A stretch of DNA of 64,000 nucleotides, taken from contig NZ_OY762974.1 of the NCBI RefSeq assembly GCF_963667135.1, forward strand, positions 62,001-126,000, written 5' to 3'. Each line of letters begins with the position of its first letter. The first letter of the stretch is position 1. A program made the position numbers and the translations under genes. The DNA comes from an uncultured Macellibacteroides sp. GTDB lineage: Bacteria; Bacteroidota; Bacteroidia; Bacteroidales; Tannerellaceae. Below, one piece after another: positions 1 through 64,000 of this stretch. The notes under the pieces were generated by a model that saw only the letters and a list, made by a program, of their open reading frames with translations, did not search any database and was not told the origin of the DNA.

Positions 1-1
1 T

Positions 2-1645
2 TCGTATACCAATAACATAGTGGAGAATTCTCAGTATCTGCCTACCTCGGTATGGGCACACGGACAAGCATACAAGGGAACCAGGAAAATGGAGTCTTTA
101 CTTGGCAGCCTCATTCTGACATACAAAAAGGCTCTGGGAAAGAATTTCTTCGACGCGCTTGCTCTTGCCGAATTTCAGGAGGAAACATTTACGGGTTATT
201 ATACCACGGTTACCAACTTCGGCACAGACAAATTTGGATACGATAACTTGCAGGCGGGAGCCATCCGTCTTTGGGAAGGGACGGGTTCTTATTACGAACA
301 ACCGCACCTGGCTTCTTTCATGGGACGGTTTAATTACACGTATGCCGACCGCTATATTTTTACTGTCAATGCCCGGGCTGATGGTTCCTCCAAGTTCGGG
401 GTAAACAACAAATGGGGTTTCTTTCCTTCTGTTTCGGCGGCATGGGTTGTAAGCGAAGAACAGTTTATGAAACAGCTTACCCTTGTCGACAATCTGAAAT
501 TCCGTATGGGCTATGGTCTGGCGGGAAATCAGAGCGGAATTGATTCGTATACGACGCTTAGTCTTGTAAAACCCAATGGTGTTGTACCGGCTGGCACATC
601 GCAGGTTGTTTCTTTGGCTGACTTAAAGAATACGAATCCCGATTTGAAGTGGGAAATAAAGCATACCTTTAATATGGGTGCCGACATTGCCTTATTTGGT
701 AACCGGTTGTTGCTGTCGGCAAATTATTACAATTCAAAGACCTCGGACATGCTTTATCTTTACAATGTAAGCGTACCTCCTTTTGCATACAATACGTTGC
801 TGGCAAATATCGGTTCGATGCGGAACAGCGGAACAGAGATAGCCCTGGGGATAACGCCATTTAAAAACAAAGACCTGGAACTGAACATCAATGCGCACAT
901 CACTTTCCAGCAGAATAAACTGCTTTCCTTAAGTGGCAGATATAACGGCGAATCTATTTTGGCTCCCGAATTCAAGAGTCTGACCGACCTCAATGGCGCC
1001 GGTTTTCATGGTGGATACAACCATATCGTCTATCAGATAGTTGGTCAGCCTTTGGGCGTTTTTTATCTTCCGCACAGCAAAGGGCTTGTTTCCGACGGAA
1101 GTGGTGGTTATACCTACGACATTGTCGATCTGAATGGAGGCGGTGTAAGTTTGGAAGATGGCGAAGACCGTTATATTGCCGGACAAGCAGTGCCAAAAGC
1201 TTTGCTGGGATCCAACATCAGTTTCCGGTACAAGATGGTCGATGTTTCTGTACAGGTTAACGGAGCTTTCGGACATAAAATATATAACGGGACCTCCCTT
1301 ACATACATGAATATGAACATATTTCCCGATTACAATGTAATGAAAGAGGCACCCGAGCAGAATATCAAAGATCAGACTGCTACCGATTACTGGCTGGAGA
1401 AGGGTGATTATGTGAATTTCGACTACCTCACGGTTGGCTGGAATGTGCCGGTAAATAGTGTAAAGAAGTATATTCAATCGCTTCGCCTGTCGTTCACCGT
1501 GAACAATCTGGCAACCATAACCGGATATTCGGGCTTGTCGCCGATGGTTAACAGCTCTTCAGTAAACTCAACATTGGGTGTCGACGATAAACGTAGTTAT
1601 CCGTTGGCCCGCACCTATACGTTTGGATTAAGTATTAACTTTTAA
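2..1645 (+). CDS. SusC/RagA-type TonB-dependent outer membrane receptor, C-terminal part (5' end outside window)
   Basis: The frame is open from base 2 without a start codon, so this is the last ~548 residues of a protein whose family is usually about 1000 residues. It would import an oligosaccharide across the outer membrane, with a SusD partner as lid. The visible part is the beta-barrel: alternating short strands, a segment typical of SusC barrels around bases 360-460 (NARADGSSKFG followed by GFFPSVSAAW), and an aromatic C-terminus ending in YTFGLSINF, the terminal strand signal of outer membrane proteins. The plug and carboxypeptidase-like domains are not in the window. A SusD-like lipoprotein starts 12 bp downstream, which supports co-transcription. 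The glycan cannot be inferred from the barrel alone. Confidence 0.95.
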   Translation, partial: SYTNNIVENSQYLPTSVWAHGQAYKGTRKMESLLGSLILTYKKALGKNFFDALALAEFQEETFTGYYTTVTNFGTDKFGYDNLQAGAIRLWEGTGSYYEQPHLASFMGRFNYTYADRYIFTVNARADGSSKFGVNNKWGFFPSVSAAWVVSEEQFMKQLTLVDNLKFRMGYGLAGNQSGIDSYTTLSLVKPNGVVPAGTSQVVSLADLKNTNPDLKWEIKHTFNMGADIALFGNRLLLSANYYNSKTSDMLYLYNVSVPPFAYNTLLANIGSMRNSGTEIALGITPFKNKDLELNINAHITFQQNKLLSLSGRYNGESILAPEFKSLTDLNGAGFHGGYNHIVYQIVGQPLGVFYLPHSKGLVSDGSGGYTYDIVDLNGGGVSLEDGEDRYIAGQAVPKALLGSNISFRYKMVDVSVQVNGAFGHKIYNGTSLTYMNMNIFPDYNVMKEAPEQNIKDQTATDYWLEKGDYVNFDYLTVGWNVPVNSVKKYIQSLRLSFTVNNLATITGYSGLSPMVNSSSVNSTLGVDDKRSYPLARTYTFGLSINF

Positions 1646-1657
1646 ACGAAAATAAGT

Positions 1658-3289
1658 ATGAAACGTCGGTCTGTTTATATTCTTGTCTGTCTCGTGCTTT
1701 CGTTTACACAGTTCTCTTGTGATGATTACTTGCAGGAAAAGCCAAAAGACAAGCTTCAATACGAAGATGCATACGACAATCTTGCAAATCTTTATCTCAA
1801 CGCAGTTGCATCTTTATATACAAATATCGGAGGATACAGTGATAGTCAGGGGTTGCAAGGTACGGGAAGAGGTGTTTACGATTTGAACACGTTCACTACA
1901 GACGAAGCTATCATGCCAACTCGTGGAGGCGACTGGTACGATGGAGGTTTCTGGCAGGGACTTTATCTGCATAAATGGGGTGTAAACAATGACGCCATTC
2001 AGGCTACCTGGGAATATCTTTATAAGGTAATCGTGCTCAGCAATAAATCGATAGAGAAAATAAATGAGTTTAAGGCTTCGCACAATGATACGGAACTGCC
2101 CTCCTACCTTGCCGAAGTACGAGCCATGCGTGCCATGTATTACTATTACCTCATCGATTTGTTTGGTCGTGTACCGCTGGTTGTCTCTTCCTCGACTCCC
2201 ATAAATGAGGTCACGCAAAACAGTCGCAATGAAGTGTTTGAGTTTATTGTAAAAGAATTGCAGGAAGCAGCTCCCCTGCTGAGTGAAACCCACAGTAACA
2301 AGCCGGGTATTTATTATGCCCGCATTACGCGTCCGGTTGTTTATTTTCTGTTGGCAAAGCTGGCGCTGAATGCAGAAGTGTATACAGATAACAACTGGAT
2401 AGATGACGTACGTCCCGACGGTAAGAATATCTATCTTAATGTAGGAGGAAAGCAACTCAATGCATGGAAGAGTGTCGAAGCATATTGCGACTCGCTTACT
2501 GCGTTCGGTTACAGGTTGGAGAACGAATACGATGCAAACTTTGCCGTTTTCAATGAGTCGTCCGTAGAGAATATCTTTACGATTCCGATGAATAAAAACC
2601 TTTATACCAATCAAATGCAATACCCGTTCCGTTCCCGGCACTACAACCATGCCAAAGCCTATGGGTTTACCAGCGAAAATGGATCGAGTGCAACGATTGA
2701 AGTGCTTCGTACGTTCGGATACGATACCGGGGAAGTTGATCCCCGTTTCGACAAATGTTATTTTGCAGGCATTGTTTACGACCTGAAAGGAAATGTAGTG
2801 ACACTGGACAATGGGACGGTTCTGGAATATATGCCCTGGAATGTAGCAGTCGACATATCCAATACTCCTTACGAGAAAACGGCCGGTGCCCGTATGAAGA
2901 AATACGAGGTGGATGAAACCGCGACCAAAGACGGCAAGTTGATGGAAAACGATATTGTACTGTTCCGCTACGCAGATGTGCTGTTAATGAAAAGCGAAGC
3001 AAAAGTACGCAACGGAGAGGACGGGGATGAAGAACTGAATAGGGTACGTTCCCGTGTGGGTGCCCCCTTAAGGAAAGCAACGCTTTCGACTATTCTTGCA
3101 GAGAGACAATTGGAATTTGCATGGGAAGGATGGAGACGGCAGGATCTGATCCGGTTCGGACTGTTTACCCGGGCATATAGTAACCGGCCTCAGCTTCCAG
3201 ATGAAGAAAACGGATATACGACCGTTTTCCCCATTCCCGAAAGAGTAAGGTTAATGAACCCGAATCTGATTCAGAATCCGGGATATTAA
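1658..3289 (+). CDS. SusD/RagB-family surface glycan-binding lipoprotein
   Basis: 543 residues, normal for SusD. The N-terminus is a lipoprotein signal ending in SFTQFSC (Cys21) followed by Asp-Asp; acidic residues after the lipid Cys are the known surface-export signal of Bacteroidota lipoproteins. A TPR-like helical body follows, with the SusD hallmark segment around residues 145-165 (RAMRAMYYYYLIDLFGRVPLV), and the conserved C-terminal RRQDLIRFG and FPIPERVRLMNPNLIQNPGY. It forms the lid of the SusC transporter encoded 12 bp upstream. Its TAA stop overlaps the stop codon of the convergent GH2 gene by three bases, so the two transcripts must collide or share a terminator in that short space; no hairpin is visible there. 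Confidence 0.95.
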   Translation: MKRRSVYILVCLVLSFTQFSCDDYLQEKPKDKLQYEDAYDNLANLYLNAVASLYTNIGGYSDSQGLQGTGRGVYDLNTFTTDEAIMPTRGGDWYDGGFWQGLYLHKWGVNNDAIQATWEYLYKVIVLSNKSIEKINEFKASHNDTELPSYLAEVRAMRAMYYYYLIDLFGRVPLVVSSSTPINEVTQNSRNEVFEFIVKELQEAAPLLSETHSNKPGIYYARITRPVVYFLLAKLALNAEVYTDNNWIDDVRPDGKNIYLNVGGKQLNAWKSVEAYCDSLTAFGYRLENEYDANFAVFNESSVENIFTIPMNKNLYTNQMQYPFRSRHYNHAKAYGFTSENGSSATIEVLRTFGYDTGEVDPRFDKCYFAGIVYDLKGNVVTLDNGTVLEYMPWNVAVDISNTPYEKTAGARMKKYEVDETATKDGKLMENDIVLFRYADVLLMKSEAKVRNGEDGDEELNRVRSRVGAPLRKATLSTILAERQLEFAWEGWRRQDLIRFGLFTRAYSNRPQLPDEENGYTTVFPIPERVRLMNPNLIQNPGY

Positions 3290-6099
3290 AATTTAGTATA
3301 GTCTGTTATATTCTTTACCTCTATAATTTTCTTCTGCTTCACATCGGAAGTGAACAAAGCTTTTAGTTCATTCCATGTGATATGATCGGCAGGTGCAAAT
3401 GTTGTAGAATTCATATAACGGATCAGCGCATTTTGGAACTGAACACCTTCGGGTGTGTTTTGAATGTTTGCCAGGTTACTCATACATACCAGAAGCTTTC
3501 CTTTGTTCACAGTGAACTCAAACAATAAACCTAGTTTATAGTTGCGTTCCACATTATCGACCACCTGGATGAGCGGTTTATAATCGGCAGGAGTATTGTT
3601 CAATATCATCGGACGCGAATTGTGTATAATACTCCACCACTGCCAGTCACTATGGTCTTCTGTAGGGAAATTACTGAACAATGGATGCTCTGGATTAGCA
3701 AGGATAGAAAGTGTTCCCGGAGAAACCTCCTTGCCTGCTGATTCCGAAATACCTTTAAACATGGCGTAGTTCCAATAATCGGGTGTAAAAAGGGCTCCTA
3801 CACTTTGGGGTTCGATCTCTTTATGATTGGGAATCAACAACACTTTTGCGCCTTGTTCCAACAGTTTCATTGTGGTTGCATCCAGCGTATTGGCAATATG
3901 AATTCCTTTTGTTGATTCATTCTCATCCGGATAAACCCACAGGTTATACTGATTACGATACCCGCCTGTTTCTAATGTCAATACCAGTTGTGTAGCCTTT
4001 TTGATAGCTTGAAGCGGCAATTCTATCTTCCCGACAGTAGTCACATTTCCTTGAACAACATTAGAAGAAAGTACGCCATTACGCGCCCAGTCTACATCTT
4101 TTGCAGTCAGGCTCCAACGGACTTCGTTCTTCCAGTCGGCCTCCGTATAGTTTGATAGAGCCACATCAACAGTTAGTGTCTGGTTATTTCGCCAACAGTA
4201 ATCCGGCATAACAGCCAACGGAACAACCGGAGCACAAAATCCCCTGAATACTTCGGGCTTCACAATTCCTTTACTGTCCATAAAAGCATCCAGAATACCC
4301 ACAAGCGCAGAACCCTGCCCAGGGAAGTCCTGCAAGTCGAGAATATGGAATCCCCCAAATCCCGGCGTACGAAAACCGTATTCCATGTCGGCCTTGTAAC
4401 ACTCTACAGCAAAACGCCCCGTCGCATCATGAAATGCCAAAGCCTGTTTAGTAAGATTATTCTCTTTCAGGCGGTCGCGGAATATCTCCAGGTTATACGG
4501 ATAGAGTACGCCTGTATACTTCTTGATCTCACTGTAATCGGGATAGATTTGAAACTGACAACTTTCGTGACTAATCACAGGCACTTTACTTCGGGAAATG
4601 GCTCCCGAATAAGTACCAGCAGTGGATGGACGTGAATTGTTAAGGATACCTCCCTTTTCGGCATCAACAAAAGCAAAAGAGGTCCGGGTATGCGTGCTGT
4701 ATCCTTCGCCTCCTCCAACACGACAAGTAACCAAAAAGTCTTCGCCCTCCTGGGGACCAGCCCATCCAAGGTTGTTATTGGAACCATAAGAATACAAATG
4801 ACGCGAATCCCGGATACGAAAATCGGCTACCCATTGGCTCATCAACTGCTGGTCGCCATTCAGTTCATTACCCAATCCAAGCATCATAAAAGAAGGGTGA
4901 TTGCCAAAAGAATCCAATATCATCCTCCCCTCGCGTACCAGGAAATCGTTCAGTTCCTTTTTCTCGGGTTTAATGCTACCCCACAATGGTAACTCAACAT
5001 GAAAATAGATGCCTTCTATATCTGCAGCCTCGAAAGCGGCACGCGGTGGCGTATAAGAATGGCAACGATAATGGTTGATGCCATAACTCTTGGCTATCTG
5101 AAATACTTTACGCCATGCCTCTACATCCATGGGAGCATAACCGGTAAGAGGAAATACACAAGCGTCGTGCTTACCACGCAGAAAAGTTTTGAATCCATTA
5201 ATGGCAAATTGAGTACCAATCGTTGAAAACTCACGCATTCCGAAATTTAACACCTGATTGTCCAGTTCTTTATCCTTACGAATGGTTATATTCAACTTAT
5301 ACAGAGCAGGATGAAACTCGCTCCAAAGAAGGGGGTCATTTCCCATATCAAGTAACAATTCATATAGATTTTCGCCGGCTTTCACCTTTACATGGAACTT
5401 CTGTTGTCTCAGGGATCTGTCCTCTGGAGTGTTCCAAGCCTTGCCATTTATCAATATAGTTGCCTTACCACCTTTGTCTGACTTTATCTTTACACGAACC
5501 AAAGCCTTTTTATCTTTAACCTGAGGATAGACCTGTACATTATTGATATAGGTATGATTTGCGGCTTCAATGTAGAAGTTGCCCACTATTCCATTCCAGT
5601 TAGTCTGCGTTCCGTCTGTCCATGCATGAGAGCCCTGGATATCCTTTGGTACAGAATTGGCGGAATTGTCGATACGGATTTTAATCTGATGTTTGCCAGA
5701 TGTAATGTTTGCCGGTAATTCGTAAACATGTGGCGCATAGATGTGACCCAATGACCCAATGCTGTCGCCATCTATCCACAAGGTACTTGGCTTGGTACGT
5801 TCCATCACTAACGAAAGATGCTTTCCTTCGAATGAGACTGGAATATCCACTTCTCGTGTATACTCAACCATTCCTGTATAAGGATAGGTCCTTGTAAGCT
5901 GAAATGTTGTTGTTTTTGAATGTTCGCCACTTCCTAATTTATTCTCATCGGTAGTTCCCGGTAACATACACATACCCAACGAACTCTTCCATTCGCCTGA
6001 CAGACTGAGCTGTTTACGGTCATTAACAGGTTCTTTAGCTCCTGTATAGGCAGAAAATAAGACAAGACTTAAGATCAATAATACTACGTGGTTTCTCAT
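3286..6099 (-). CDS. Secreted glycoside hydrolase family 2 (beta-galactosidase/beta-glucuronidase-like)
   Basis: 937 residues with a cleavable signal peptide (about 1-21). Order of domains: sugar-binding jelly roll (about 30-185), immunoglobulin-like GH2 domain (about 186-285), TIM barrel (about 290-620), then an extra C-terminal region of about 300 residues. The barrel starts with the GH2 hallmark INGFKTFLRGKHDA. The predicted acid/base is Glu412 in GLGNEL and the nucleophile Glu512 in VISHES. Family knowledge gives a retaining exo-beta-glycosidase in the periplasm or at the surface; the sugar is not predictable from sequence. It is convergent to the SusC/SusD pair, so it belongs to the same neighbourhood but has its own promoter, with a TATCTTTG -7 box just upstream. 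Confidence 0.9.
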   Translation of the reverse strand: MRNHVVLLILSLVLFSAYTGAKEPVNDRKQLSLSGEWKSSLGMCMLPGTTDENKLGSGEHSKTTTFQLTRTYPYTGMVEYTREVDIPVSFEGKHLSLVMERTKPSTLWIDGDSIGSLGHIYAPHVYELPANITSGKHQIKIRIDNSANSVPKDIQGSHAWTDGTQTNWNGIVGNFYIEAANHTYINNVQVYPQVKDKKALVRVKIKSDKGGKATILINGKAWNTPEDRSLRQQKFHVKVKAGENLYELLLDMGNDPLLWSEFHPALYKLNITIRKDKELDNQVLNFGMREFSTIGTQFAINGFKTFLRGKHDACVFPLTGYAPMDVEAWRKVFQIAKSYGINHYRCHSYTPPRAAFEAADIEGIYFHVELPLWGSIKPEKKELNDFLVREGRMILDSFGNHPSFMMLGLGNELNGDQQLMSQWVADFRIRDSRHLYSYGSNNNLGWAGPQEGEDFLVTCRVGGGEGYSTHTRTSFAFVDAEKGGILNNSRPSTAGTYSGAISRSKVPVISHESCQFQIYPDYSEIKKYTGVLYPYNLEIFRDRLKENNLTKQALAFHDATGRFAVECYKADMEYGFRTPGFGGFHILDLQDFPGQGSALVGILDAFMDSKGIVKPEVFRGFCAPVVPLAVMPDYCWRNNQTLTVDVALSNYTEADWKNEVRWSLTAKDVDWARNGVLSSNVVQGNVTTVGKIELPLQAIKKATQLVLTLETGGYRNQYNLWVYPDENESTKGIHIANTLDATTMKLLEQGAKVLLIPNHKEIEPQSVGALFTPDYWNYAMFKGISESAGKEVSPGTLSILANPEHPLFSNFPTEDHSDWQWWSIIHNSRPMILNNTPADYKPLIQVVDNVERNYKLGLLFEFTVNKGKLLVCMSNLANIQNTPEGVQFQNALIRYMNSTTFAPADHITWNELKALFTSDVKQKKIIEVKNITDYTKF

Positions 6100-6148
6100 A
6101 TAAATAAAATTAATACAACATAATGCTATTCCTTACACGCATTCCTTG

Positions 6149-6156
6149 CAAAGATA
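6149..6156 (-). promoter_or_regulatory. Predicted -7 box (TATCTTTG) for the GH2 gene
   Basis: The minus strand reads TATCTTTG here, a perfect match to the Bacteroidota housekeeping -7 consensus TAnnTTTG. Transcription would start near 6142, giving a leader of about 43 nt before the GH2 ATG at 6099. No good -33 TTTG is visible, so this is a motif match only. Confidence 0.5.
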
Positions 6157-6243
6157 GCTGTTCTTTTTCACACTCCTATTCTTTAAGATTGCCATCCATT
6201 TATTTTTTAGTAAGCAGGATAATAAATATCATATATGTTATGT

Positions 6244-6251
6244 TATCTTTG
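6244..6251 (+). promoter_or_regulatory. Predicted -7 box (TATCTTTG) for the DUF418 gene
   Basis: A perfect TAnnTTTG box on the plus strand. The expected transcription start near 6258 lies downstream of the first in-frame ATG (6235) but upstream of the ATG at 6289. It therefore helps choose 6289 as the true start. The same octamer faces the other way at 6149-6156, making this a divergent promoter region. Confidence 0.5.
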
Positions 6252-6288
6252 GCCCCCGAAAAGGTTACTAATAAAAATCTACGTACTA

Positions 6289-7458
6289 ATGAATCAGAAT
6301 TCTTCACGACTACATGTCGTTGATGCCTTGAGAGGTTTTGCTATTATTTCGATTATGCTTATTCATAATCTTGAACATTTCGACTTTTATTTTGAACCTG
6401 CAAATTTTGCTCCCTGGCTAAAAGCCTTGGATAAAGGGGTGTGGAATTGTGTCTTTTTCCTTTTTGCAGGTAAATCGTACGCTATCTTTGCTCTGCTTTT
6501 TGGATTAACATTCTTTATTCAATCGCATAACCAAGAAAAGATCGGCAAGGATTTCAGGGGCAGATTTGCCTGGAGATTACTTCTTTTACTTGGTTTCGGT
6601 ATTATCAACTCTGCTTTTTATCAAGGTGATATTCTTACTACGTATGCTATTATCGGATTTGGCTTGATTCCGGTTGCCAGACTTAGCAACAAATGGGTGT
6701 TGGGTATCGCTGCATTCTTTATGCTTCAGCCATACGAATGGGTGAATTTCTTTACAGCCATCCAGCATCCTGAAATGAAGGTGTCCGATCCTGTGTCATG
6801 GGCTTATTTTGGAAAGATGGGAGATTACATAACAGGTGATTCTTTCGTAAACACCTTGGCTGGTAATTTAACGAATGGAAGGATCGCTGTTTTGAATTGG
6901 ACATGGGAAAGCGGACGTGTGTTTCAAACATTGTCGCTGTTTATGCTTGGCATGTTGGCCGGACGCAGCAATCGGTTTAAGGAAACACCTGAAAATAAAA
7001 AGTTCTGGATAAATGTTCTGATATTCTCCGCTATTGCTTTTGCCCCTCTTTATTTGGCTAAAAATGGAGTAAGCACCTGGTTTGAAAGTGAAGCCATGCG
7101 GAGACCATTGCTTACCATTGTTTCTTCCTGGTCAAATATTGCTTTTATGCTTGTGCTGGTTTCCGGTTTTGTATTGCTTTTCCAAACACGTGTCTTTAGC
7201 CGTGTACTGAATATTTTTTCACCCATTGGCTGCATGAGCTTATCAAACTACATCATTCAATCCATTCTGGGTTCGTTTATCTATTACGGGTTTGGGTTGG
7301 GTTTGTATCAATACACCGGCGCTACTTATAGTCTGGTAATAGGGATTGCTTTAGGGATTGTGCAAGGATTCTTCAGTGCGTGGTGGATGAAAAACCATCG
7401 TCAGGGTCCGCTCGAATCCATTTGGCATAAGGCTACCTGGCTTGGAACTAAAAAATAA
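6289..7458 (+). CDS. DUF418 family multi-pass inner membrane protein
   Basis: 389 residues from the chosen ATG. The sequence begins MNQNSSRLHVVDALRGFAIISIMLIHNLEHF, the usual opening of DUF418/acyltransferase-like membrane proteins (VDxLRGFAxxxILLxN). About eight to ten hydrophobic segments follow and the C-terminal DUF418 region contains CMSLSNYIIQSILGSFIYYGFG. The longer reading from 6235 would add 18 residues lying upstream of the predicted -7 box and is not favoured. The function of DUF418 proteins is poorly defined; a transporter or acyl-transfer role has been guessed. It converges with the acyltransferase-3 gene 14 bp away, also a membrane protein of related topology. Confidence 0.85.
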   Translation: MNQNSSRLHVVDALRGFAIISIMLIHNLEHFDFYFEPANFAPWLKALDKGVWNCVFFLFAGKSYAIFALLFGLTFFIQSHNQEKIGKDFRGRFAWRLLLLLGFGIINSAFYQGDILTTYAIIGFGLIPVARLSNKWVLGIAAFFMLQPYEWVNFFTAIQHPEMKVSDPVSWAYFGKMGDYITGDSFVNTLAGNLTNGRIAVLNWTWESGRVFQTLSLFMLGMLAGRSNRFKETPENKKFWINVLIFSAIAFAPLYLAKNGVSTWFESEAMRRPLLTIVSSWSNIAFMLVLVSGFVLLFQTRVFSRVLNIFSPIGCMSLSNYIIQSILGSFIYYGFGLGLYQYTGATYSLVIGIALGIVQGFFSAWWMKNHRQGPLESIWHKATWLGTKK

Positions 7459-7472
7459 ATATCCTGCCGGCG

Positions 7473-8561
7473 TTACCTCCCTCCGGAAACAAAACGCAAG
7501 AAACCAGGAAAGAGCCTCAGCATCAAATAATAAATTGATAATGCTAAGCCAACGATCACGATCATTGGCAAAAGATAAATCACAAAAAGCGATATTTCGT
7601 GCTGAGGTTCGATCTGGTCAATCAGGAGTTTCTTTATAAATTTAAGTGCCGGCTCATGGATGGCGAAAACAAAAAAACTTGCATTGGACAAAAAGGCGGA
7701 TGTACGTATCCGGTTATTCTTTAGTCCGGATGATACTAAGTTAATCACACAGGCAATCCCCAGAAGAATCCCGAGATTGTGAAGGTAGGCATGGAAAGGA
7801 TACTTCATCGTAATCGGATCTGCAATGGCAAGTATCGGATAAAGAAGCAACGGCCAATAGGTAAGTTTTTGAATGGTCGCCACCATATTGATGCGATGAA
7901 TACTAAAGTAGGCTCCGAGACTGAAAAAGAAGAACGCGACGGTACTGAATCCCGGCATACCGAACAGATCAAAGAACCAACAACATCCCAGGGCAAGTAC
8001 CCCTACTCCTTTGAGATAACGAACCGCCCACCAGACAAAGGGCGACAACAGGCATACGACTATCAAATCCCGAATAAACCAAAACGGATACAACAGAGGA
8101 ACCCCTTCTTTGGGAGTAGCCCAAAATGCGTTAAGGAAATCTGTTACCCCATAATCGCGAATTGGAAGATCCTTCACAGAAAACATCGCAGCTCCCAACG
8201 ACGTGCTCTGTACCAGAAAATAAATCAGCAATGTTAATCCACACCAAAATAGGTAAGGAAGGAACAGTGATTTAATACGCCGCTTCACTTTGTATCCATA
8301 TGTTTCACAGTTCCATTCCTTCGTATTATAGAAGAAAAGAAAACCTGAACTCAGAAAGAAAACAGGCACCGCCATTCTGGCTATCACGTCAGAAATCAGA
8401 AAGCTTACCGAATCGTAAGTGCTATGTCCGAATTCTCCATAGGTTCCCATCAACCAATTAATTGTTCCGGAAGAAATGGATGAATGAATAAGTATAACCG
8501 CCACAATCAGAGGAAACCGAAGGTAGCTTATCGTTTCGGACTGAAGTTGTGTATCGTTCAT
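7473..8561 (-). CDS. Acyltransferase family 3 (acyl_transf_3) membrane protein
   Basis: 362 residues with roughly ten hydrophobic segments. The opening SYLRFPLIVAVILIHSS carries the conserved His of the first helix that is found in acyltransferase-3 (OafA/WecH-like) proteins. Further support is RMAVPVFFLSSGFLFF in the second to third helix and PFWFIRDLIVVCLLSP in the middle. Family members move acyl groups, usually acetyl, onto exported polysaccharides or lipids at the inner membrane. The substrate is unknown. Its promoter region contains a TATCTTTG -7 box embedded in a 22-bp-phased array of similar palindromes, which is unusual (see the repeat at 8584-8708). Confidence 0.85.
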   Translation of the reverse strand: MNDTQLQSETISYLRFPLIVAVILIHSSISSGTINWLMGTYGEFGHSTYDSVSFLISDVIARMAVPVFFLSSGFLFFYNTKEWNCETYGYKVKRRIKSLFLPYLFWCGLTLLIYFLVQSTSLGAAMFSVKDLPIRDYGVTDFLNAFWATPKEGVPLLYPFWFIRDLIVVCLLSPFVWWAVRYLKGVGVLALGCCWFFDLFGMPGFSTVAFFFFSLGAYFSIHRINMVATIQKLTYWPLLLYPILAIADPITMKYPFHAYLHNLGILLGIACVINLVSSGLKNNRIRTSAFLSNASFFVFAIHEPALKFIKKLLIDQIEPQHEISLFVIYLLPMIVIVGLALSIYYLMLRLFPGFLRFVSGGR

Positions 8562-8582
8562 GATCTGTGTTCAAATTTTTGT

Positions 8583-8590
8583 CAAAGATA
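8583..8590 (-). promoter_or_regulatory. Predicted -7 box (TATCTTTG) for the acyltransferase-3 gene
   Basis: Minus-strand TATCTTTG matches TAnnTTTG exactly and would start transcription near 8576, 15 nt before the ATG at 8561. It is also the first, most gene-proximal unit of the palindrome array that continues to 8708. Confidence 0.5.
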
Positions 8591-8708
8591 AACAATGTCA
8601 TTTCACTTTCATATATCTTTTCATTGGTAAAGATATATCTTTCAATCTCCAAAGATATATCTTTCAATCTCCAAAGATATATCTTTGATTCTTCAATCCT
8701 ATATCTTT
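8584..8708. repeat. 22-bp-phased array of the palindrome AAAGATATATCTTT
   Basis: Units begin at 8584 (partial), 8607 (right half), 8629, 8651, 8673 and 8695 (right half). After the first spacing of 23 bp, each start is exactly 22 bp from the previous one. The core is a perfect 14-bp palindrome. Two neighbouring units, including their 8-bp spacers, are identical. The unit at 8673 is flanked to give a 16-bp palindrome reading TATCTTTG on both strands, that is, a -7 promoter box in both directions. The same core and period recur at 51765-51840. Confidence 0.9.
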
Positions 8709-8795
8709 GAAAAGCCGCCTACCTTAAGCAAACACCCCGTTTATAGTTTTGGATTACCGCATCGGAGACTTCTCTTTATCCTTGATCTGTTTTAG

Positions 8796-8830
8796 TGTCC
8801 GATATCGAACAGCTTGTTCGTATATGAACA
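8796..8830 (+). promoter_or_regulatory. Two dyad sites, predicted upstream activating sequence for the NtrC-type regulator
   Basis: Two 16-bp dyads, TGTCCGATATCGAACA (8796-8811) and TGTTCGTATATGAACA (8815-8830), fit TGTyC-N6-GAACA and start 19 bp apart. They lie about 60-95 bp upstream of a sigma-54 promoter, the usual distance for enhancer sites of NtrC-family activators. Such an activator is encoded at the end of the same gene cluster (17643-19007). The assignment to that protein is inference. Confidence 0.65.
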
Positions 8831-8874
8831 GATCATATTTTAATATACATCTATAAATCAATCAATTAAAAAAC

Positions 8875-8890
8875 TGGCACAAGGTTTGCT
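8875..8890 (+). promoter_or_regulatory. Sigma-54 (RpoN) -24/-12 promoter of the efflux operon
   Basis: TGGCACAAGGTTTGCT matches the sigma-54 consensus TGGCAC-N5-TTGCT. The invariant GG (8876-8877) and GC (8888-8889) are separated by exactly 10 bp. Transcription would start near 8900, about 22 nt before the adaptor gene ATG at 8923. Sigma-54 promoters need an AAA+ activator, and a matching one is encoded in the cluster. Confidence 0.85.
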
Positions 8891-8922
8891 AATAGAATAG
8901 CAGAAAATAAAAAAAACGATAT

Positions 8923-10170
8923 ATGGACAGAGAGATACCGAAAGAAGTACGAGCAAAAGAACGACGTAAGCAAATTATTAAATGGGGAACCGGTTTATTT
9001 GTACTGGTTGGGGGTATTGTTTTAGTGCTTTCATTAATGCAGCCAAGTCTTACCCGCAAGGGGTTGCTCATGTCGAAAGTGGATAAGGGGGTTATAGAAG
9101 TGTCTGTTAACGCATCCGGAAAAGTAGTTCCTTCTTTTGAGGAAATTATCAACTCTCCTATTAACTCTCGCATCCTGGAGATCTATAAAAAAGGCGGTGA
9201 CTCTGTTGACTTAGGTACTCCCATCCTGAAGCTGGATTTACAAAGTGCCGAAACCGAATACAATAAACTGATTGACGAGGAACTAATGAAGCGTCTGCAG
9301 TTGGATCAGCTTCGTGTAACCAACCGTAGTAAATTGTCGGAAATGGAAATGAAGCTAAAAGTCTCGCGGATGGAATTAAACCGCAAGGAAGTTGAGTTGC
9401 GTAACGAACGTTACCTGGATAGTCTGGGTGCCGGAACGACTGATAAAGTCCGTCAGGCGGAGCTTAGCTTCAACGTGGGACAGTTGCAACTTAAAGAAGA
9501 CGAACAAAAGTATCTAAATGAACAGGCACTTGGAAAAGCCGATCTAAAGGTGAAAGAGTTAGAACTGAATATCTTCCGAAAAGGGATGGCCGAAACGAAA
9601 CGGACACTGGAGGACGCGCAAATCCGCTCGCCCCGTAAGGCAGTACTTACCTACGTAAATAATGAAGTGGGTGCGCAAGTTGGCCAGGGTAACCGGATTG
9701 CCATTGTTTCCGATCTTTCTCATTTCAAGATTGAAGGAGAGATTGCCGATACCTATGGCGATCGGATCGCAACCGGCAATAAAGTGATGGTAAAGATTGG
9801 CAGCGACAAGTTAGCTGGAACGGTTAGTGATGTAACTCCCCTATCGAAGAATGGAGTCATTTCGTTTACTGTTCAATTGGAAAAAGATAATCATCCTCGT
9901 CTTCGCTCGGGTCTGAAAACAGATATCTACGTAATGAATGCAGTAAAAGACGATGTTATGCGTATTGCCAACGGGTCCTATTATGTGGGAAAAGGTGAAT
10001 ACGAACTCTTTGTGGCTAAGGGAAATCAGTTGATTAAACGCAAGGTACAATTAGGCGACAGCAACTACGAGTTTGTGGAAGTTGTAAGCGGATTGCAACC
10101 CGGAGAAGAAGTAGTTGTTTCTGACATGAGCAATTATAAAAATAAAAACAAATTAAAACTTAATCAATAA
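8923..10170 (+). CDS. HlyD/MacA-type periplasmic adaptor of an ABC efflux system
   Basis: 415 residues. A single N-terminal membrane anchor (about 22-42) is followed by a split lipoyl/barrel-sandwich domain (starting near 65, GVIEVSVNASGKVVPSFEEIINSP), a long alpha-helical hairpin (about 105-225, rich in KLKVSRMELNRKEVELRNE-type heptads), the second lipoyl half (about 227-260) and a C-terminal beta-barrel domain ending in LQPGEEVVVSDMSNYKNKNKLKLNQ. It would bridge inner-membrane permeases to the TolC-like outer membrane channel encoded at the end of the operon. It is the first gene after the sigma-54 promoter, and a FtsX-type permease follows after 9 bp. Confidence 0.92.
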   Translation: MDREIPKEVRAKERRKQIIKWGTGLFVLVGGIVLVLSLMQPSLTRKGLLMSKVDKGVIEVSVNASGKVVPSFEEIINSPINSRILEIYKKGGDSVDLGTPILKLDLQSAETEYNKLIDEELMKRLQLDQLRVTNRSKLSEMEMKLKVSRMELNRKEVELRNERYLDSLGAGTTDKVRQAELSFNVGQLQLKEDEQKYLNEQALGKADLKVKELELNIFRKGMAETKRTLEDAQIRSPRKAVLTYVNNEVGAQVGQGNRIAIVSDLSHFKIEGEIADTYGDRIATGNKVMVKIGSDKLAGTVSDVTPLSKNGVISFTVQLEKDNHPRLRSGLKTDIYVMNAVKDDVMRIANGSYYVGKGEYELFVAKGNQLIKRKVQLGDSNYEFVEVVSGLQPGEEVVVSDMSNYKNKNKLKLNQ

Positions 10171-10179
10171 AAATATATT

Positions 10180-11439
10180 ATGATTAAACAATACATAAAA
10201 CAAGCTATTCAACTCTTGAAAGAAAACAAGTTGGTAAGCTGCATCTCCATTATTGGAACGGCATTGTCTATCGCCATGGTTATGGTTGTGGTTCTGTTAT
10301 TTCAGATTCAGCTAAATGGTTATTATCCTGAAAACAATCGAGACAGAATGCTTTATGTGCAGGGAACAGAAGCTACAGGAAAAAATGGTAACGATACGAA
10401 CAGAGGTGCCATGTCGTCCGAAGTTGTACGAGAATGTTTTTATTCTCTTAAAACACCCGAAGCAGCAACAGCCATTTATTCCGACGATTTGCCACTTTCT
10501 TTGCCGGATAAACGATTGTATAAGGAGTATAATGTAAAGTTTACGGACGATCGATTCTGGAACATTTTTGATTTTCGTTTTATTTCAGGGAAACCATTTA
10601 GTAAAGCTGATTTCCTCTCCGGAATTCCCAAGGCAGTAATAACAGACAAGGCTGCCCGCGAAGTCTTTGGGACTTCAGACGTTCTGGGGAAAAGTATTGT
10701 AATAAACTTTATACCCTTTACTATTAGCGGAGTTGTAAAAGAGGTAAGTAAAGCAGCCAGAGATTCGTATGCTTCGGTCTGGGTTCCATATACCACAAAC
10801 GATGAGCTAATGAGTTTACAATATGTAGATGGGATTTCGGGAGCTTTCGGTGTGTGCATTTTAGCTAAGCGTGCCGGTGATTTTGAATCCATCCGAAAAG
10901 AGCTGAAACAGCAAATAGCCCGTTACAATGAAGGCAAAAAACTATATAAAGTGGGTTTCGGAGAAAATCCTATTTCAAGGTTGGATATTGCAATGGGATC
11001 GGAAGGATTCAAAAAAGTCGATTTCAAAGACTTTATATTGGAAACAGGTTCTTTGGTTCTTTTTATGTTACTTGTTCCTGCACTTAATTTGATTGGGGTT
11101 ACGCAAGCATCTATACAGCGGCGCAAAAGCGAAGTTGGTTTGCGTAAGGCATTTGGTGCAACCTATTCCAAACTTGTATCACAGGTTTTGTTCGAGAATC
11201 TGGTTATCACCTTACTGGGTGGAATAGTTGGGTTAGCACTCTCTTTTGTCCTTCTGTCTTTTAGTAAAGACTTTTTATTACAGAACAATACGATGCTGAA
11301 TATGGATATGTTGTTTCAGCCGGTAACGTTTGTGGCAGCACTGTTCTTTGTTTTGGTTATGAATATTCTCAGTGCAGGAATTCCAGCCATACGTATAGCA
11401 CGGCAGCCAATAGTTGAAGCATTAAAAGGAAATGAGTAG
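10180..11439 (+). CDS. FtsX/MacB-type ABC transporter permease (type A of the duplicated pair)
   Basis: 419 residues: one N-terminal membrane segment (about 20-45), a periplasmic MacB-like core domain (about 46-285), and three C-terminal membrane segments with the FtsX signature QRRKSEVGLRKAFGATYSKL and a final PAIRIARQPIVEALKGNE. This is the MacB fold without a fused ATPase; the ATPase is the separate protein at 12769-13434. It is clearly homologous along its length to the permease at 13447-14751 (for example IIGTALSIAMVMVVVLLF against IIGTGLAISMVMVLAIVF, and RDRML in both). The likely role is mechanotransmission-type export of a peptide, lipid or antimicrobial through TolC; no substrate can be named. 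Confidence 0.92.
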   Translation: MIKQYIKQAIQLLKENKLVSCISIIGTALSIAMVMVVVLLFQIQLNGYYPENNRDRMLYVQGTEATGKNGNDTNRGAMSSEVVRECFYSLKTPEAATAIYSDDLPLSLPDKRLYKEYNVKFTDDRFWNIFDFRFISGKPFSKADFLSGIPKAVITDKAAREVFGTSDVLGKSIVINFIPFTISGVVKEVSKAARDSYASVWVPYTTNDELMSLQYVDGISGAFGVCILAKRAGDFESIRKELKQQIARYNEGKKLYKVGFGENPISRLDIAMGSEGFKKVDFKDFILETGSLVLFMLLVPALNLIGVTQASIQRRKSEVGLRKAFGATYSKLVSQVLFENLVITLLGGIVGLALSFVLLSFSKDFLLQNNTMLNMDMLFQPVTFVAALFFVLVMNILSAGIPAIRIARQPIVEALKGNE

Positions 11440-11464
11440 TTAATCAATAGAAAAGTTTACAGCA

Positions 11465-12733
11465 ATGATAAAACAAATAGTTAAAATGTTATGGTCGCAA
11501 AAGCGTAGTAACGGATGGATTTATATTGAATTACTGATTGTGTTCGGAGCTCTCTGGGCTATTCTGGATGCTCTCCTTGTCGACGCAAAAACCTATTATT
11601 CGCCACTAGGTTACAATATCGAGAATACATATCAGTTTAAGCTCGCTAAAATGAACAACCAAGCACCGGGATATGTCACGGATTCCCTCATCGATTTATC
11701 GGAAGCAGGTTCTTTATTAAAACTAATGGAGCAAATCCGGAAGAATCCGGAAGTGGAAGAGGTTTGCGCGACTTTTTATTCCTGTCCCTATTCCTTTGGA
11801 AACTCGTGGACATCAATTACTCCAACCGATGAGGCGGATACAACAAAAGCGAACGAAGAGTCTTTTCAGGTTCGGAGGGTTACACCCGAATATTTTAAAG
11901 TGTTCCGGGTCTTAGATAAAGAAGGTAAAGCTGTAACGCCTCAATTAGAGGGTGTTCAAAATGCGGTTGTTCTTTCTGCCGATCTTGAAAAACAATTCTA
12001 TCACAATCAAAGTGCGAAAGGTCGGAAAGTTTCTCAGGGTGGGCAGACTGATGGAAGCCTGGTTGCTGCTGTTTGCCAACCTGTTCGACCATCAGATTAC
12101 GACATAAGTGCTCCTTGTTTCTATCAGGTATTAACCGGAAAATTGCTGGAAGAATACGTTGGATACTTCGGAGCCCAGCAATCAGAGCTTTGCGTACGGA
12201 TGAAACATGCCAAAACAGAAGAGGATATGAACCATTTCCTGGAAGATATGGGCGACAGATTGACAGTAAATAATCTCTATGTATATGGAGTAAAAAAGTT
12301 AAGCGACCAACGGAGTCAACTGCTAAGCTACCGCGAACGAAACATGAAAATTAAATTCTCGCTTATGGCTTTCATGCTGATAAATGTGTTTTTCGGTATC
12401 GTAGGTACATTCTGGCTGTGGACAGAAAACCGTCGTAGTGAAATTGGGCTTCGCATGGCTGTTGGATCAAGCAAGTTCAAGCTGTATAAGTACATGAATC
12501 TGGAAGGTATTTGTCTTTTTTCGCTCACAATTCCTTTTGTAATTCTTTTTGCTGCGAATATGGCCTATTTCGATATTATGGATACAGCCCGATTACCTCT
12601 TTCATTTTGGCGTTTCTTGGTACCCATGGGTAGCGCCTGGATATTATTAGCTGGAATGATTACTCTTGGAATATGGATTCCGGCAAGAAAAGCGGCAAAA
12701 ATGGATCCGGCAGAAGCCTTGCATTACGAATAG
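11465..12733 (+). CDS. FtsX/MacB-type ABC transporter permease (type B of the duplicated pair)
   Basis: 422 residues with the same layout as the preceding permease but a different subfamily: N-terminal WSQKRSNGWIYIELLIVFGALW, a periplasmic domain, three C-terminal membrane segments with ENRRSEIGLRMAVGSSKFKLYKYMNLEG and terminal ARKAAKMDPAEALHYE. It is homologous to the permease at 14761-16050 (NGWIVLELFLVFVLLW; QRQSEIGLRLAVGSSKKNI; SPADALHYE). Each type A gene is therefore followed by a type B gene, and the A-B pair occurs twice around a single ATPase gene. An A-B heterodimer per transporter is a reasonable inference. Confidence 0.92.
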   Translation: MIKQIVKMLWSQKRSNGWIYIELLIVFGALWAILDALLVDAKTYYSPLGYNIENTYQFKLAKMNNQAPGYVTDSLIDLSEAGSLLKLMEQIRKNPEVEEVCATFYSCPYSFGNSWTSITPTDEADTTKANEESFQVRRVTPEYFKVFRVLDKEGKAVTPQLEGVQNAVVLSADLEKQFYHNQSAKGRKVSQGGQTDGSLVAAVCQPVRPSDYDISAPCFYQVLTGKLLEEYVGYFGAQQSELCVRMKHAKTEEDMNHFLEDMGDRLTVNNLYVYGVKKLSDQRSQLLSYRERNMKIKFSLMAFMLINVFFGIVGTFWLWTENRRSEIGLRMAVGSSKFKLYKYMNLEGICLFSLTIPFVILFAANMAYFDIMDTARLPLSFWRFLVPMGSAWILLAGMITLGIWIPARKAAKMDPAEALHYE

Positions 12734-12768
12734 AAATTATAAAGTATAAATAATAAAATAACATAGTC

Positions 12769-13434
12769 ATGATTAAATTAAATGGGATTAATAAAGTGTA
12801 TCGTACAAAAGAGATCGAAACACAGGCTTTGGAGAATGTAAATCTGGAAGTAAAAAAGGGTGAGTTTCTTTCTATAATGGGTCCTTCGGGATGTGGAAAG
12901 TCTACCTTACTTAATATTATCGGGTTATTGGATAATCCCTCATCGGGATCAATTGTGATAAACGGAATTGCCACTGAACAGATGAAAGACAAACAACTGG
13001 CGGCTTTCCGTAATCATAATCTTGGCTTTGTTTTCCAGAGTTTCCATCTGATCAACTCGCTGAATGTGCTTGATAATGTGGAATTGCCTTTACTGTATCG
13101 CAACGGCTCTTCTTCGGAACGCAGAAAAGCAGCCGAAGCGGTTTTAGAGAAGGTGGGATTAAGTCACCGTATGCGTCATTTTCCTACCCAGCTATCCGGA
13201 GGGCAGTGTCAGCGTGTTGCCATTGCCCGTGCCATTGTAGGAAATCCCGAGATTATTCTGGCGGACGAACCTACGGGTAACCTTGACAGTAAAATGGGTG
13301 TCGAAGTAATGGATATCCTGCACAGGTTAAATAAGGAAGATGGTCGGACCATCATCATGGTCACACACAATGAGATGCAGGCTCAGCAGACCAGCCGGAC
13401 AATTCGTTTCTTTGACGGACGCCAGGTTCAGTAA
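12769..13434 (+). CDS. ABC transporter ATP-binding protein (LolD/MacB type)
   Basis: 221 residues, the standard size for stand-alone LolD-like ATPases. Walker A is GPSGCGKST (38-46), the Q-loop lies in FVFQSFHLI (about 88-96), the signature LSGGQ is at 142-146, Walker B ILADE at about 163-167, and a switch His follows in MVTHNE. It is the only ATPase in the operon and sits between the two permease pairs, so it presumably energises both. It starts 35 bp after the first type B permease and ends 12 bp before the second type A permease. Confidence 0.95.
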   Translation: MIKLNGINKVYRTKEIETQALENVNLEVKKGEFLSIMGPSGCGKSTLLNIIGLLDNPSSGSIVINGIATEQMKDKQLAAFRNHNLGFVFQSFHLINSLNVLDNVELPLLYRNGSSSERRKAAEAVLEKVGLSHRMRHFPTQLSGGQCQRVAIARAIVGNPEIILADEPTGNLDSKMGVEVMDILHRLNKEDGRTIIMVTHNEMQAQQTSRTIRFFDGRQVQ

Positions 13435-13446
13435 AATCAGAAAAGC

Positions 13447-14751
13447 ATGTATAAACAATATTTGAAACAGGCCTGGACCTTGCTTAAGCAGAACCGCTTT
13501 TTCAGTGCAGTATATATCATTGGCACCGGACTGGCTATTTCCATGGTAATGGTTCTTGCAATCGTATTTCATATACGCACGGCCAATATGGCGCCGGAAG
13601 CGGACCGCGACAGAATGTTGCTGGTTCCCCGTGCCGCGGCTATAAGCAAAAATGAACAGGGTATGTTCAATTCAAACCTATCCCCAAAAACAGTAAAGGA
13701 ATGCTTTTATACACTTAAGACTCCGGAACTTGTGGCTGTAGGCACAAATCCTGATAATTTAAACTATCTGCTTGGAGATATTTATGCCAAACTTCCGGGA
13801 GGAACAGATCAATATAAAAGTATGGTGATGTGCACGGACGCGAATTTCTGGAAAATGTTCCATTTTAGGTTTATAGACGGAAATAGCTACCCTGAAGGAG
13901 ATTTCCAGAGTGGCATTCGCAAAGTGGTTTTAACAGAGACAATGGCCCGGAAGATTTTTGGTAAAACAACTGTTGCGGGCATGCCTGTGCTGGTAAATGA
14001 GGTCGAATATAGAGTGAGCGGTGTTGTAAAAGACGTTTCATCTGTAATGTCGCTGGTCTACGCCGATATCTGGATTCCGTATACAACTTTGTCGTCTGTG
14101 ACAGAGAGTTCAAATGCCGAGAATATTGTGGGAGCATTACAAGTTTATATCCTTGCCAGAAAGGCAGCCGACTTTCCGATAATTCGTAAGGAAATGGAGC
14201 AGAAACGGTTACTTTATAATACCTCATTAAAGGAATATCAGTATGAGTTCAGGGATGGCATTCCATATACTCAAAAAGAGTCCGTATTGCGAAATATGGA
14301 TTATAGGGAAGAGCCTAAAGTCCTTATTTGGAAGTATTCGCTGATTGGATTAATTTTCCTTCTTGTCCCGGCGGTTAATTTAACAGGGCTAACCTCCTCC
14401 AGAATGCGTAAACGGATCTCCGAATTGGGTGTTCGCAAGGCTTTTGGCGCAAATCGGAGTACATTGATCAACCAGGTACTTATCGAAAATCTGCTGCTTA
14501 CTTTTATTGGAGGTATATTTGGCTTATTGATCTCCTACTCATTGATTTTGGGATTAAAAGGCTTGCTGTTAGGACCTAGCTATTATACTGATATGAGTGT
14601 AAATGTAACATTGGCTCCGGAAATGCTGATCAATGCTCCGGTATTTGCCTATGCCTTTACCGTATGTATTCTGTTAAACCTGTTATCGGCCTTTGTCCCT
14701 GTATGGAAAGCGACTCGTGTTTCTATTGTTGAAGCTATTAACGATAAATAA
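13447..14751 (+). CDS. FtsX/MacB-type ABC transporter permease (second type A copy)
   Basis: 434 residues with one N-terminal and three C-terminal membrane segments around a periplasmic domain. The FtsX motif is MRKRISELGVRKAFGANRSTL and the C-terminus is VWKATRVSIVEAINDK. It is a diverged duplicate of the permease at 10180-11439. The divergence is greatest in the periplasmic domain, where FtsX-like proteins contact adaptor or substrate, so the two copies may serve different cargoes or form a mixed complex. It lies 12 bp after the ATPase gene and 9 bp before the second type B copy. Confidence 0.92.
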   Translation: MYKQYLKQAWTLLKQNRFFSAVYIIGTGLAISMVMVLAIVFHIRTANMAPEADRDRMLLVPRAAAISKNEQGMFNSNLSPKTVKECFYTLKTPELVAVGTNPDNLNYLLGDIYAKLPGGTDQYKSMVMCTDANFWKMFHFRFIDGNSYPEGDFQSGIRKVVLTETMARKIFGKTTVAGMPVLVNEVEYRVSGVVKDVSSVMSLVYADIWIPYTTLSSVTESSNAENIVGALQVYILARKAADFPIIRKEMEQKRLLYNTSLKEYQYEFRDGIPYTQKESVLRNMDYREEPKVLIWKYSLIGLIFLLVPAVNLTGLTSSRMRKRISELGVRKAFGANRSTLINQVLIENLLLTFIGGIFGLLISYSLILGLKGLLLGPSYYTDMSVNVTLAPEMLINAPVFAYAFTVCILLNLLSAFVPVWKATRVSIVEAINDK

Positions 14752-14760
14752 TGTATATAT

Positions 14761-16050
14761 ATGATTAGGCATCTGATTAAAATAATCTGGAATCAACGTA
14801 GCGGCAACGGATGGATTGTTCTGGAACTCTTCCTTGTGTTTGTATTGCTTTGGTATATTGTAGATTTCTTCACGGTACTGGGAGTAACTGCCTCAACGCC
14901 CAACGGTTTTGAGATTCAAAACACCTACCTGGTAAAACTATCCGTACGCCAGCCGGACAATCCCAAATACATCAGTTACGGTGAGAAAAGCGAAGAACCG
15001 GGTAAAAACTTTTACAGGATCGTAGATCGAATCCGTCAACATCCCGACATTGAAGAGGTAGGATACGGCAAATGGTCTTATCCCTATTGCCCTTCAAGTA
15101 TGTTTAGCAGTTACAATAAGGATTCTTTAAGTTTGCAATGCCAGATACTGGAAGTAAGTCCCGAATATTTTACAATATTCAGAGTTAAACCGGAAAAGGG
15201 AGGTTCATCACAGAAATTGGCTAAATCGTTTGCCAACTTATCTGCAGCTTCTTCTTATGAAAAAAACAGACAAGCAATAATTACCCAAACAGTCGAAGAT
15301 AAACTATTTCCCGATACACAAGCAACAGGAAAAGTTCTTTTGAATAAAGATGATAGTCTTCAAATTAAGATTCTGGCGGTAACTACGGTAATGAAACCAT
15401 ACGACTATACCCGACCTGCGGCTTATATTCTATTTCCCGTAAATAGAGCAGAAACATATAAAATGAATGATCAAGACATTTGGAGTTATTTCGAAATCTA
15501 TTTCCGAACCAAATCCGGGTTTTCTGAAAAAGATTTTGCTCAAAAGTTTAAGCAAGAGATGAAAGTTCAGCTTGAAATTGGCAATTTCTTTTTAGCTGAT
15601 GTCAAACCGCTGGAAGCAGTAAGGGATAATTATTTGAAGAATCAGGGAATAACGAGCGGTATTCAGTACCGTATCGGATTTTCAGTTTTCTTTTTGATTA
15701 ACATATTTCTTGCAGTTATCGGAACATTCTGGTTTCGTATTGAACAGCGGCAATCGGAGATAGGATTGCGCTTAGCCGTTGGAAGCAGTAAGAAAAACAT
15801 CCGCAGTATTATGTTTATGGAAAGTTTACTATTACTACTCATAGCTGCCATACCCGCTTCACTGGTTTGCATTAATCTGCAAAAATTCGAATTTATATCT
15901 TCCGAAAATCTGGATCTGACGGTCTGGCGTTTTTTAGGTAATACTTTTATAACAGGAGGATTGCTGGTTTTAGTGATCATGTTTGGCACATGGTATCCCT
16001 CGTTTAGAGCGTCTAAGGTGAGCCCGGCGGATGCCTTGCACTACGAGTAA
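14761..16050 (+). CDS. FtsX/MacB-type ABC transporter permease (second type B copy)
   Basis: 429 residues, diverged duplicate of the permease at 11465-12733. N-terminal RSGNGWIVLELFLVFVLLWYIVDFF is the first membrane segment; a periplasmic domain follows, then three membrane segments with the motif EQRQSEIGLRLAVGSSKKNIRSIM and terminal FRASKVSPADALHYE. It ends 73 bp before the TolC-like gene. That gap has no terminator-like hairpin, so read-through into tolC is likely. Confidence 0.92.
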   Translation: MIRHLIKIIWNQRSGNGWIVLELFLVFVLLWYIVDFFTVLGVTASTPNGFEIQNTYLVKLSVRQPDNPKYISYGEKSEEPGKNFYRIVDRIRQHPDIEEVGYGKWSYPYCPSSMFSSYNKDSLSLQCQILEVSPEYFTIFRVKPEKGGSSQKLAKSFANLSAASSYEKNRQAIITQTVEDKLFPDTQATGKVLLNKDDSLQIKILAVTTVMKPYDYTRPAAYILFPVNRAETYKMNDQDIWSYFEIYFRTKSGFSEKDFAQKFKQEMKVQLEIGNFFLADVKPLEAVRDNYLKNQGITSGIQYRIGFSVFFLINIFLAVIGTFWFRIEQRQSEIGLRLAVGSSKKNIRSIMFMESLLLLLIAAIPASLVCINLQKFEFISSENLDLTVWRFLGNTFITGGLLVLVIMFGTWYPSFRASKVSPADALHYE

Positions 16051-16123
16051 CCAGCCATAAATATTTAAATAAAAACTGATTTAGGTCAGGTCCATCGATG
16101 TTAAATTTTAAAATAGAATATAG

Positions 16124-17605
16124 ATGAAACAAATTTATTTAATCATACTCTCTCTTTTATGTTCTATTTCATTGGTTCATGGAAGTGAAGCAGACTCTGT
16201 TCGTCTTACCCTTCAAGATGCCATTCGGCTGGCTCAGCTTCAGTCGGTGGATGCAGCGGTAGCGCTAAACGAACTGAAGGTTGCCTATTGGGAATACCGT
16301 ACCTATCAGGCCGACCAGTTACCCGAAGTAAATTTTACCGGAACTATTCCTGCTTATAACAGCACGTTCAGCAAATATCAGCAAGGTGACGGATCGTATA
16401 CGTATATCAGGAATAACTCCTTGGGACTTACAGGAGGAGTTTCCATTGATCAGAATATTGCCTTAACCGGAGGTAAAATCTCACTAAAATCGGCTCTTGA
16501 CTTTAATCGTCAGCTGGGTAACGGAGCTTTTAATGAGTTTATGAGTACTCCTATAGGATTAACACTTACGCAACCTGTTTTCGGAGTGAACACCCAAAAG
16601 TGGAATCGAAGGATCCAGCCCGTACGTTATCAGGAAGCCAAAGCTTATTACATCGAACGAGTGGAAGAAGTGACCTTGTCGGCTATTTCCAATTTTTTCA
16701 ACTTGCTGCTGGCTCAGGAGAATCTTAAAATTACTGTGCAGAATCTGGAAAATGCCAATAAGTTATACGAAATTGCCTTGGCAAAAAGAAAAATCGGACA
16801 GATTTCGGAAAGCGAACTTATGCAGCTCAACCTTTCTGCTTTACAGGCCAAAGGCAAAGTAACAGAGGCTCAATCCAATCGGAATGCCAGGATGTTTCAG
16901 CTTCGTGCATTTTTAGGATTTGGCGAACGGACAGAAATAGAGCCTGTGCTTCCCGAATCACTACCCTCTTTGCGTATGGATTATCAGGAGGTACTTGAGA
17001 AAGCCCACGAAAACAATTCATTTGCCAAAAACATTATGCGTCGTCAACTTGAAGCCGATTATTCAGTAGCTTCGGCCAAAGGGAACCGAAGGAGCATCAA
17101 CCTTTATGCTTCTGTTGGTTACAGTGGAACAAATCCAGTACTTTCAAACGCCTACAACAATCTTAGAAACAGTCAGATTGTGGAAGTGGGGGTCAGTATT
17201 CCGCTACTGGACTGGGGGAAAAGAAAGGGAAAAGTGAAAGTAGCCGAATCCAACCGTGAAGTGGTTCTTTCGAAAACCCGTCAGGAACAGATGAACTTTA
17301 ATCAGGATATTTTCTTACTGGTTGAAAACTTCAACAATCAGGCTGGCCAACTTTCCATTGCCGAAGAAGCCAGCGTTATAGCAAGAAAGCGTTACAAAAC
17401 AGCTATCGAAACCTTTCTGATCGGAAAAATCAATATTCTCGACCTGAACGATGCCCAAAACAGTAAAGACGAGGCTGTTCAGAAACAAATTGAAGAGCTT
17501 TATCTTTACTGGAATTATTACTATAACATCCGTAGTGTAACTTTGTACGATTTCCTGAACAAAAGTACTCTTGACGCAGAATTTGAAAAAATAGTACGTA
17601 ACTGA
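16124..17605 (+). CDS. TolC-family outer membrane efflux channel
   Basis: 493 residues with a signal peptide (about 1-20, cleaved after VHGSEA or similar). Two OEP repeats are visible: long helical stretches at about 170-265 and 350-470, such as LLLAQENLKITVQNLENANKLYEIALAKRKIGQISESELMQL and the equivalent VIARKRYKTAIETFLIGKINILDLNDAQ, the typical duplicated TolC segment. It would form the trimeric exit duct for the adaptor and ABC permeases upstream. The predicted regulator gene starts 37 bp after its stop with no visible terminator, so channel and regulators may share a transcript. Confidence 0.93.
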   Translation: MKQIYLIILSLLCSISLVHGSEADSVRLTLQDAIRLAQLQSVDAAVALNELKVAYWEYRTYQADQLPEVNFTGTIPAYNSTFSKYQQGDGSYTYIRNNSLGLTGGVSIDQNIALTGGKISLKSALDFNRQLGNGAFNEFMSTPIGLTLTQPVFGVNTQKWNRRIQPVRYQEAKAYYIERVEEVTLSAISNFFNLLLAQENLKITVQNLENANKLYEIALAKRKIGQISESELMQLNLSALQAKGKVTEAQSNRNARMFQLRAFLGFGERTEIEPVLPESLPSLRMDYQEVLEKAHENNSFAKNIMRRQLEADYSVASAKGNRRSINLYASVGYSGTNPVLSNAYNNLRNSQIVEVGVSIPLLDWGKRKGKVKVAESNREVVLSKTRQEQMNFNQDIFLLVENFNNQAGQLSIAEEASVIARKRYKTAIETFLIGKINILDLNDAQNSKDEAVQKQIEELYLYWNYYYNIRSVTLYDFLNKSTLDAEFEKIVRN

Positions 17606-17642
17606 CATTTAATTTGTAATTTTGAAAACCAATAGGACAAAT

Positions 17643-19007
17643 ATGATTCTGATTATTGATGATGACGCATCTATTCGCTCGTCTCTTTCATTTCTTTTGA
17701 AAAGGGCCGGATTTGATACAAAAGCTGTTTCTGGACCGAAAGAGGCTTTGGAAGAAGTGCGAATTATTGCACCGGATTTGATAATGATGGATATGAATTT
17801 TACCCTGACTACATCTGGAGAAGAAGGTATTTTGCTGCTGAGGCAAGTTAAAATATTCCGTCCGGATGTTCCTGTAATTCTGATGACAGCCTGGGGAAGC
17901 ATTCAACTGGCTGTTCAAGGCATGAAGGCCGGTGCTTTCGATTTTATTACCAAACCATGGAATAACCTTGTTTTACTTAAGGCGGTACACAATGCACTGG
18001 AATTAAGTGAGCGAAAGAATACACCACCCATAAGTAGGACCGACGCCGACAAGAAGTTTCACTTTGATAAGATTATTGGTCAGAGCTCATCGTTAATGGA
18101 TGTATTGGACACGGTTTCCCGCATTGCCCCCACTACTGCTTCTGTTTTAATAACTGGCGAAAGTGGCACAGGAAAGGAACTAATTGCTGAAGCTATTCAT
18201 GCGAATAGTCCGCGCGTTAAAGATCCCTTCGTAAAAGTGAATTTAGGAGGCCTTAGCCAAAGTTTATTCGAAAGCGAAATGTTCGGTCATAAAAAGGGAG
18301 CTTTTACGGATGCTTACATAGACCGGACCGGGCGGTTCGAAATAGCCAATGGTGGCACTATCTTTTTAGACGAGATTGGCGATCTGGACATGAGCTGCCA
18401 GGTAAAGCTTTTGCGAGTGCTGCAAGATCAGACCTTTGAAGTGCTTGGTGACAGCCGTCCCCGTAAAGCTGATGTCCGGGTGGTTAGCGCAACAAACCGG
18501 AATCTCAGAGAAATGGTGGGCGAACATACTTTCCGTGAAGATTTGTTTTACCGTATTAACCTGATCGGCATTCATTTGCCTGCACTAAGGGAACGTACAG
18601 AAGATATACCTCTACTGGCTCGCTTTTTTGCTGACAAGCATACAGAACTGAATAATCTTCCGAATGTTCAGTTTGCGTCGGATGCTTTGGTGTATCTTCA
18701 GCGACTCCCTTATCCTGGTAATATTCGGGAATTAAAAAACTTGGTTGAGCGGACCATTTTAGTGTGTGGTAAGAACGTAATGGATGCTGCCGACTTTGAG
18801 GCACAAAGCGGATACGTGGCGGAAACAAAGCAATTAACGGGTTCGCCGTTAGGACGTATGACGCTGGATGAGATGGAAAAGCAATCTATTTTGCAGGCTT
18901 TGGATCAGTTCGGGGGCAATTTGTCGCACGTGGCTGCAGCGTTGGGTATTAGCCGCGCGGCTCTTTACCGTCGACTTGAAAAGTATGGAATCACCTCAGG
19001 AAAATAG
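17643..19007 (+). CDS. Sigma-54-dependent NtrC-family response regulator
   Basis: 454 residues from the ATG at 17643 (an upstream TTG at 17622 is in frame but would add residues before the receiver domain, which starts MILIIDDD). Domains: receiver (1-120, phospho-acceptor Asp50 in LIMMDMNF), AAA+ domain with Walker A GESGTGKE (172-179), the sigma-54 contact loop GAFTDA (219-224; canonical GAFTGA with G to D), Walker B FLDEIG (about 241-246), and a C-terminal Fis-type helix-turn-helix (HVAAALGISRAALYRRLEKYGI). It should activate sigma-54 promoters after phosphorylation. A canonical sigma-54 promoter with two dyads precedes the efflux operon at 8796-8890, the obvious target. The cognate kinase follows after 6 bp. 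Confidence 0.95.
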   Translation: MILIIDDDASIRSSLSFLLKRAGFDTKAVSGPKEALEEVRIIAPDLIMMDMNFTLTTSGEEGILLLRQVKIFRPDVPVILMTAWGSIQLAVQGMKAGAFDFITKPWNNLVLLKAVHNALELSERKNTPPISRTDADKKFHFDKIIGQSSSLMDVLDTVSRIAPTTASVLITGESGTGKELIAEAIHANSPRVKDPFVKVNLGGLSQSLFESEMFGHKKGAFTDAYIDRTGRFEIANGGTIFLDEIGDLDMSCQVKLLRVLQDQTFEVLGDSRPRKADVRVVSATNRNLREMVGEHTFREDLFYRINLIGIHLPALRERTEDIPLLARFFADKHTELNNLPNVQFASDALVYLQRLPYPGNIRELKNLVERTILVCGKNVMDAADFEAQSGYVAETKQLTGSPLGRMTLDEMEKQSILQALDQFGGNLSHVAAALGISRAALYRRLEKYGITSGK

Positions 19008-19013
19008 AATAAG

Positions 19014-20315
19014 ATGAGAATAAAAGCTATGTTTTGGTTATTAACCGCATTGTTGTTGTCTCTTGCGGGCGTATTAAGTTACTTTGCTTTTTATTCTTCC
19101 TCGCGTATACTATTTTCTGCAGTGGAATTCCTAATAGTGCTAACTGCTGTTTATCTCTTGTATTTCTATCATCGAATTGTAAAGCCTCTATACATTATCG
19201 GCAACGGGATGGATTTACTAAAAGAACAGGATTTCAGTTCACGCCTGCGCAGGGTTGGTCAACCGGATGCCGATCGCATTGTGGATGTTTTCAATAAAAT
19301 GATGGAGCAACTTAAAAACGAACGGATACATATCCGGGAACAGAATCATTTTTTAGATCTGTTAATTAATGCGTCTCCTCTTGGTGTAATCATCCTAAAC
19401 CTCGACAGAAAGATCGTTTCGTTAAATCCTTCCGCGCGGGTTATCTTATCTCTGAAGCAAGAAGAGAATGTAGTTGGGAGGCGCTTATCCGAATTTGATT
19501 CTTTACTGGCTGCAGAGTTAGTTCGGCTTGAAATGGGAACTCCCCAAATAATCAGGCTGAACGACGCCAATATTTATAAGTGTACCCAATCTTCCTTTAT
19601 CGACAGTGGATTTCAGCATCCTTTTTATCTTATAGAAAGACTGACTCAGGAGGTGTTCAAGGCCGAAAAGAAAGCCTACGAAAAGGTGATACGGATGATT
19701 GCACATGAAGTGAACAACACAACTGCCGGCATTACATCCACACTCGACTCGATTGAAAACACATTCCGCGAGATGGAAAATTGTGAGGACCTTTGTGAAG
19801 TTATGCGAATATCCATCGAACGCTGTTACAGCCTTAGTCGTTTTATTACCAATTTTGCGGATGTGGTACGCATCCCTGACCCTCAGCTTCAAACATTAGA
19901 TTTAAATTTACTTCTTACTTCCGAAAGACGATTCATGGAGAATATTTGCTACAACCGCAACATTGAATTACTTCCATCCCTTAGTGAATCACCTCTTTAT
20001 GTAAAAGCCGACAGTGTTTTACTGGAACAGGTATTGCTTAATATTATTAAAAATGCCGCCGAATCCATTGGAGATCATGGAAAAATTTACATCCATACGT
20101 TCACAAATCCTATTTGCATAGAAATTGCCGACACAGGAAAAGGAATTGATAAAGATACCGAATCCCGTCTCTTCACCCCCTTCTTCTCCACTAAACCCAA
20201 CGGACAAGGAATAGGCCTCATCTTTATTCGAGAAGTTCTTCACAAACATAACTGTACTTTTTCCCTTCGTACCGATACAGATGGCTTAACCCGCTTTCGG
20301 ATTCTATTTCCTTAA
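19014..20315 (+). CDS. Membrane sensor histidine kinase, partner of the NtrC-type regulator
   Basis: 433 residues. Two N-terminal membrane segments (about 7-27 and 33-52) are separated by only a few residues, so there is almost no periplasmic sensor loop; sensing may occur in the membrane or via the transporter. A HAMP-like region (about 53-108) and a PAS domain (about 109-205, LLINASPLGVIILNLDRKIVSLNPSA) follow. The phospho-acceptor is His231 in the H-box MIAHEVNN, and the ATPase domain has N-box IIKNAAES, G1 DTGKGID and G2 GQGIGL. The short-loop arrangement resembles intramembrane-sensing kinases linked to ABC exporters of antimicrobial compounds; that parallel is inference. Confidence 0.92.
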   Translation: MRIKAMFWLLTALLLSLAGVLSYFAFYSSSRILFSAVEFLIVLTAVYLLYFYHRIVKPLYIIGNGMDLLKEQDFSSRLRRVGQPDADRIVDVFNKMMEQLKNERIHIREQNHFLDLLINASPLGVIILNLDRKIVSLNPSARVILSLKQEENVVGRRLSEFDSLLAAELVRLEMGTPQIIRLNDANIYKCTQSSFIDSGFQHPFYLIERLTQEVFKAEKKAYEKVIRMIAHEVNNTTAGITSTLDSIENTFREMENCEDLCEVMRISIERCYSLSRFITNFADVVRIPDPQLQTLDLNLLLTSERRFMENICYNRNIELLPSLSESPLYVKADSVLLEQVLLNIIKNAAESIGDHGKIYIHTFTNPICIEIADTGKGIDKDTESRLFTPFFSTKPNGQGIGLIFIREVLHKHNCTFSLRTDTDGLTRFRILFP

Positions 20316-20489
20316 ATACTTTGTATACTCAAACAGGAGTAATAGGGTTTAAAAGTCATTTTACTATTTTGTAGTAATTTTTACTGTTATTCGTATGATA
20401 ATTGTAAAAAATACACTTAATTTGCAAAACCTGATAATCAGCAGAGAAAACCTTGAAAATGTTGACTTTAATTTAATATCACTATACTT

Positions 20490-22484
20490 ATGAAAAAGCA
20501 CATCACATTTATTATTTGGCTTTTATGCAGCCATATCGTTATTGGAGCAGGCAAATCTTACATTCTTAAATCTCCGGACGGAAAACTGGAGGTAGCAGTA
20601 ACTGTAGACAAGCAAATTACTTATTCCTTGACACATGAAGGGCAGTTATTACTGGATAAAAGTGCCATCGCCTTGGTATTGGCCGATGGGAAAGAATCAG
20701 TATTAGGTAATAATGCACGCGTAAAAGGGAACAAAAACCGATCCATTACGGAAAAAATTGTATCTCCCAATTATCGTGTTCGTTCATTTACAACCAGTTT
20801 TAATGAGATTAACCTGAATTTCGATGGTAACTTCGGCTTGGTTTTTCGTGTTTACAACGAAGGTGTGGCTTATCGCTTCAATACAAATTTCAAAAACACA
20901 GTTGAAATTAAGGACGAAGTAGCCGAATTTAACTTTGACAAAGATTATACAACTTATATGGCGTATTCAACTTCTTCCAGTGAGAAAGATCTTTACGCCA
21001 TGGCTTTTCAAAATTTATACGCAAAAGCTACACTTACAAATGCCAATAAAGAAAATGTAGCTTTTCTTCCGGTTACTGTAGATTATGCAAACGGTAAGAA
21101 ACTGACGATAACAGAATCCGACCTGGAAGCTTACCCCGGAATGTTTGTAAAAGGTGACGGCAAAAAAACTGCCTTGAAAGGTGTGTTCGCCGCATATCCT
21201 TCACGAATGGATTATCGTCCATGGCGGCGTATGAGTTATGTGGCTGAACGGAGTAATGTGATTGCCAAAACAGAAGGAAAACGTTCATATCCTTGGCGCA
21301 TTCTGGCTGTTTCAGAAAATGATGTGGATATGCCTGTTAACAATCTTGTGTATGCGCTGGCTTCTCCTAACCGTATAGGGGACTACTCTTGGGTGAAATC
21401 CGGCAAAGTTGCCTGGGATTGGTGGAACAACTGGGGCATATACGGTGTAGATTTCAAAGCAGGCATCAATATGGATACCTATAAATATTATATTGACTTT
21501 GCATCAGAAAAAGGTATTCCATTTATCATTCTGGATGAAGGTTGGTACAATCCAAAGGCTGGAGATATGCTGACTGTTATACCAGAACTGAATTTACCCG
21601 AACTTGTTCGTTACGGAAAGAGCAAAAAAGTGGATATAATTCTTTGGACTGTGTTTAATGTTCTGGACGATCAGCTGGAAGAGGCTTGCAAGAAATATTC
21701 TGAGATGGGGATCTGTGGTTTTAAAGTAGATTTTCTTGATCGCGATGATCAAACTGGCGTTGAAATGGTCTATCGCATTGCGGAAACTACTGCCAAATAT
21801 AAATTATCGCTTGATCTTCACGGTATTTATAAGCCAACCGGACTTAACCGCACCTACCCGAATATCATTAATTTTGAAAGTGTCTTTGGCATGGAAGAGG
21901 TTAAATGGAGTACTGCCGAAAAAGATATGATGCTGTATGACGTAACGATGCCTTATATCCGGATGATGGCAGGTCCGATTGATTACACTCCCGGGGCAAT
22001 GCGCAATGCGTCTAAGAAAAACTTCAAACCTGTCTATAATAATCCGATGAGCCAGGGAACACGATGTCATCAACTGGCTACCTATATCGTACATGACTCT
22101 CCACTGACTATGCTTGCCGATAATCCTTCTATTTACAAAAGCGAGCCGGAATGTACTGATTTCATTACCAGTATCCCGAACACCGGAATTGAAAAGACGG
22201 TTGTTCTTCAGGGAACTTTGGGGGAATATATTGTTACTGCCCGCTGTGTAGGTTCGGATTGGTATATTGGTGGTATAACCAATTGGGATGCCCGTAATAT
22301 TACACTGGATTTTTCTTTCCTTGACAATGGAGAATATGCTGCCGTTTTGTTTAAGGACGGGGTTAATGCCGATGAACAAGCCTTTGATTATAAAAAAGAA
22401 GCGATGAAGATTACAGCACAGAGCAAACTTACAGTCCGGATGGCTTCGGGAGGTGGTTTTGCAATTTCTTTACGGAAAATTTGA
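20490..22484 (+). CDS. GH97 glycoside hydrolase, retaining type (alpha-galactosidase-like)
   Basis: 664 residues with a signal peptide (about 1-20). N-terminal GH97 beta-sandwich (about 22-290), TIM barrel (about 300-560), C-terminal sheet domain. GH97 splits into inverting enzymes (SusB-like, Glu base) and retaining enzymes with an Asp nucleophile in KVDF. Here KVDFLDRDD gives Asp414, and Glu469 in GMEEVKW fits the acid/base; as I recall, the characterised retaining alpha-galactosidase BtGH97b uses Asp415 and Glu470. The protein is therefore predicted to be a retaining alpha-galactosidase or alpha/beta-L-arabinopyranosidase of the periplasm, not a SusB-type glucosidase. It starts a four-gene run with two GH127 genes and a prolyl peptidase, where an alpha-galactosidase could remove serine-linked galactose from extensin. 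Confidence 0.93.
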   Translation: MKKHITFIIWLLCSHIVIGAGKSYILKSPDGKLEVAVTVDKQITYSLTHEGQLLLDKSAIALVLADGKESVLGNNARVKGNKNRSITEKIVSPNYRVRSFTTSFNEINLNFDGNFGLVFRVYNEGVAYRFNTNFKNTVEIKDEVAEFNFDKDYTTYMAYSTSSSEKDLYAMAFQNLYAKATLTNANKENVAFLPVTVDYANGKKLTITESDLEAYPGMFVKGDGKKTALKGVFAAYPSRMDYRPWRRMSYVAERSNVIAKTEGKRSYPWRILAVSENDVDMPVNNLVYALASPNRIGDYSWVKSGKVAWDWWNNWGIYGVDFKAGINMDTYKYYIDFASEKGIPFIILDEGWYNPKAGDMLTVIPELNLPELVRYGKSKKVDIILWTVFNVLDDQLEEACKKYSEMGICGFKVDFLDRDDQTGVEMVYRIAETTAKYKLSLDLHGIYKPTGLNRTYPNIINFESVFGMEEVKWSTAEKDMMLYDVTMPYIRMMAGPIDYTPGAMRNASKKNFKPVYNNPMSQGTRCHQLATYIVHDSPLTMLADNPSIYKSEPECTDFITSIPNTGIEKTVVLQGTLGEYIVTARCVGSDWYIGGITNWDARNITLDFSFLDNGEYAAVLFKDGVNADEQAFDYKKEAMKITAQSKLTVRMASGGGFAISLRKI

Positions 22485-22533
22485 TTTTAAATACAGATCT
22501 GGAATTATTATAATATAAAAAACCATTTAGTTT

Positions 22534-24987
22534 ATGTCTGGAAAAATTCTATTGGCATCTGCCCTTACAATTGGCTTTTGGGCTTGTAACCTGTCTCCTG
22601 TTAAGAAGGCTTCTACAGAACCTATCATTGAAGTTCCTTTTGCAGAGGTTCATCTAACGGATAATTTCTGGTCTCCACGTATAGAAGTGAATCGGACTGT
22701 TTCCATTCCTTCTGCTTTTAAGCAGTGTGAGATAAACGGACGCTTCGACAACTTTGCATTGGCCGGGGGACTAATTAAAGGGGAACACAAAGGTGATTTT
22801 CCTTTTGATGATACCGATCCGTACAAAATAATTGAGGGTGCCTCCTACTCGCTCGCTGTAAAATATGATCCAAAACTGGATGCTTACCTGGATAGCGTTA
22901 TCACATTAATTGACGCAGCGCAGGAGCCCGATGGTTATCTGACCACCTGTGTTACCAATAAGTGTACGCGACTTACAGGTTGGTGGGGTACTCAACGGTG
23001 GGAAAAGATTAATAGTCATGAATTATATAATTGCGGGCATTTATATGAAGCAGCTGTTGCACATTATCAGGCAACGGGCAAACGTACGTTGTTAAGTGTT
23101 GCAATCAAAAACGCGGATCTTATTTGTAAGGTGTTTGGTCCGGCAGAAGGACAAAAACATGTTCCATCCGGACATCCTATTGTAGAAATGGGATTAACAA
23201 AGATGTATAAAGCGACCGGTGATAAAAAATACCTTGATCTGGCCCGCTACTTTGTGGAAGAAACCGGACGGGGAACAGATGGTCATCGCCTGAATGCGTA
23301 TAGTCAGGACCACAAACCGATTCTGCAACAGGAAGAAATAGTTGGACATGCTGTACGTGCCGGTTATCTGTTTTCTGGCGTTGCAGATGTAGCAGCTCTT
23401 ACAAAAGATACTGCCTATTTTAATGCCATCTGCCGTATATGGAATAATATGGCGACAAAGAAACTTTATATAACTGGAGGAATCGGATCACGCGCTCAAG
23501 GTGAAGGTTTTGGTCCTGAATATGAATTGCATAATCACAGTGCCTATTGCGAAACCTGTGCAGCTATTGCCAATGTATATTGGAATCAGCGGATGTTCCT
23601 GGCTACCGGAAATGCCAAATATATAGATGTATTGGAACGTGCTTTATATAATGGTGTAATATCCGGAGTATCACTAAGCGGCGACAAGTTCTTCTACGAC
23701 AACCCGTTGGAATCCATGGGCCAGCACGAACGAGCCCCGTGGTTTGGTTGCGCTTGTTGTCCGGGTAACATCACACGATTTATGGCTTCTGTACCTAAGT
23801 ATGTGTATGCAACACAGGAAAACAGCGTGTTTGTGAATTTATATGTTGCCAGCCAAAGCAAAATTACGGTTGGTAAAGATACGTTGGAACTAAAACAGAC
23901 AACCGATTATCCCTGGGATGGAGCCGTTAAGCTGACAGTAAACACCAAAAGCGCTGCAACTTTCGGATTAAAGCTGCGTATTCCAGGTTGGGCTGGGAAA
24001 GAACCGGTTCCGGGAAGCGATCTCTATACCTTTACAAAGGAATCAAGCCAAGCTTGGGCTGTTTCTATAAATGGAAAAACGTATAAAACTAAACCTTCTG
24101 ATGGATACATATGCATTGATCGGGAATGGAAAAATGGTGATGTGGTTGAGCTATCTTTACCGATGGAAGTACGCAGGGTAAAAGCTCATGAAAAGGTAGC
24201 TGCAAACAAAGGTCTGCTTGCAATAGAGAGAGGTCCGGTTATGTTTTGCCTGGAAGGCGTGGATCAGGCAGACAAACATGTTTTCAATAAATATATACCC
24301 GAAAACAGTAAGTTTACTTGTCTGTACGAGAAGGATAAACTGAATGGCATTATGGAATTGAGTGGTTCGGCCAAAGAATTGGAACGTACAACAGATGGTA
24401 AAGTTACAGAAAAGAATGTCTCTGTTAAATTAATTCCCTATTCTACCTGGAATAACAGAGGTAATGCTGAGATGGCTGTATGGATTCCGGCTTCGGCTGA
24501 TTATTCCCGACCTACTCCTGAGACAAGTATTTCTTCCCGTGCAAAATCATTTACAATTGTAAGTGCGCCAATTCAGAAAGATGGAATTGCAAAAGAACGC
24601 AGAGAATGGTGTTACGGGGTAAACGATCAGTGGGATCCGAAAAATTCGGGAGATATGTCCAAGCCTTATCATTATTTCTGGTTAAAAGAGGGATCGGAAG
24701 AGGCAATTGAATATGTGTTTGATAGCCCGGAAACGGTAAGAAATGCCCAGGTTTACTGGCTGGATTTTGATCATTACGACGGCAATTACCGCGTTCCAGC
24801 CAGTTGGAAAATTCAATACAAAGCAGGTAACACTTGGAAGGATGTAGATGCTAAAGGTACATACGGATGTAAAAAAGACACTTACAATTCCGTGGATTTC
24901 AACCCTGTGAAAACAACCGGACTTAAACTGGTTATTGTATTGCAGAATGGTGAATCAGGAGGTGTAATTGAATGGAAAGTGAATTAA
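22534..24987 (+). CDS. GH127-family beta-L-arabinofuranosidase (first copy)
   Basis: 817 residues. The N-terminus (ASALTIGFWACNL) looks like a lipoprotein signal with Cys18. The (alpha/alpha)6 barrel covers about 40-430, then two beta domains, and a C-terminal domain of about 130 residues resembling F5/8-type (EYVFDSPETVRNAQVYWLDFD). All catalytic residues recalled for Bifidobacterium HypBA1 are present at an offset near +2 for the first part: acid/base Glu324 (GEGFG), zinc ligands Glu340 and Cys342 (CETC), nucleophile Cys408 and ligand Cys409 (GCACCP). The reaction is retaining release of beta-L-arabinofuranose, classically from hydroxyproline-linked arabino-oligosaccharides. GH146 shares these motifs and cannot be excluded. 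A second copy follows after 33 bp. Confidence 0.93.
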   Translation: MSGKILLASALTIGFWACNLSPVKKASTEPIIEVPFAEVHLTDNFWSPRIEVNRTVSIPSAFKQCEINGRFDNFALAGGLIKGEHKGDFPFDDTDPYKIIEGASYSLAVKYDPKLDAYLDSVITLIDAAQEPDGYLTTCVTNKCTRLTGWWGTQRWEKINSHELYNCGHLYEAAVAHYQATGKRTLLSVAIKNADLICKVFGPAEGQKHVPSGHPIVEMGLTKMYKATGDKKYLDLARYFVEETGRGTDGHRLNAYSQDHKPILQQEEIVGHAVRAGYLFSGVADVAALTKDTAYFNAICRIWNNMATKKLYITGGIGSRAQGEGFGPEYELHNHSAYCETCAAIANVYWNQRMFLATGNAKYIDVLERALYNGVISGVSLSGDKFFYDNPLESMGQHERAPWFGCACCPGNITRFMASVPKYVYATQENSVFVNLYVASQSKITVGKDTLELKQTTDYPWDGAVKLTVNTKSAATFGLKLRIPGWAGKEPVPGSDLYTFTKESSQAWAVSINGKTYKTKPSDGYICIDREWKNGDVVELSLPMEVRRVKAHEKVAANKGLLAIERGPVMFCLEGVDQADKHVFNKYIPENSKFTCLYEKDKLNGIMELSGSAKELERTTDGKVTEKNVSVKLIPYSTWNNRGNAEMAVWIPASADYSRPTPETSISSRAKSFTIVSAPIQKDGIAKERREWCYGVNDQWDPKNSGDMSKPYHYFWLKEGSEEAIEYVFDSPETVRNAQVYWLDFDHYDGNYRVPASWKIQYKAGNTWKDVDAKGTYGCKKDTYNSVDFNPVKTTGLKLVIVLQNGESGGVIEWKVN

Positions 24988-25020
24988 GAGTACAAAACAA
25001 AATAGCTTAAATTGAATAGC

Positions 25021-27417
25021 ATGAAAAATATACTGATAGCTGTATTGGCCGGATTCTGCCTTGCAGGTAGCGCACAGACGCACGACGGGGGATATCCCAT
25101 TTCTCCCGTTCCGTTCACTTCAGTAAAAGTAACCGATCATTTCTGGGGGCAACGGCTCAAAGCCAGTCGGGAAGTAACCATTCCACTTGCTTTCAGCAAA
25201 TGTGAAGAGACCGGGCGATATGATAATTTCTACAAAGCTGCACATCCCAGTGCGGAATACAAAGTGGAAGGTTATCCGTTTGATGATACAGATGTATACA
25301 AAACCATCGAAGGAGCAAGCTACTCCATGCAAACCTATCCGGACAAAAAGCTTGATAAATATATAGACAGCGTGCTTACCGTTGTTGCTGCTGCCCAGGA
25401 ACCAGACGGCTATCTTTATACAGCACGCACTATGAATCCGGCACATCCCCACGAATGGTCAGGGACTTCTCGCTGGGAAAAAGTGGAAGACCTCAGTCAT
25501 GAGTTCTATAATCTGGGTCATATGGTAGAAGGAGCCATTGCTCATTATCAAGCTACAGGGAAAAAGAATTTCCTTAACATAGCAATAAAATATGCCGACT
25601 GCGTAGAGCGTGAAATAGGAAATAAACCCAATCAGCTCATTCGTGTTCCGGGTCATCAGATTGCAGAGATGGCATTGGCTAAGCTTTATCTTGTAACCGG
25701 ACAGAAAAAGTATCTTGATCTTGCTAAGTTTTTCCTGGATAAGCGGGGATACACGACGCGAAAGGATATATACAGTCAGGCTAACAAACCTGTTTTGGAA
25801 CAGGACGAGGCTGTAGGTCATGCAGTTCGTGCAGCCTATATGTATTCCGGGATGGCAGATGTGGCTGCACTTACAGGAGATACAGGTTATATACATGCCA
25901 TAGATAAAATATGGGACAATGCGACTACAAAGAAACTCTATATTACCGGAGGTATCGGTGCAACCAGCAACGGGGAAGCTTTTGGCGAAAATTACGAACT
26001 GCCTAATATGTCCGCCTATTGCGAAACCTGCGCAGCCATTGGAAACGTGTACTGGAACTACCGGTTGTTTCTTCTTCACGGTGAGTCCAAATACTTCGAT
26101 GTACTGGAGAGGGCCTTGTACAATGGGTTGATTTCGGGTGTATCGCTGGACGGAGGAAGCTTCTTTTACCCTAATCCGCTGGAATCAATTGGTCAGCACC
26201 AGCGCCAGCCTTGGTTTGGATGTGCTTGTTGTCCATCCAACATCAGCCGTTTCATTCCTTCCCTTCCGGGCTATGTATACGCTGTAAACAAAAACGATCT
26301 TTACGTAAATCTTTTTATGAGCAATACATCCGACATGAAAGTAAACGGTAAAAAAGTAACACTTACCCAAACTACAGGATATCCATGGAGCGGAGATATA
26401 CGCATGGAGGTTTCTCCAAAAGGAAAACAGTCGTTCACATTAAAAATCCGTATTCCGGGTTGGGTACAGGGATCGGTTGTTCCGGGCAATTTGTACTCCT
26501 ACACGGATCGTAAGCAATTAGGATATAAAGTAAAAGTAAACGGAGAACTGGTATACGCGACTTTAGACAAAGGCTACTTCAATATTGCAAGGCAATGGAA
26601 AAAGGGAGATGTGGTTGAAGTTCATTTTGATATGGAGCCACGAACCGTAAAGGCTAATTCTAAAGTGGAAGCGGATCGGGGAAAGATTGCAGTGGAACGT
26701 GGACCAGTTGTTTATTGCGCCGAATGGCCTGATAACGATTTCAGTGTACTAAGTGTAATCATTAACCGCAAGCCTGAGTTTATTGTGGAATGTAAACCGG
26801 AATTATTGTATGGAATCGATCAACTGAAGACTTCTGCACAAACAATTGCCTATGATGAGCAGGGTCGCCTTACTACAAAGGATGTAACACTTACTCTGAT
26901 TCCATATTATACCTGGGCACATCGCGGTAGCGGAGAGATGGCTGTCTGGTTGCCGCAAGATGTAAATGCTACTCGTCCCTCACAACCTGTCACAATTACT
27001 TCGAAAGCAAAAGTATCTGCTTCAACCCTGATAAAATCTATCTCCGCCATCAACGACGGACTAACACCAAAAGATGAAAACGATCGTTCTGTACCCTATT
27101 ATCATTGGTGGCCAAAGGAAGGAACAACGGAATGGATTTGTTACGAGTTTGATCAGCCTCAGCAGCTATCCTTCAGCACAATTTATTGGTTTGACGATGC
27201 TCCATGGGGAGGTTGCCGCGTTCCGAAAAGCTGGAAACTCTTTTATAAAGACAACTCAGGAAACTGGCAACCGGTAAATGCCCTGTCCGCTTACGGAACA
27301 GAGAAAGGAGAAGGCAACACAGTCCGCTTCTCGCCAGTTACAACTTCTGCCATCAAGCTGGAAGTTGTTCAGCAGGAAAAAAATGCATCCGGATTGTTTG
27401 AATGGACAGTAGACTAA
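25021..27417 (+). CDS. GH127-family beta-L-arabinofuranosidase (second copy)
   Basis: 798 residues from the ATG at 25021 (the in-frame TTG at 25012 would only add three residues before a good signal peptide, MKNILIAVLAGFCLAGSAQ). Same domain order as the preceding gene and similar throughout, but with a cleaved signal peptide rather than a clear lipobox. Catalytic set: acid/base Glu319 (NGEAFGENYE), CETC at 334-337 (Glu335, Cys337), GCACCP with Cys403 as nucleophile and Cys404. The C-terminal carbohydrate-binding-like domain contains WFDDAPWGGCRVPKSWKLFYKD. Two diverged copies in tandem suggest division of labour, for example on different linkages or chain lengths of arabinofuranosyl chains. 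Followed by a prolyl-type peptidase 15 bp downstream. Confidence 0.93.
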   Translation: MKNILIAVLAGFCLAGSAQTHDGGYPISPVPFTSVKVTDHFWGQRLKASREVTIPLAFSKCEETGRYDNFYKAAHPSAEYKVEGYPFDDTDVYKTIEGASYSMQTYPDKKLDKYIDSVLTVVAAAQEPDGYLYTARTMNPAHPHEWSGTSRWEKVEDLSHEFYNLGHMVEGAIAHYQATGKKNFLNIAIKYADCVEREIGNKPNQLIRVPGHQIAEMALAKLYLVTGQKKYLDLAKFFLDKRGYTTRKDIYSQANKPVLEQDEAVGHAVRAAYMYSGMADVAALTGDTGYIHAIDKIWDNATTKKLYITGGIGATSNGEAFGENYELPNMSAYCETCAAIGNVYWNYRLFLLHGESKYFDVLERALYNGLISGVSLDGGSFFYPNPLESIGQHQRQPWFGCACCPSNISRFIPSLPGYVYAVNKNDLYVNLFMSNTSDMKVNGKKVTLTQTTGYPWSGDIRMEVSPKGKQSFTLKIRIPGWVQGSVVPGNLYSYTDRKQLGYKVKVNGELVYATLDKGYFNIARQWKKGDVVEVHFDMEPRTVKANSKVEADRGKIAVERGPVVYCAEWPDNDFSVLSVIINRKPEFIVECKPELLYGIDQLKTSAQTIAYDEQGRLTTKDVTLTLIPYYTWAHRGSGEMAVWLPQDVNATRPSQPVTITSKAKVSASTLIKSISAINDGLTPKDENDRSVPYYHWWPKEGTTEWICYEFDQPQQLSFSTIYWFDDAPWGGCRVPKSWKLFYKDNSGNWQPVNALSAYGTEKGEGNTVRFSPVTTSAIKLEVVQQEKNASGLFEWTVD

Positions 27418-27432
27418 AATGAAACTAAGTAT

Positions 27433-29544
27433 ATGAAAAAGACAATGATGCTGACTGTACTTTGTGCCGGGTTATCCGGCACACTGTTGCAGGCGCAAGG
27501 TACAGCAAATGACTATGCCCGTGCATATTCTTTACCTGGAAAATATAATAAAGCAGTATATTATGGGGATGTAAATCCCCGATGGCTGGGAGATACACAC
27601 CAATTCTGGTATATACGCAACACGCCTGAAGGCGAAAAGTATGTCATCGTTGATGCCGCGAATAAGACAAGCACCGCCATGCCCGACACCATGAAGCAAC
27701 GTATCCTATCTATAGAGAAAGCTCCTCGGCCCTCCCGTTACTGGGGAGAAATGGATGAAGAACGTACCGGTGATTCCATTCCTTCTCCCGACGGAAAACG
27801 CATTGGTTTTATCAAAAACAACAACGTATATGTGAGGGAAATTGCATCCGGAGCAGAAAAGGCACTCAGTATGGATGGAGCTCCGGGAGAATATTATTCT
27901 GCTTATCTTCGCTGGTCACCCGATTCAAAGAAGATAGCTTCCATGAAGATCCGACCTGCCGAGAAACAATATATTTACTTTGTTGAATCGTCTCCCAAAG
28001 ATCAGCTGCAACCTAAACTTCATAAAAGGGAGTATGTAAAACCTGGTGATGCACTGCCTTTCCGCGTTCCTCATATCTTTTATGTGGAAAACGGCGAAAA
28101 GAAAGTGCCTTCAACCAATCTTTTTTCTTCACAGTTTGATGTTCACGGACTAGACTGGGCACCCGACAGCAAAAGTCTGCTTTTTGATTACAACCAGCGT
28201 GGTCATCAGGTGTACCGTGTGCTGGAACTTTCTGCCGAAACAGGGAGTGTCCGTACAATTATTGAAGATACCAGTAATACATTTGTAAATTACAACCGTC
28301 AGTTTCGAAAAGATCTGTCCAACGGAAAAGAGATAGTCTGGATGAGCGAACGCGATAACTGGAACCATCTTTATTTGTATGATCGTCTGGAAGGTAAAGT
28401 TAAACGACAAATAACCAAGGGCGAATGGTATGTGCGCGATGTAATAGAAGTAGACGAAAAAGACCGTGTCATCTATTTCTCTGCCAATGGAATGGTTAAA
28501 AATGAAGATCCTTATTTGGTCCGTTATTATCGTATCAATATGGACGGTACAGGGCTTACCTGCCTTACTCCGGAAGAAGGAACGCATACAGCCTGGTTTT
28601 CGTCTGATAAAAAATACCTGGTAGATGTATGGTCAAAAATTGACGTAGCACCTAAAGCTGTATTACGTAGCAGCGTTAATGGAAAAGTAGTTATGCCACT
28701 CGAAGAAGCGGACATTACTGCTTTAAAGGAATCCGGATGGAAAGCTCCGGAAACATTTGTGGCTAAAGGCCGGGACGGCAAAACAGATATATGGGGTGCT
28801 ATTTTCCGTCCTACTAATTTTGATCCGAATAAAAAATATCCGGTTTTGGAATATGTTTACGCAGGTCCCGGAAGCGCTTATACACCAAAAGCTTTCCGCG
28901 CGTTTTACTGGTTTCATCAACAGATTGCGGAACTGGGATTTATAGTTGTTCAGGCTGATGGTATGGGAACTTCGTTTCGTAGCAAGGCCTTTGAGAGTAT
29001 CATTTATAAAAATTTAAAAGATGCCGGATTTGAGGATCGCATGGCATGGATAAAAGGTGCCGCTCAAAAATATCCGTATATGGATATGGAACGTGTGGGA
29101 ATCTTTGGAGGTTCTGCCGGAGGACAGGAAGCGATGGCTGCAGTTTTGTTTCATCCCGACTTTTATAAAGCGGCATATGCCGGGTGCGGATGCCACGATA
29201 ACAGGATGGATAAAATGTGGTGGAACGAACAATGGTTAGGGTATCCGACCGACAGTAGCTATGTGGCTTGCAGCAATGTAGAGAATGCCGGCTTATTAAG
29301 CCGTCCTTTAATGCTAATGGTAGGAGAAATGGATGACAATGTTGATCCGGCTTCCACCATGCAGGTAGTTAACGCACTGATAAAAGCAAAAAAAGAGTTT
29401 GAACTTGTGGTCGTTCCAGGCAGCAACCACACCTTGGGTGGAGAGTACGGAGACCGTAAGCGTTTCGACTTTTTTGTGAAACATCTGCTTGGTGTAACAC
29501 CGCCGGACTGGAACAATGAGGAGGTTGCCTTAAAAATAAGGTAA
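27433..29544 (+). CDS. Secreted S9-family (dipeptidyl peptidase IV/prolyl oligopeptidase-like) serine peptidase
   Basis: 703 residues with signal peptide (about 1-21). A beta-propeller of the DPPIV N-terminal type (about 40-430) is followed by an alpha/beta hydrolase peptidase domain (about 450-690). Catalytic triad: Ser561 in GGSAGG, Asp634 or Asp635 in GEMDDNVDP, His666 in GSNHTLG. Family S9 cleaves short peptides after proline or alanine. I do not see the YEEE motif that anchors the free N-terminus in classical DPPIV, so strict dipeptidyl release is not certain. Its position between arabinofuranosidases and a hydroxyproline-metabolising enzyme suggests it trims proline/hydroxyproline-rich peptides. 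Its stop codon is one base from the stop codon of the convergent activase gene. Confidence 0.92.
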   Translation: MKKTMMLTVLCAGLSGTLLQAQGTANDYARAYSLPGKYNKAVYYGDVNPRWLGDTHQFWYIRNTPEGEKYVIVDAANKTSTAMPDTMKQRILSIEKAPRPSRYWGEMDEERTGDSIPSPDGKRIGFIKNNNVYVREIASGAEKALSMDGAPGEYYSAYLRWSPDSKKIASMKIRPAEKQYIYFVESSPKDQLQPKLHKREYVKPGDALPFRVPHIFYVENGEKKVPSTNLFSSQFDVHGLDWAPDSKSLLFDYNQRGHQVYRVLELSAETGSVRTIIEDTSNTFVNYNRQFRKDLSNGKEIVWMSERDNWNHLYLYDRLEGKVKRQITKGEWYVRDVIEVDEKDRVIYFSANGMVKNEDPYLVRYYRINMDGTGLTCLTPEEGTHTAWFSSDKKYLVDVWSKIDVAPKAVLRSSVNGKVVMPLEEADITALKESGWKAPETFVAKGRDGKTDIWGAIFRPTNFDPNKKYPVLEYVYAGPGSAYTPKAFRAFYWFHQQIAELGFIVVQADGMGTSFRSKAFESIIYKNLKDAGFEDRMAWIKGAAQKYPYMDMERVGIFGGSAGGQEAMAAVLFHPDFYKAAYAGCGCHDNRMDKMWWNEQWLGYPTDSSYVACSNVENAGLLSRPLMLMVGEMDDNVDPASTMQVVNALIKAKKEFELVVVPGSNHTLGGEYGDRKRFDFFVKHLLGVTPPDWNNEEVALKIR

Positions 29545-29545
29545 T

Positions 29546-30457
29546 CTATCCCCCTATTACTGCATCGATCCCATATTGTTTGAATAGGCTGATGCAACGT
29601 TGCTGAGTTTCCACTGAAGGCGTACTCATCTTTACATTTCCGGGATTATAAACAGATCCAAGTTTTTCGTGTTTGTTTTTGCCTATATCGTGGTAAAGAA
29701 GGAGATTTACTCTCTTTCTTTTCCACGGCAGGCAAGAAAGGAATTGCGCGCAGCGCAGGATGTTTTCTTCATCAGCATTTATTCCTTCTATAAGGGGAAT
29801 ACGGATGAAAAAATCTTTACCTGCTTCTGCAATCATTTTCAAATTTGACAGGATGAGTTCGTTTGGTACTCCGCAATACCGTTGATGAAGTTCGGTATCC
29901 ATGTGCTTTAAGTCGACCAAAAAAAGTTCTGTATGAAGCATAATGGTTTTGACTATTTCCGGGCGGGCGTATAAAGAGGTATCTACAGTCCGGTGAATAC
30001 CCTGTTCTCCGCACCGATGAAGCAATTCCGATAATAATTCCGGATGTAGTAACGGTTCTCCGCCACAGAAAGTAACTCCACCTTCAGACTGATCCATAAA
30101 AACAATTTCTTTTTCAATCTCTTTCATGATCGAATCTGCAGTATATTCTTTACCGGAAATCTCCATAGCCATGGACGGACAAACCTCCGTACATATACCA
30201 CAGCGTATGCAAAGTTCCTTTTCAGTAGCAATTCCTTCAGTCGACAATTTCAACGCATGTTGCGGACATGCATTGATGCAAATCAGACAACCAATGCATT
30301 TTTTCCGGGTATACAGTTTTTCAGCCCGGCTTGAAATTCCCTCCGGATTATGGCACCAGATACACGACAGCGGGCATCCTTTTATAAAGAGAGTTATCCG
30401 GATACCCGGACCGTCGTTTATCGAATATCGTTTAATATCAAATAACAAGTCTTTCAT
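29546..30457 (-). CDS. hypE: Radical SAM glycyl-radical-enzyme activase (partner of HypD-like enzyme)
   Basis: 303 residues. The radical SAM motif is CPLSCIWC (Cys28, Cys32, Cys35), preceded by FDIKRYSINDGPGIRITLFIKG, typical of PflA-like activases. A ferredoxin-type insert carries two extra [4Fe-4S] sets, Cys54-57-60-64 and Cys83-86-89-93, as in activases of non-PFL glycyl radical enzymes. VTFCGGEPLLHPE is the conserved GGEP segment for SAM binding. It installs the glycyl radical on the enzyme encoded one base upstream in the same operon, using SAM and reduced cluster chemistry in the cytoplasm under anaerobic conditions. The symbol is given by pairing with the HypD-like enzyme. Confidence 0.92.
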   Translation of the reverse strand: MKDLLFDIKRYSINDGPGIRITLFIKGCPLSCIWCHNPEGISSRAEKLYTRKKCIGCLICINACPQHALKLSTEGIATEKELCIRCGICTEVCPSMAMEISGKEYTADSIMKEIEKEIVFMDQSEGGVTFCGGEPLLHPELLSELLHRCGEQGIHRTVDTSLYARPEIVKTIMLHTELFLVDLKHMDTELHQRYCGVPNELILSNLKMIAEAGKDFFIRIPLIEGINADEENILRCAQFLSCLPWKRKRVNLLLYHDIGKNKHEKLGSVYNPGNVKMSTPSVETQQRCISLFKQYGIDAVIGG

Positions 30458-30458
30458 A

Positions 30459-32846
30459 TCAGAAGGTCTCTTGTTCGGTACGGGCTATTACGTCAGCCTG
30501 CAAATCCGCATTCATATCGTTAAAGTAATCGCTGTATCCGGCTACACGGACCAATAAATCACGGTACTCTTCCGGACGCTGCTGGGCGGCATGTAACGTT
30601 TCCGTATCAACTATATTGAACTGAATATGGTGACCACCTAATGAGAAATAGGTACGAATCAAGGCACATAGCTTGATGATATCTTCTTCCCGTTTAAGCA
30701 TAGCCGGCATAAAGCGCTGGTTCAATAGGGTACCGCCGCTTTTTACCTGATCCAGTTTTCCCAAAGACTTAATAACAGAAGACGGCCCGTGGGTATCTGC
30801 TCCGTGAGAAGGAGAAGTACCATCGGAGATAGCACGTCCGGCAAGCCTTCCGTTTGGAGTTGCACCCATTACTTTACCAAAATAAACATGACAAGTGGTT
30901 GAGAGCATGTTTAAGTGAAAACATTCGCCCTTTGTATTTGGCTTTCCTTCAATGGCATCATACAAATCGTTGAACACATTCACGGCAATGCTATCTGCAT
31001 AATCATCGTCGTTTCCAAAAAATGGCGTACGGTTTAAAATAAGCAAACGCAAGGGCTCTTGATTTTCAAAATTGGCATCTATGGCGTTCAGCATTTCATT
31101 CATTGTAACCAACCGGTTTTCGAACACATGTTTTTTCAAAGCGGACAAACTATCGGTTATTGTTCCAAGACCGGTACACTGAATATAAGTTGTGTTGTAT
31201 CGCGGTCCACAATTATAGTAGTCCTTGCCTTTGGCAATACAGTCGTCGATAAACAACGAAAGAAAAGGAGCCGGAGCATATTTGGCAAACATACGGTCTA
31301 TGTAATTGCTCACCCGTACCTTCATATCCACAAAATAGTGAAGCTGTTTAATGAAAGCAGCATACAGGTCGTCGTAAGTATTGAAACTACAAGAATCGCC
31401 AGTCTCCAACCCAACCCTTCGTCCAGATACGGGATCAATGCCGTTATGCAAAGTCACTTCAAGAATCTTTGGCACATTAAGGTAACCGGTAAGCACATAG
31501 GCCTCCTTTCCAAATGCACCTACTTCAATACATCCGCTGCACCCACCTTCGCGGGCATCAAGCAGGGATTTACCCTGACGCATTAACTCCTGTACGTAAA
31601 CATCCGGATTAAAAACAGAAGGATAACCATGTCCCTGACGAATTACCTTACAGCCTGCACGAAGAAACCGTTCCGGTGTTCGGGTACTTATATGGATTGC
31701 GCTACCTGGCTGAAGGATATGCAATTCCTCTATTGTCTCGAGCATAATATAAGACACTTCACTCACTCCATCGCTGCCATCACCTTTTATTCCGCCAATA
31801 TTCAGATTGGTAAAATCATTATAGGTACCACTTTCTTTTGCCGTAATACCCACCTTAGGAGGTGCAGTGTGGTTATTTACTTTAATAAAAAAACAAGACA
31901 TCAGCTCTTTCGCTTCATCGCGTGATAAAGTTCCGTCCTCTGTTTCCTTTTGGTAAAACGGAGCCAGATGTTGGTCAAAATGACCGGGGTTCATAGCATC
32001 CCAGCCGTTCAATTCGGTAATGGTACCCAAATGTACAAACCAATACATCTGAATCGCTTCCCAATAAGATCTGGGAGCATGAGCAGGGACCCAACGGCAT
32101 ACTTGAGCAATTTTATGAAGCTCGGCAATGCGTTTGGGATCTTTTTCCGTAAGAGCCATTTCTTCTGCCAGATCGGCATGGCGTTCGGCAAACAAAATGG
32201 CGGCATCACAGGAAACAGACATGGCCGTCAATTCTTCTTGCTTGTCTGTAGCCTCAGGATCATTCATAAAGTCGAGCGACGCCAGTTCGCCCTCTATTCG
32301 TTCCTTTAAATCGAGTAACCCATATTTGTAGACTTTGCCATCCAGCGAGGTATGTCCGGGTGCACGTTGCTCCATAAATTCGGTAAACATACCAATCTCA
32401 TAAGCCTCTTTCCACTCAGCTGGAACATGACTAAAGATACGTTCACGTTGTGTCCGGCCTTTCCAGTAAGGAATAACCTCGCGTTCGTACGTGTCGATAT
32501 CTTCCTGACTAATGGTGTATCGCTGCATTTCACGGGAATTCAGTATTTGCAAGTCTTCCACACTATGGCAAGTCAGCTCCGGAAAAGTCGGAACCGATTT
32601 AGGCTTCGGCCCCCGTTCTCCCACAATCAGCTCGTCGTCACCAATGTAAATCGCTTTATTTTTACATATTTCGAGAAAGTTGAGAGCTCTGAGAATAGGC
32701 ACTGGATATTTACCATAGTTATCTTTGTAGAAATTTGTTTCAATTAGCGCGCGTTCAATAGAAAGAGAGGGTGTTGATTCGAAAGAAAGTTGACGCAACC
32801 GTTTGATACGGTCGTTCATGCCATAATTATTTGTGGATGTATTCAT
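30459..32846 (-). CDS. hypD: Glycyl radical enzyme, predicted trans-4-hydroxy-L-proline dehydratase
   Basis: 795 residues. The radical site is Gly770 in RVAGYSDYF and the thiyl site Cys439 in GGCSGCIEVGAF with Glu441 two residues on, the C-x-E pattern of dehydratase-type enzymes rather than pyruvate formate-lyase (which has Cys-Cys). As I recall the Clostridioides difficile HypD structure, its active site is Phe152, His160, Asp278, Ser334, Asp339, Phe340, Cys434, Glu436, Tyr450, Thr645 and Gly765. This protein has Phe157, His165, Asp283, Ser339, Asp344, Phe345, Cys439, Glu441, Tyr455, Thr650 and Gly770: the same residue at +5 in every case. It should dehydrate trans-4-hydroxy-L-proline to pyrroline-5-carboxylate, which ProC reduces to proline. 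No proC is in the window. It is unrelated to the hydrogenase-maturation HypD. Confidence 0.9.
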   Translation of the reverse strand: MNTSTNNYGMNDRIKRLRQLSFESTPSLSIERALIETNFYKDNYGKYPVPILRALNFLEICKNKAIYIGDDELIVGERGPKPKSVPTFPELTCHSVEDLQILNSREMQRYTISQEDIDTYEREVIPYWKGRTQRERIFSHVPAEWKEAYEIGMFTEFMEQRAPGHTSLDGKVYKYGLLDLKERIEGELASLDFMNDPEATDKQEELTAMSVSCDAAILFAERHADLAEEMALTEKDPKRIAELHKIAQVCRWVPAHAPRSYWEAIQMYWFVHLGTITELNGWDAMNPGHFDQHLAPFYQKETEDGTLSRDEAKELMSCFFIKVNNHTAPPKVGITAKESGTYNDFTNLNIGGIKGDGSDGVSEVSYIMLETIEELHILQPGSAIHISTRTPERFLRAGCKVIRQGHGYPSVFNPDVYVQELMRQGKSLLDAREGGCSGCIEVGAFGKEAYVLTGYLNVPKILEVTLHNGIDPVSGRRVGLETGDSCSFNTYDDLYAAFIKQLHYFVDMKVRVSNYIDRMFAKYAPAPFLSLFIDDCIAKGKDYYNCGPRYNTTYIQCTGLGTITDSLSALKKHVFENRLVTMNEMLNAIDANFENQEPLRLLILNRTPFFGNDDDYADSIAVNVFNDLYDAIEGKPNTKGECFHLNMLSTTCHVYFGKVMGATPNGRLAGRAISDGTSPSHGADTHGPSSVIKSLGKLDQVKSGGTLLNQRFMPAMLKREEDIIKLCALIRTYFSLGGHHIQFNIVDTETLHAAQQRPEEYRDLLVRVAGYSDYFNDMNADLQADVIARTEQETF

Positions 32847-32967
32847 TGTAGTAAGAATGAAAATTATTGATAATAAACAGCGGAAGGAAGCATCACCTCC
32901 AATAACGCAGAGGTGGAATCAGGAAGTTTAATGATAAAACATCAAACAGTTAAAAAGTCGTCTGTAA

Positions 32968-33024
32968 TTTTTACAAGACATACGCTGATTATTAATAGCT
33001 AAGAACAATTATCGCTTGTAAAAA
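32968..33024. promoter_or_regulatory. 10-bp inverted repeat TTTTTACAAG...CTTGTAAAAA at the hypD promoter
   Basis: Arms at 32968-32977 and 33015-33024 are perfect reverse complements with 37 bp between them. The outer arm sits just downstream of the -7 box at 33027-33034, overlapping the expected transcription start near 33020. A split operator for a regulator is the simplest reading; a weak RNA stem is the alternative. Confidence 0.45.
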
Positions 33025-33026
33025 TA

Positions 33027-33034
33027 CAAAAATA
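33027..33034 (-). promoter_or_regulatory. Predicted -7 box (TATTTTTG) for the hypD-like operon
   Basis: Minus strand reads TATTTTTG, matching TAnnTTTG. A TTTG at 33052-33049 is too close (14 bp) to be a standard -33 element. The site lies directly next to one arm of the inverted repeat described separately. Confidence 0.4.
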
Positions 33035-33051
33035 GATCTAGTTGATTTCAA

Positions 33052-33085
33052 ATCTCTTCTTTTTTTGTAATAAAAAAGAAGAGAT
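33052..33085 (-). terminator. Intrinsic terminator after the ModF-like gene
   Basis: A 14-bp perfect stem (ATCTCTTCTTTTTT and its complement) closes a 6-nt loop. Read on the minus strand, the stem ends in a U-rich arm, placing it 66 bp after the stop of the ModF-like gene and before the hypD promoter. The stem is A/T-rich, so strength is uncertain; it could work in both directions. Confidence 0.6.
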
Positions 33086-33151
33086 ATGAAAAGAAATGAT
33101 CAGACTATAGAAGTTCATCTCAAATTAATAGCAGATGATGCCAATGCTGAT

Positions 33152-34615
33152 CTATTTATTCTTTGTCAGAACAAGTTGTTTATCCACCACGTTCGGAATT
33201 TCATTCTGATAATGAGTAACATAGATAAGCGATTTTTCTCCGTCGCAAAAATCTTCCAATATCTTTTTTACCCGGTTCTTATTGACCACATCAAGACCGT
33301 GCAAGGGCTCGTCCAGTATCAACAATTCAGGGTTCTTAACCAACGCACGGGCCAGCAACAGTAATCGTTGTTCGCCCGAAGATACTTTCTGAAAGGAAAC
33401 TTCAGTGAGGTGAACAACATTAAATACCATCATCCATTCTTTCGCAAGCATCTCCTGTTCCGTGGTGCACTTTCTATACAAACCTATTGTATCAAAAAAA
33501 CCAGAGCTAACCACATTCAGGCATTTCACATTATTTTGATAATAAAGATGCATTTCCGGAGAAACATACCCTATGTGCTTTTTAATATCCCAGATACTCT
33601 CTCCAGAACCTCGTTTACGATCAAAAAGTGTGATGTCGTTGGCGTACGCCTGCGGATTATCTCCGCAAATAAGACTTAGTAAGGTAGACTTTCCGGAGCC
33701 ATTCGGACCCAGCAAAGCCCATTTCTCTCCACGTTGCACAGTCCAATCCAACTTGTTCAAAATTGTACGTGAACCATACTTTATATGAATATTCTTAAGA
33801 ATAGCCGCATTTGAAAAGGAAAAAGAGTCATTGCCTGAACAACTTTTCAACTCAGTCAGATCCGATGTTTCGGTCTTTGGGAACAAATTACTGACCACGG
33901 ACTCCGATTCAAAGAAAAATTGACGCGACATGGGTATAAATAGTTGTTTGTCTTTTATAGGCAACACATCCGTTATAATATCCGGAATATCCTGCGGATT
34001 ACAAAGGAGCAGTACAATTTGCAGATTATCAAGTTCAGACAACCGGACTAACAAGTCATTCAGTACCTTACGGGAAGCTGCATCAAGTCCTAAGAACGGG
34101 TTATCCAAAATTAAAATACGGGGCTTGGATAACAATGAGCGAACAATAAGAAACTTACGTAACTCTCCGCTAGAAAGCAGGTTCACCTCTTTCTCCATTA
34201 AATCTTCGATACCAAACCAATCCAACAAGGTATTCAGCCACTTCTGGTCAGCATTCAAAACAAGATCTTTAACGAAAGGAATACACTGTTCATCCCCCCT
34301 ATTCCAACGCTGCTGATAATAACCGTTTTCCGTATCGATTATGCTGTAAAGATCGCGAAAAGCAACACATTTTACCACCGACGAAACAAACATATCCGTA
34401 CCCATTTCATCTTTGCAAATAACCGTACCCGTTTTAAGTGCGTACTTTCCAAGCAGCATATCTACGAATAGCGTTTTTCCACCACCGTTCGGCCCAACAA
34501 TTGCCCAGTGCTGTCCTTCTTTCATCTGCCAGCAAAGAGGTTCACTAAATTTCAAGTAATCAAAACGGGGAGTTGCATCTTTAATCTCAATCAATATTCT
34601 TGCTTTCTGTTCCAT
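33152..34615 (-). CDS. Tandem ABC ATPase, ModF/PhrA-like
   Basis: 487 residues containing two complete ATP-binding cassettes and no membrane segments. First cassette: Walker A GPNGGGKT (41-48), signature LSSGELRK (about 147-154), Walker B ILILDN. Second cassette: Walker A GPNGSGKST (about 300), signature VSSGEQRL, Walker B LLILDEP. Length and arrangement match Escherichia coli ModF (also called PhrA, about 490 residues), whose role beside molybdate transport is unclear. No modABC genes are nearby. The signature sequences have S in place of the second G of LSGGQ, as seen in ModF-like proteins. It appears to be a single-gene unit with its own promoter and terminator. Confidence 0.85.
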   Translation of the reverse strand: MEQKARILIEIKDATPRFDYLKFSEPLCWQMKEGQHWAIVGPNGGGKTLFVDMLLGKYALKTGTVICKDEMGTDMFVSSVVKCVAFRDLYSIIDTENGYYQQRWNRGDEQCIPFVKDLVLNADQKWLNTLLDWFGIEDLMEKEVNLLSSGELRKFLIVRSLLSKPRILILDNPFLGLDAASRKVLNDLLVRLSELDNLQIVLLLCNPQDIPDIITDVLPIKDKQLFIPMSRQFFFESESVVSNLFPKTETSDLTELKSCSGNDSFSFSNAAILKNIHIKYGSRTILNKLDWTVQRGEKWALLGPNGSGKSTLLSLICGDNPQAYANDITLFDRKRGSGESIWDIKKHIGYVSPEMHLYYQNNVKCLNVVSSGFFDTIGLYRKCTTEQEMLAKEWMMVFNVVHLTEVSFQKVSSGEQRLLLLARALVKNPELLILDEPLHGLDVVNKNRVKKILEDFCDGEKSLIYVTHYQNEIPNVVDKQLVLTKNK

Positions 34616-34632
34616 TTCACTAATTTAAATCA

Positions 34633-34640
34633 CAAATGTA
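34633..34640 (-). promoter_or_regulatory. Predicted -7 box (TACATTTG) for the ModF-like gene
   Basis: Minus strand TACATTTG matches TAnnTTTG, 18 bp before the ATG at 34615. The expected leader is only about 11 nt. Confidence 0.45.
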
Positions 34641-34784
34641 GCTTAATATCTTTAAGCCTGAATAATAAAAGTTTCATTTTATTCACCAGGTATAGTCTAA
34701 TAAGTTATAGAAATTACAAGTAACACTATTGAAATTTCTATCAAATTCAGGGATATAAATGTTGATTATTTAATATAGAATATA

Positions 34785-34792
34785 TACTTTTG
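34785..34792 (+). promoter_or_regulatory. Predicted -7 box (TACTTTTG) for the small lipoprotein gene
   Basis: Plus strand TACTTTTG matches TAnnTTTG. The expected start near 34799 is incompatible with translation from the in-frame TTG at 34790 and supports the ATG at 34820. Confidence 0.5.
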
Positions 34793-34819
34793 AGAACTAA
34801 TCAAGTAACATCTCTGTTT

Positions 34820-35266
34820 ATGAAAAAGCTAAAGATTATTATTGCAACCCTTATCATCTGCTTTTCTCTTATTGGGGTAAGTTGTACTGGAAAATCGGAA
34901 AAACAAGTAAATAAAAAAGAGACAGTTCGCACCACTCTTTTTGACAAATCTTTGCCAGAAATTAAAAAACTCATCAATGGTAATTGGAAGTTAGTAAGCG
35001 GTAAAAATAGCCGTGAACTATGTGAATATGAAAACACATTCATCGAGTTTAAAGATGACAAATACATATGGACTGAAGAAAACAAAAGCGAACCCGGCGA
35101 ATTGAACTGGCGAAATGCCGCTACTGGATCTGGTTATGACTCCTATCTTATGGACGTATTTTACGCAACAAATCCAGCCTACCCTTTAGCCATTAGCGGA
35201 GACACCCTTACTCTGAAAGACTGTTCGGAAACTGCCTATTTATATACGTTAGTAAGACAAAATTAG
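34820..35266 (+). CDS. Small lipoprotein of unknown function
   Basis: 148 residues. N-terminal MKKLKIIIATLIICFSLIGVSC is a lipoprotein signal peptide with lipobox IGVSC, mature from Cys22. The mature part (NGNWKLVSGKNSRELCEYENTFIEFKDDKYIWTEENKSEPGELNW) looks like a lipocalin-like or META-like small beta domain that reads 'work out what remains after' a fold, as in many Bacteroidota lipocalin-like lipoproteins, but I cannot name a family. No acidic run directly follows the Cys, so an inner-leaflet location is as likely as surface exposure. It is monocistronic with its own -7 box and a bidirectional terminator. Confidence 0.8.
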   Translation: MKKLKIIIATLIICFSLIGVSCTGKSEKQVNKKETVRTTLFDKSLPEIKKLINGNWKLVSGKNSRELCEYENTFIEFKDDKYIWTEENKSEPGELNWRNAATGSGYDSYLMDVFYATNPAYPLAISGDTLTLKDCSETAYLYTLVRQN

Positions 35267-35317
35267 CAGATAGATCCTAGCTTAATAAATAACACTATGG
35301 ATAGAACTTATTAAAAT

Positions 35318-35357
35318 AAAAAAGGTCATTTCCTTTAGATGGGAAATGACCTTTTTT
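35318..35357. terminator. Bidirectional intrinsic terminator between convergent genes
   Basis: A 16-bp perfect stem (arms 35318-35333 and 35342-35357) with an 8-nt loop, A-tract on the left and T-tract on the right. It ends transcription of the small lipoprotein (plus) and the GH29 gene (minus), whose stops lie 52 and 15 bp away. Confidence 0.9.
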
Positions 35358-35371
35358 ATGTTAACTATCTT

Positions 35372-36793
35372 CTATTTTTCTTTCTGTAATTTGAAAGTAA
35401 ACACCATGGGCGCTTTGTCAGGATTTGATTTACGAGGCAAATGCACTTTAATCTTATTTCCTATTTGTTCCCATTTTACCCTTTTACCAGTTTGCAACAA
35501 AATCACAGAACTGTTTTTTACAGGGAAATTACCCTCCCATTCAATACTTTCAGGCATATCTTCTTTTTCGTCGAGAACGTAGAGAGCATAAAGTTTTGAT
35601 CCGTCTTTACCGGCAGTAAACCAAACATTATTACTCTTATAATTTGGGGTGATCCGTGTTCCGTAAATACCCGCTCCATTTACTTTAAGCCATCGTCCTA
35701 TTTCACGGAGGATAGCTTCTACTTCGGGCTGAATAATTCCTTTAGGAGTAGGTCCAACTCCCAATAAAAGATTCCCGCCTTTAGCCGCTACCTCAATTAA
35801 TGTTGCTACAATTGTATTTGCCGATTTGAAATTCGCACTTGGCGTCCATCCCCAATCCGAACCAAGAGTGATACAACTTTCCCATGGATAGGGTAACTGC
35901 TTCTCCGGAATAGCACGTTCGGGCGTTAAGTAGTTCTCATATTTACCCTGTATGGTTCTATCAACGATCAATAAGTCAGACTGATGCGAACGAGCCATTT
36001 GGGCGATTGAATCCATCTTGATATCTTGTCTGGGAGCTGCGACCCATCCTCCATCCAGCCAAAGGATGTCGAATTTGCCGTAATTACTCATCAACTCCTC
36101 AATCTGGTTGTAGGTAAATTTCTGGAAAGATTCCCAACGATCGGGATGTCTTTCAATTTTATAATTTACGTGTCGGTTGGGAGTAGCATATCTTGGCCAC
36201 CAATAATATTCACTATGCCAGTCTGGCTTAGAAAAATAGGCCCCGATCATAAAATCTTTTTTTCGGAACGCATCAAACACATACTTGGCCACATCAGCTT
36301 TTGGGTTGCCTTTAAAAGCGCTGTTCATAACCGAAAAATCGGTTTGCTTTGTATCATACAGATTAAAACCATCGTGATGTTTGGTGGTAAAAATCATGTA
36401 TTTTATTCCGGCAGCTTTAGTAACATCTGCCCATTGATCCGGATTAAAGTCTGTTGGATTAAATTTCTCAATCAGTTTGTAGTAATCTCTTTTGTAGTCT
36501 TCGTAAGCAATCGTACTATCTCTTGGAATCCAGTCAACATCTTCCGAACAGATAGACCATGATTCCACTATACCCGGGATAGAATATAATCCCCAATGAA
36601 ACAGCACCCCGAATTTCATGTCCTGCCATTTGTCCAGATTAGCTAAAACCTCTTTTTCTTCAGGCCACTGGTATTCTGTTGAGGCTTCGTGAACAAATCC
36701 CTGTTGAGCCTGCATTCCCACCGGAGAAGCTAGCAATAATAACAAAAAAACGGAAAGAGTAGCTTGCTTCAAATTGATTTTCTTCTTTTTCAT
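35372..36793 (-). CDS. Secreted GH29 alpha-L-fucosidase
   Basis: 473 residues with a signal peptide (about 1-29, MQAQ). The N-terminal catalytic barrel has the GH29 hallmarks KFGVLFHWGLYSIPG (about 60-74), TTKHHDGFNLYDTKQTDFSV (136-155) and the nucleophile Asp247 in FDILWLDGGW. A short C-terminal beta domain follows (about 375-473). The reaction is retaining hydrolysis of alpha-L-fucosides from host or plant glycans. The acid/base is not conserved across the family and cannot be assigned here. It is an isolated gene with its own -7 box and shares a terminator with the opposite gene; no SusC/SusD is adjacent. Confidence 0.92.
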   Translation of the reverse strand: MKKKKINLKQATLSVFLLLLLASPVGMQAQQGFVHEASTEYQWPEEKEVLANLDKWQDMKFGVLFHWGLYSIPGIVESWSICSEDVDWIPRDSTIAYEDYKRDYYKLIEKFNPTDFNPDQWADVTKAAGIKYMIFTTKHHDGFNLYDTKQTDFSVMNSAFKGNPKADVAKYVFDAFRKKDFMIGAYFSKPDWHSEYYWWPRYATPNRHVNYKIERHPDRWESFQKFTYNQIEELMSNYGKFDILWLDGGWVAAPRQDIKMDSIAQMARSHQSDLLIVDRTIQGKYENYLTPERAIPEKQLPYPWESCITLGSDWGWTPSANFKSANTIVATLIEVAAKGGNLLLGVGPTPKGIIQPEVEAILREIGRWLKVNGAGIYGTRITPNYKSNNVWFTAGKDGSKLYALYVLDEKEDMPESIEWEGNFPVKNSSVILLQTGKRVKWEQIGNKIKVHLPRKSNPDKAPMVFTFKLQKEK

Positions 36794-36822
36794 ATTTTAC
36801 AATAATCCTTTTATTTTGATAG

Positions 36823-36830
36823 CAAATGTA
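36823..36830 (-). promoter_or_regulatory. Predicted -7 box (TACATTTG) for the GH29 gene
   Basis: Minus strand TACATTTG matches TAnnTTTG, with an expected leader of about 23 nt. The large palindrome at 36843-36880 begins 13 bp upstream of it, so that element overlaps the region RNA polymerase would cover. Confidence 0.45.
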
Positions 36831-36842
36831 CACATAACACAG

Positions 36843-37067
36843 CAGGCGAACATTAAAAGAGTTCTTTTGATGTTCGCCTGATAATAAATTTTACTCATTT
36901 TTGTAATTAGTTCACAATAATAATAACTTTCAAATACAATAATAGATTGCTCCTAGCTTCAGTAAACAAGAATTCAATTATTAGATTGTGCGAATATGAA
37001 TAATTATCTATCATAGACTTCGCCTGTAAAGTATTAAATTTACAGGCGAAAGAATATACTTCGCCTG
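36843..37067. repeat. REP-like cluster of the palindromic word CAGGCGAA/TTCGCCTG
   Basis: The octamer occurs five times in 225 bp: 36843-36850 (forward), 36873-36880 (reverse), 37019-37026 (reverse), 37043-37050 (forward) and 37060-37067 (reverse). The first two form a hairpin with an 11-bp perfect outer stem and a 5-bp inner stem (36843-36880). The third and fourth form a 12-bp stem with 8-nt loop (37019-37050) that overlaps the stop codon of the phosphatidyltransferase gene. Neither is followed by a clear U-tract. Confidence 0.7.
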
Positions 37068-37576
37068 TTTAAATCAGGTTTATTTGTAGTTAGATGTATA
37101 ATACCCTCTTCAATTGCAGACAAAACCGCAATGAAGCATATGGGTAAAAAAATTTGCGTAGCTTGAAAAATAACATATAATACCGGGGTTATAAATGTCA
37201 ACAGTCCTGTGAATTTATTAGCCCATGTATGGAGTAATACAAATTTACGATATTTGAAGGCTGCAATAAGTATATTTGCTACCCTAATAGCAAATATGCT
37301 TATAATCCATGGAATAAAAATCAGGATTTCACTCTTCATCCAGATTATTAATAAAGCCATAATTACACTAAACATTACAAGGTCAGCCACAGAGTCCAGC
37401 TTTGCTCCTATTATACTTTGTGTATTGGTTTTACGAGCGATGTATCCATCCAGCACGTCACTTACACCACAAACTAAATATACACCGATAAACAGCCATT
37501 CATTAGCATAAATAAAAAGCAGTACAAGCGATAAAAAAATCCGGCTTATAGATAAACCATTAGCAAGGTTTTTCAT
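37040..37576 (-). CDS. CDP-alcohol phosphatidyltransferase family membrane enzyme
   Basis: 178 residues with about five to six hydrophobic segments. The family signature D-x2-DG-x2-AR-x8-G-x3-D-x3-D is complete in DVLDGYIARKTNTQSIIGAKLDSVAD (about residues 40-65), so the metal and CDP site is intact. The enzyme swaps CMP of a CDP-diacylglycerol or CDP-alcohol for another alcohol, making a phospholipid head group. It resembles PgsA-like proteins but the acceptor is unknown. Its ATG overlaps the TGA of the upstream gene by four bases (ATGA), so the two are probably translationally coupled. Its stop codon lies inside a hairpin of the REP-like cluster. Confidence 0.88.
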   Translation of the reverse strand: MKNLANGLSISRIFLSLVLLFIYANEWLFIGVYLVCGVSDVLDGYIARKTNTQSIIGAKLDSVADLVMFSVIMALLIIWMKSEILIFIPWIISIFAIRVANILIAAFKYRKFVLLHTWANKFTGLLTFITPVLYVIFQATQIFLPICFIAVLSAIEEGIIHLTTNKPDLNRRSIFFRL

Positions 37577-38058
37577 TCTACTTCGGAAACGATCACTACA
37601 TAATTCTTACCATACTTCTTGGCGCATTTCGGACAAGTTGTGTACCACATAAACATTTTCTTTTTGCGTAAACCTTTCAATTCAAGTTCAATCTCATAAT
37701 CTTTACACCATGCTGCAGTATCAATAAATGAGCCTTCATATACTTTGCAGTAGAATTTTCCACTTAAAGTAATATTCCGGGCTGTAGAAACTTCTTTATC
37801 AACGGCAAGATACATATCCATATTCCACCTTGACGTATGATCTGATAAACAAAGCCCGTCAGGGACTGTCGCGCTGGCTTCCTGGATTTTCTTATAGAGT
37901 TTTACAATTACATTTCCGAAATTTAAAGGCATATAAAAAAACGTACAGACTTTATCCTTTATAAATTTCTTATTTTCCCAAATGAGCAATTTGTCATCCC
38001 AAGGTGCCGGATCAAACGGAGGGCAGCATTCAAAATCAGGTTTTTCTGTTGTTTCCAT
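37573..38058 (-). CDS. Conserved-looking cytoplasmic protein of unknown function, coupled to a phosphatidyltransferase
   Basis: 161 residues, no signal peptide or membrane segment. I do not recognise the family. Visible features are a Cys-rich start (ECCPPFDPAPWDDKLLIWENKKFIKDKV), the segment LPLNFGNVIVKLYKK-like middle region, CLSDHTSRWNMDMYLAVDKEV with a His-Asp pair, and a C-terminal CPKCAKK knuckle preceded by MWYTTC. The Cys pairs could bind a metal. It overlaps the following CDP-alcohol phosphatidyltransferase gene by ATGA, which is the only functional hint: it may act in the same lipid head-group pathway. A small-molecule ligand-binding or hydrolase fold is possible but not supported by a motif I can name. 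Confidence 0.75.
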   Translation of the reverse strand: METTEKPDFECCPPFDPAPWDDKLLIWENKKFIKDKVCTFFYMPLNFGNVIVKLYKKIQEASATVPDGLCLSDHTSRWNMDMYLAVDKEVSTARNITLSGKFYCKVYEGSFIDTAAWCKDYEIELELKGLRKKKMFMWYTTCPKCAKKYGKNYVVIVSEVE

Positions 38059-38154
38059 ATTATCGTTCTTTAAAGTAATTTAACAGCCTGTATTTCAGCA
38101 ATAAACCTGGATAAAAATAGTAAATAAAATGATACATTGTACGAATATTATCAA

Positions 38155-40659
38155 TTATTCGTTCACAACAAAATTGCGAATCTGGCACGCAAAGCGGTCT
38201 TTGCTATTTTCATTAGACATCCTCAAGTCTAGTTTGTGTGCCTTATTTTCAAGTTCCGTGTCAAACATATATACCCAGGGGATATAAAGATTGCTACTCC
38301 AAGCTGTAAATGTATCAAGCTTTTTGAAAGGAGAACCATCGATACTATACTCCAGAATACCTGCCTGAGGACCTGCTACACAGAAAATACCGATAGCCGT
38401 TCCTTTAAAATCGAGCGATAACCTGGCACCGGCTTTATTAGTTTCCAGCATAGGCACGTTGACAAACCCATTCCTTGTACCACCCTTTACTGTGGGTGTC
38501 CAATCAGCCACATAGTTCCAGCCTTTTCCCAATCTGGCAGATTTGAGATCAATAAACCGACCGCCCGAATAGCTGAAATTGTCTAATGGAGCAGGAATTT
38601 CATGAGAGATCACTTGCTGATCCGGTTTGATACCAGACCACATGTTATCGAAAAGTTTATTAATAGTAGCAGCGTAATAACGATGTCCAAATGGCAGAGG
38701 ATGTGTACCGCCAAATGTTTCCCAATCAAATTCGCCGGCATGCATGCGTTCCGCTATCTCTTGCGACAAATTTACTGAGGGAACCAAATAATGATTTGCA
38801 ACCCGTTCATGATTTAAAATCACATCAGGTATGCGTCCTTTCTCTATGATAGGAATAAACGGATCATAAATAAAATGAAGCATCACAATATCCATGGCTG
38901 GATTGCTTAGCAAAGCATGACGAATTTCGCCTTCCATACCACGAACTTGTTCTTTTGCAGTAAATCCGTTGGTATCATCATTAACAGCAGCTTCAACAAA
39001 AAGCAAATCGACCGTCCCTTTATCAAGAATATCATGAGCTAATCGAAAGGCTCCGGGAGTTGTCCCTGTTGAACCGATACCAGCATCGATAAATTCAAAG
39101 TCAGTATCCGGGAAACGTTGCTTCAGGTCTTCCTGAATCATAGTTCGCCATCCGGTCATTTCGGTAATTGAACCTCCAAGGAAAGCAACACGCCCCTTCC
39201 CCCCTTTAGTAAACGTAAGATACGAGTTCGACAAACTTCCACGGAGTGTTAAATGCTGATATTCATTGTATCCAGACTGATAACGAAGAATAAAATCCAC
39301 CACCGGTTCAGGATTATCCAGACTATGCGGATGATGATCACATCCTTTTTTCAGAATCACTTCGACCGGAGCTCCCAGCGCCAAATAACGTTCGCGAACG
39401 ATACCCATATTCTCTTCATACGGAACAGTCTTATCGCTATCTCCACATACAGCCATTACAGGAATTCGGGCCTTGGCCAAAGAGGCTAAATTATCGATGG
39501 GATTACCTTTAAAATCAGTCATCAGTTCATCCGTAAGATTCCACTCCCGCATCATATCATTCCACAGTTGGGTATTTTTCCGACCTGGCCAGCTTTGAAG
39601 ATTACAGACAGGAGCATCCACATAAATACAAGCCACTTTATCCGTATTACGTGCCGCCCAATTAAAAGCGAATAATCCTCCGCGACTAAAACCCTCTAAG
39701 GTAACTTTGTGTGATAAGCCATAGTAGCGTATCATCAGGTTGTAGAAGTATGTTCCCAGATTCACTGAATTGGGACTTCCGTATAAATGAGTAAGATCAT
39801 AGTAAGCAACATGAAAACCCTTTTCCAATAATGCCTTATCAACCGAAGGAAATGCATCGAAAAAAGCCGGTCGCCAGATCCATGGATTTCCTTTTGCCGC
39901 CTGTTTAGGAACAACAACAGTCGCTTGCCGGCCTTTGTATTTGAAGTCATAGCGATCGTGTCCGTTCCATATAGACTTCTTTCCCGGAAAAGGTTGAGAG
40001 GGATAAACATCTGCAGTCTTTCCTGTCAGCTCTTTGAAGATTTCGCGCGCAATATAAACGGCACCTTCCTCATTCGGATGTACATGGTCGGGGAAACACT
40101 GTGGATATGGCAACAATGCCGTATGCAAATCGATAGTATGAAGCTTCTTCTTTTTAGCAACTTGTTTTATAAAAGGAATTATCTCCCGAACAATTGTGCT
40201 GTCATTGATTCCCCATTGAAAAGCTGTTGGAGGAACCGGAAAGCAAAGATAAATCTGGGGATGTGAAGGTAGCGATTGAAAAGCATCTATCATCTCCTCC
40301 AAATCTTTCTTGAAATCTTTCTTATAAATCCAGTTGTGTGGTTTACTGTCGTTAGTTCCCAGCTTAATTGTAACGATATCAGGATTAAAGGACAGAGCAT
40401 CCCTGAAAATCCACTCATGCATATAAGGCAAATCCCCTTTATTCATTAACGTTCGGGCACTTAGTCCAAAGTTACGTACATCATAATCGTCTCCTAATAA
40501 TTGAGACAATACTCCCGGATAGCTATCCTGATATTGATTTTTTACGCCAACGCCTTCCGTTATGCTATTACCCACACAGGCAACTCTGATAAGACTCTTC
40601 TCCTGTGCATAGCCATTTGTACAGAAAAAAATAAACAAAATAAAAATAAGATTCTTCAT
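38155..40659 (-). CDS. Secreted three-domain esterase: SGNH + alpha/beta hydrolase + SGNH
   Basis: 834 residues with signal peptide (about 1-18). Domain 1 (about 22-215) is an SGNH/GDSL esterase: Ser32 in GNSITEG, Asn103 in GTND, Asp191 and His194 in FPDHVHP. Domain 2 (about 235-465) is an alpha/beta hydrolase: Ser325 in EGFSRGG, Asp407 or Asp409 in CGDSDKTVP, His442/443 in CDHHPHS. Domain 3 (about 485-675) is a second SGNH: Ser497 in GGSITEM, Asn560 in EAAVND, His653 in GGTHPLPFGH, where the usual Asp three residues before His is Gly650. A C-terminal beta domain (about 690-834) may bind carbohydrate. Likely a deacylase of decorated polysaccharide; substrate unknown. Confidence 0.88.
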   Translation of the reverse strand: MKNLIFILFIFFCTNGYAQEKSLIRVACVGNSITEGVGVKNQYQDSYPGVLSQLLGDDYDVRNFGLSARTLMNKGDLPYMHEWIFRDALSFNPDIVTIKLGTNDSKPHNWIYKKDFKKDLEEMIDAFQSLPSHPQIYLCFPVPPTAFQWGINDSTIVREIIPFIKQVAKKKKLHTIDLHTALLPYPQCFPDHVHPNEEGAVYIAREIFKELTGKTADVYPSQPFPGKKSIWNGHDRYDFKYKGRQATVVVPKQAAKGNPWIWRPAFFDAFPSVDKALLEKGFHVAYYDLTHLYGSPNSVNLGTYFYNLMIRYYGLSHKVTLEGFSRGGLFAFNWAARNTDKVACIYVDAPVCNLQSWPGRKNTQLWNDMMREWNLTDELMTDFKGNPIDNLASLAKARIPVMAVCGDSDKTVPYEENMGIVRERYLALGAPVEVILKKGCDHHPHSLDNPEPVVDFILRYQSGYNEYQHLTLRGSLSNSYLTFTKGGKGRVAFLGGSITEMTGWRTMIQEDLKQRFPDTDFEFIDAGIGSTGTTPGAFRLAHDILDKGTVDLLFVEAAVNDDTNGFTAKEQVRGMEGEIRHALLSNPAMDIVMLHFIYDPFIPIIEKGRIPDVILNHERVANHYLVPSVNLSQEIAERMHAGEFDWETFGGTHPLPFGHRYYAATINKLFDNMWSGIKPDQQVISHEIPAPLDNFSYSGGRFIDLKSARLGKGWNYVADWTPTVKGGTRNGFVNVPMLETNKAGARLSLDFKGTAIGIFCVAGPQAGILEYSIDGSPFKKLDTFTAWSSNLYIPWVYMFDTELENKAHKLDLRMSNENSKDRFACQIRNFVVNE

Positions 40660-40795
40660 TATCTCGTATATCTTAATTATTACTATTTTCAGAATGTTAC
40701 AGTTTCATTGTGTACAAATCTTTTAACATTCGTAATATGGAGTAAAAGTAAGGATTCTTTGATACCTACCCGAAAAAAATGAAAAAATATACTTC

Positions 40796-42694
40796 TCACT
40801 CTTTCTTTTTCAGTATGATTTTATTTCCATATGATTTGGTTACTTCGACCCAAAACTTTGTGAAATCGGGATAAAGAGTCGCATCATACGTGCCAGCCTT
40901 TAAATATAGCCGCTGTATTACGATAATCTTCCCGTCTTCAGTTTTGACCGTAGAATTAAACCGACCGAAAGGTTGTTCAATAGTTGCCGTTTTAGGCAAT
41001 GCCTCAATAGAATAATTGTCGGGGATCTGTAAGGTAATTGTGTCGCTGTCAGCGTACCCGTAGGTTATCAGCAATGGGTGAATCCGTTTTTTCGTGGAAA
41101 GGTTTTTAACTCCATGTCTGAAGATGTTGACTGGTACAAAAAGACGATTACCGGTTTTTGTACTGTAATTATCGTAATCCAACCTGAAACTAGTTATTAA
41201 AGATGGTTCTCCCGACTTTAATTCTTTACAGCTTATATTATTTACCTTGCCCTGTGTAAGATCAATTTCTCTCCGTAAATACTCCGCTTGTTTCTCTGCA
41301 TCCAATTCGGTAAATCCGTGCATAACTTCGTATTGAAAAAGATGGCTGTTTTGAGTCACATCAAGACTTCCCCCACCCTCGCCGTTTAAGGAAATATTTA
41401 TTGTCAGGCTTTCTTTATTAAGAGAGTCCGGGTAAGAAGGTAGGCGATATAATTCGCCTCCGTTTTCTTTTATAAGCAAAGCATCGTGTCCGGCAATATC
41501 TCTATGTACAAAACCAAATGGTAATTTAGGATTTGTACATTCCAACCATAAGGTATCCTTTGGTAAGGGAACTTGAAGAATGACATGGTTCATCTGGTTT
41601 GCACTGGCAAAATCTTTAGTAAGTCTTGCATTATTTGTACTGACAACCGTATAAACAGAAGGAATCTTTAATTCATTAAGCATAGCACGCATGTAATTTG
41701 ATAATCCTTTACAGTCTCCAAATCCGGTCCGGTTTACTTCTGAAGCAGCAATAGGTTGCAACCCTCCTATTCCAAGCTGAATACTTACATAACGGGTTGT
41801 ACTTCCAAGGTAATCGTAAACAACTTTAACCTTTTCTTTATCTGTTTTACAATCTTTTGTTAATTCCACAAGTTTTATTTTGAAAGCCTCAGGTAAAGCG
41901 TCTCGTTCTTTCAACAAATTGTATTGCCATTTCCCGAATGTATTCCAGTTACTCATATCTCCCCGTGTTTTATCAAATATAAAATCCCTGGGTACAGCAT
42001 ATATAAAAGGAACGAAAGATGTAAGCGATTGGGCAAACGCTTCTTGTTCCACAGCATGAAGATTAGAAAGATTCCATTCAAAAGTTTTACTTTTTTCGTT
42101 TGTTTTCTTTTCTGGCGCAGCCATCATGTTTGTAACTTTGCAGAGGGGATCAATATTTAACGGAACTACTATCTTGTAAGATGCTTTCTCCAAAGATTGA
42201 TTGTAACTGCTCTGCGGAACAAATACGGGAAAACCAACAATCGCATTTTTGAAACGCACTTCCCATTCGTAGACAACCGTATAGGGATAACTGGCTACAC
42301 TGCAGTCATAGTAATAGGTTTTGCTGTCCGAAGCCAGCTCCGCAGAATATTCTGTAGCCTCAAGGTCGGCTAATTTTACTTTCCGGATCAGATTACCACT
42401 GGCGTCATAGATTGCACCTCCGAATTTTACCAATTCACGAAATTTATCTGCCGAATAGATAAAGTTAGCTGCATCCGCTCCATTCGCATTTAGCACCGTT
42501 AATACCAGCTTTTCTTTATGCATTCCGCTTACTTCTGATTCACAAACAAACTCTAGATTATTTTCTCTGACAACCGAGTATGCGCCAGCTTTCAATGAAT
42601 CAGCAATCTGAGATAATTCAAGCTTCTCCTGAGCCTTTGCTTCCCAACTAAAAAGGGTAATAATGCATAAAAAGAACAGACAGTTTTTCTTCAT
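40796..42694 (-). CDS. DUF3857 protein with intact transglutaminase-like domain
   Basis: 632 residues with signal peptide (about 1-21). N-terminal DUF3857 domain (about 45-235) and transglutaminase-like core (about 280-400) with Cys328 in GFGDCKGLS and His370 in QMNHVILQV, followed by a DUF3858-like C-terminal beta region. Such proteins are periplasmic or outer-membrane-facing in Bacteroidota and of unknown role; the Cys-His pair suggests peptidase or amide-transfer activity. The partner gene starts 13 bp upstream (44702-42708) and has the same architecture but a degenerate site. The pair probably forms one transcript. Confidence 0.88.
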   Translation of the reverse strand: MKKNCLFFLCIITLFSWEAKAQEKLELSQIADSLKAGAYSVVRENNLEFVCESEVSGMHKEKLVLTVLNANGADAANFIYSADKFRELVKFGGAIYDASGNLIRKVKLADLEATEYSAELASDSKTYYYDCSVASYPYTVVYEWEVRFKNAIVGFPVFVPQSSYNQSLEKASYKIVVPLNIDPLCKVTNMMAAPEKKTNEKSKTFEWNLSNLHAVEQEAFAQSLTSFVPFIYAVPRDFIFDKTRGDMSNWNTFGKWQYNLLKERDALPEAFKIKLVELTKDCKTDKEKVKVVYDYLGSTTRYVSIQLGIGGLQPIAASEVNRTGFGDCKGLSNYMRAMLNELKIPSVYTVVSTNNARLTKDFASANQMNHVILQVPLPKDTLWLECTNPKLPFGFVHRDIAGHDALLIKENGGELYRLPSYPDSLNKESLTINISLNGEGGGSLDVTQNSHLFQYEVMHGFTELDAEKQAEYLRREIDLTQGKVNNISCKELKSGEPSLITSFRLDYDNYSTKTGNRLFVPVNIFRHGVKNLSTKKRIHPLLITYGYADSDTITLQIPDNYSIEALPKTATIEQPFGRFNSTVKTEDGKIIVIQRLYLKAGTYDATLYPDFTKFWVEVTKSYGNKIILKKKE

Positions 42695-42707
42695 TAGTAC
42701 TTGTTTT

Positions 42708-44702
42708 TCAGGATACTTTCTTTAAAACGATTATTTCGCTGTTCTTTTCTACAATCTTGGTCCAAAATTGCCTTAAAGCCGCATATTCTTCGGCCGGAAA
42801 CAGTGTTTTATCCATTATGAATGTATAGCTTAATACAATCTGATTTCCATTACGTTGAGTAACATAGGTGCAACTACAACCTCCTTGTTCCGGTCCAACC
42901 TTAATGGATTGGGGAAGTTCATCTACCTCGTATCCTTCAGGAAGATTGATTATTGTCCTTATCTTAAATGAGTAAGGGTAATCAAATTCGACAGGTAACT
43001 TGCGCTCTTCTTTTATAAACTGATTCTTGGAAAGGTGAGGAAATAACAACGGATTAACATATATAAAATCGTCATTTATAGTAGCCGATTTGGTAAACGT
43101 AAGCTGTTCTTCCAACACAGAAGAGAAATCTTTAAGCCCCTTATAAGTACTACTGGTAATAGTTATCGCATCGTTAGATTGTACTTTTTCCAAATAAGTC
43201 GCACTGTCCTTTTCTGCCATGAATGCATTCCGAATATTTGAGGCGTATTGTCCGGTGTAATAGATTTTCCGTTGCCCTTCCATATTTCCTTCTTTGTTAA
43301 ATTTACAGATTGTTACAATGTTTACCGAATGAGTTCCAATTTCCGAAAGATCTACCCACGAACCTTGTCCAACTTCACGGAATACCCTGCCTCTTTCTAC
43401 CATCAGGACAGGAGGTATAATGTTGATATCTCCATTACTTACCGAGCCATCAAGATAAACCATGGTACTGTCTGTATCACTAATACCTACAATAAATGTA
43501 TTAAGTTTGGTTATGGAAGGATGCAAAAATGGAAGGATACCCACGTTTCTTCGGCTCATCATTACTGGATATGCATTTAACCCTGCATCTTTCAGCATGC
43601 TTATAAATACAAAGTTAATATCAGCATTGCTTCCTGTTCCAGCTTTAATAGCTTTTTTTACATTACCTCCGTAGAAATTATACTGATTATTCCATGATAT
43701 TTTGCTTTTGATTAACTTAAATAAGATTCTTATCTTATCTAAATTATTGTATGAAGACAAATTCATCAGATCCATCTCGTTTTTGTAAGGATTTTGCATC
43801 TTTAGTATTCCTCCGAATTCAGATTCTCCCTTCAGCATCTCATCTATTTTGTCCCAGTTCGTAGTAAATGATTTATATACAGAACCGGGAACTTCCAATC
43901 TGGCCAGTTCAAAAATTACTTGTGTTTTATAATCACCAGGACTCCAGATATTAGGTTCATCTTTTAATGCTGGTAAGTCTTCAACTGTAAAAATGTATTT
44001 TTTACTATTGCACCTAACCATGTTATCTTCCTGCGATGAATTCCCTACTTTGAAAGACTGAGGCTCATTCGTTTGGACGGTTTTCATGTCCAAAGGGTTT
44101 CTGGTTTCTTGATTAAATATAAAGTATTCAGGAATGGTTACCTCATGATTTCCGTATATTACCGGAATATTTTGCTGAATAACCAGATCGGAAATACGAT
44201 CGGAAAAATCGGAAAAAAGTGTATACCTGAACTCAATAACAGTTCCCGCTTTAACAGCTGGGACAGAAAACTTAAGCTGTTTCCATTTGCTACTAATCTG
44301 TTCTTCAAAAACATAATTCTTTTCTAATTTAGTCTTAACGACTTTTCCATTTTCAAGATTATAGGCAAATGCTTCCAAACGCGAAATGGATTCTTTTAAT
44401 TTCCCCGAACTTTCTTCACTGTAAAACGGAATAATAACATCAGCATATGAAGTTCCTTCGGATTTTAAGATCTTAATTTTTGATTCATAATTGTAAACCA
44501 CAACAAAATCTCCGTTACGATAATCATATGCAATGTCCGATTTTTGATAGATATATACAGCCGAAGCTGCAGAATCTTTCGCATAACTGGTCATCGATAA
44601 TTCATCATCAGTGACTTTTCCATATTTAAAGCTATAATCCTGAGAAAAAATTGTAAATGAAGTAAACATACTTACAAGTACTAAAAATAAGGCTCTACAC
44701 AT
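42708..44702 (-). CDS. DUF3857 protein with degenerate transglutaminase-like domain
   Basis: 664 residues with signal peptide (about 1-20). Same order as the downstream gene: DUF3857 (about 50-255), transglutaminase-like core (about 310-425), C-terminal beta region. The aligned active site reads GTGSNADINFVF, with Asn359 where the sister has catalytic Cys328, and KLNTFIVGI with Thr402 where the sister has His370. Both catalytic residues are therefore missing, so the core is predicted to bind rather than cleave. The two proteins probably act together, one active and one scaffold. No substrate is suggested by the context, although a GH42 gene lies upstream. Confidence 0.87.
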   Translation of the reverse strand: MCRALFLVLVSMFTSFTIFSQDYSFKYGKVTDDELSMTSYAKDSAASAVYIYQKSDIAYDYRNGDFVVVYNYESKIKILKSEGTSYADVIIPFYSEESSGKLKESISRLEAFAYNLENGKVVKTKLEKNYVFEEQISSKWKQLKFSVPAVKAGTVIEFRYTLFSDFSDRISDLVIQQNIPVIYGNHEVTIPEYFIFNQETRNPLDMKTVQTNEPQSFKVGNSSQEDNMVRCNSKKYIFTVEDLPALKDEPNIWSPGDYKTQVIFELARLEVPGSVYKSFTTNWDKIDEMLKGESEFGGILKMQNPYKNEMDLMNLSSYNNLDKIRILFKLIKSKISWNNQYNFYGGNVKKAIKAGTGSNADINFVFISMLKDAGLNAYPVMMSRRNVGILPFLHPSITKLNTFIVGISDTDSTMVYLDGSVSNGDINIIPPVLMVERGRVFREVGQGSWVDLSEIGTHSVNIVTICKFNKEGNMEGQRKIYYTGQYASNIRNAFMAEKDSATYLEKVQSNDAITITSSTYKGLKDFSSVLEEQLTFTKSATINDDFIYVNPLLFPHLSKNQFIKEERKLPVEFDYPYSFKIRTIINLPEGYEVDELPQSIKVGPEQGGCSCTYVTQRNGNQIVLSYTFIMDKTLFPAEEYAALRQFWTKIVEKNSEIIVLKKVS

Positions 44703-44908
44703 ATTAAATTATTTTGGTTAAATAAAATGTTAATTTTATTAGGGTGGTAAATGTAATACCTTTTTTATTTAGAAAAAACTTTTGAGTTAATATTATTACT
44801 ACAAATGCGTATTTAATTATTTAACAACTATAGACATCAGCAATTAATAATACAATAAATATAGTCTTATCTTAATATCCAAAATGAACTGTTTTTAATA
44901 ATCGATAT

Positions 44909-46966
44909 TTATCTTTCTTCAATAATAGCAACACCCCATGGTTCCAATTTGATGAAGCTCTTTGCATCTACATCTTTACCGGACAAAATATTTTTTCCAA
45001 ATGAATATGGGTATTGGATTTCTTGTGTATCGGCACTATAGTTAAATATATAGTGCAATTTCTTTTCTTGCTGATTTATTCCAGAACGTATTATAAATGG
45101 AAACTGCATATAATCAGATGGTATTATAGTTGCATTTATTGCTACTTGGCGAATGACCTTGTTAAGCAGCTCCTGAGATGGATATGTTCCGATATATGTC
45201 AATTTTCCTTTTCCATATGAATTTTCAGTAATCACTGGCCACTTACCAAAAAATGGATGGTTGGCATAAGCCAAAGGTTTAGCTGTTTCTAATTGTAAGA
45301 ACTCATACCAGTCACTTATCTGATTTGAATCTTCTATATTATAGGGATTATCTCTTAATGGCATTGCATCTATAGTTGAATACTCTTGATAATAAAATCC
45401 GCAGGCTTTACGCAATAGACCGGGGGCCAAAGTGGCTCTAACTGCCGAATGTTCATTGCAATATCCGCTTTTATGTAACATAACCACATGCCCTCCTTCC
45501 TTTACAAATTTATCAATGCTTGACAATAATTCGTCTGTAGCTACATATAATGGAGGGATAACTAACATGGTGTATTGAGAGAAATCTATCCATTTATCAC
45601 AGGGGACAATATCCGTTTCAATATTTTGCATGTATAATGCTTTATACACCCTATCAATCGGATAGTTTTCTTTATAAGTATATGGCATAAAGTTTAGGGC
45701 ATGGTATGAGTCATGACTATACAAGATTGCAACTTTATTCTTCTTTTTTAGATTGATCAGTTTATTCCCGATTTTCTTTAGCTCATCAGCTGTCGTTTTA
45801 AACTCATTATATATCCTGTTAGGCTCTAGATCATGTCCTAAGATTCCTCTCCAATATGTTTCCTGGCCATAATGCAGGGTTGCCCAATGCCAATATTCAA
45901 CCATATTTGCCCCGGAAGCATAATGAGCATATACATTTTGACGCAGCTGATTGTAGTATGGAGGGCGTTGATTACGTGCGTCCCAACCTATACCCTGAGC
46001 ATTCGTTTCCATTACAATATAGTTCCCCTTAGCTACAGTTCGCACAAAGTCGCCTGCATAAGCTATACGTTGTCCATCTTGTTTATCCTGAACATCATGA
46101 TAAATATTTATGGCAGGGTATTGCATTTGTTTGAAACTTTCTACTTGATCTACATTGTGGAAGTCTGGCATGAAGCAATGAGTAACGAATTGATCTTTCT
46201 GTTTATACTCATTTATGATATCACATTGCCAGTTCAAAAAATCAGCTACCGATTTTCGATTATAACGCTCCCATTCATTTTTATATGAAGGATTCGTCAC
46301 ACCATCCCGGGTGTAGAATTCTTCCCAGGTGTTGATATTCATGCCCCAGTAATTCATGCCCCATTCTTTAGTCAACAAATCCAGATTATTATTAAACTTA
46401 TTCTTTATATAATTTTTAAAACCAATAAAATAATCTTTATTATTGACCCCTCGTGCCTCTGTTTCATTATCAACCTGATACCCTATTACTGCAGGATGTT
46501 GAGCATATCGCTCCATCATTTTCCTGATTATGCGCTCGCTATAATACCTAAATGTCGGATTTGTAAAATCCATATTCTGTCGGATACCATAATATGCTTT
46601 ATTACCTCGTGTATACTCTGCCAGCACTTCCGGATGTCTTTCTGCTAACCATGCTGGAATAGAATAAGTAGGTGTTCCAAGAATAACCTTAATACCAGCC
46701 TCGTGCATTTTATTAATAATGCGGTCCATCCATTCGAATTTAAATACCCCTTCCTGTGGTTCAAAAATACCCCAAGCCGATTCTCCTACCCGAACTACGG
46801 ATAATCCACAATCTTTCATCATCTGAATATCCTTATCCAATCGCTCGTACGGCATATATTCATGATAGTAGGCCGCTCCGTAAAGAACATTGTCAAATTT
46901 GTACTGAGCCATCATGTTAAAAGACAACAACAACCCAAGCAGTCCTGCAAAAATTATCTTTTTCAT
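44909..46966 (-). CDS. Secreted GH42 beta-galactosidase
   Basis: 685 residues from the ATG at 46966, which gives a clean signal peptide (MKKIIFAGLLGLLLSFNMMAQ). The ATG at 47032 would start upstream of, or inside, the predicted -7 region and adds 22 residues that spoil the signal. TIM barrel (about 25-385) opening with YGAAYYHEYMPYERLDKDIQMMKDCGLSVVRVGESAW, acid/base Glu168 in VDNETEA, nucleophile Glu320 in VMETNAQG; then the trimerisation (amidotransferase-like) domain (about 395-600) and a C-terminal beta domain. The reaction is retaining exo-hydrolysis of beta-D-galactosides, or of alpha-L-arabinopyranosides in some members. Secretion suggests action on plant galactan side chains in the periplasm. 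Confidence 0.92.
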   Translation of the reverse strand: MKKIIFAGLLGLLLSFNMMAQYKFDNVLYGAAYYHEYMPYERLDKDIQMMKDCGLSVVRVGESAWGIFEPQEGVFKFEWMDRIINKMHEAGIKVILGTPTYSIPAWLAERHPEVLAEYTRGNKAYYGIRQNMDFTNPTFRYYSERIIRKMMERYAQHPAVIGYQVDNETEARGVNNKDYFIGFKNYIKNKFNNNLDLLTKEWGMNYWGMNINTWEEFYTRDGVTNPSYKNEWERYNRKSVADFLNWQCDIINEYKQKDQFVTHCFMPDFHNVDQVESFKQMQYPAINIYHDVQDKQDGQRIAYAGDFVRTVAKGNYIVMETNAQGIGWDARNQRPPYYNQLRQNVYAHYASGANMVEYWHWATLHYGQETYWRGILGHDLEPNRIYNEFKTTADELKKIGNKLINLKKKNKVAILYSHDSYHALNFMPYTYKENYPIDRVYKALYMQNIETDIVPCDKWIDFSQYTMLVIPPLYVATDELLSSIDKFVKEGGHVVMLHKSGYCNEHSAVRATLAPGLLRKACGFYYQEYSTIDAMPLRDNPYNIEDSNQISDWYEFLQLETAKPLAYANHPFFGKWPVITENSYGKGKLTYIGTYPSQELLNKVIRQVAINATIIPSDYMQFPFIIRSGINQQEKKLHYIFNYSADTQEIQYPYSFGKNILSGKDVDAKSFIKLEPWGVAIIEER

Positions 46967-47341
46967 ATTATTATCATTAAAGTTAACAAAAATATCATTT
47001 AACCATAGCTGGTTTAATTTGTGATGATACAAAGATAACCATTTTTATCATTATTAGCAGGTATTGAATGTTTTGAAAAGTGTGCGTATTTGTACAATCT
47101 AGTCAGATGAAAGCATACGCCACCGAAAACCACCCTTAATCAAGTAAAAAGGCATTCCAAATCGTTTGTAAATCATGTTTACATTTTTCTTTCTTGCATA
47201 TCTAACACATTATTTATATATTTCCACCCTGTTTGCTATAAATCAGTCAAATACATCATTTTATAGTTTGATCACTTTTAATAAAGCGACAGAATCAATG
47301 TCAACACGGATTCACTCTATTAATACAACATTATATTTATT
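46967..47341. other. 375-bp divergent intergenic region
   Basis: Divergent gap between the GH42 and SnoaL-like genes. It contains the GH42 -7 box (47030-47037) and one clear palindrome, TGTAAATCATGTTTACA (47167-47183; 6-bp arms, 5-bp spacer), which could be an operator. Nothing else with structure was seen, and no open reading frame is credible. Confidence 0.55.
47030..47037 (-). promoter_or_regulatory. Predicted -7 box (TATCTTTG) for the GH42 gene
   Basis: Minus strand TATCTTTG matches TAnnTTTG. The start near 47023 gives a leader of about 57 nt to the ATG at 46966 and argues against the upstream ATG at 47032. Confidence 0.5.
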
Positions 47342-47746
47342 ATGGAAAAACAGCGCATTGAAGCCGATATTATAGTAATGGAAAAATCGGCATTGGAAAA
47401 GTGGAACAAAGGGAATCCATCCGGTTATCTTGAAATTTACGCAGAAGATATTACTTACTTCGATCCGTATCATAATGAACGGATTTTCGGCTTGGAAAAC
47501 ATGTGCGCTTTCTATGAAGAATTACGAGGGCAAGTAGCCGTTGACCGTTGCGAAATGATCGATCCCAAAGTACAGGTTACCGAAAATATGGCCGTTCTGA
47601 CATACAATCTGGTGTCGTATTCGGGTGAACTAAGATACCCTTGGAACTGTACAGAAGTTTATAGATTGGAAACCGACGGAAAGTGGAGGATCATTCATAA
47701 TCATTGGTCATTCATTAGACCTATGGATCTGGAAAATATGGAATAA
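47342..47746 (+). CDS. SnoaL/DUF4440-like (NTF2-fold) protein
   Basis: 134 residues, no signal peptide. The sequence pattern of an NTF2-like fold is clear: an N-terminal helix MEKQRIEADIIVMEKSALEKWNKGNPSGYLEIYAEDITYFDP, then beta strands ending in YRLETDGKWRIIHNHWSFIRP, the usual SnoaL/DUF4440 ending. Such proteins act as small polyketide-type cyclases, isomerases or binding proteins; no catalytic residue set can be assigned. It stands alone between divergent GH42 and the downstream GH78 gene, which has its own predicted promoter, and I see no functional link. Confidence 0.85.
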   Translation: MEKQRIEADIIVMEKSALEKWNKGNPSGYLEIYAEDITYFDPYHNERIFGLENMCAFYEELRGQVAVDRCEMIDPKVQVTENMAVLTYNLVSYSGELRYPWNCTEVYRLETDGKWRIIHNHWSFIRPMDLENME

Positions 47747-47837
47747 AAATCCCTGAAATTTCTTTTCGGAACAGCTATTCTGGCAAAAAACGAACTTGTT
47801 TTATCATTTATGAAAAGTTGAATGGCTTTTTATCTAT

Positions 47838-47845
47838 TAGTTTTG
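47838..47845 (+). promoter_or_regulatory. Predicted -7 box (TAGTTTTG) for the GH78 gene
   Basis: TAGTTTTG matches TAnnTTTG, with TTG at 47818-47820 as a possible -33 element 17 bp upstream. The expected start near 47852 excludes translation from 47818 and supports the ATG at 47887. Confidence 0.5.
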
Positions 47846-47886
47846 TAAAATCATTTGTTTTACCAAGAATTAATAGTATTAGAAGC

Positions 47887-50613
47887 ATGAAACAACTAAC
47901 ACTTTTCATTGGAATTTTATTTGTATTCTTTCTGGCCGGATGTAAGAGTGGGCAGCTTAAAGTTACCTCTCTGAAAATTGAAATGCAGGAAAATCCGCAG
48001 GGAGTAAGTACACAAAATCCTCGTTTTTCCTGGCAAATAACTTCGGACCAACCAGATCTGGTTCAACAATCTTATTGGATTCAGGTGGCTCAGACTGCAG
48101 AAGATCTGCAACAAGGCAAAGAACTTGTTTTTGATTCGAAAGACGTTAAAAGCGATCAGTCTATTCTTGTCCCATATGGTGGTAAGCCTCTTTTATCTAA
48201 GGGAGTATATTACTGGCGGGTAAAAATAATTACAAATCAAGGCTCGACAGATTGGAGTGAAATCAATTCCTGGTCGATGGCTTTTTTGAATGATTCGGAT
48301 TGGAAAGCTTCCTGGATCGGCGAAGATTCCATTTCAAATCCCAATGAAACAGCTGAAGGGAATACGCGCCTTGCTGCAAGATATCTGCGCAAATTGTTTG
48401 AAAGCAAAACCTCTGTTAAACGTGCCACATTGTATATTTCGGGATTAGGATCGTATGAAGCTTATCTAAACGGCAAGCGCGTATCGGAAGATATATTTGC
48501 CCCCATGCCTTCCTGGTATCCGGAAAGAGTGTATTATAATGTGTATGATGTAACCTCTTTACTACAACAAGGACAAAATACGGTGGGAGTAAAATTAGGT
48601 AATGGTCGTTATTTCGGCATGCGCCAATCCGAGACAATGATGTTTGGTCTGCCCCGCCTGTTAGCCCAATTGGAAATTGAATATACCGACGGATCCACCG
48701 ATATGGTAGTTAGCGACAAGTCCTGGAAAGTAACCTCCCGTGGACCTATTGTAGCCAACAATGAATTTGATGGAGAAGAATATGATGCCCGACTGGAACT
48801 GACCGGATGGGAAGCGGCCAACTACGATGATGCGAATTGGAAAGCTGCCGACATTATGGATACACCTGCCGGTAAGCTAACGGCTCAACCCAATCCTAAT
48901 ATGCAGATTCAGGATGAAGTATCTCCAACTAAAATCACCAAACTAGCCGACGGGAGATATATTCTCGACATGGGACAAAACATGGTGGGTTGGCTTAAGA
49001 TTAATAGTCTTATAGGAAAGAAAGACCAGCCCGTTAGTTTTCGGTTCTCGGAAACACTGAATCCCGATAGCACCTTGTATCTGGCAAACCTCCGTTCGGC
49101 AAAGGTTACGGATGTATATACCCCTGCCAAAGACGGAGGGTTTATCTGGGAACCTTCTTTTGTTTATCATGGATTTCGTTATGTGGAAATATCCGGATTG
49201 GATTACCAACCCGAACTGAAAGATTTCACAGGTAAGGTCATTTACGATAAAATGGAAACGACGGGACAGTTTGAAACATCGAATGAAATTATCAACCAGA
49301 TATTCAAGAACGCCTATTGGGGTATCCGAGGAAATTATCGCGGAATGCCAACCGATTGCCCTCAACGTGATGAACGTCAGGGTTGGTTGGGTGATCGGGC
49401 AACCGGTTGTTTCGGCGAGGCATTCGTTCTGGACAATGCATCGTTATATAGCAAATGGGTACAGGATATCGAAGATTCTCAAAGTCCGGAAGGAAGCATC
49501 TCGGACGTTTCGCCAAGATACTGGACAATTTATAACGACGATGTAACCTGGCCGGCTGCTTATTTCTATGCAATGAAGATGTTGTCGGTTCAATATGGAG
49601 ATACCAATCCCATCAAAAAACACTATGCTTCTATGAAACGATACCTTGAACATATCCAACAAGTGTCCATGCAGGATTATATCCTTACCAAGGACACTTA
49701 CGGTGATTGGTGCATGCCTCCCGAATCTCAGAAGCTAATTCATTCTGAAGATCCTGCCCGCAAAACAGATGGTGCGATTTTAAGTACAACCATGTATTAT
49801 AGTCTATTGAAACTGATGGCCGAATTTGCCGAAATTTCAGGCAATAAGGCAGACATTTCCGGATACAAGGAGCTTGCTTCTAAAATTAAAGAGGCCTATA
49901 ATACCCGTTTCTTCAATAAAGATTCTGCTTTATATGGAAATAATACAGTTACAGCCAATATCCTTTCGCTTCAATTGGGTTTAGTTCCCGAAGGATACGA
50001 AGGAAAAGTGTTCAATAATATCGTGAAGAAAACAGAAATTGATTTTGGTGGACATGTTAGTACGGGTGTGTTAGGTATCCAGCAGCTGATGAGGGGGCTT
50101 ACAAAATACGGTAATGTTGATTTAGCCTATAAGATTGCTTCGAACGACACCTATCCAAGTTGGGGACATATGGTTAAAAACGGGGCAACTACAACCTGGG
50201 AACTTTGGAATGGTGAGACTGCCGATCCGGCCATGAACTCGGGAAATCATGTGATGTTGCTTGGGGATTTGCTTATTTGGTACTACGAAGATCTGGCTGG
50301 TATCAAATGTGCTCCGGGTACTGTTGCTTACAAAAAACTGTTGATGGAACCCAAATTCCCCGAAGGATTGAATCACGTGAAGGCTGCTTACAAGTCCGTT
50401 TACGGAGATATTCGGAGCGAGTGGACAAAAGAGGGCAAAACATTCTCGTGGGATATTACAATTCCCGGAAATACCTCTGCTATCGTCCGACTTCCAAAAG
50501 AGTTAAATATAATCTCGCCCAATCAGAAGGGAGTTCGAAAAGTAATAGAAAGTGAATCTGCGATGGAAGTTGAGCTTGGTTCGGGAACATATCACCTTAC
50601 CAACAGTAAATAA
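47887..50613 (+). CDS. GH78 alpha-L-rhamnosidase lipoprotein
   Basis: 908 residues from the ATG at 47887, which begins a lipoprotein signal MKQLTLFIGILFVFFLAGC (Cys19). Order: N-terminal beta domains including the Bac_rhamnosid_N type (about 30-330), (alpha/alpha)6 barrel (about 430-830), C-terminal beta sandwich. The catalytic acid lies in PTDCPQRDERQGWLGD (Asp495/Glu496 region) and the base in NGATTTWELWNGE, both hallmarks of GH78. It removes terminal alpha-L-rhamnose from plant material such as rhamnogalacturonan side chains or flavonoid glycosides. It is the only gene of its transcript, ended by a strong terminator. Confidence 0.93.
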   Translation: MKQLTLFIGILFVFFLAGCKSGQLKVTSLKIEMQENPQGVSTQNPRFSWQITSDQPDLVQQSYWIQVAQTAEDLQQGKELVFDSKDVKSDQSILVPYGGKPLLSKGVYYWRVKIITNQGSTDWSEINSWSMAFLNDSDWKASWIGEDSISNPNETAEGNTRLAARYLRKLFESKTSVKRATLYISGLGSYEAYLNGKRVSEDIFAPMPSWYPERVYYNVYDVTSLLQQGQNTVGVKLGNGRYFGMRQSETMMFGLPRLLAQLEIEYTDGSTDMVVSDKSWKVTSRGPIVANNEFDGEEYDARLELTGWEAANYDDANWKAADIMDTPAGKLTAQPNPNMQIQDEVSPTKITKLADGRYILDMGQNMVGWLKINSLIGKKDQPVSFRFSETLNPDSTLYLANLRSAKVTDVYTPAKDGGFIWEPSFVYHGFRYVEISGLDYQPELKDFTGKVIYDKMETTGQFETSNEIINQIFKNAYWGIRGNYRGMPTDCPQRDERQGWLGDRATGCFGEAFVLDNASLYSKWVQDIEDSQSPEGSISDVSPRYWTIYNDDVTWPAAYFYAMKMLSVQYGDTNPIKKHYASMKRYLEHIQQVSMQDYILTKDTYGDWCMPPESQKLIHSEDPARKTDGAILSTTMYYSLLKLMAEFAEISGNKADISGYKELASKIKEAYNTRFFNKDSALYGNNTVTANILSLQLGLVPEGYEGKVFNNIVKKTEIDFGGHVSTGVLGIQQLMRGLTKYGNVDLAYKIASNDTYPSWGHMVKNGATTTWELWNGETADPAMNSGNHVMLLGDLLIWYYEDLAGIKCAPGTVAYKKLLMEPKFPEGLNHVKAAYKSVYGDIRSEWTKEGKTFSWDITIPGNTSAIVRLPKELNIISPNQKGVRKVIESESAMEVELGSGTYHLTNSK

Positions 50614-50633
50614 TCGCTTTATTGTATTTATCA

Positions 50634-50668
50634 GATGAGTAAGAGCAATCTCTTACTCATCTTTTTTT
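50634..50668 (+). terminator. Intrinsic terminator after the GH78 gene
   Basis: A 12-bp perfect stem GATGAGTAAGAG/CTCTTACTCATC with a CAAT loop and a run of seven T, starting 21 bp after the GH78 stop. This is a textbook rho-independent terminator. Confidence 0.92.
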
Positions 50669-50751
50669 ATAGGACAGGGCATCTTCCTTTCCTAAAACCT
50701 AAGACGGAAAATCCCTGAACAGAAATTGCATACAGTTTTGAAAGAAGCTTC

Positions 50752-51225
50752 TTAATTGGCTAAATCTTTTATTTCATTTATGTGAAGGTACAGGTGATCC
50801 AGGTAGCCTTCTATCATTTCTTTTAGAGTGACTTTTGTTCCTTCGAAGTCGCACCAGTAGCTGTCTAGTTTCGTTAAATCGACAGATTTTATTACCTGAA
50901 TGATGTGCAGATTATAAAACTTCCATAGCTGGATCAGGTTTTCCCAATCTGCGTTTTGATAGTCTTGTAAGGCGATCCACAAATCATTGTCTTGACGATA
51001 GTCGGGGAAGCATAGTAAGTCTTTACTATATTGCAGGCGAACCATGCGTTGATGATTGTTGGAAGCCGAATCTATCAGGTGACCAAGTATCTGTTTGATA
51101 GTGCGATTCTGGCTGTTTCGCCGTTGGGTAATCACTTCTACAGGCAGAGCTCTTAAAAAGCTCTCTTCCGCCTCGATAACTTTTTTGATGCCATCGGTTA
51201 TTGGAATAAAATCAGTTCTTTGCAT
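50752..51225 (-). CDS. DinB-family four-helix protein
   Basis: 157 residues, cytoplasmic, mostly helical. The DinB/YfiT-like metal-binding histidines are visible as His49 in QILGHLIDSASNNHQRM and the pair in EGYLDHLYLHINEI near the C-terminus, the usual three-His pattern of this superfamily. Bacterial DinB proteins are often thiol-dependent transferases or stress proteins; the partner thiol and substrate are unknown here. The gene is isolated: a terminator lies on its 3' side and an 856-bp gene-free region with phased repeats on its 5' side. Confidence 0.85.
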   Translation of the reverse strand: MQRTDFIPITDGIKKVIEAEESFLRALPVEVITQRRNSQNRTIKQILGHLIDSASNNHQRMVRLQYSKDLLCFPDYRQDNDLWIALQDYQNADWENLIQLWKFYNLHIIQVIKSVDLTKLDSYWCDFEGTKVTLKEMIEGYLDHLYLHINEIKDLAN

Positions 51226-51576
51226 AACAATCTAATATTAATAGTAAAATTTGGTTCTTTCTCATTTCTGCATTTATTTTCCCCATATATTGCTGCAAAT
51301 TAAGTATTTAATATCCAAATTTCAATACTGATTTCAAAAAAAAATAATTAAAAATTTTATTTTGGGTTCTTTGCTTATTATTCATCAAACCTTTCACGAC
51401 AATAGGTCAGGTTCAGGTATATCCATGTAGTGTAAACGATTCTTGTATAGAATTAGTGAAAGTGTCCAGACTTTCAGTATAATGTTTTCTGATATGTCTA
51501 GTTTCTCAGTTTAAAGGATGAAAAAGTGTCTACTCAAATAAGGAAAAGGCAATGCACCAGGAAAGTCTAATTTTGC

Positions 51577-51648
51577 CTTAAGGGAAAATTTACGGGGACT
51601 TAAGTCAAAAAAAAATTTCACTTAAGGGATAATTTTTTTTGACTTAAG
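51577..51648. repeat. 22-bp-phased array of CTTAAG
   Basis: The 6-bp palindrome CTTAAG starts at 51577, 51599, 51621 and 51643, exactly 22 bp apart each time. Three of the four are followed by GGGA and then an A/T tract, so each unit is a degenerate 22-mer of the form CTTAAGGGAAAAATTT plus spacer. The spacing equals about two helical turns, so all sites face the same side of the DNA. Confidence 0.88.
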
Positions 51649-51764
51649 GGAAAAATTGCCGGTACTTTTTCTTCAAAAAGTATATACTTTTGGGGAAGTT
51701 TCTCATGAGTTTTAAAATCAAATGTACTCTTAAACTTCAGCCAATCTTAGTTGGAGAGCTTTTA

Positions 51765-51844
51765 AAAGATATATGATTTGATCTTCAAAGATATATGAAC
51801 TGTTTTCCAAAGATATAAGGAATGATTCTCAAAGATATATAGAT
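51765..51844. repeat. 22-bp-phased array of AAAGATATA
   Basis: AAAGATATA starts at 51765, 51787, 51809 and 51831, again exactly 22 bp apart. The last three are preceded by C, so the minus strand reads the -7 box TATCTTTG at each. Unlike the array at 8584-8708 the right half of the palindrome is not kept; spacers differ between units. Confidence 0.88.
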
Positions 51845-52081
51845 TATTTTTCAGTCTTTTGTCGATCTAAAGTAAACGGGGAGGGAAACAAATAAATGCT
51901 GCATCTTGTCTTGTTTTTATTACAAACTTGTCTTCTGTAAATGTTTTGCACGAAAAATCTTAAGCGGTTCTACGGTGGGCGTTATTGAAGGGTGACTTTG
52001 CAAGTTGTGGTACTTGCCGCCTCCATCTTCTGGGTTTGCGGCAAGTACCAACTTTCAATACTTGTTTATGTTCTACTAATC

Positions 52082-53391
<1,310 letters not shown>

Positions 53392-54270
53392 CTATTTTCC
53401 AAAATTACGTGTAACAAATGGTAGGCAAGTATATAATGCCAAGTGCCAGTATTCCCAGGTGTGTCCCCCGTCGCGCACGCGGAACTGACAAGGAATCTTT
53501 TTCTTGCGCATCGCTTGCGTGAACTCAATGTTGCGATCAAGAAGAAAATCGTCGTCTCCGCAATCTACAAACCAGGCGACTGAACGTAACTTCGCGATAC
53601 GTTCTTCATCTGCATTCTCAACATAGTCCACACAACTGTTTTCTATAACGGACTTGGTAAGGATAGCCATTTTGTCGTCAGGTTTTTGCGCCGGGGCCGC
53701 TCCTAGTTCGGGAATAGACATCAAAGCACTCATAGCATAAACAGAAGAATACATTTCGCTATACTTTTGACCATAACAGGTGGCACCTCCACCTCCCATA
53801 GACAATCCGGCAATGGCACGGTTGGCTTTATTTCCGATTACCCGGTAATTCTTTTCAATATAAGGCAAGAACTCGGTGTAGAAAAAAGTCTCGTAACTCC
53901 ATCCGGGCATATCAAAATAACCGTTCCAAACTCCTGCATATATATTGCCTCCCGCATTGGGCGTAACAATGATCATCTCGCAAGCTTCCCCGCTTTCAAT
54001 CAACTGATCAGCCACATCTTGAAGATGACCACGTCCCGACCACGCCTGATTGGTATCCGTCATCCCATGCAAAAGATACAGAATCGGATATTTCTTGTTT
54101 GTATCCGTTTCATAACTTTTAGGAAGAAAAACATTGTATGCCCTGTAGGCATTCAGCACTTTGCTGTGGATGGAATCTGTTATGATTTTACTCTGTGGCC
54201 CCGCAGGAGACTGGGCTAAAGCAGAGAATACAATATGGATAGCCAGCAAAGATAAGATTAGCTTTTTCAT
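53392..54270 (-). CDS. Secreted CE1-type esterase (single domain)
   Basis: 292 residues with signal peptide (about 1-20). It is the esterase D/CE1 fold alone: YPILYLLHGMTDTNQAWSG opens the domain, Ser157 sits in GLSMGGGG, the Asp in CGDDDFLLD and the His in DGGHTWEYW. It lacks the N-terminal CBM48-like domain of its downstream neighbour but is similar in the catalytic domain. The expected reaction is release of feruloyl or acetyl esters from oligosaccharides. It lies 94 bp after the GH3 gene in the same orientation. Confidence 0.9.
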   Translation of the reverse strand: MKKLILSLLAIHIVFSALAQSPAGPQSKIITDSIHSKVLNAYRAYNVFLPKSYETDTNKKYPILYLLHGMTDTNQAWSGRGHLQDVADQLIESGEACEMIIVTPNAGGNIYAGVWNGYFDMPGWSYETFFYTEFLPYIEKNYRVIGNKANRAIAGLSMGGGGATCYGQKYSEMYSSVYAMSALMSIPELGAAPAQKPDDKMAILTKSVIENSCVDYVENADEERIAKLRSVAWFVDCGDDDFLLDRNIEFTQAMRKKKIPCQFRVRDGGHTWEYWHLALYTCLPFVTRNFGK

Positions 54271-54364
54271 TACATGTAAATTTAAAATGATGTATGGTTC
54301 TTTTATAATTCGCGACTATAAAAGTACTAATTTTATTATTATATACTTACTGATCCATTTAATT
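54271..54364 (-). promoter_or_regulatory. Esterase leader containing the shared segment and an inverted repeat
   Basis: Counterpart of the leader at 53273-53391. On the minus strand it also contains CTTTTATAG and TTATAAAAG as an inverted repeat with about 7 bp between. The gap is large for this otherwise tightly packed operon, so internal transcription start or transcript processing is plausible. Confidence 0.45.
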
Positions 54365-56737
54365 TCATCTCTTTACCATCGGATGCAGATTGATCGCTGT
54401 CTGAGCTTTGATAACATCGAGCGTTTTCACCTTTCTGCTTTGGGCTATTTTCTGTCCTACAGAGTCGCGGACGTCTGCCGATGAAGCTGCCACCATCCAT
54501 TGGTATTCTCCTTTGTCCAACTCCCACGAAGCCGACTTCTCGTTATAGGAGGCCATGTCCATCACATTCCATGTAAGCGTCAGCGTCTGACTCTCTCCCG
54601 GTTCAAGCAGGTGAGTCTTGCCGAAGGCTTTCAGTTCTTTGGAAGGTTTATCCAGGGCTCCCTTCGGTGCTTTCACGTAAACTTGAACGGCTTCGCGACC
54701 GGCATGTTTACCTGTGTTTTTAATAGTTACCTTTATCTCGCAACGGTCTCCTTCTATAGAGGCACTTTCAATATCGTAATTAAAGTTCGTATAACTTAGT
54801 CCGTGTCCGAAAGGATAAGATACCTCCTTGCCGAAAGTGTCGAAATAGCGATACCCCACGTAAATACCTTCTTCGTAGTTGGTAAAGTCGACGTTACGTT
54901 CCGGCATTTTAGGCTTCTCTTCTTTTTTATCTGACTTAAAATTCATACCCGTACCCATGGCAAACGAAGGCATCTTGAACTCATAATCGGAAGGAAAGTT
55001 GGCATCTGAAGGTGCATCGCCATAGTTGACAGCCAGAGTCATCGGTAACTTGCCCGAAGGATTTACTTTTCCGGTGAGCACATCGGCAATGCAATTGCCA
55101 ACCTCCTGTCCCGGTTGAAAGGCACAAATCACTGCATCGGCCAACCCTTTCCAAGAAGCAGTTTCCACCGGGCTGCAGATGTTCAGGATAACTACCAGTT
55201 TCTTTCCGGCTGCGCGATAGGCTTCCGATACTTGTTTGATAAGAGCCTTTTCGTTTTCTTTGAGCATGAACTCGCCAATACGACGGTCGCAAGCCTCGCC
55301 GCTGGTACGCCCCAGGGTCAGGATGGCAATATCGTTGTCCTGTACCTGCGCGGTCATCTCTTCGGCTGTAGGCAGAAACTCTTCGGCACGTTGCAGCGGA
55401 GTGAATGAAAAGGGAGGTCTTCCTTGTGGAAACAGTCGCTTCTGTTCGTCGGCCAAATGCTTTTTGTATTGCTTTATCAGCTTGCCGTCTACCGTATAGC
55501 CGGCTTTGCGCATACCTTCTACCATGGATACCGTATAGTAACCGATTCCCGTACTGCCAAAACCCATACCTGCCGGCACCATGTCGTACGAGGTAGTTCC
55601 ATATAAGGCAACCTTCTTTACGCCTTCGGCCAAAGGAAGGGCTTCTTTATTATCGAGCAAAACGACACCCTCGGCACCTATCTTACGGTCAACCTGTGCA
55701 TGGACTTTCAGGTCTGTATCATTTGGATATTGGTATCCTGCGTAGGTGTGACTTTTCAGAACGAACTCAAGTATACGTTTCACATTCCGGTTAAGTACAG
55801 CTTCGTCGAGCGTACCGTTTTTTACGGCCTCAAAAATCGCTTTGTACTGGCGGTCTTGCCCCGGCTGCAACATATCGTTTCCAGCCAACATGGAAGCAAC
55901 GGCATCCATACCCGCATTCCAGTCAGACATAACCACACCTTTGTAGCCCCATTCGGAACGAAGGATATCTTCGGTAAGCTCCTTGTTTTCGCAGGCGTAT
56001 TTGCCGTTCACTTTATTGTAGGAAGTCATGATGCTCCATGGCTGCGATTCTTTTACAGCTATCTCGAAACATTTCAGATAAAGCTCGCGTAGCGGACGTG
56101 TGTTTAGTCGGGAGTCATTATTATTCCGGTTTGTCTCCTGATTGTTTACCGCAAAGTGTTTGATACAGGTTCCTGTACCCTGACTTTGAATCCCGTTTAT
56201 GTAAGCTGCGGCAATCTTTCCCACCAACAACGGGTCTTCGGAATAGTATTCGTGGTTTCGTCCGCAAAGTACATTACGCATCAGATTCACACCCGGAGCC
56301 AGAAGAACATCCAGTCCGTTGTCTTTAACCTCTTTGCCCAGGGCCTGTCCAATTTGGTAAGCAGCCTCCGGGTCGAAAGTGGCTGCGACTGTGGTGCTCG
56401 AGGGAAACTCAGTGGCGTGATAGGTCTGGCTGTCGAATTCGCGTTTGGGAGCCATTGCCAGACGGTGCGGACCGTCGGCCAGGTAAGCCGAAGGAATGCC
56501 CAAGCGGGGAATGTCGTAGGTACGCCCAGCTGTACCCGGAAACTTTACATCGTCGCCCATAGCCATGCCGCAACCAATAACCATGTGTACTTTTTCTTCC
56601 AGGGTCATTTCCCCGATTACGTCGTCGATATTTTGGGAGGTAAGCCGTAACTGAACCTCCGGTGAAGGCAGCTGCGCCTGTACCGTTAGCGCCATACAAG
56701 CCGAGAAAATGGAAATAGATAGTCTTTTCAATCTCAT
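54365..56737 (-). CDS. Secreted GH3 beta-glycosidase
   Basis: 790 residues with signal peptide (about 1-22). GH3 N-terminal barrel (about 40-335) with the motif IKHFAVNNQE (Lys193-His194) and nucleophile Asp272 in GVVMSDWNAG; GH3 C-terminal alpha/beta domain (about 365-600); fibronectin-III-like domain (about 680-755). The architecture matches beta-glucosidases and beta-xylosidases; the choice cannot be made from motifs alone. It acts on oligosaccharides after uptake through the SusC/SusD pair encoded just upstream (22 bp gap). It is the only glycosidase in this esterase-rich operon. Confidence 0.93.
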   Translation of the reverse strand: MRLKRLSISIFSACMALTVQAQLPSPEVQLRLTSQNIDDVIGEMTLEEKVHMVIGCGMAMGDDVKFPGTAGRTYDIPRLGIPSAYLADGPHRLAMAPKREFDSQTYHATEFPSSTTVAATFDPEAAYQIGQALGKEVKDNGLDVLLAPGVNLMRNVLCGRNHEYYSEDPLLVGKIAAAYINGIQSQGTGTCIKHFAVNNQETNRNNNDSRLNTRPLRELYLKCFEIAVKESQPWSIMTSYNKVNGKYACENKELTEDILRSEWGYKGVVMSDWNAGMDAVASMLAGNDMLQPGQDRQYKAIFEAVKNGTLDEAVLNRNVKRILEFVLKSHTYAGYQYPNDTDLKVHAQVDRKIGAEGVVLLDNKEALPLAEGVKKVALYGTTSYDMVPAGMGFGSTGIGYYTVSMVEGMRKAGYTVDGKLIKQYKKHLADEQKRLFPQGRPPFSFTPLQRAEEFLPTAEEMTAQVQDNDIAILTLGRTSGEACDRRIGEFMLKENEKALIKQVSEAYRAAGKKLVVILNICSPVETASWKGLADAVICAFQPGQEVGNCIADVLTGKVNPSGKLPMTLAVNYGDAPSDANFPSDYEFKMPSFAMGTGMNFKSDKKEEKPKMPERNVDFTNYEEGIYVGYRYFDTFGKEVSYPFGHGLSYTNFNYDIESASIEGDRCEIKVTIKNTGKHAGREAVQVYVKAPKGALDKPSKELKAFGKTHLLEPGESQTLTLTWNVMDMASYNEKSASWELDKGEYQWMVAASSADVRDSVGQKIAQSRKVKTLDVIKAQTAINLHPMVKR

Positions 56738-56759
56738 AATTTTAAAATGTAATTAATTA

Positions 56760-58331
56760 TTACCAGTTTTCATTTTGTTTCATGTTGGGATTTAATTCCA
56801 GCTCCTTGCGTGGGATTGGCAGCAGTTTATGCTTCGCCTTGAAACCGTATGCCGAATTCTTGAACAAGAACTTAACACCTTCACTTGAGAAAGCCGGAAT
56901 CTCCTTACCCTGCTGTCCCATTGCGGCTTCCGCATCGTTCCAACGGGTAAGATCCTGGAAACGTACACATTCCATACATAGTTCAAGTTGCTTTTCCTTC
57001 TTCACATCGTCTAAGGTTACCGATGATAAATTTGTCAGACGGGCACGAGAGCGAATGCGGTTGATATAACTCAAGGCCTTGTTTTTGTCGCCGCCCTGAA
57101 CATGAGCCTCTGCTGCAAGTAGTAATACTTCGGCGTAACGCATCACGCGGAGGTTAATATATTGCAGTGCCTGGAAGTAGGACGCATCGTAAATACAATC
57201 CTCTTTCAAGGTACGAGTCTTCCACATAAAGTACCCTTCGTGTCCCACCATATTGGCTCCCGGTTGCAACGAAACTCCTATTTTGCTTAATTGCTCGTAG
57301 CTGCGCAGCGTGCTATTCAAGCGATAACCATCTACACCTTCTCTATCCACAAAAGCATCATACAACGATTTGCGTGGATTCATAAAACCATAAGTACCCG
57401 TTGCGATATATCCGGAGGCTTCGCCGGTTACGGTTAGTTTATCCGAACGCCAGCCCATCATCAGGTAGGTCATTGTCAGTATGTCCCAGTTCCACGCCTG
57501 TTCAGGATCATTCCTGCGTTGTACTTCAAGCATGGATTCGCAACTTCCGTTAGCTTCTACGTGGAGTAACTTATCATAAGCTCCTTCGTACAAATCGTAT
57601 TTTCCGGACTCTATAACTTTATCAATTATTGAAGCTGCCTCGCTGTACTTCCCTTGAAAAACGTAAGCCTTTCCCAGCATGGCCTGTGCCACTTCCTTTG
57701 TGGTCAGGATGGTGGTTTCTTTATCGTTTACGTTTATCTTTGAGGGTAAAGCGTTCAGATTAATTGCTTCCGTCAGGTCTTTCTCAATAAAAGCCCATGT
57801 GTCTTGCGGACTACTGTTGCCCAATCGATACTCGTCGGGTGTTAGCAGATGGTCTACGATGGGCGCTGTACCAAACAGGGTTACCAGTTCGAAATGCGCC
57901 CATGCACGGAAAAACTTGGCTTCGGCCAGGGCACGCTTTTTCACATCCGTATCGGGTTCCATCAGATCGATAATTAAATTTGCCTTGTAAATGATGCTGT
58001 ACATACCCGAATACAAGTTGGCTATCATAGAATGATCCGTATCGAATGTATATTCATTCAACTGCTCCATTTGGGCATTGTCTCCACGCGAACCACCTCC
58101 ACTCCACACATCGTCGGCCAGTGAGTTTTTCGTCATGAACCAGTTGTAGTAGTTACTGCTCCAGCTGAAATATAAAGAAGCCAAAGCCTGCATAGCCTCC
58201 TGATCTGTTTTGTAGAAGTCTTCCTGACTTCCCATATTTCCATGTTTTGGAATGTCCAGCCGGTCTTCGCAACCAGTTGTAAACACTGATAGCAATCCCA
58301 ATAGGCATATATAGATATATCTTGTTTTCAT
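56760..58331 (-). CDS. SusD/RagB-family surface glycan-binding lipoprotein (second PUL)
   Basis: 523 residues. Lipoprotein signal MKTRYIYICLLGLLSVFTTGC (Cys21) followed by Glu-Asp, the surface-export pattern. SusD hallmarks: AEAKFFRAWAHFELVTLFGTAPIV (about 135-160), RYAEVLLLAAEAHVQGGDKNKALSYINRIRSRA (about 400-435) and the C-terminal LLPIPRKELELNPNMKQNENW. It pairs with the SusC encoded 24 bp upstream to capture and import the target oligosaccharide. Confidence 0.95.
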   Translation of the reverse strand: MKTRYIYICLLGLLSVFTTGCEDRLDIPKHGNMGSQEDFYKTDQEAMQALASLYFSWSSNYYNWFMTKNSLADDVWSGGGSRGDNAQMEQLNEYTFDTDHSMIANLYSGMYSIIYKANLIIDLMEPDTDVKKRALAEAKFFRAWAHFELVTLFGTAPIVDHLLTPDEYRLGNSSPQDTWAFIEKDLTEAINLNALPSKINVNDKETTILTTKEVAQAMLGKAYVFQGKYSEAASIIDKVIESGKYDLYEGAYDKLLHVEANGSCESMLEVQRRNDPEQAWNWDILTMTYLMMGWRSDKLTVTGEASGYIATGTYGFMNPRKSLYDAFVDREGVDGYRLNSTLRSYEQLSKIGVSLQPGANMVGHEGYFMWKTRTLKEDCIYDASYFQALQYINLRVMRYAEVLLLAAEAHVQGGDKNKALSYINRIRSRARLTNLSSVTLDDVKKEKQLELCMECVRFQDLTRWNDAEAAMGQQGKEIPAFSSEGVKFLFKNSAYGFKAKHKLLPIPRKELELNPNMKQNENW

Positions 58332-58355
58332 TATTCTTATTGTAATTTGTGGTTT

Positions 58356-61300
58356 TTAAAATTCAATATTAAAGCCTAATACGACCTTTTTCGAACAAGG
58401 ATAAGAACCTTTGTCAACACCCATTCCCGAAGTTGAGTTGGCAGCCGACTCAGGGTCGAATCCGGGATATTTTGTAAATGTAAAAAAGTCGTCCAGTGAA
58501 CCGTACACACGAAGGTTGTTCACAAATATTTTCTTCAACCATAACTTGGGGAAGGTATATCCCAATTGTATCTGCTTAATCTTGAAAAAAGATCCGTCGT
58601 ACACCAAGGCATCGGAAGTTTGATATTTATCCATGTTCTGGGCACCGGCGCGGGGAACACTGCCGGACTTGTTGTCTGCAGTCCAGCGATTGTCGTAGAA
58701 CACCTCTTTCAGTTTATTGGATGCAGCATAGTCGGGGCGATTAATACAATTGAAAATATCGTTACCCTGAGATCCGGTGCCAAAAAGGGTAAGATCGACC
58801 CCTTTCCAGCTCGTGGTCAGCGTAATACCATAGGTAAAATCGGGGATAGCGTCACCTATATAGTCCAAATCGCCATCGTTCAAGTCGCCACTATCATCCA
58901 AATCATAGAAAGTGGGATTACCTGTTTCCGGATTAACACCCTTAAATTTATAGCCACGGAAGTAGTACACCGGATAACCTTCTTCAAAATAAGTAATGGT
59001 ACTGGTGTGGAAGTTAACTCCATTTATGCGGGTAATGGATGGATCAACGTAGGTAACTTTGTTCTTTAAAGTGGCTAGGTTGGCGCGTAGACTGTAATGG
59101 AAGTCTCCGATATGGTCTCTCCAACCCAGTTCAAACTCCAATCCTTTGTTATTTACGTTACCTGCATTCATCGGAGACGTAATTCCCCCCACAATCAGAG
59201 AAGGTGTAGTCCCGTTTACCAGTAAGTCTTTGGTCTTTTTATCAAAATAGTCCATACCTAAAATCAGACGGTCCTTGAAGAATCGGGCATCAACACCGAT
59301 ATTGATCTGCTCGGATGTTTCCCATTTCAGATTATCGTTACCCATAGATGAGGGAGCTACGGCATTGACGTAATAGTTGCCTGTTCCAAAAGGATAGAGG
59401 CCTTTCAGAGCCATATCTGTACTATAAGGATAACCGCTTAGCGCAGCAAGACTACCGTTTTGCCCCCAGCTGGCACGCAACTTGAGGCTGCTCACATGCT
59501 GCTTCAACGGAGCGAAGAATTCTTCTTCTGAAATCGTCCATCCGGCAGATACTGCAGGAAAGTATCCCCAACGGTTAGAGGAGGGAAGTTGAGAGAGATC
59601 GGCGGCATCTGCTCGGAGCGAACCCTGCAAAAGGTAACGGCCAGCAAATTCATAACCCAAACGACCGAAGTAAGAGAGCTTGGCTGTACGTATCTTCTCT
59701 CCTGATACACCCTTGGTAGCCGATGCCGAACCATAGTTCAGGTAATAGAACAGCGGATCGTTCTTCTTTATAGCATCCTCACTGTTGGCCGAAAGACTTC
59801 CATATACATTGTCGCTCGTCGATTCCTGATAAGACATACCAACCATTCCAGTCACAGTGTGTTGTCCGAAACGCTTCATGTAGTTGGCGAAATTCTCCCA
59901 TTGATAGTAGATGCTGGTGGATGATGTGGCATTGAGGCTCACATAATCGCGGCTCTGCGTGGAATTACCGTAGAAAGGCAAGTCTGTGGTAGACTGACGT
60001 GTTCCTGACAACCGGTAACCGAAACGAGACGTAAACGTGAAACTTTTGAAAGGCTTGAAGTCGGTGTAAATAGAGCCATTTACGTTAAATCCGCTGTTCT
60101 TTCCAATGTTATTGTCACGCATGATCATGGGGTGATACTGCTCTCCTGCATAATACTTTGAGACAGCGTAATAGTCTCCGTTCTCGTTCTTGAGCAGATG
60201 TTTTCCATTATCCAATGCTGCCTGCATGTGGGCAGGAAGTTTGTCTGCCGCGTAGGTGTCGGGAGTCAGTGGGTCCAACTGGAGAATTGAGGTGAGTAAG
60301 CTGCCGTATTCGTTGTTCATCGATACGCTGCGTATATTGTATTTCTCAATTTGGTTCGTGGTACCCACTTTTAGCCAGGGCTTGATTTCATATTCGGAGT
60401 TGATGGTTGCCGTCAGACGTTTGTACACATCAACGTCGCCTTTTACAATTCCATTATTGTCCAGATAGGTCAGCGAGAGATAGTAATTTCCTTGTTCTCC
60501 GCCATTGGTAAACGACACATTATGCTTTTGCATTTGGCTGTTCTCAAATGCCACGTCGGTCCAGGCTGTATTCGTCACACCGTCCCAACCTTTTACAAGT
60601 TCGTTCTCTGTGAAGGTTTGCGCCTCTACCATATAGTCGATATACTGCTCCGCATTCAACATGGATGGAATACGAGCCAGCGATTGCGATGACCATTGGA
60701 AATCGTAGGAAATTTTTCCTTGTCCCGACTTGCCCTTCTTGGTCGTGATAAGCACAACACCGTTACCGGCTTCGGCACCATAAATGGCAGCAGAGGCTGC
60801 ATCTTTGAGCACTTCCATCGATGCAATGTCATTCGGATCGATACCGCTGATGTCGCTCAGGCGGATACCGTCTACCACGTAAAGTGGATTGGATGATGCG
60901 TTGGAAGAATACCCTCTTACGCGAACTGTGGGTGAGGCTCCCGGTGCAGCCGAGGTTTGGATAACCTGCACACCAGCAGTTTTTCCTTGCAAAGCAGCCG
61001 GAGCGTTGCTGATGGTCCGGTTTTCAAGATCTTCGGCCTTTACTTGCGAGATGGCACCTGTTACGGAGCTTTTCTTCTGAACACCGTAACCCACCACAAT
61101 GACCTCTTCCAAGGTTTTACTGTCTTCCTTTAGTTGAATGTTCATCTGGCCTGCAAGGGCTTTCTTTTCCTGAGTTACATAGCCGATGTAGGAAAATACA
61201 ACTGTGGCTCCTTGCTTTACGGACAAGCTATAGTTGCCGTCAAGGTCGCTCATTACACCGTTGGTGGTCCCTCTTTCAACTATACTTACCCCAATCATGG

Positions 61301-61436
61301 GTTCTTTCAGGTCGTCTGTAATGCGACCTGAAACTTTTACTGGCCCCTGTGCCAACATGTAGGGCACGGATACCAACAGAAAAAGCACCTTTATAAGTAG
61401 CTTTTTCACTGATTTGCTTTTCATAATTCTTTTCAT
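58356..61436 (-). CDS. SusC/RagA-type TonB-dependent outer membrane transporter (second PUL)
   Basis: 1026 residues from the ATG at 61436 (61424 is also possible; the ATG at 61499 would add 21 residues reading through an intergenic hairpin and is not favoured). Signal peptide, carboxypeptidase-regulatory-like domain (about 35-105, VSGRITDDLKEPMIGVSIVERGTTNGVMSDLDGNYSL), TonB box region with VVVGYG-like EEVIVVGYGVQKK, plug (about 125-235, SNASSNPLYVVDGIRLSDISGI) and a beta-barrel to the C-terminal Phe. No anti-sigma-interacting STN domain is visible, in keeping with HTCS rather than ECF-sigma control of this locus. It lies 113 bp after the carboxylesterase gene, with a strong hairpin in between. 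Confidence 0.95.
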   Translation of the reverse strand: MKRIMKSKSVKKLLIKVLFLLVSVPYMLAQGPVKVSGRITDDLKEPMIGVSIVERGTTNGVMSDLDGNYSLSVKQGATVVFSYIGYVTQEKKALAGQMNIQLKEDSKTLEEVIVVGYGVQKKSSVTGAISQVKAEDLENRTISNAPAALQGKTAGVQVIQTSAAPGASPTVRVRGYSSNASSNPLYVVDGIRLSDISGIDPNDIASMEVLKDAASAAIYGAEAGNGVVLITTKKGKSGQGKISYDFQWSSQSLARIPSMLNAEQYIDYMVEAQTFTENELVKGWDGVTNTAWTDVAFENSQMQKHNVSFTNGGEQGNYYLSLTYLDNNGIVKGDVDVYKRLTATINSEYEIKPWLKVGTTNQIEKYNIRSVSMNNEYGSLLTSILQLDPLTPDTYAADKLPAHMQAALDNGKHLLKNENGDYYAVSKYYAGEQYHPMIMRDNNIGKNSGFNVNGSIYTDFKPFKSFTFTSRFGYRLSGTRQSTTDLPFYGNSTQSRDYVSLNATSSTSIYYQWENFANYMKRFGQHTVTGMVGMSYQESTSDNVYGSLSANSEDAIKKNDPLFYYLNYGSASATKGVSGEKIRTAKLSYFGRLGYEFAGRYLLQGSLRADAADLSQLPSSNRWGYFPAVSAGWTISEEEFFAPLKQHVSSLKLRASWGQNGSLAALSGYPYSTDMALKGLYPFGTGNYYVNAVAPSSMGNDNLKWETSEQINIGVDARFFKDRLILGMDYFDKKTKDLLVNGTTPSLIVGGITSPMNAGNVNNKGLEFELGWRDHIGDFHYSLRANLATLKNKVTYVDPSITRINGVNFHTSTITYFEEGYPVYYFRGYKFKGVNPETGNPTFYDLDDSGDLNDGDLDYIGDAIPDFTYGITLTTSWKGVDLTLFGTGSQGNDIFNCINRPDYAASNKLKEVFYDNRWTADNKSGSVPRAGAQNMDKYQTSDALVYDGSFFKIKQIQLGYTFPKLWLKKIFVNNLRVYGSLDDFFTFTKYPGFDPESAANSTSGMGVDKGSYPCSKKVVLGFNIEF

Positions 61437-61468
61437 TAAGTTATTAACTAGATTGATTACTGTGTGTT

Positions 61469-61505
61469 CCTGGTTTATTCCCAACCTTGCAGGGAACAAA
61501 CCAGG
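61469..61505 (-). other. Large intercistronic hairpin between carboxylesterase and susC
   Basis: Arms 61469-61482 and 61492-61505 form a 14-bp stem with one mismatch in DNA that becomes a G-U pair in the minus-strand RNA, closing a 9-nt loop. It lies 33 nt upstream of the susC start and 45 nt after the carboxylesterase stop. There is no U-tract after it on the minus strand, so it is more likely an RNA-stability or attenuation element setting different levels of the two genes than a plain terminator. Confidence 0.65.
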
Positions 61506-61549
61506 AGGTAATTTTTTTACTTCGAAATATTGTATGGTTTTTCAACTGT

Positions 61550-63205
61550 TCAGAATCCCCGAGTTGGGAAAGCTCTTACAAGCTCCATCAACTCCTTGTC
61601 ATGATTATACTTCACTTCGCAGGTGTTATCGAAGCACATCGTCGATCCCTTTTCGGCAGTATAAGGATCCCACTGAGGCAGGCCATTGTGGTTGGGATTG
61701 CCTGTCCGGGCAAAGTTTATCCAGGCGTTGCTCATCTTCTCTGCCAGAATTTGCCCTTTGCGGTTGCCTCCAGTCATACTTGCATGACTTGTTACATTGT
61801 CAAAAACAAAAGGTATCTCCATGCAGTGCGTACTTCGTAGGATGCCATTCATTACGGGTGATTCCCAGGTAAAAAGATACATATACACCGGTGCCCCCTG
61901 TTGCGCGGCTTTCAGTCGTGCCTGCTCCACGGCACCGGGACGAAATATAAAGTCAACATCCACCAGGTCCTTAGGTTGATAGTGAGGGTAAGCCTTTTCA
62001 AACGCTGCCAGAAAATCGTTGGTATGGTTCCCGTATTTCTGATTGAGTAACTCCAGAGCCTTTTCTTTTGTGATGGTTCTATACGCTGGGACATAGGTGC
62101 TCATGGTGAATTCGTGCAAAGTGGTTCCTATCATAACAGGTATATCCTTACTCTGCATCGGAGCCTGAGGGTCGAAAGGCTGTGCGGGTAATACATCGCC
62201 ATCCACAGTTGGCGCCCAACCGAAAATAAAAGAGGAAATACCCTCTTTCTCTGCTTCGGACTTTACTTTCTTTATGGCTGTTTCGCCGGCGGCCAAAAGC
62301 TTTTCATAGGGTAATTTTTGTAACTCGTCGAGCTGAGAGGGTTTCAGCCCCAATTCCTCAACAACGGCCATACCAATGCGTCGGGAATACTTTGATTCCA
62401 TCGTTCGAAGCATTGAACCGCTCTGGATAATGGCTTTGTGAAACAACCCCTTTGCCGATGGCGTGGCAAGCAGTGTGGAGACTTTGCCTCCTCCGCCCGA
62501 CTGACCGAATATAGTTACATTCTGTGCATCGCCTCCAAATGAAGTAATATTCTTGTTTACCCATTGAAGTGCAGCAACTATGTCAAGCAGCCCCACATTT
62601 CCTGATTTGGCATATTTGTCGCCATAGGCTGAGAGGTCCAGAAAACCCAGTGCGTTAAGTCGGTGGTTTAGGGTTACAACAACTACATCTCCATTCCTTG
62701 CCAGATTGCTGCCATCGTACGAAGGTAATTCCTGTCCGCTGCCAGCAGCATAGCCTCCTCCGTGAAGCCATACCATGACGGGACGTTTTTTACCGTCCTT
62801 TAATCCGGGTGTCCAGATGTTTACTCGTAGGCAATCTTCGTCGGAGAACCCATCGTTCCAGTTGAAGGCAAAAGCCGATTCATCGTTATACCAACCTGTA
62901 CGTTTGCCCTGTGGGCAGGTCGGACCGTAGGCCCTGCTACTGCGTATTCCTTCCCATTTTGCCACAGGAGCGGGAGGCATGAAGCGTTCGGCTTTGGCAT
63001 AAGGAATCCCTTTGTATATATACACCCTGTTTTCTTGATATCCGGCCACAGTCCCATATTCTGTTTCCGCAATTGCATACGTGTCGGATGCATGGATTTC
63101 GCCATCGGCTTGTACTTTTTGTTTATTCCATTTTACCATTCCTCCGCAAGATGATAAGAGGAGGGTTGATGTAAATAAGAACAATGTGAATGATAGTTTT
63201 TTCAT
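61550..63205 (-). CDS. Type-B carboxylesterase lipoprotein
   Basis: 551 residues. Lipoprotein signal ending in LLLSSC (Cys20). The carboxylesterase family is shown by GIPYAKAERFMPP (67-79), EDCLRVNIWTP (123-133), VMVWLHGGGYAAGSG (oxyanion hole, 143-157) and nucleophile Ser236 in FGQSGGGG (family consensus FGESAGG). A catalytic His is expected in STHCMEIPFVF. It hydrolyses carboxylic esters, probably a plant aromatic or acetyl ester given the PUL context. As first gene of the operon next to the HTCS it is likely strongly regulated. Confidence 0.92.
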   Translation of the reverse strand: MKKLSFTLFLFTSTLLLSSCGGMVKWNKQKVQADGEIHASDTYAIAETEYGTVAGYQENRVYIYKGIPYAKAERFMPPAPVAKWEGIRSSRAYGPTCPQGKRTGWYNDESAFAFNWNDGFSDEDCLRVNIWTPGLKDGKKRPVMVWLHGGGYAAGSGQELPSYDGSNLARNGDVVVVTLNHRLNALGFLDLSAYGDKYAKSGNVGLLDIVAALQWVNKNITSFGGDAQNVTIFGQSGGGGKVSTLLATPSAKGLFHKAIIQSGSMLRTMESKYSRRIGMAVVEELGLKPSQLDELQKLPYEKLLAAGETAIKKVKSEAEKEGISSFIFGWAPTVDGDVLPAQPFDPQAPMQSKDIPVMIGTTLHEFTMSTYVPAYRTITKEKALELLNQKYGNHTNDFLAAFEKAYPHYQPKDLVDVDFIFRPGAVEQARLKAAQQGAPVYMYLFTWESPVMNGILRSTHCMEIPFVFDNVTSHASMTGGNRKGQILAEKMSNAWINFARTGNPNHNGLPQWDPYTAEKGSTMCFDNTCEVKYNHDKELMELVRAFPTRGF

Positions 63206-63276
63206 GGTAGCTTAATTTTCTTATTTTTTACATTGGCAATATTACTCCCTTTCCGCCGGAAGGATTGTCTCCTGCA

Positions 63277-63346
63277 TTCAAACGGTTTTCATTTACGTTC
63301 AAAATCATTGTTCTCTATGTTCAAATGTTTGTCCTTTTGTTCAAAT
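63277..63346. repeat. Phased TTCAAA array upstream of the HTCS
   Basis: TTCAAA starts at 63277, 63298, 63320 and 63340, spacings 21, 22 and 20 bp; the last three are preceded by G and the last two read GTTCAAATG. All copies have the same orientation. The array lies in the 209-bp gap between the divergent carboxylesterase and HTCS genes, where the regulator of this PUL is expected to bind. Confidence 0.75.
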
Positions 63347-63364
63347 GGCATCATGCTAGAAGCT

Positions 63365-63416
63365 ATAGTCCGATTTTTATGTTTATTTTCGCATCGCAAC
63401 TAACAAATCGGACTAT
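63365..63416. promoter_or_regulatory. 12-bp inverted repeat spanning the HTCS start codon
   Basis: ATAGTCCGATTT (63365-63376) and AAATCGGACTAT (63405-63416) are perfect reverse complements with 28 bp between. The right arm includes the first two bases of the ATG at 63415. It can act as a DNA operator or as an RNA stem that hides the start codon. If translation starts at the second ATG (63421), the stem lies just upstream instead. Confidence 0.6.
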
Positions 63417-64000
63417 GTTAATGGTAGATCATTCGTTTAGAAAAAACATCCTCTTTGTGCACGTATGGCTGTTACTTTTCATCGGCGTGTTCTCCTCCTG
63501 TCGTCCTTCGGAACCGGAGACGGGACAAGGATATAGTGCCGGAACCGAGAGCCCCGCCATCACCAACGATATCTCCAACCAACAGATAAAGGCTTTTGCA
63601 GAAGATGCACAAGGTTATATATGGCTGGGTACCTTCCGCGGTCTGAACAAATACAACGTGCACGAATACCATCAATACTTCTGCACCGATGACTCGCTGG
63701 GATTGCCGGACAATCAAATCACAGACATTCTACTCGACTCCAAGGGAAGGATGTGGGTGGCAACTGTAAACGGAGTCTGCATCTACACTGACAAAGATAA
63801 TTTCCAGCGCATTCCATTCGAGCACGAAAACAAAAATGTGCATCAGCTGATGGAGAACCGGGAGGGTCATATTCTGATGGCTACCGAACAACAACTCTTT
63901 GCTTACAATCCCGACCGTAACCGTCTGGATTGTGTTTTGAACGATCTTGACCCGCAGCATACGTTCAACACGAAATGTCATATAGACAATGAAAACATTC
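63415..64000 (+). CDS. Hybrid two-component system sensor (HTCS), N-terminal part (3' end outside window)
   Basis: The frame is open from the ATG at 63415 (or 63421) to the window edge, 195 codons. A signal/anchor segment (about 10-30, FVHVWLLLFIGVFSSC) is followed by two-component-regulator propeller (Reg_prop) repeats: IKAFAEDAQGYIWLGTFRGLNKYN, ITDILLDSKGRMWVATVNGVCIYT and VHQLMENREGHILMATEQQLFAYN, each about 45 residues apart. This is the periplasmic sensor of an HTCS, which in full length would add a histidine kinase, receiver and AraC-type DNA-binding domain. It is divergent from the carboxylesterase-SusC-SusD-GH3-CE1-CE1 operon, which it most likely controls in response to an oligosaccharide of the target glycan. 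Confidence 0.9.
   Translation, partial: MLMVDHSFRKNILFVHVWLLLFIGVFSSCRPSEPETGQGYSAGTESPAITNDISNQQIKAFAEDAQGYIWLGTFRGLNKYNVHEYHQYFCTDDSLGLPDNQITDILLDSKGRMWVATVNGVCIYTDKDNFQRIPFEHENKNVHQLMENREGHILMATEQQLFAYNPDRNRLDCVLNDLDPQHTFNTKCHIDNENI

What the first reader, a model, noticed from the sequence alone, without database searches (positions are those of the whole stretch)
20490..32846. Possible extensin/hydroxyproline-glycoprotein catabolism locus
Six adjacent genes form a logical route for hydroxyproline-rich plant glycoproteins. A retaining GH97 (alpha-galactosidase type) could remove the alpha-galactose that extensins carry on serine. Two GH127 enzymes with complete HypBA1-type active sites remove beta-L-arabinofuranose, the sugar attached to hydroxyproline. 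A secreted prolyl-type S9 peptidase could trim the exposed Pro/Hyp peptide. The convergent operon encodes a glycyl radical enzyme with the full HypD active site and its activase, which would consume free hydroxyproline. The two operons end one base apart. Known: each family's chemistry. Inference: that they act together, linking deglycosylation, proteolysis and amino-acid fermentation in one locus. I know of GH127/GH121 clusters for the sugar part but not of one joined to HypD.
Basis: partly seen in the sequence, partly recalled or inferred. Interest (0 to 1): 0.88.

Follow-up and report, generated by a model that had tools for sequence, protein, structure and literature searches.

The report
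Plant hydroxyproline-glycoprotein breakdown gene cluster
A gut bacterium related to Parabacteroides carries, side by side, genes that look able to strip sugars from hydroxyproline-rich plant proteins, cut the bared peptide and break down the released hydroxyproline; the exact arrangement is young, but similar pairings turn up again in distant relatives, which makes a real working link likely though not yet proven.

Summary
The six genes are as described: GH97 retaining alpha-galactosidase, two GH127 enzymes with intact cysteine motifs, a secreted S9 peptidase and, convergent one base away, an activase (HypE) and HypD. HypD carries 12 of 13 residues taken from the C. difficile paper. In Tannerellaceae the halves live mostly apart. 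GH97-GH127-GH127-S9 is an operon shared with Parabacteroides, there with SusD, DUF6055 (a predicted zinc peptidase) and sometimes GH27; hypDE is a roaming cassette. The full junction was seen only in the window's species. Yet in an order-wide sample S9 lies within 5 kb of hypD in 6 of 44 genomes with both (0.18 expected; 0 of 52 for a control peptidase). One other genus joins hypED, SusC/D-like genes, GH97, S9, both GH127 and an M64 peptidase in one stretch, with a HypD only 53-54% identical. So the linkage has probably arisen repeatedly. Most likely this is a hydroxyproline-rich-glycoprotein catabolism locus. Extensin fits best; arabinogalactan protein is not excluded. I have no expression or enzyme data. 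Term searches of open-access papers listed none that joins HypD to such a locus.

The parts
20490..22484 (+). GH97 retaining alpha-galactosidase, secreted; proposed to remove alpha-galactose (Ser-linked in extensin)
   Evidence: NCBIfam NF053844 895 bits (cut-off 800); Ser-Gal role inferred
22534..24987 (+). GH127 enzyme a (lipoprotein-like), putative beta-L-arabinofuranosidase
25012..27417 (+). GH127 enzyme b, closest solved relative PDB 6ex6; putative beta-L-arabinofuranosidase
27433..29544 (+). secreted S9 (DPPIV/prolyl-oligopeptidase-type) serine peptidase
29546..30457 (-). HypE-type radical SAM glycyl-radical-enzyme activase with two ferredoxin-like clusters
   Evidence: misses the HypD-activase equivalog cut-off
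30459..32846 (-). [quoted passage not shown]

Best explanation
Two functional units that serve one food source lie end to end. The plus-strand operon acts outside the inner membrane on hydroxyproline-rich plant glycoproteins: GH97 removes alpha-galactose, the two GH127 enzymes remove beta-L-arabinofuranose, and the S9 peptidase trims the exposed proline/hydroxyproline peptide. Hyp-containing peptides or free Hyp enter the cell, free Hyp is dehydrated to pyrroline-5-carboxylate by HypD (activated by HypE), and ProC, encoded elsewhere, makes proline. Shown here: identity of the families, intact active-site motifs, the operon shared with Parabacteroides, repeated co-localisation with hypDE elsewhere. 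Inferred: substrates, transport, co-expression and that extensin is the preferred substrate.
For: Domain and residue evidence. In Parabacteroides relatives the orthologous operon sits with SusD, DUF6055 (HE[LMI]GH motif) and, in two of four, GH27; of 33 family loci opened around GH127b relatives, GH127a lies in 19 and S9 in 10, so sugars and peptide are handled together. In 392 order genomes S9 lies within 5 kb of hypD in 6 of 44 with both (expected 0.18) against 0 of 52 for a DPP4 paralogue (inputs). G217 and G467 (one genus, another family) have hypE-hypD, SusC- and SusD-like genes, GH97, S9, GH127b, M64 and GH127a, and a hybrid regulator upstream, cut in G467; GH43 and aminopeptidase P were seen in G217 only. 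Labilibaculum has hypD-hypE-GH97-DUF6055 on one strand. On the HypD tree the S9-linked label needs 7 changes, at least 6 forced by starred branches. ProC is present in the genome. The sister species G001 lacks HypD over cut-off and any GH127b or S9 match at E 1e-100 (GH97 not searched there).
Against: Within Tannerellaceae the full junction was seen in one species only. GH127-to-hypD linkage by itself is not significant in the order sample: 1 of 51 within 5 kb, 3 of 51 within 25 kb, P 0.06. Of the 8 order genomes with S9 within 25 kb of hypD, 3 (G208, G387, G225) showed no GH27, GH97, GH127 or GH43 in the stretch fetched, and the S9 of G387 is only 42% identical. In most HypD loci opened no such neighbour was found (the commonest neighbour cluster other than hypE is in 20 of 132), and Hyp also comes from collagen. 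Convergent operons; no SusCD in the window cluster.
Confidence: 0.6

Rival explanations
1. The plus-strand operon trims side chains of arabinogalactan proteins or gum arabic (beta-L-Araf and alpha-Gal caps), and hypDE is a neighbour by chance or uses Hyp from the same AGP cores.
For: GH127b's closest solved relative is 6ex6 (recalled to be BT3674); PMC10850190 (passages) reports BT3674 acting with galactanases on larch arabinogalactan; alpha-Gal-capped Ara is released from gum arabic (abstract start of PMC8939339). The window carries a GH42 and a GH78 12-15 kb past hypD.
Against: No galactanase, glucuronidase or rhamnosidase among the six genes; in relatives, where only recurrent or nearby genes were annotated, peptidases (S9, DUF6055, M64) recur instead.
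Confidence: 0.25
2. hypDE is a stand-alone cassette for free Hyp of any origin, mostly host or dietary collagen, and its position beside the GH operon is accidental.
For: hypDE roams: no neighbour cluster other than hypE in more than 20 of 132 loci; full junction seen in one species of the family; gut Hyp use is usually tied to collagen or extracellular matrix (PMC7919092 passages; PMC7077986 introduction).
Against: S9-hypD linkage is about 30 times expectation in other families and absent for a control peptidase; a stretch with SusC/D-like genes, GH97, GH127 and HypED exists elsewhere.
Confidence: 0.13
3. The plus-strand genes act on rhamnogalacturonan-II or other pectin.
For: GH127 also holds the aceric acid hydrolase BT1003 (PMC10850190 passages), and both window GH127 match that model, below its cut-off. 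GH78 and GH2, which pectin loci also use as I recall, occur elsewhere in the window.
Against: Both GH127 score about half the aceric-acid-hydrolase cut-off; GH78 and GH2 lie 14 kb or more from the cluster.
Confidence: 0.02

Closest known systems
Bifidobacterium longum HypBA cluster (GH121 HypBA2, GH127 HypBA1, a third enzyme, ABC importer) for Hyp-linked arabino-oligosaccharides
   Same: GH127 enzymes for beta-L-arabinofuranose of hydroxyproline-rich glycoproteins (PMC7263609 passages)
   Different: No GH121 or sugar ABC importer among the six genes; adds alpha-galactosidase, peptidase and HypDE, so the protein part is used too
Clostridial HypD-HypE hydroxyproline pathway
   Same: HypD with the same residues and a radical SAM activase
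   Different: [quoted passage not shown] here ProC is elsewhere in the genome and glycosidases and a peptidase are next door
Bacteroides thetaiotaomicron arabinogalactan loci with GH127 BT3674
   Same: GH127b is close to PDB 6ex6 (recalled as BT3674)
   Different: No galactanase among the six genes; a peptidase present; no SusCD in the window cluster. The arabinogalactan paper itself was not held

Membership tests
[quoted passage not shown]
   1178 bits, cut-off 1100
[quoted passage not shown]
   12 of 12 identical; list from passages of PMC7077986; a 13th named residue, D292, matches in none of 152 rows nor in C. difficile
[quoted passage not shown]
   needs an assay
HypD activase (HypE) | NCBIfam equivalog NF043069 cut-off | tested here: not met
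   336 bits, cut-off 425; the general activase model TIGR02494 is met. Called HypE-type by position and best score only
GH97 retaining alpha-galactosidase | NF053844 cut-off and nucleophile Asp | tested here: met
   895 bits, cut-off 800; Asp in KVDFLDRD aligned to the position that is Gly in 5e1q
GH127 beta-L-arabinofuranosidase | GH127 domains and the catalytic Cys motif | tested here: met
   motif roles recalled, PMC10850190 names a Cys nucleophile; activity not tested
GH127 aceric acid hydrolase (RG-II) | NF049879 cut-off | tested here: not met
   510 and 472 bits, cut-off 950
S9 prolyl/dipeptidyl peptidase | DPPIV_N propeller, S9 domain, Ser-Asp-His triad | tested here: met
   specificity for Pro or Hyp not tested
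Polysaccharide utilisation locus | SusC/SusD pair in the same cluster | tested here: not met
   none among the six genes or their direct neighbours; in relatives SusD in L177 and L178, SusC and SusD in L185, SusC- and SusD-like in L241 and L291
Bifidobacterial HypBA cluster | GH121 beta-L-arabinobiosidase next to GH127 | tested here: not met
   no GH121 among the six genes; the HypBA2 model scores 28 bits against cut-off 3200

The most novel reading that the evidence does not exclude
Bacteroidales have repeatedly assembled a hydroxyproline-rich-glycoprotein utilisation locus in which a polysaccharide-utilisation-type system (alpha-galactosidase, beta-L-arabinofuranosidases, surface receptors) is fused with proline-specific and zinc peptidases and a glycyl radical enzyme, so that sugars, peptide and hydroxyproline of extensins are all consumed; plant cell-wall protein would then be a main dietary source of the hydroxyproline that gut bacteria ferment.
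Probability: 0.5. Interest if true: 0.78.

Novelty: new variant of a known kind. Interest (0 to 1): 0.62.

Why it matters
HypD is described as one of the most abundant glycyl radical enzymes of the healthy human gut (PMC7077986 introduction), and the papers in which I read passages tie its substrate chiefly to collagen or extracellular matrix; one review mentions plant proteins in passing (PMC11574389). A locus that couples deglycosylation of plant hydroxyproline-rich proteins, peptide cutting and HypD would point to dietary plant cell-wall protein as a source, and would show a carbohydrate locus extended into radical amino-acid metabolism. It gives a testable substrate (extensin, potato lectin, Hyp-arabinosides) for GH127, S9, DUF6055 and M64 proteins.

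Tried and rejected
Rejected: that the exact window arrangement is a conserved Tannerellaceae locus. RG-II as substrate. GH127-hypD linkage as the main statistical support: not significant alone. GH97 near hypD in 4 of 132 HypD loci was not used as statistics: GH97 copies are probably common, and some of the 132 loci are the same contig fetched twice (for example L044 = L151, L050 = L157). A sigma-70 scan found fewer promoter-like sites than shuffles (25 against 37.0); a Bacteroides-type -7 motif (recalled) occurs upstream of hypD but not of GH97, weak and not used. Rfam and tRNA scans of the window: nothing. Structure of DUF6055: mean pLDDT 65.5 from 5 sequences; best PDB match an M1 aminopeptidase at query TM 0.29, too weak to use. 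The motif and PMC11241649, which places a DUF6055 protein in peptidase family M106 (one passage), remain the evidence. No solved relative of DUF6055 by sequence, and DUF6055 was not found in G000, G001 or G002. The named HypD set is the best 80 of 594 matches, so it leans to close relatives.

Caveats: the expectation assumes random placement in 4.0 Mb and ignores contig breaks; G217 and G467 share a genus; all four order searches scored at most two candidates per genome, so the GH127 genes of G446:C45 seen on opening L231 are not in the GH127 count; S9 at E 1e-100 includes relatives down to 36% identity. The control list was picked by me out: 52 of the 53 genomes that also have HypD (the place in G446 was not listed), plus the window's own and two without HypD. 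In the tree count only loci found through the S9 search were labelled linked; L079 and L083, where an S9 lies near hypD, counted as unlinked. One search covered only 67 of 132 loci because of an id-padding slip and was replaced.

Full report
WHAT IS THERE. The window lies at G000:C1:62001-126000 of a 4.46 Mb genome. The nearest named record is a Parabacteroides sp. MAG (98% HypD identity), labelled Tannerellaceae, whose contig is as long (99,881 bases) as the contig of the same-species genome G002. The six genes were confirmed by ORF calls, Pfam, NCBIfam and PDB sequence matches. Details, and the one curated cut-off that is missed (HypE), are in the observation check.

THE TWO HALVES LIVE MOSTLY APART IN THE FAMILY. 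HypD over cut-off occurs in 53 of 123 family genomes. I opened 132 HypD loci: 80 named ones and 52 of the 53 fetched; some contigs are in both sets, and 67 of the 132 have at least 7 kb on both sides. HypE is a neighbour in 122 of 132, and no other neighbour cluster reaches more than 20 of 132. Only L035, the window's own species, has the GH97-GH127-GH127-S9 orthologues beside hypDE; one Tannerella contig (L050 = L157) has a GH127 of 45% identity 6 kb from hypD. Conversely, 40 family loci around GH127 relatives were opened; 0 of 40 hold hypD. Of the 33 around GH127b relatives (L177-L209), 19 hold GH127a, 10 hold S9 and 6 hold a GH97 of 64% identity or more. In the Parabacteroides relatives G069, G040, G044 and G053 the order is SusD - DUF6055 - (GH27) - GH97 - GH127a - GH127b - S9; GH27 was seen in G069 and G053, SusD not in G053 (contig end), S9 not in G040. 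G074 and G075 add GH43; G005 has SusC-SusD-GH127a-GH127b-S9. The hypD of these seven genomes is on another contig, or in G075 about 98 kb away. The sister species G001 lacks HypD over cut-off and any GH127b or S9 match at E 1e-100; GH97 was not searched there.

YET THE PAIRING RECURS ELSEWHERE. In 392 sampled order genomes of at least 90% completeness, HypD (E 1e-200) is in 142 and the S9 (E 1e-100) in 66. Both occur in 44 genomes besides the window's own. S9 lies within 5 kb of hypD in 6 of 44 (G293, G387, G208, G225, G150, G446) and within 25 kb in 8 of 44 (adding G217, G467); random placement predicts 0.18 and 0.69. A DPP4 paralogue of the same peptidase family gave 0 of 52 and 1 of 52. GH127 alone gave 1 of 51 and 3 of 51, not significant (all; caveats in Tried and rejected). 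These loci contain: G446 S9, hypD, hypE and two GH127; G150 GH127, GH43, S9, hypE, hypD; G293 GH27, S9, hypD, hypE; G387 hypE, hypD, an S9 of 42% identity, aminopeptidase P, S37 and C69 peptidases; G225 and G208 S9, hypD, hypE and aminopeptidase P.

A NEAR-COMPLETE SECOND VERSION. G217 (L290, then L241) reads aminopeptidase P, a hybrid two-component regulator, hypE, hypD, a 369-residue protein without Pfam match, SusC-like, SusD-like, a BT_3987-like protein, GH97 (891 bits, over the alpha-galactosidase cut-off), S9, GH127b (72%), peptidase M64, GH127a (55%, opposite strand) and GH43, about 24 kb from hypE to GH43. G467, of the same genus, has hypE, hypD, SusC-like, SusD-like, GH97, S9, GH127b, M64 (87% identical) and GH127a over about 35 kb with other genes in between; GH43 and aminopeptidase P were not seen there. 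SusC and SusD there rest on similarity, not on a Pfam scan. Their HypD is only 53-54% identical to the window's, with the same 12 residues. Further cases among the named HypD loci: Labilibaculum (L076, L080) hypD-hypE-GH97-DUF6055 on one strand, the GH97 of L076 below the alpha-galactosidase cut-off (723 against 800); Gelidibacter (L083) GH97-DUF6055, aminopeptidase P and a weak S9 (26%) near hypDE; Perlabentimonas (L079) hypD-hypE-S9-aminopeptidase P, its S9 34% identical to the window's. Aminopeptidase P occurs in 10 of the 132 loci, L044 and L151 being one contig.

INDEPENDENCE. A FastTree of 152 HypD rows puts the window HypD among HypDs of its family and the other linked ones elsewhere; the label needs 7 changes, at least 6 forced by branches of 95% local support. 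Gains and losses are not told apart, and long branches (L238, L242, L233 and others) are uncertain.

HOW IT LIKELY WORKS. Extensin-type proteins carry Hyp with three beta- and one alpha-linked arabinofuranose (PMC7263609, passages) and alpha-galactose on Ser (recalled). GH97 or GH27, GH127 and, where present, GH43 match these bonds; S9, M24, M64 and DUF6055 match the peptide; HypD then ProC match free Hyp. Substrates are inferred from families. In the window, GH43, SusCD, DUF6055 and GH27 are not in the cluster, so outer-membrane uptake must use other genes or the enzymes act on fragments made by others. The two operons are convergent and may be regulated apart.

LITERATURE. Term searches of an open-access library listed no paper whose title or abstract start joins HypD with a polysaccharide-utilisation locus or GH127; two gave no paper at all. 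Most listed papers were seen as listings only; passages were read in seven and one section. Two papers I wanted, on hydroxyproline use by gut bacteria and on arabinogalactan degradation, were not held, so prior mention cannot be excluded.

VERDICT.

Noticed in passing
L231, L233, L238, L242, L288, L290, L291: These HypDs (49-54% identical to the window's) pair with a short activase of 260-280 aa that lacks the two ferredoxin-like clusters of the window HypE (303 aa); in these seven loci hypE lies upstream of hypD.
   Followed up: partly
L177:17412-18779, L076:15512-16882, L083:1346-2662, L059:4642-6996: DUF6055 proteins with a conserved HE[LMI]GH motif sit either in the GH97-GH127 operon or beside hypDE; PMC11241649 links DUF6055 to peptidase family M106.
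   Followed up: partly
L288:3911-13918: Peptidase island hypE-hypD-S9-aminopeptidase P-S37-C69 on one strand, a Hyp-peptide module in which no glycosidase of the sought families was found.
   Followed up: no
L231:6081-6932: Between S9 and hypD lies a 283-residue protein with a below-cut-off match to PF07737, a zinc-peptidase-like family (as recalled), beside an M24 prolidase-like gene.
   Followed up: no
L059:7564-8979 and L060:4716-6131: A sodium:alanine symporter family protein upstream of hypD beside DUF6055, a candidate amino-acid importer (Pfam for L059; L060's is 87% identical).
   Followed up: no
17622-20315: An NtrC-type response regulator (by its translation) and a sensor kinase end 174 bases upstream of GH97 on the same strand; their targets are unknown.
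   Followed up: no
44909-63205 and 20-6099: Carbohydrate loci at both ends of the window: GH42, GH78, two esterases, GH3, SusD, SusC and a carboxylesterase; and SusC, SusD and GH2.
   Followed up: no
40796-44702: Two adjacent DUF3857/DUF3858 proteins.
   Followed up: no
20000-38000: G+C is 0.41-0.45 across 21-33 kb and 0.34-0.39 just downstream (33-38 kb), a mild difference that could reflect acquisition.
   Followed up: no
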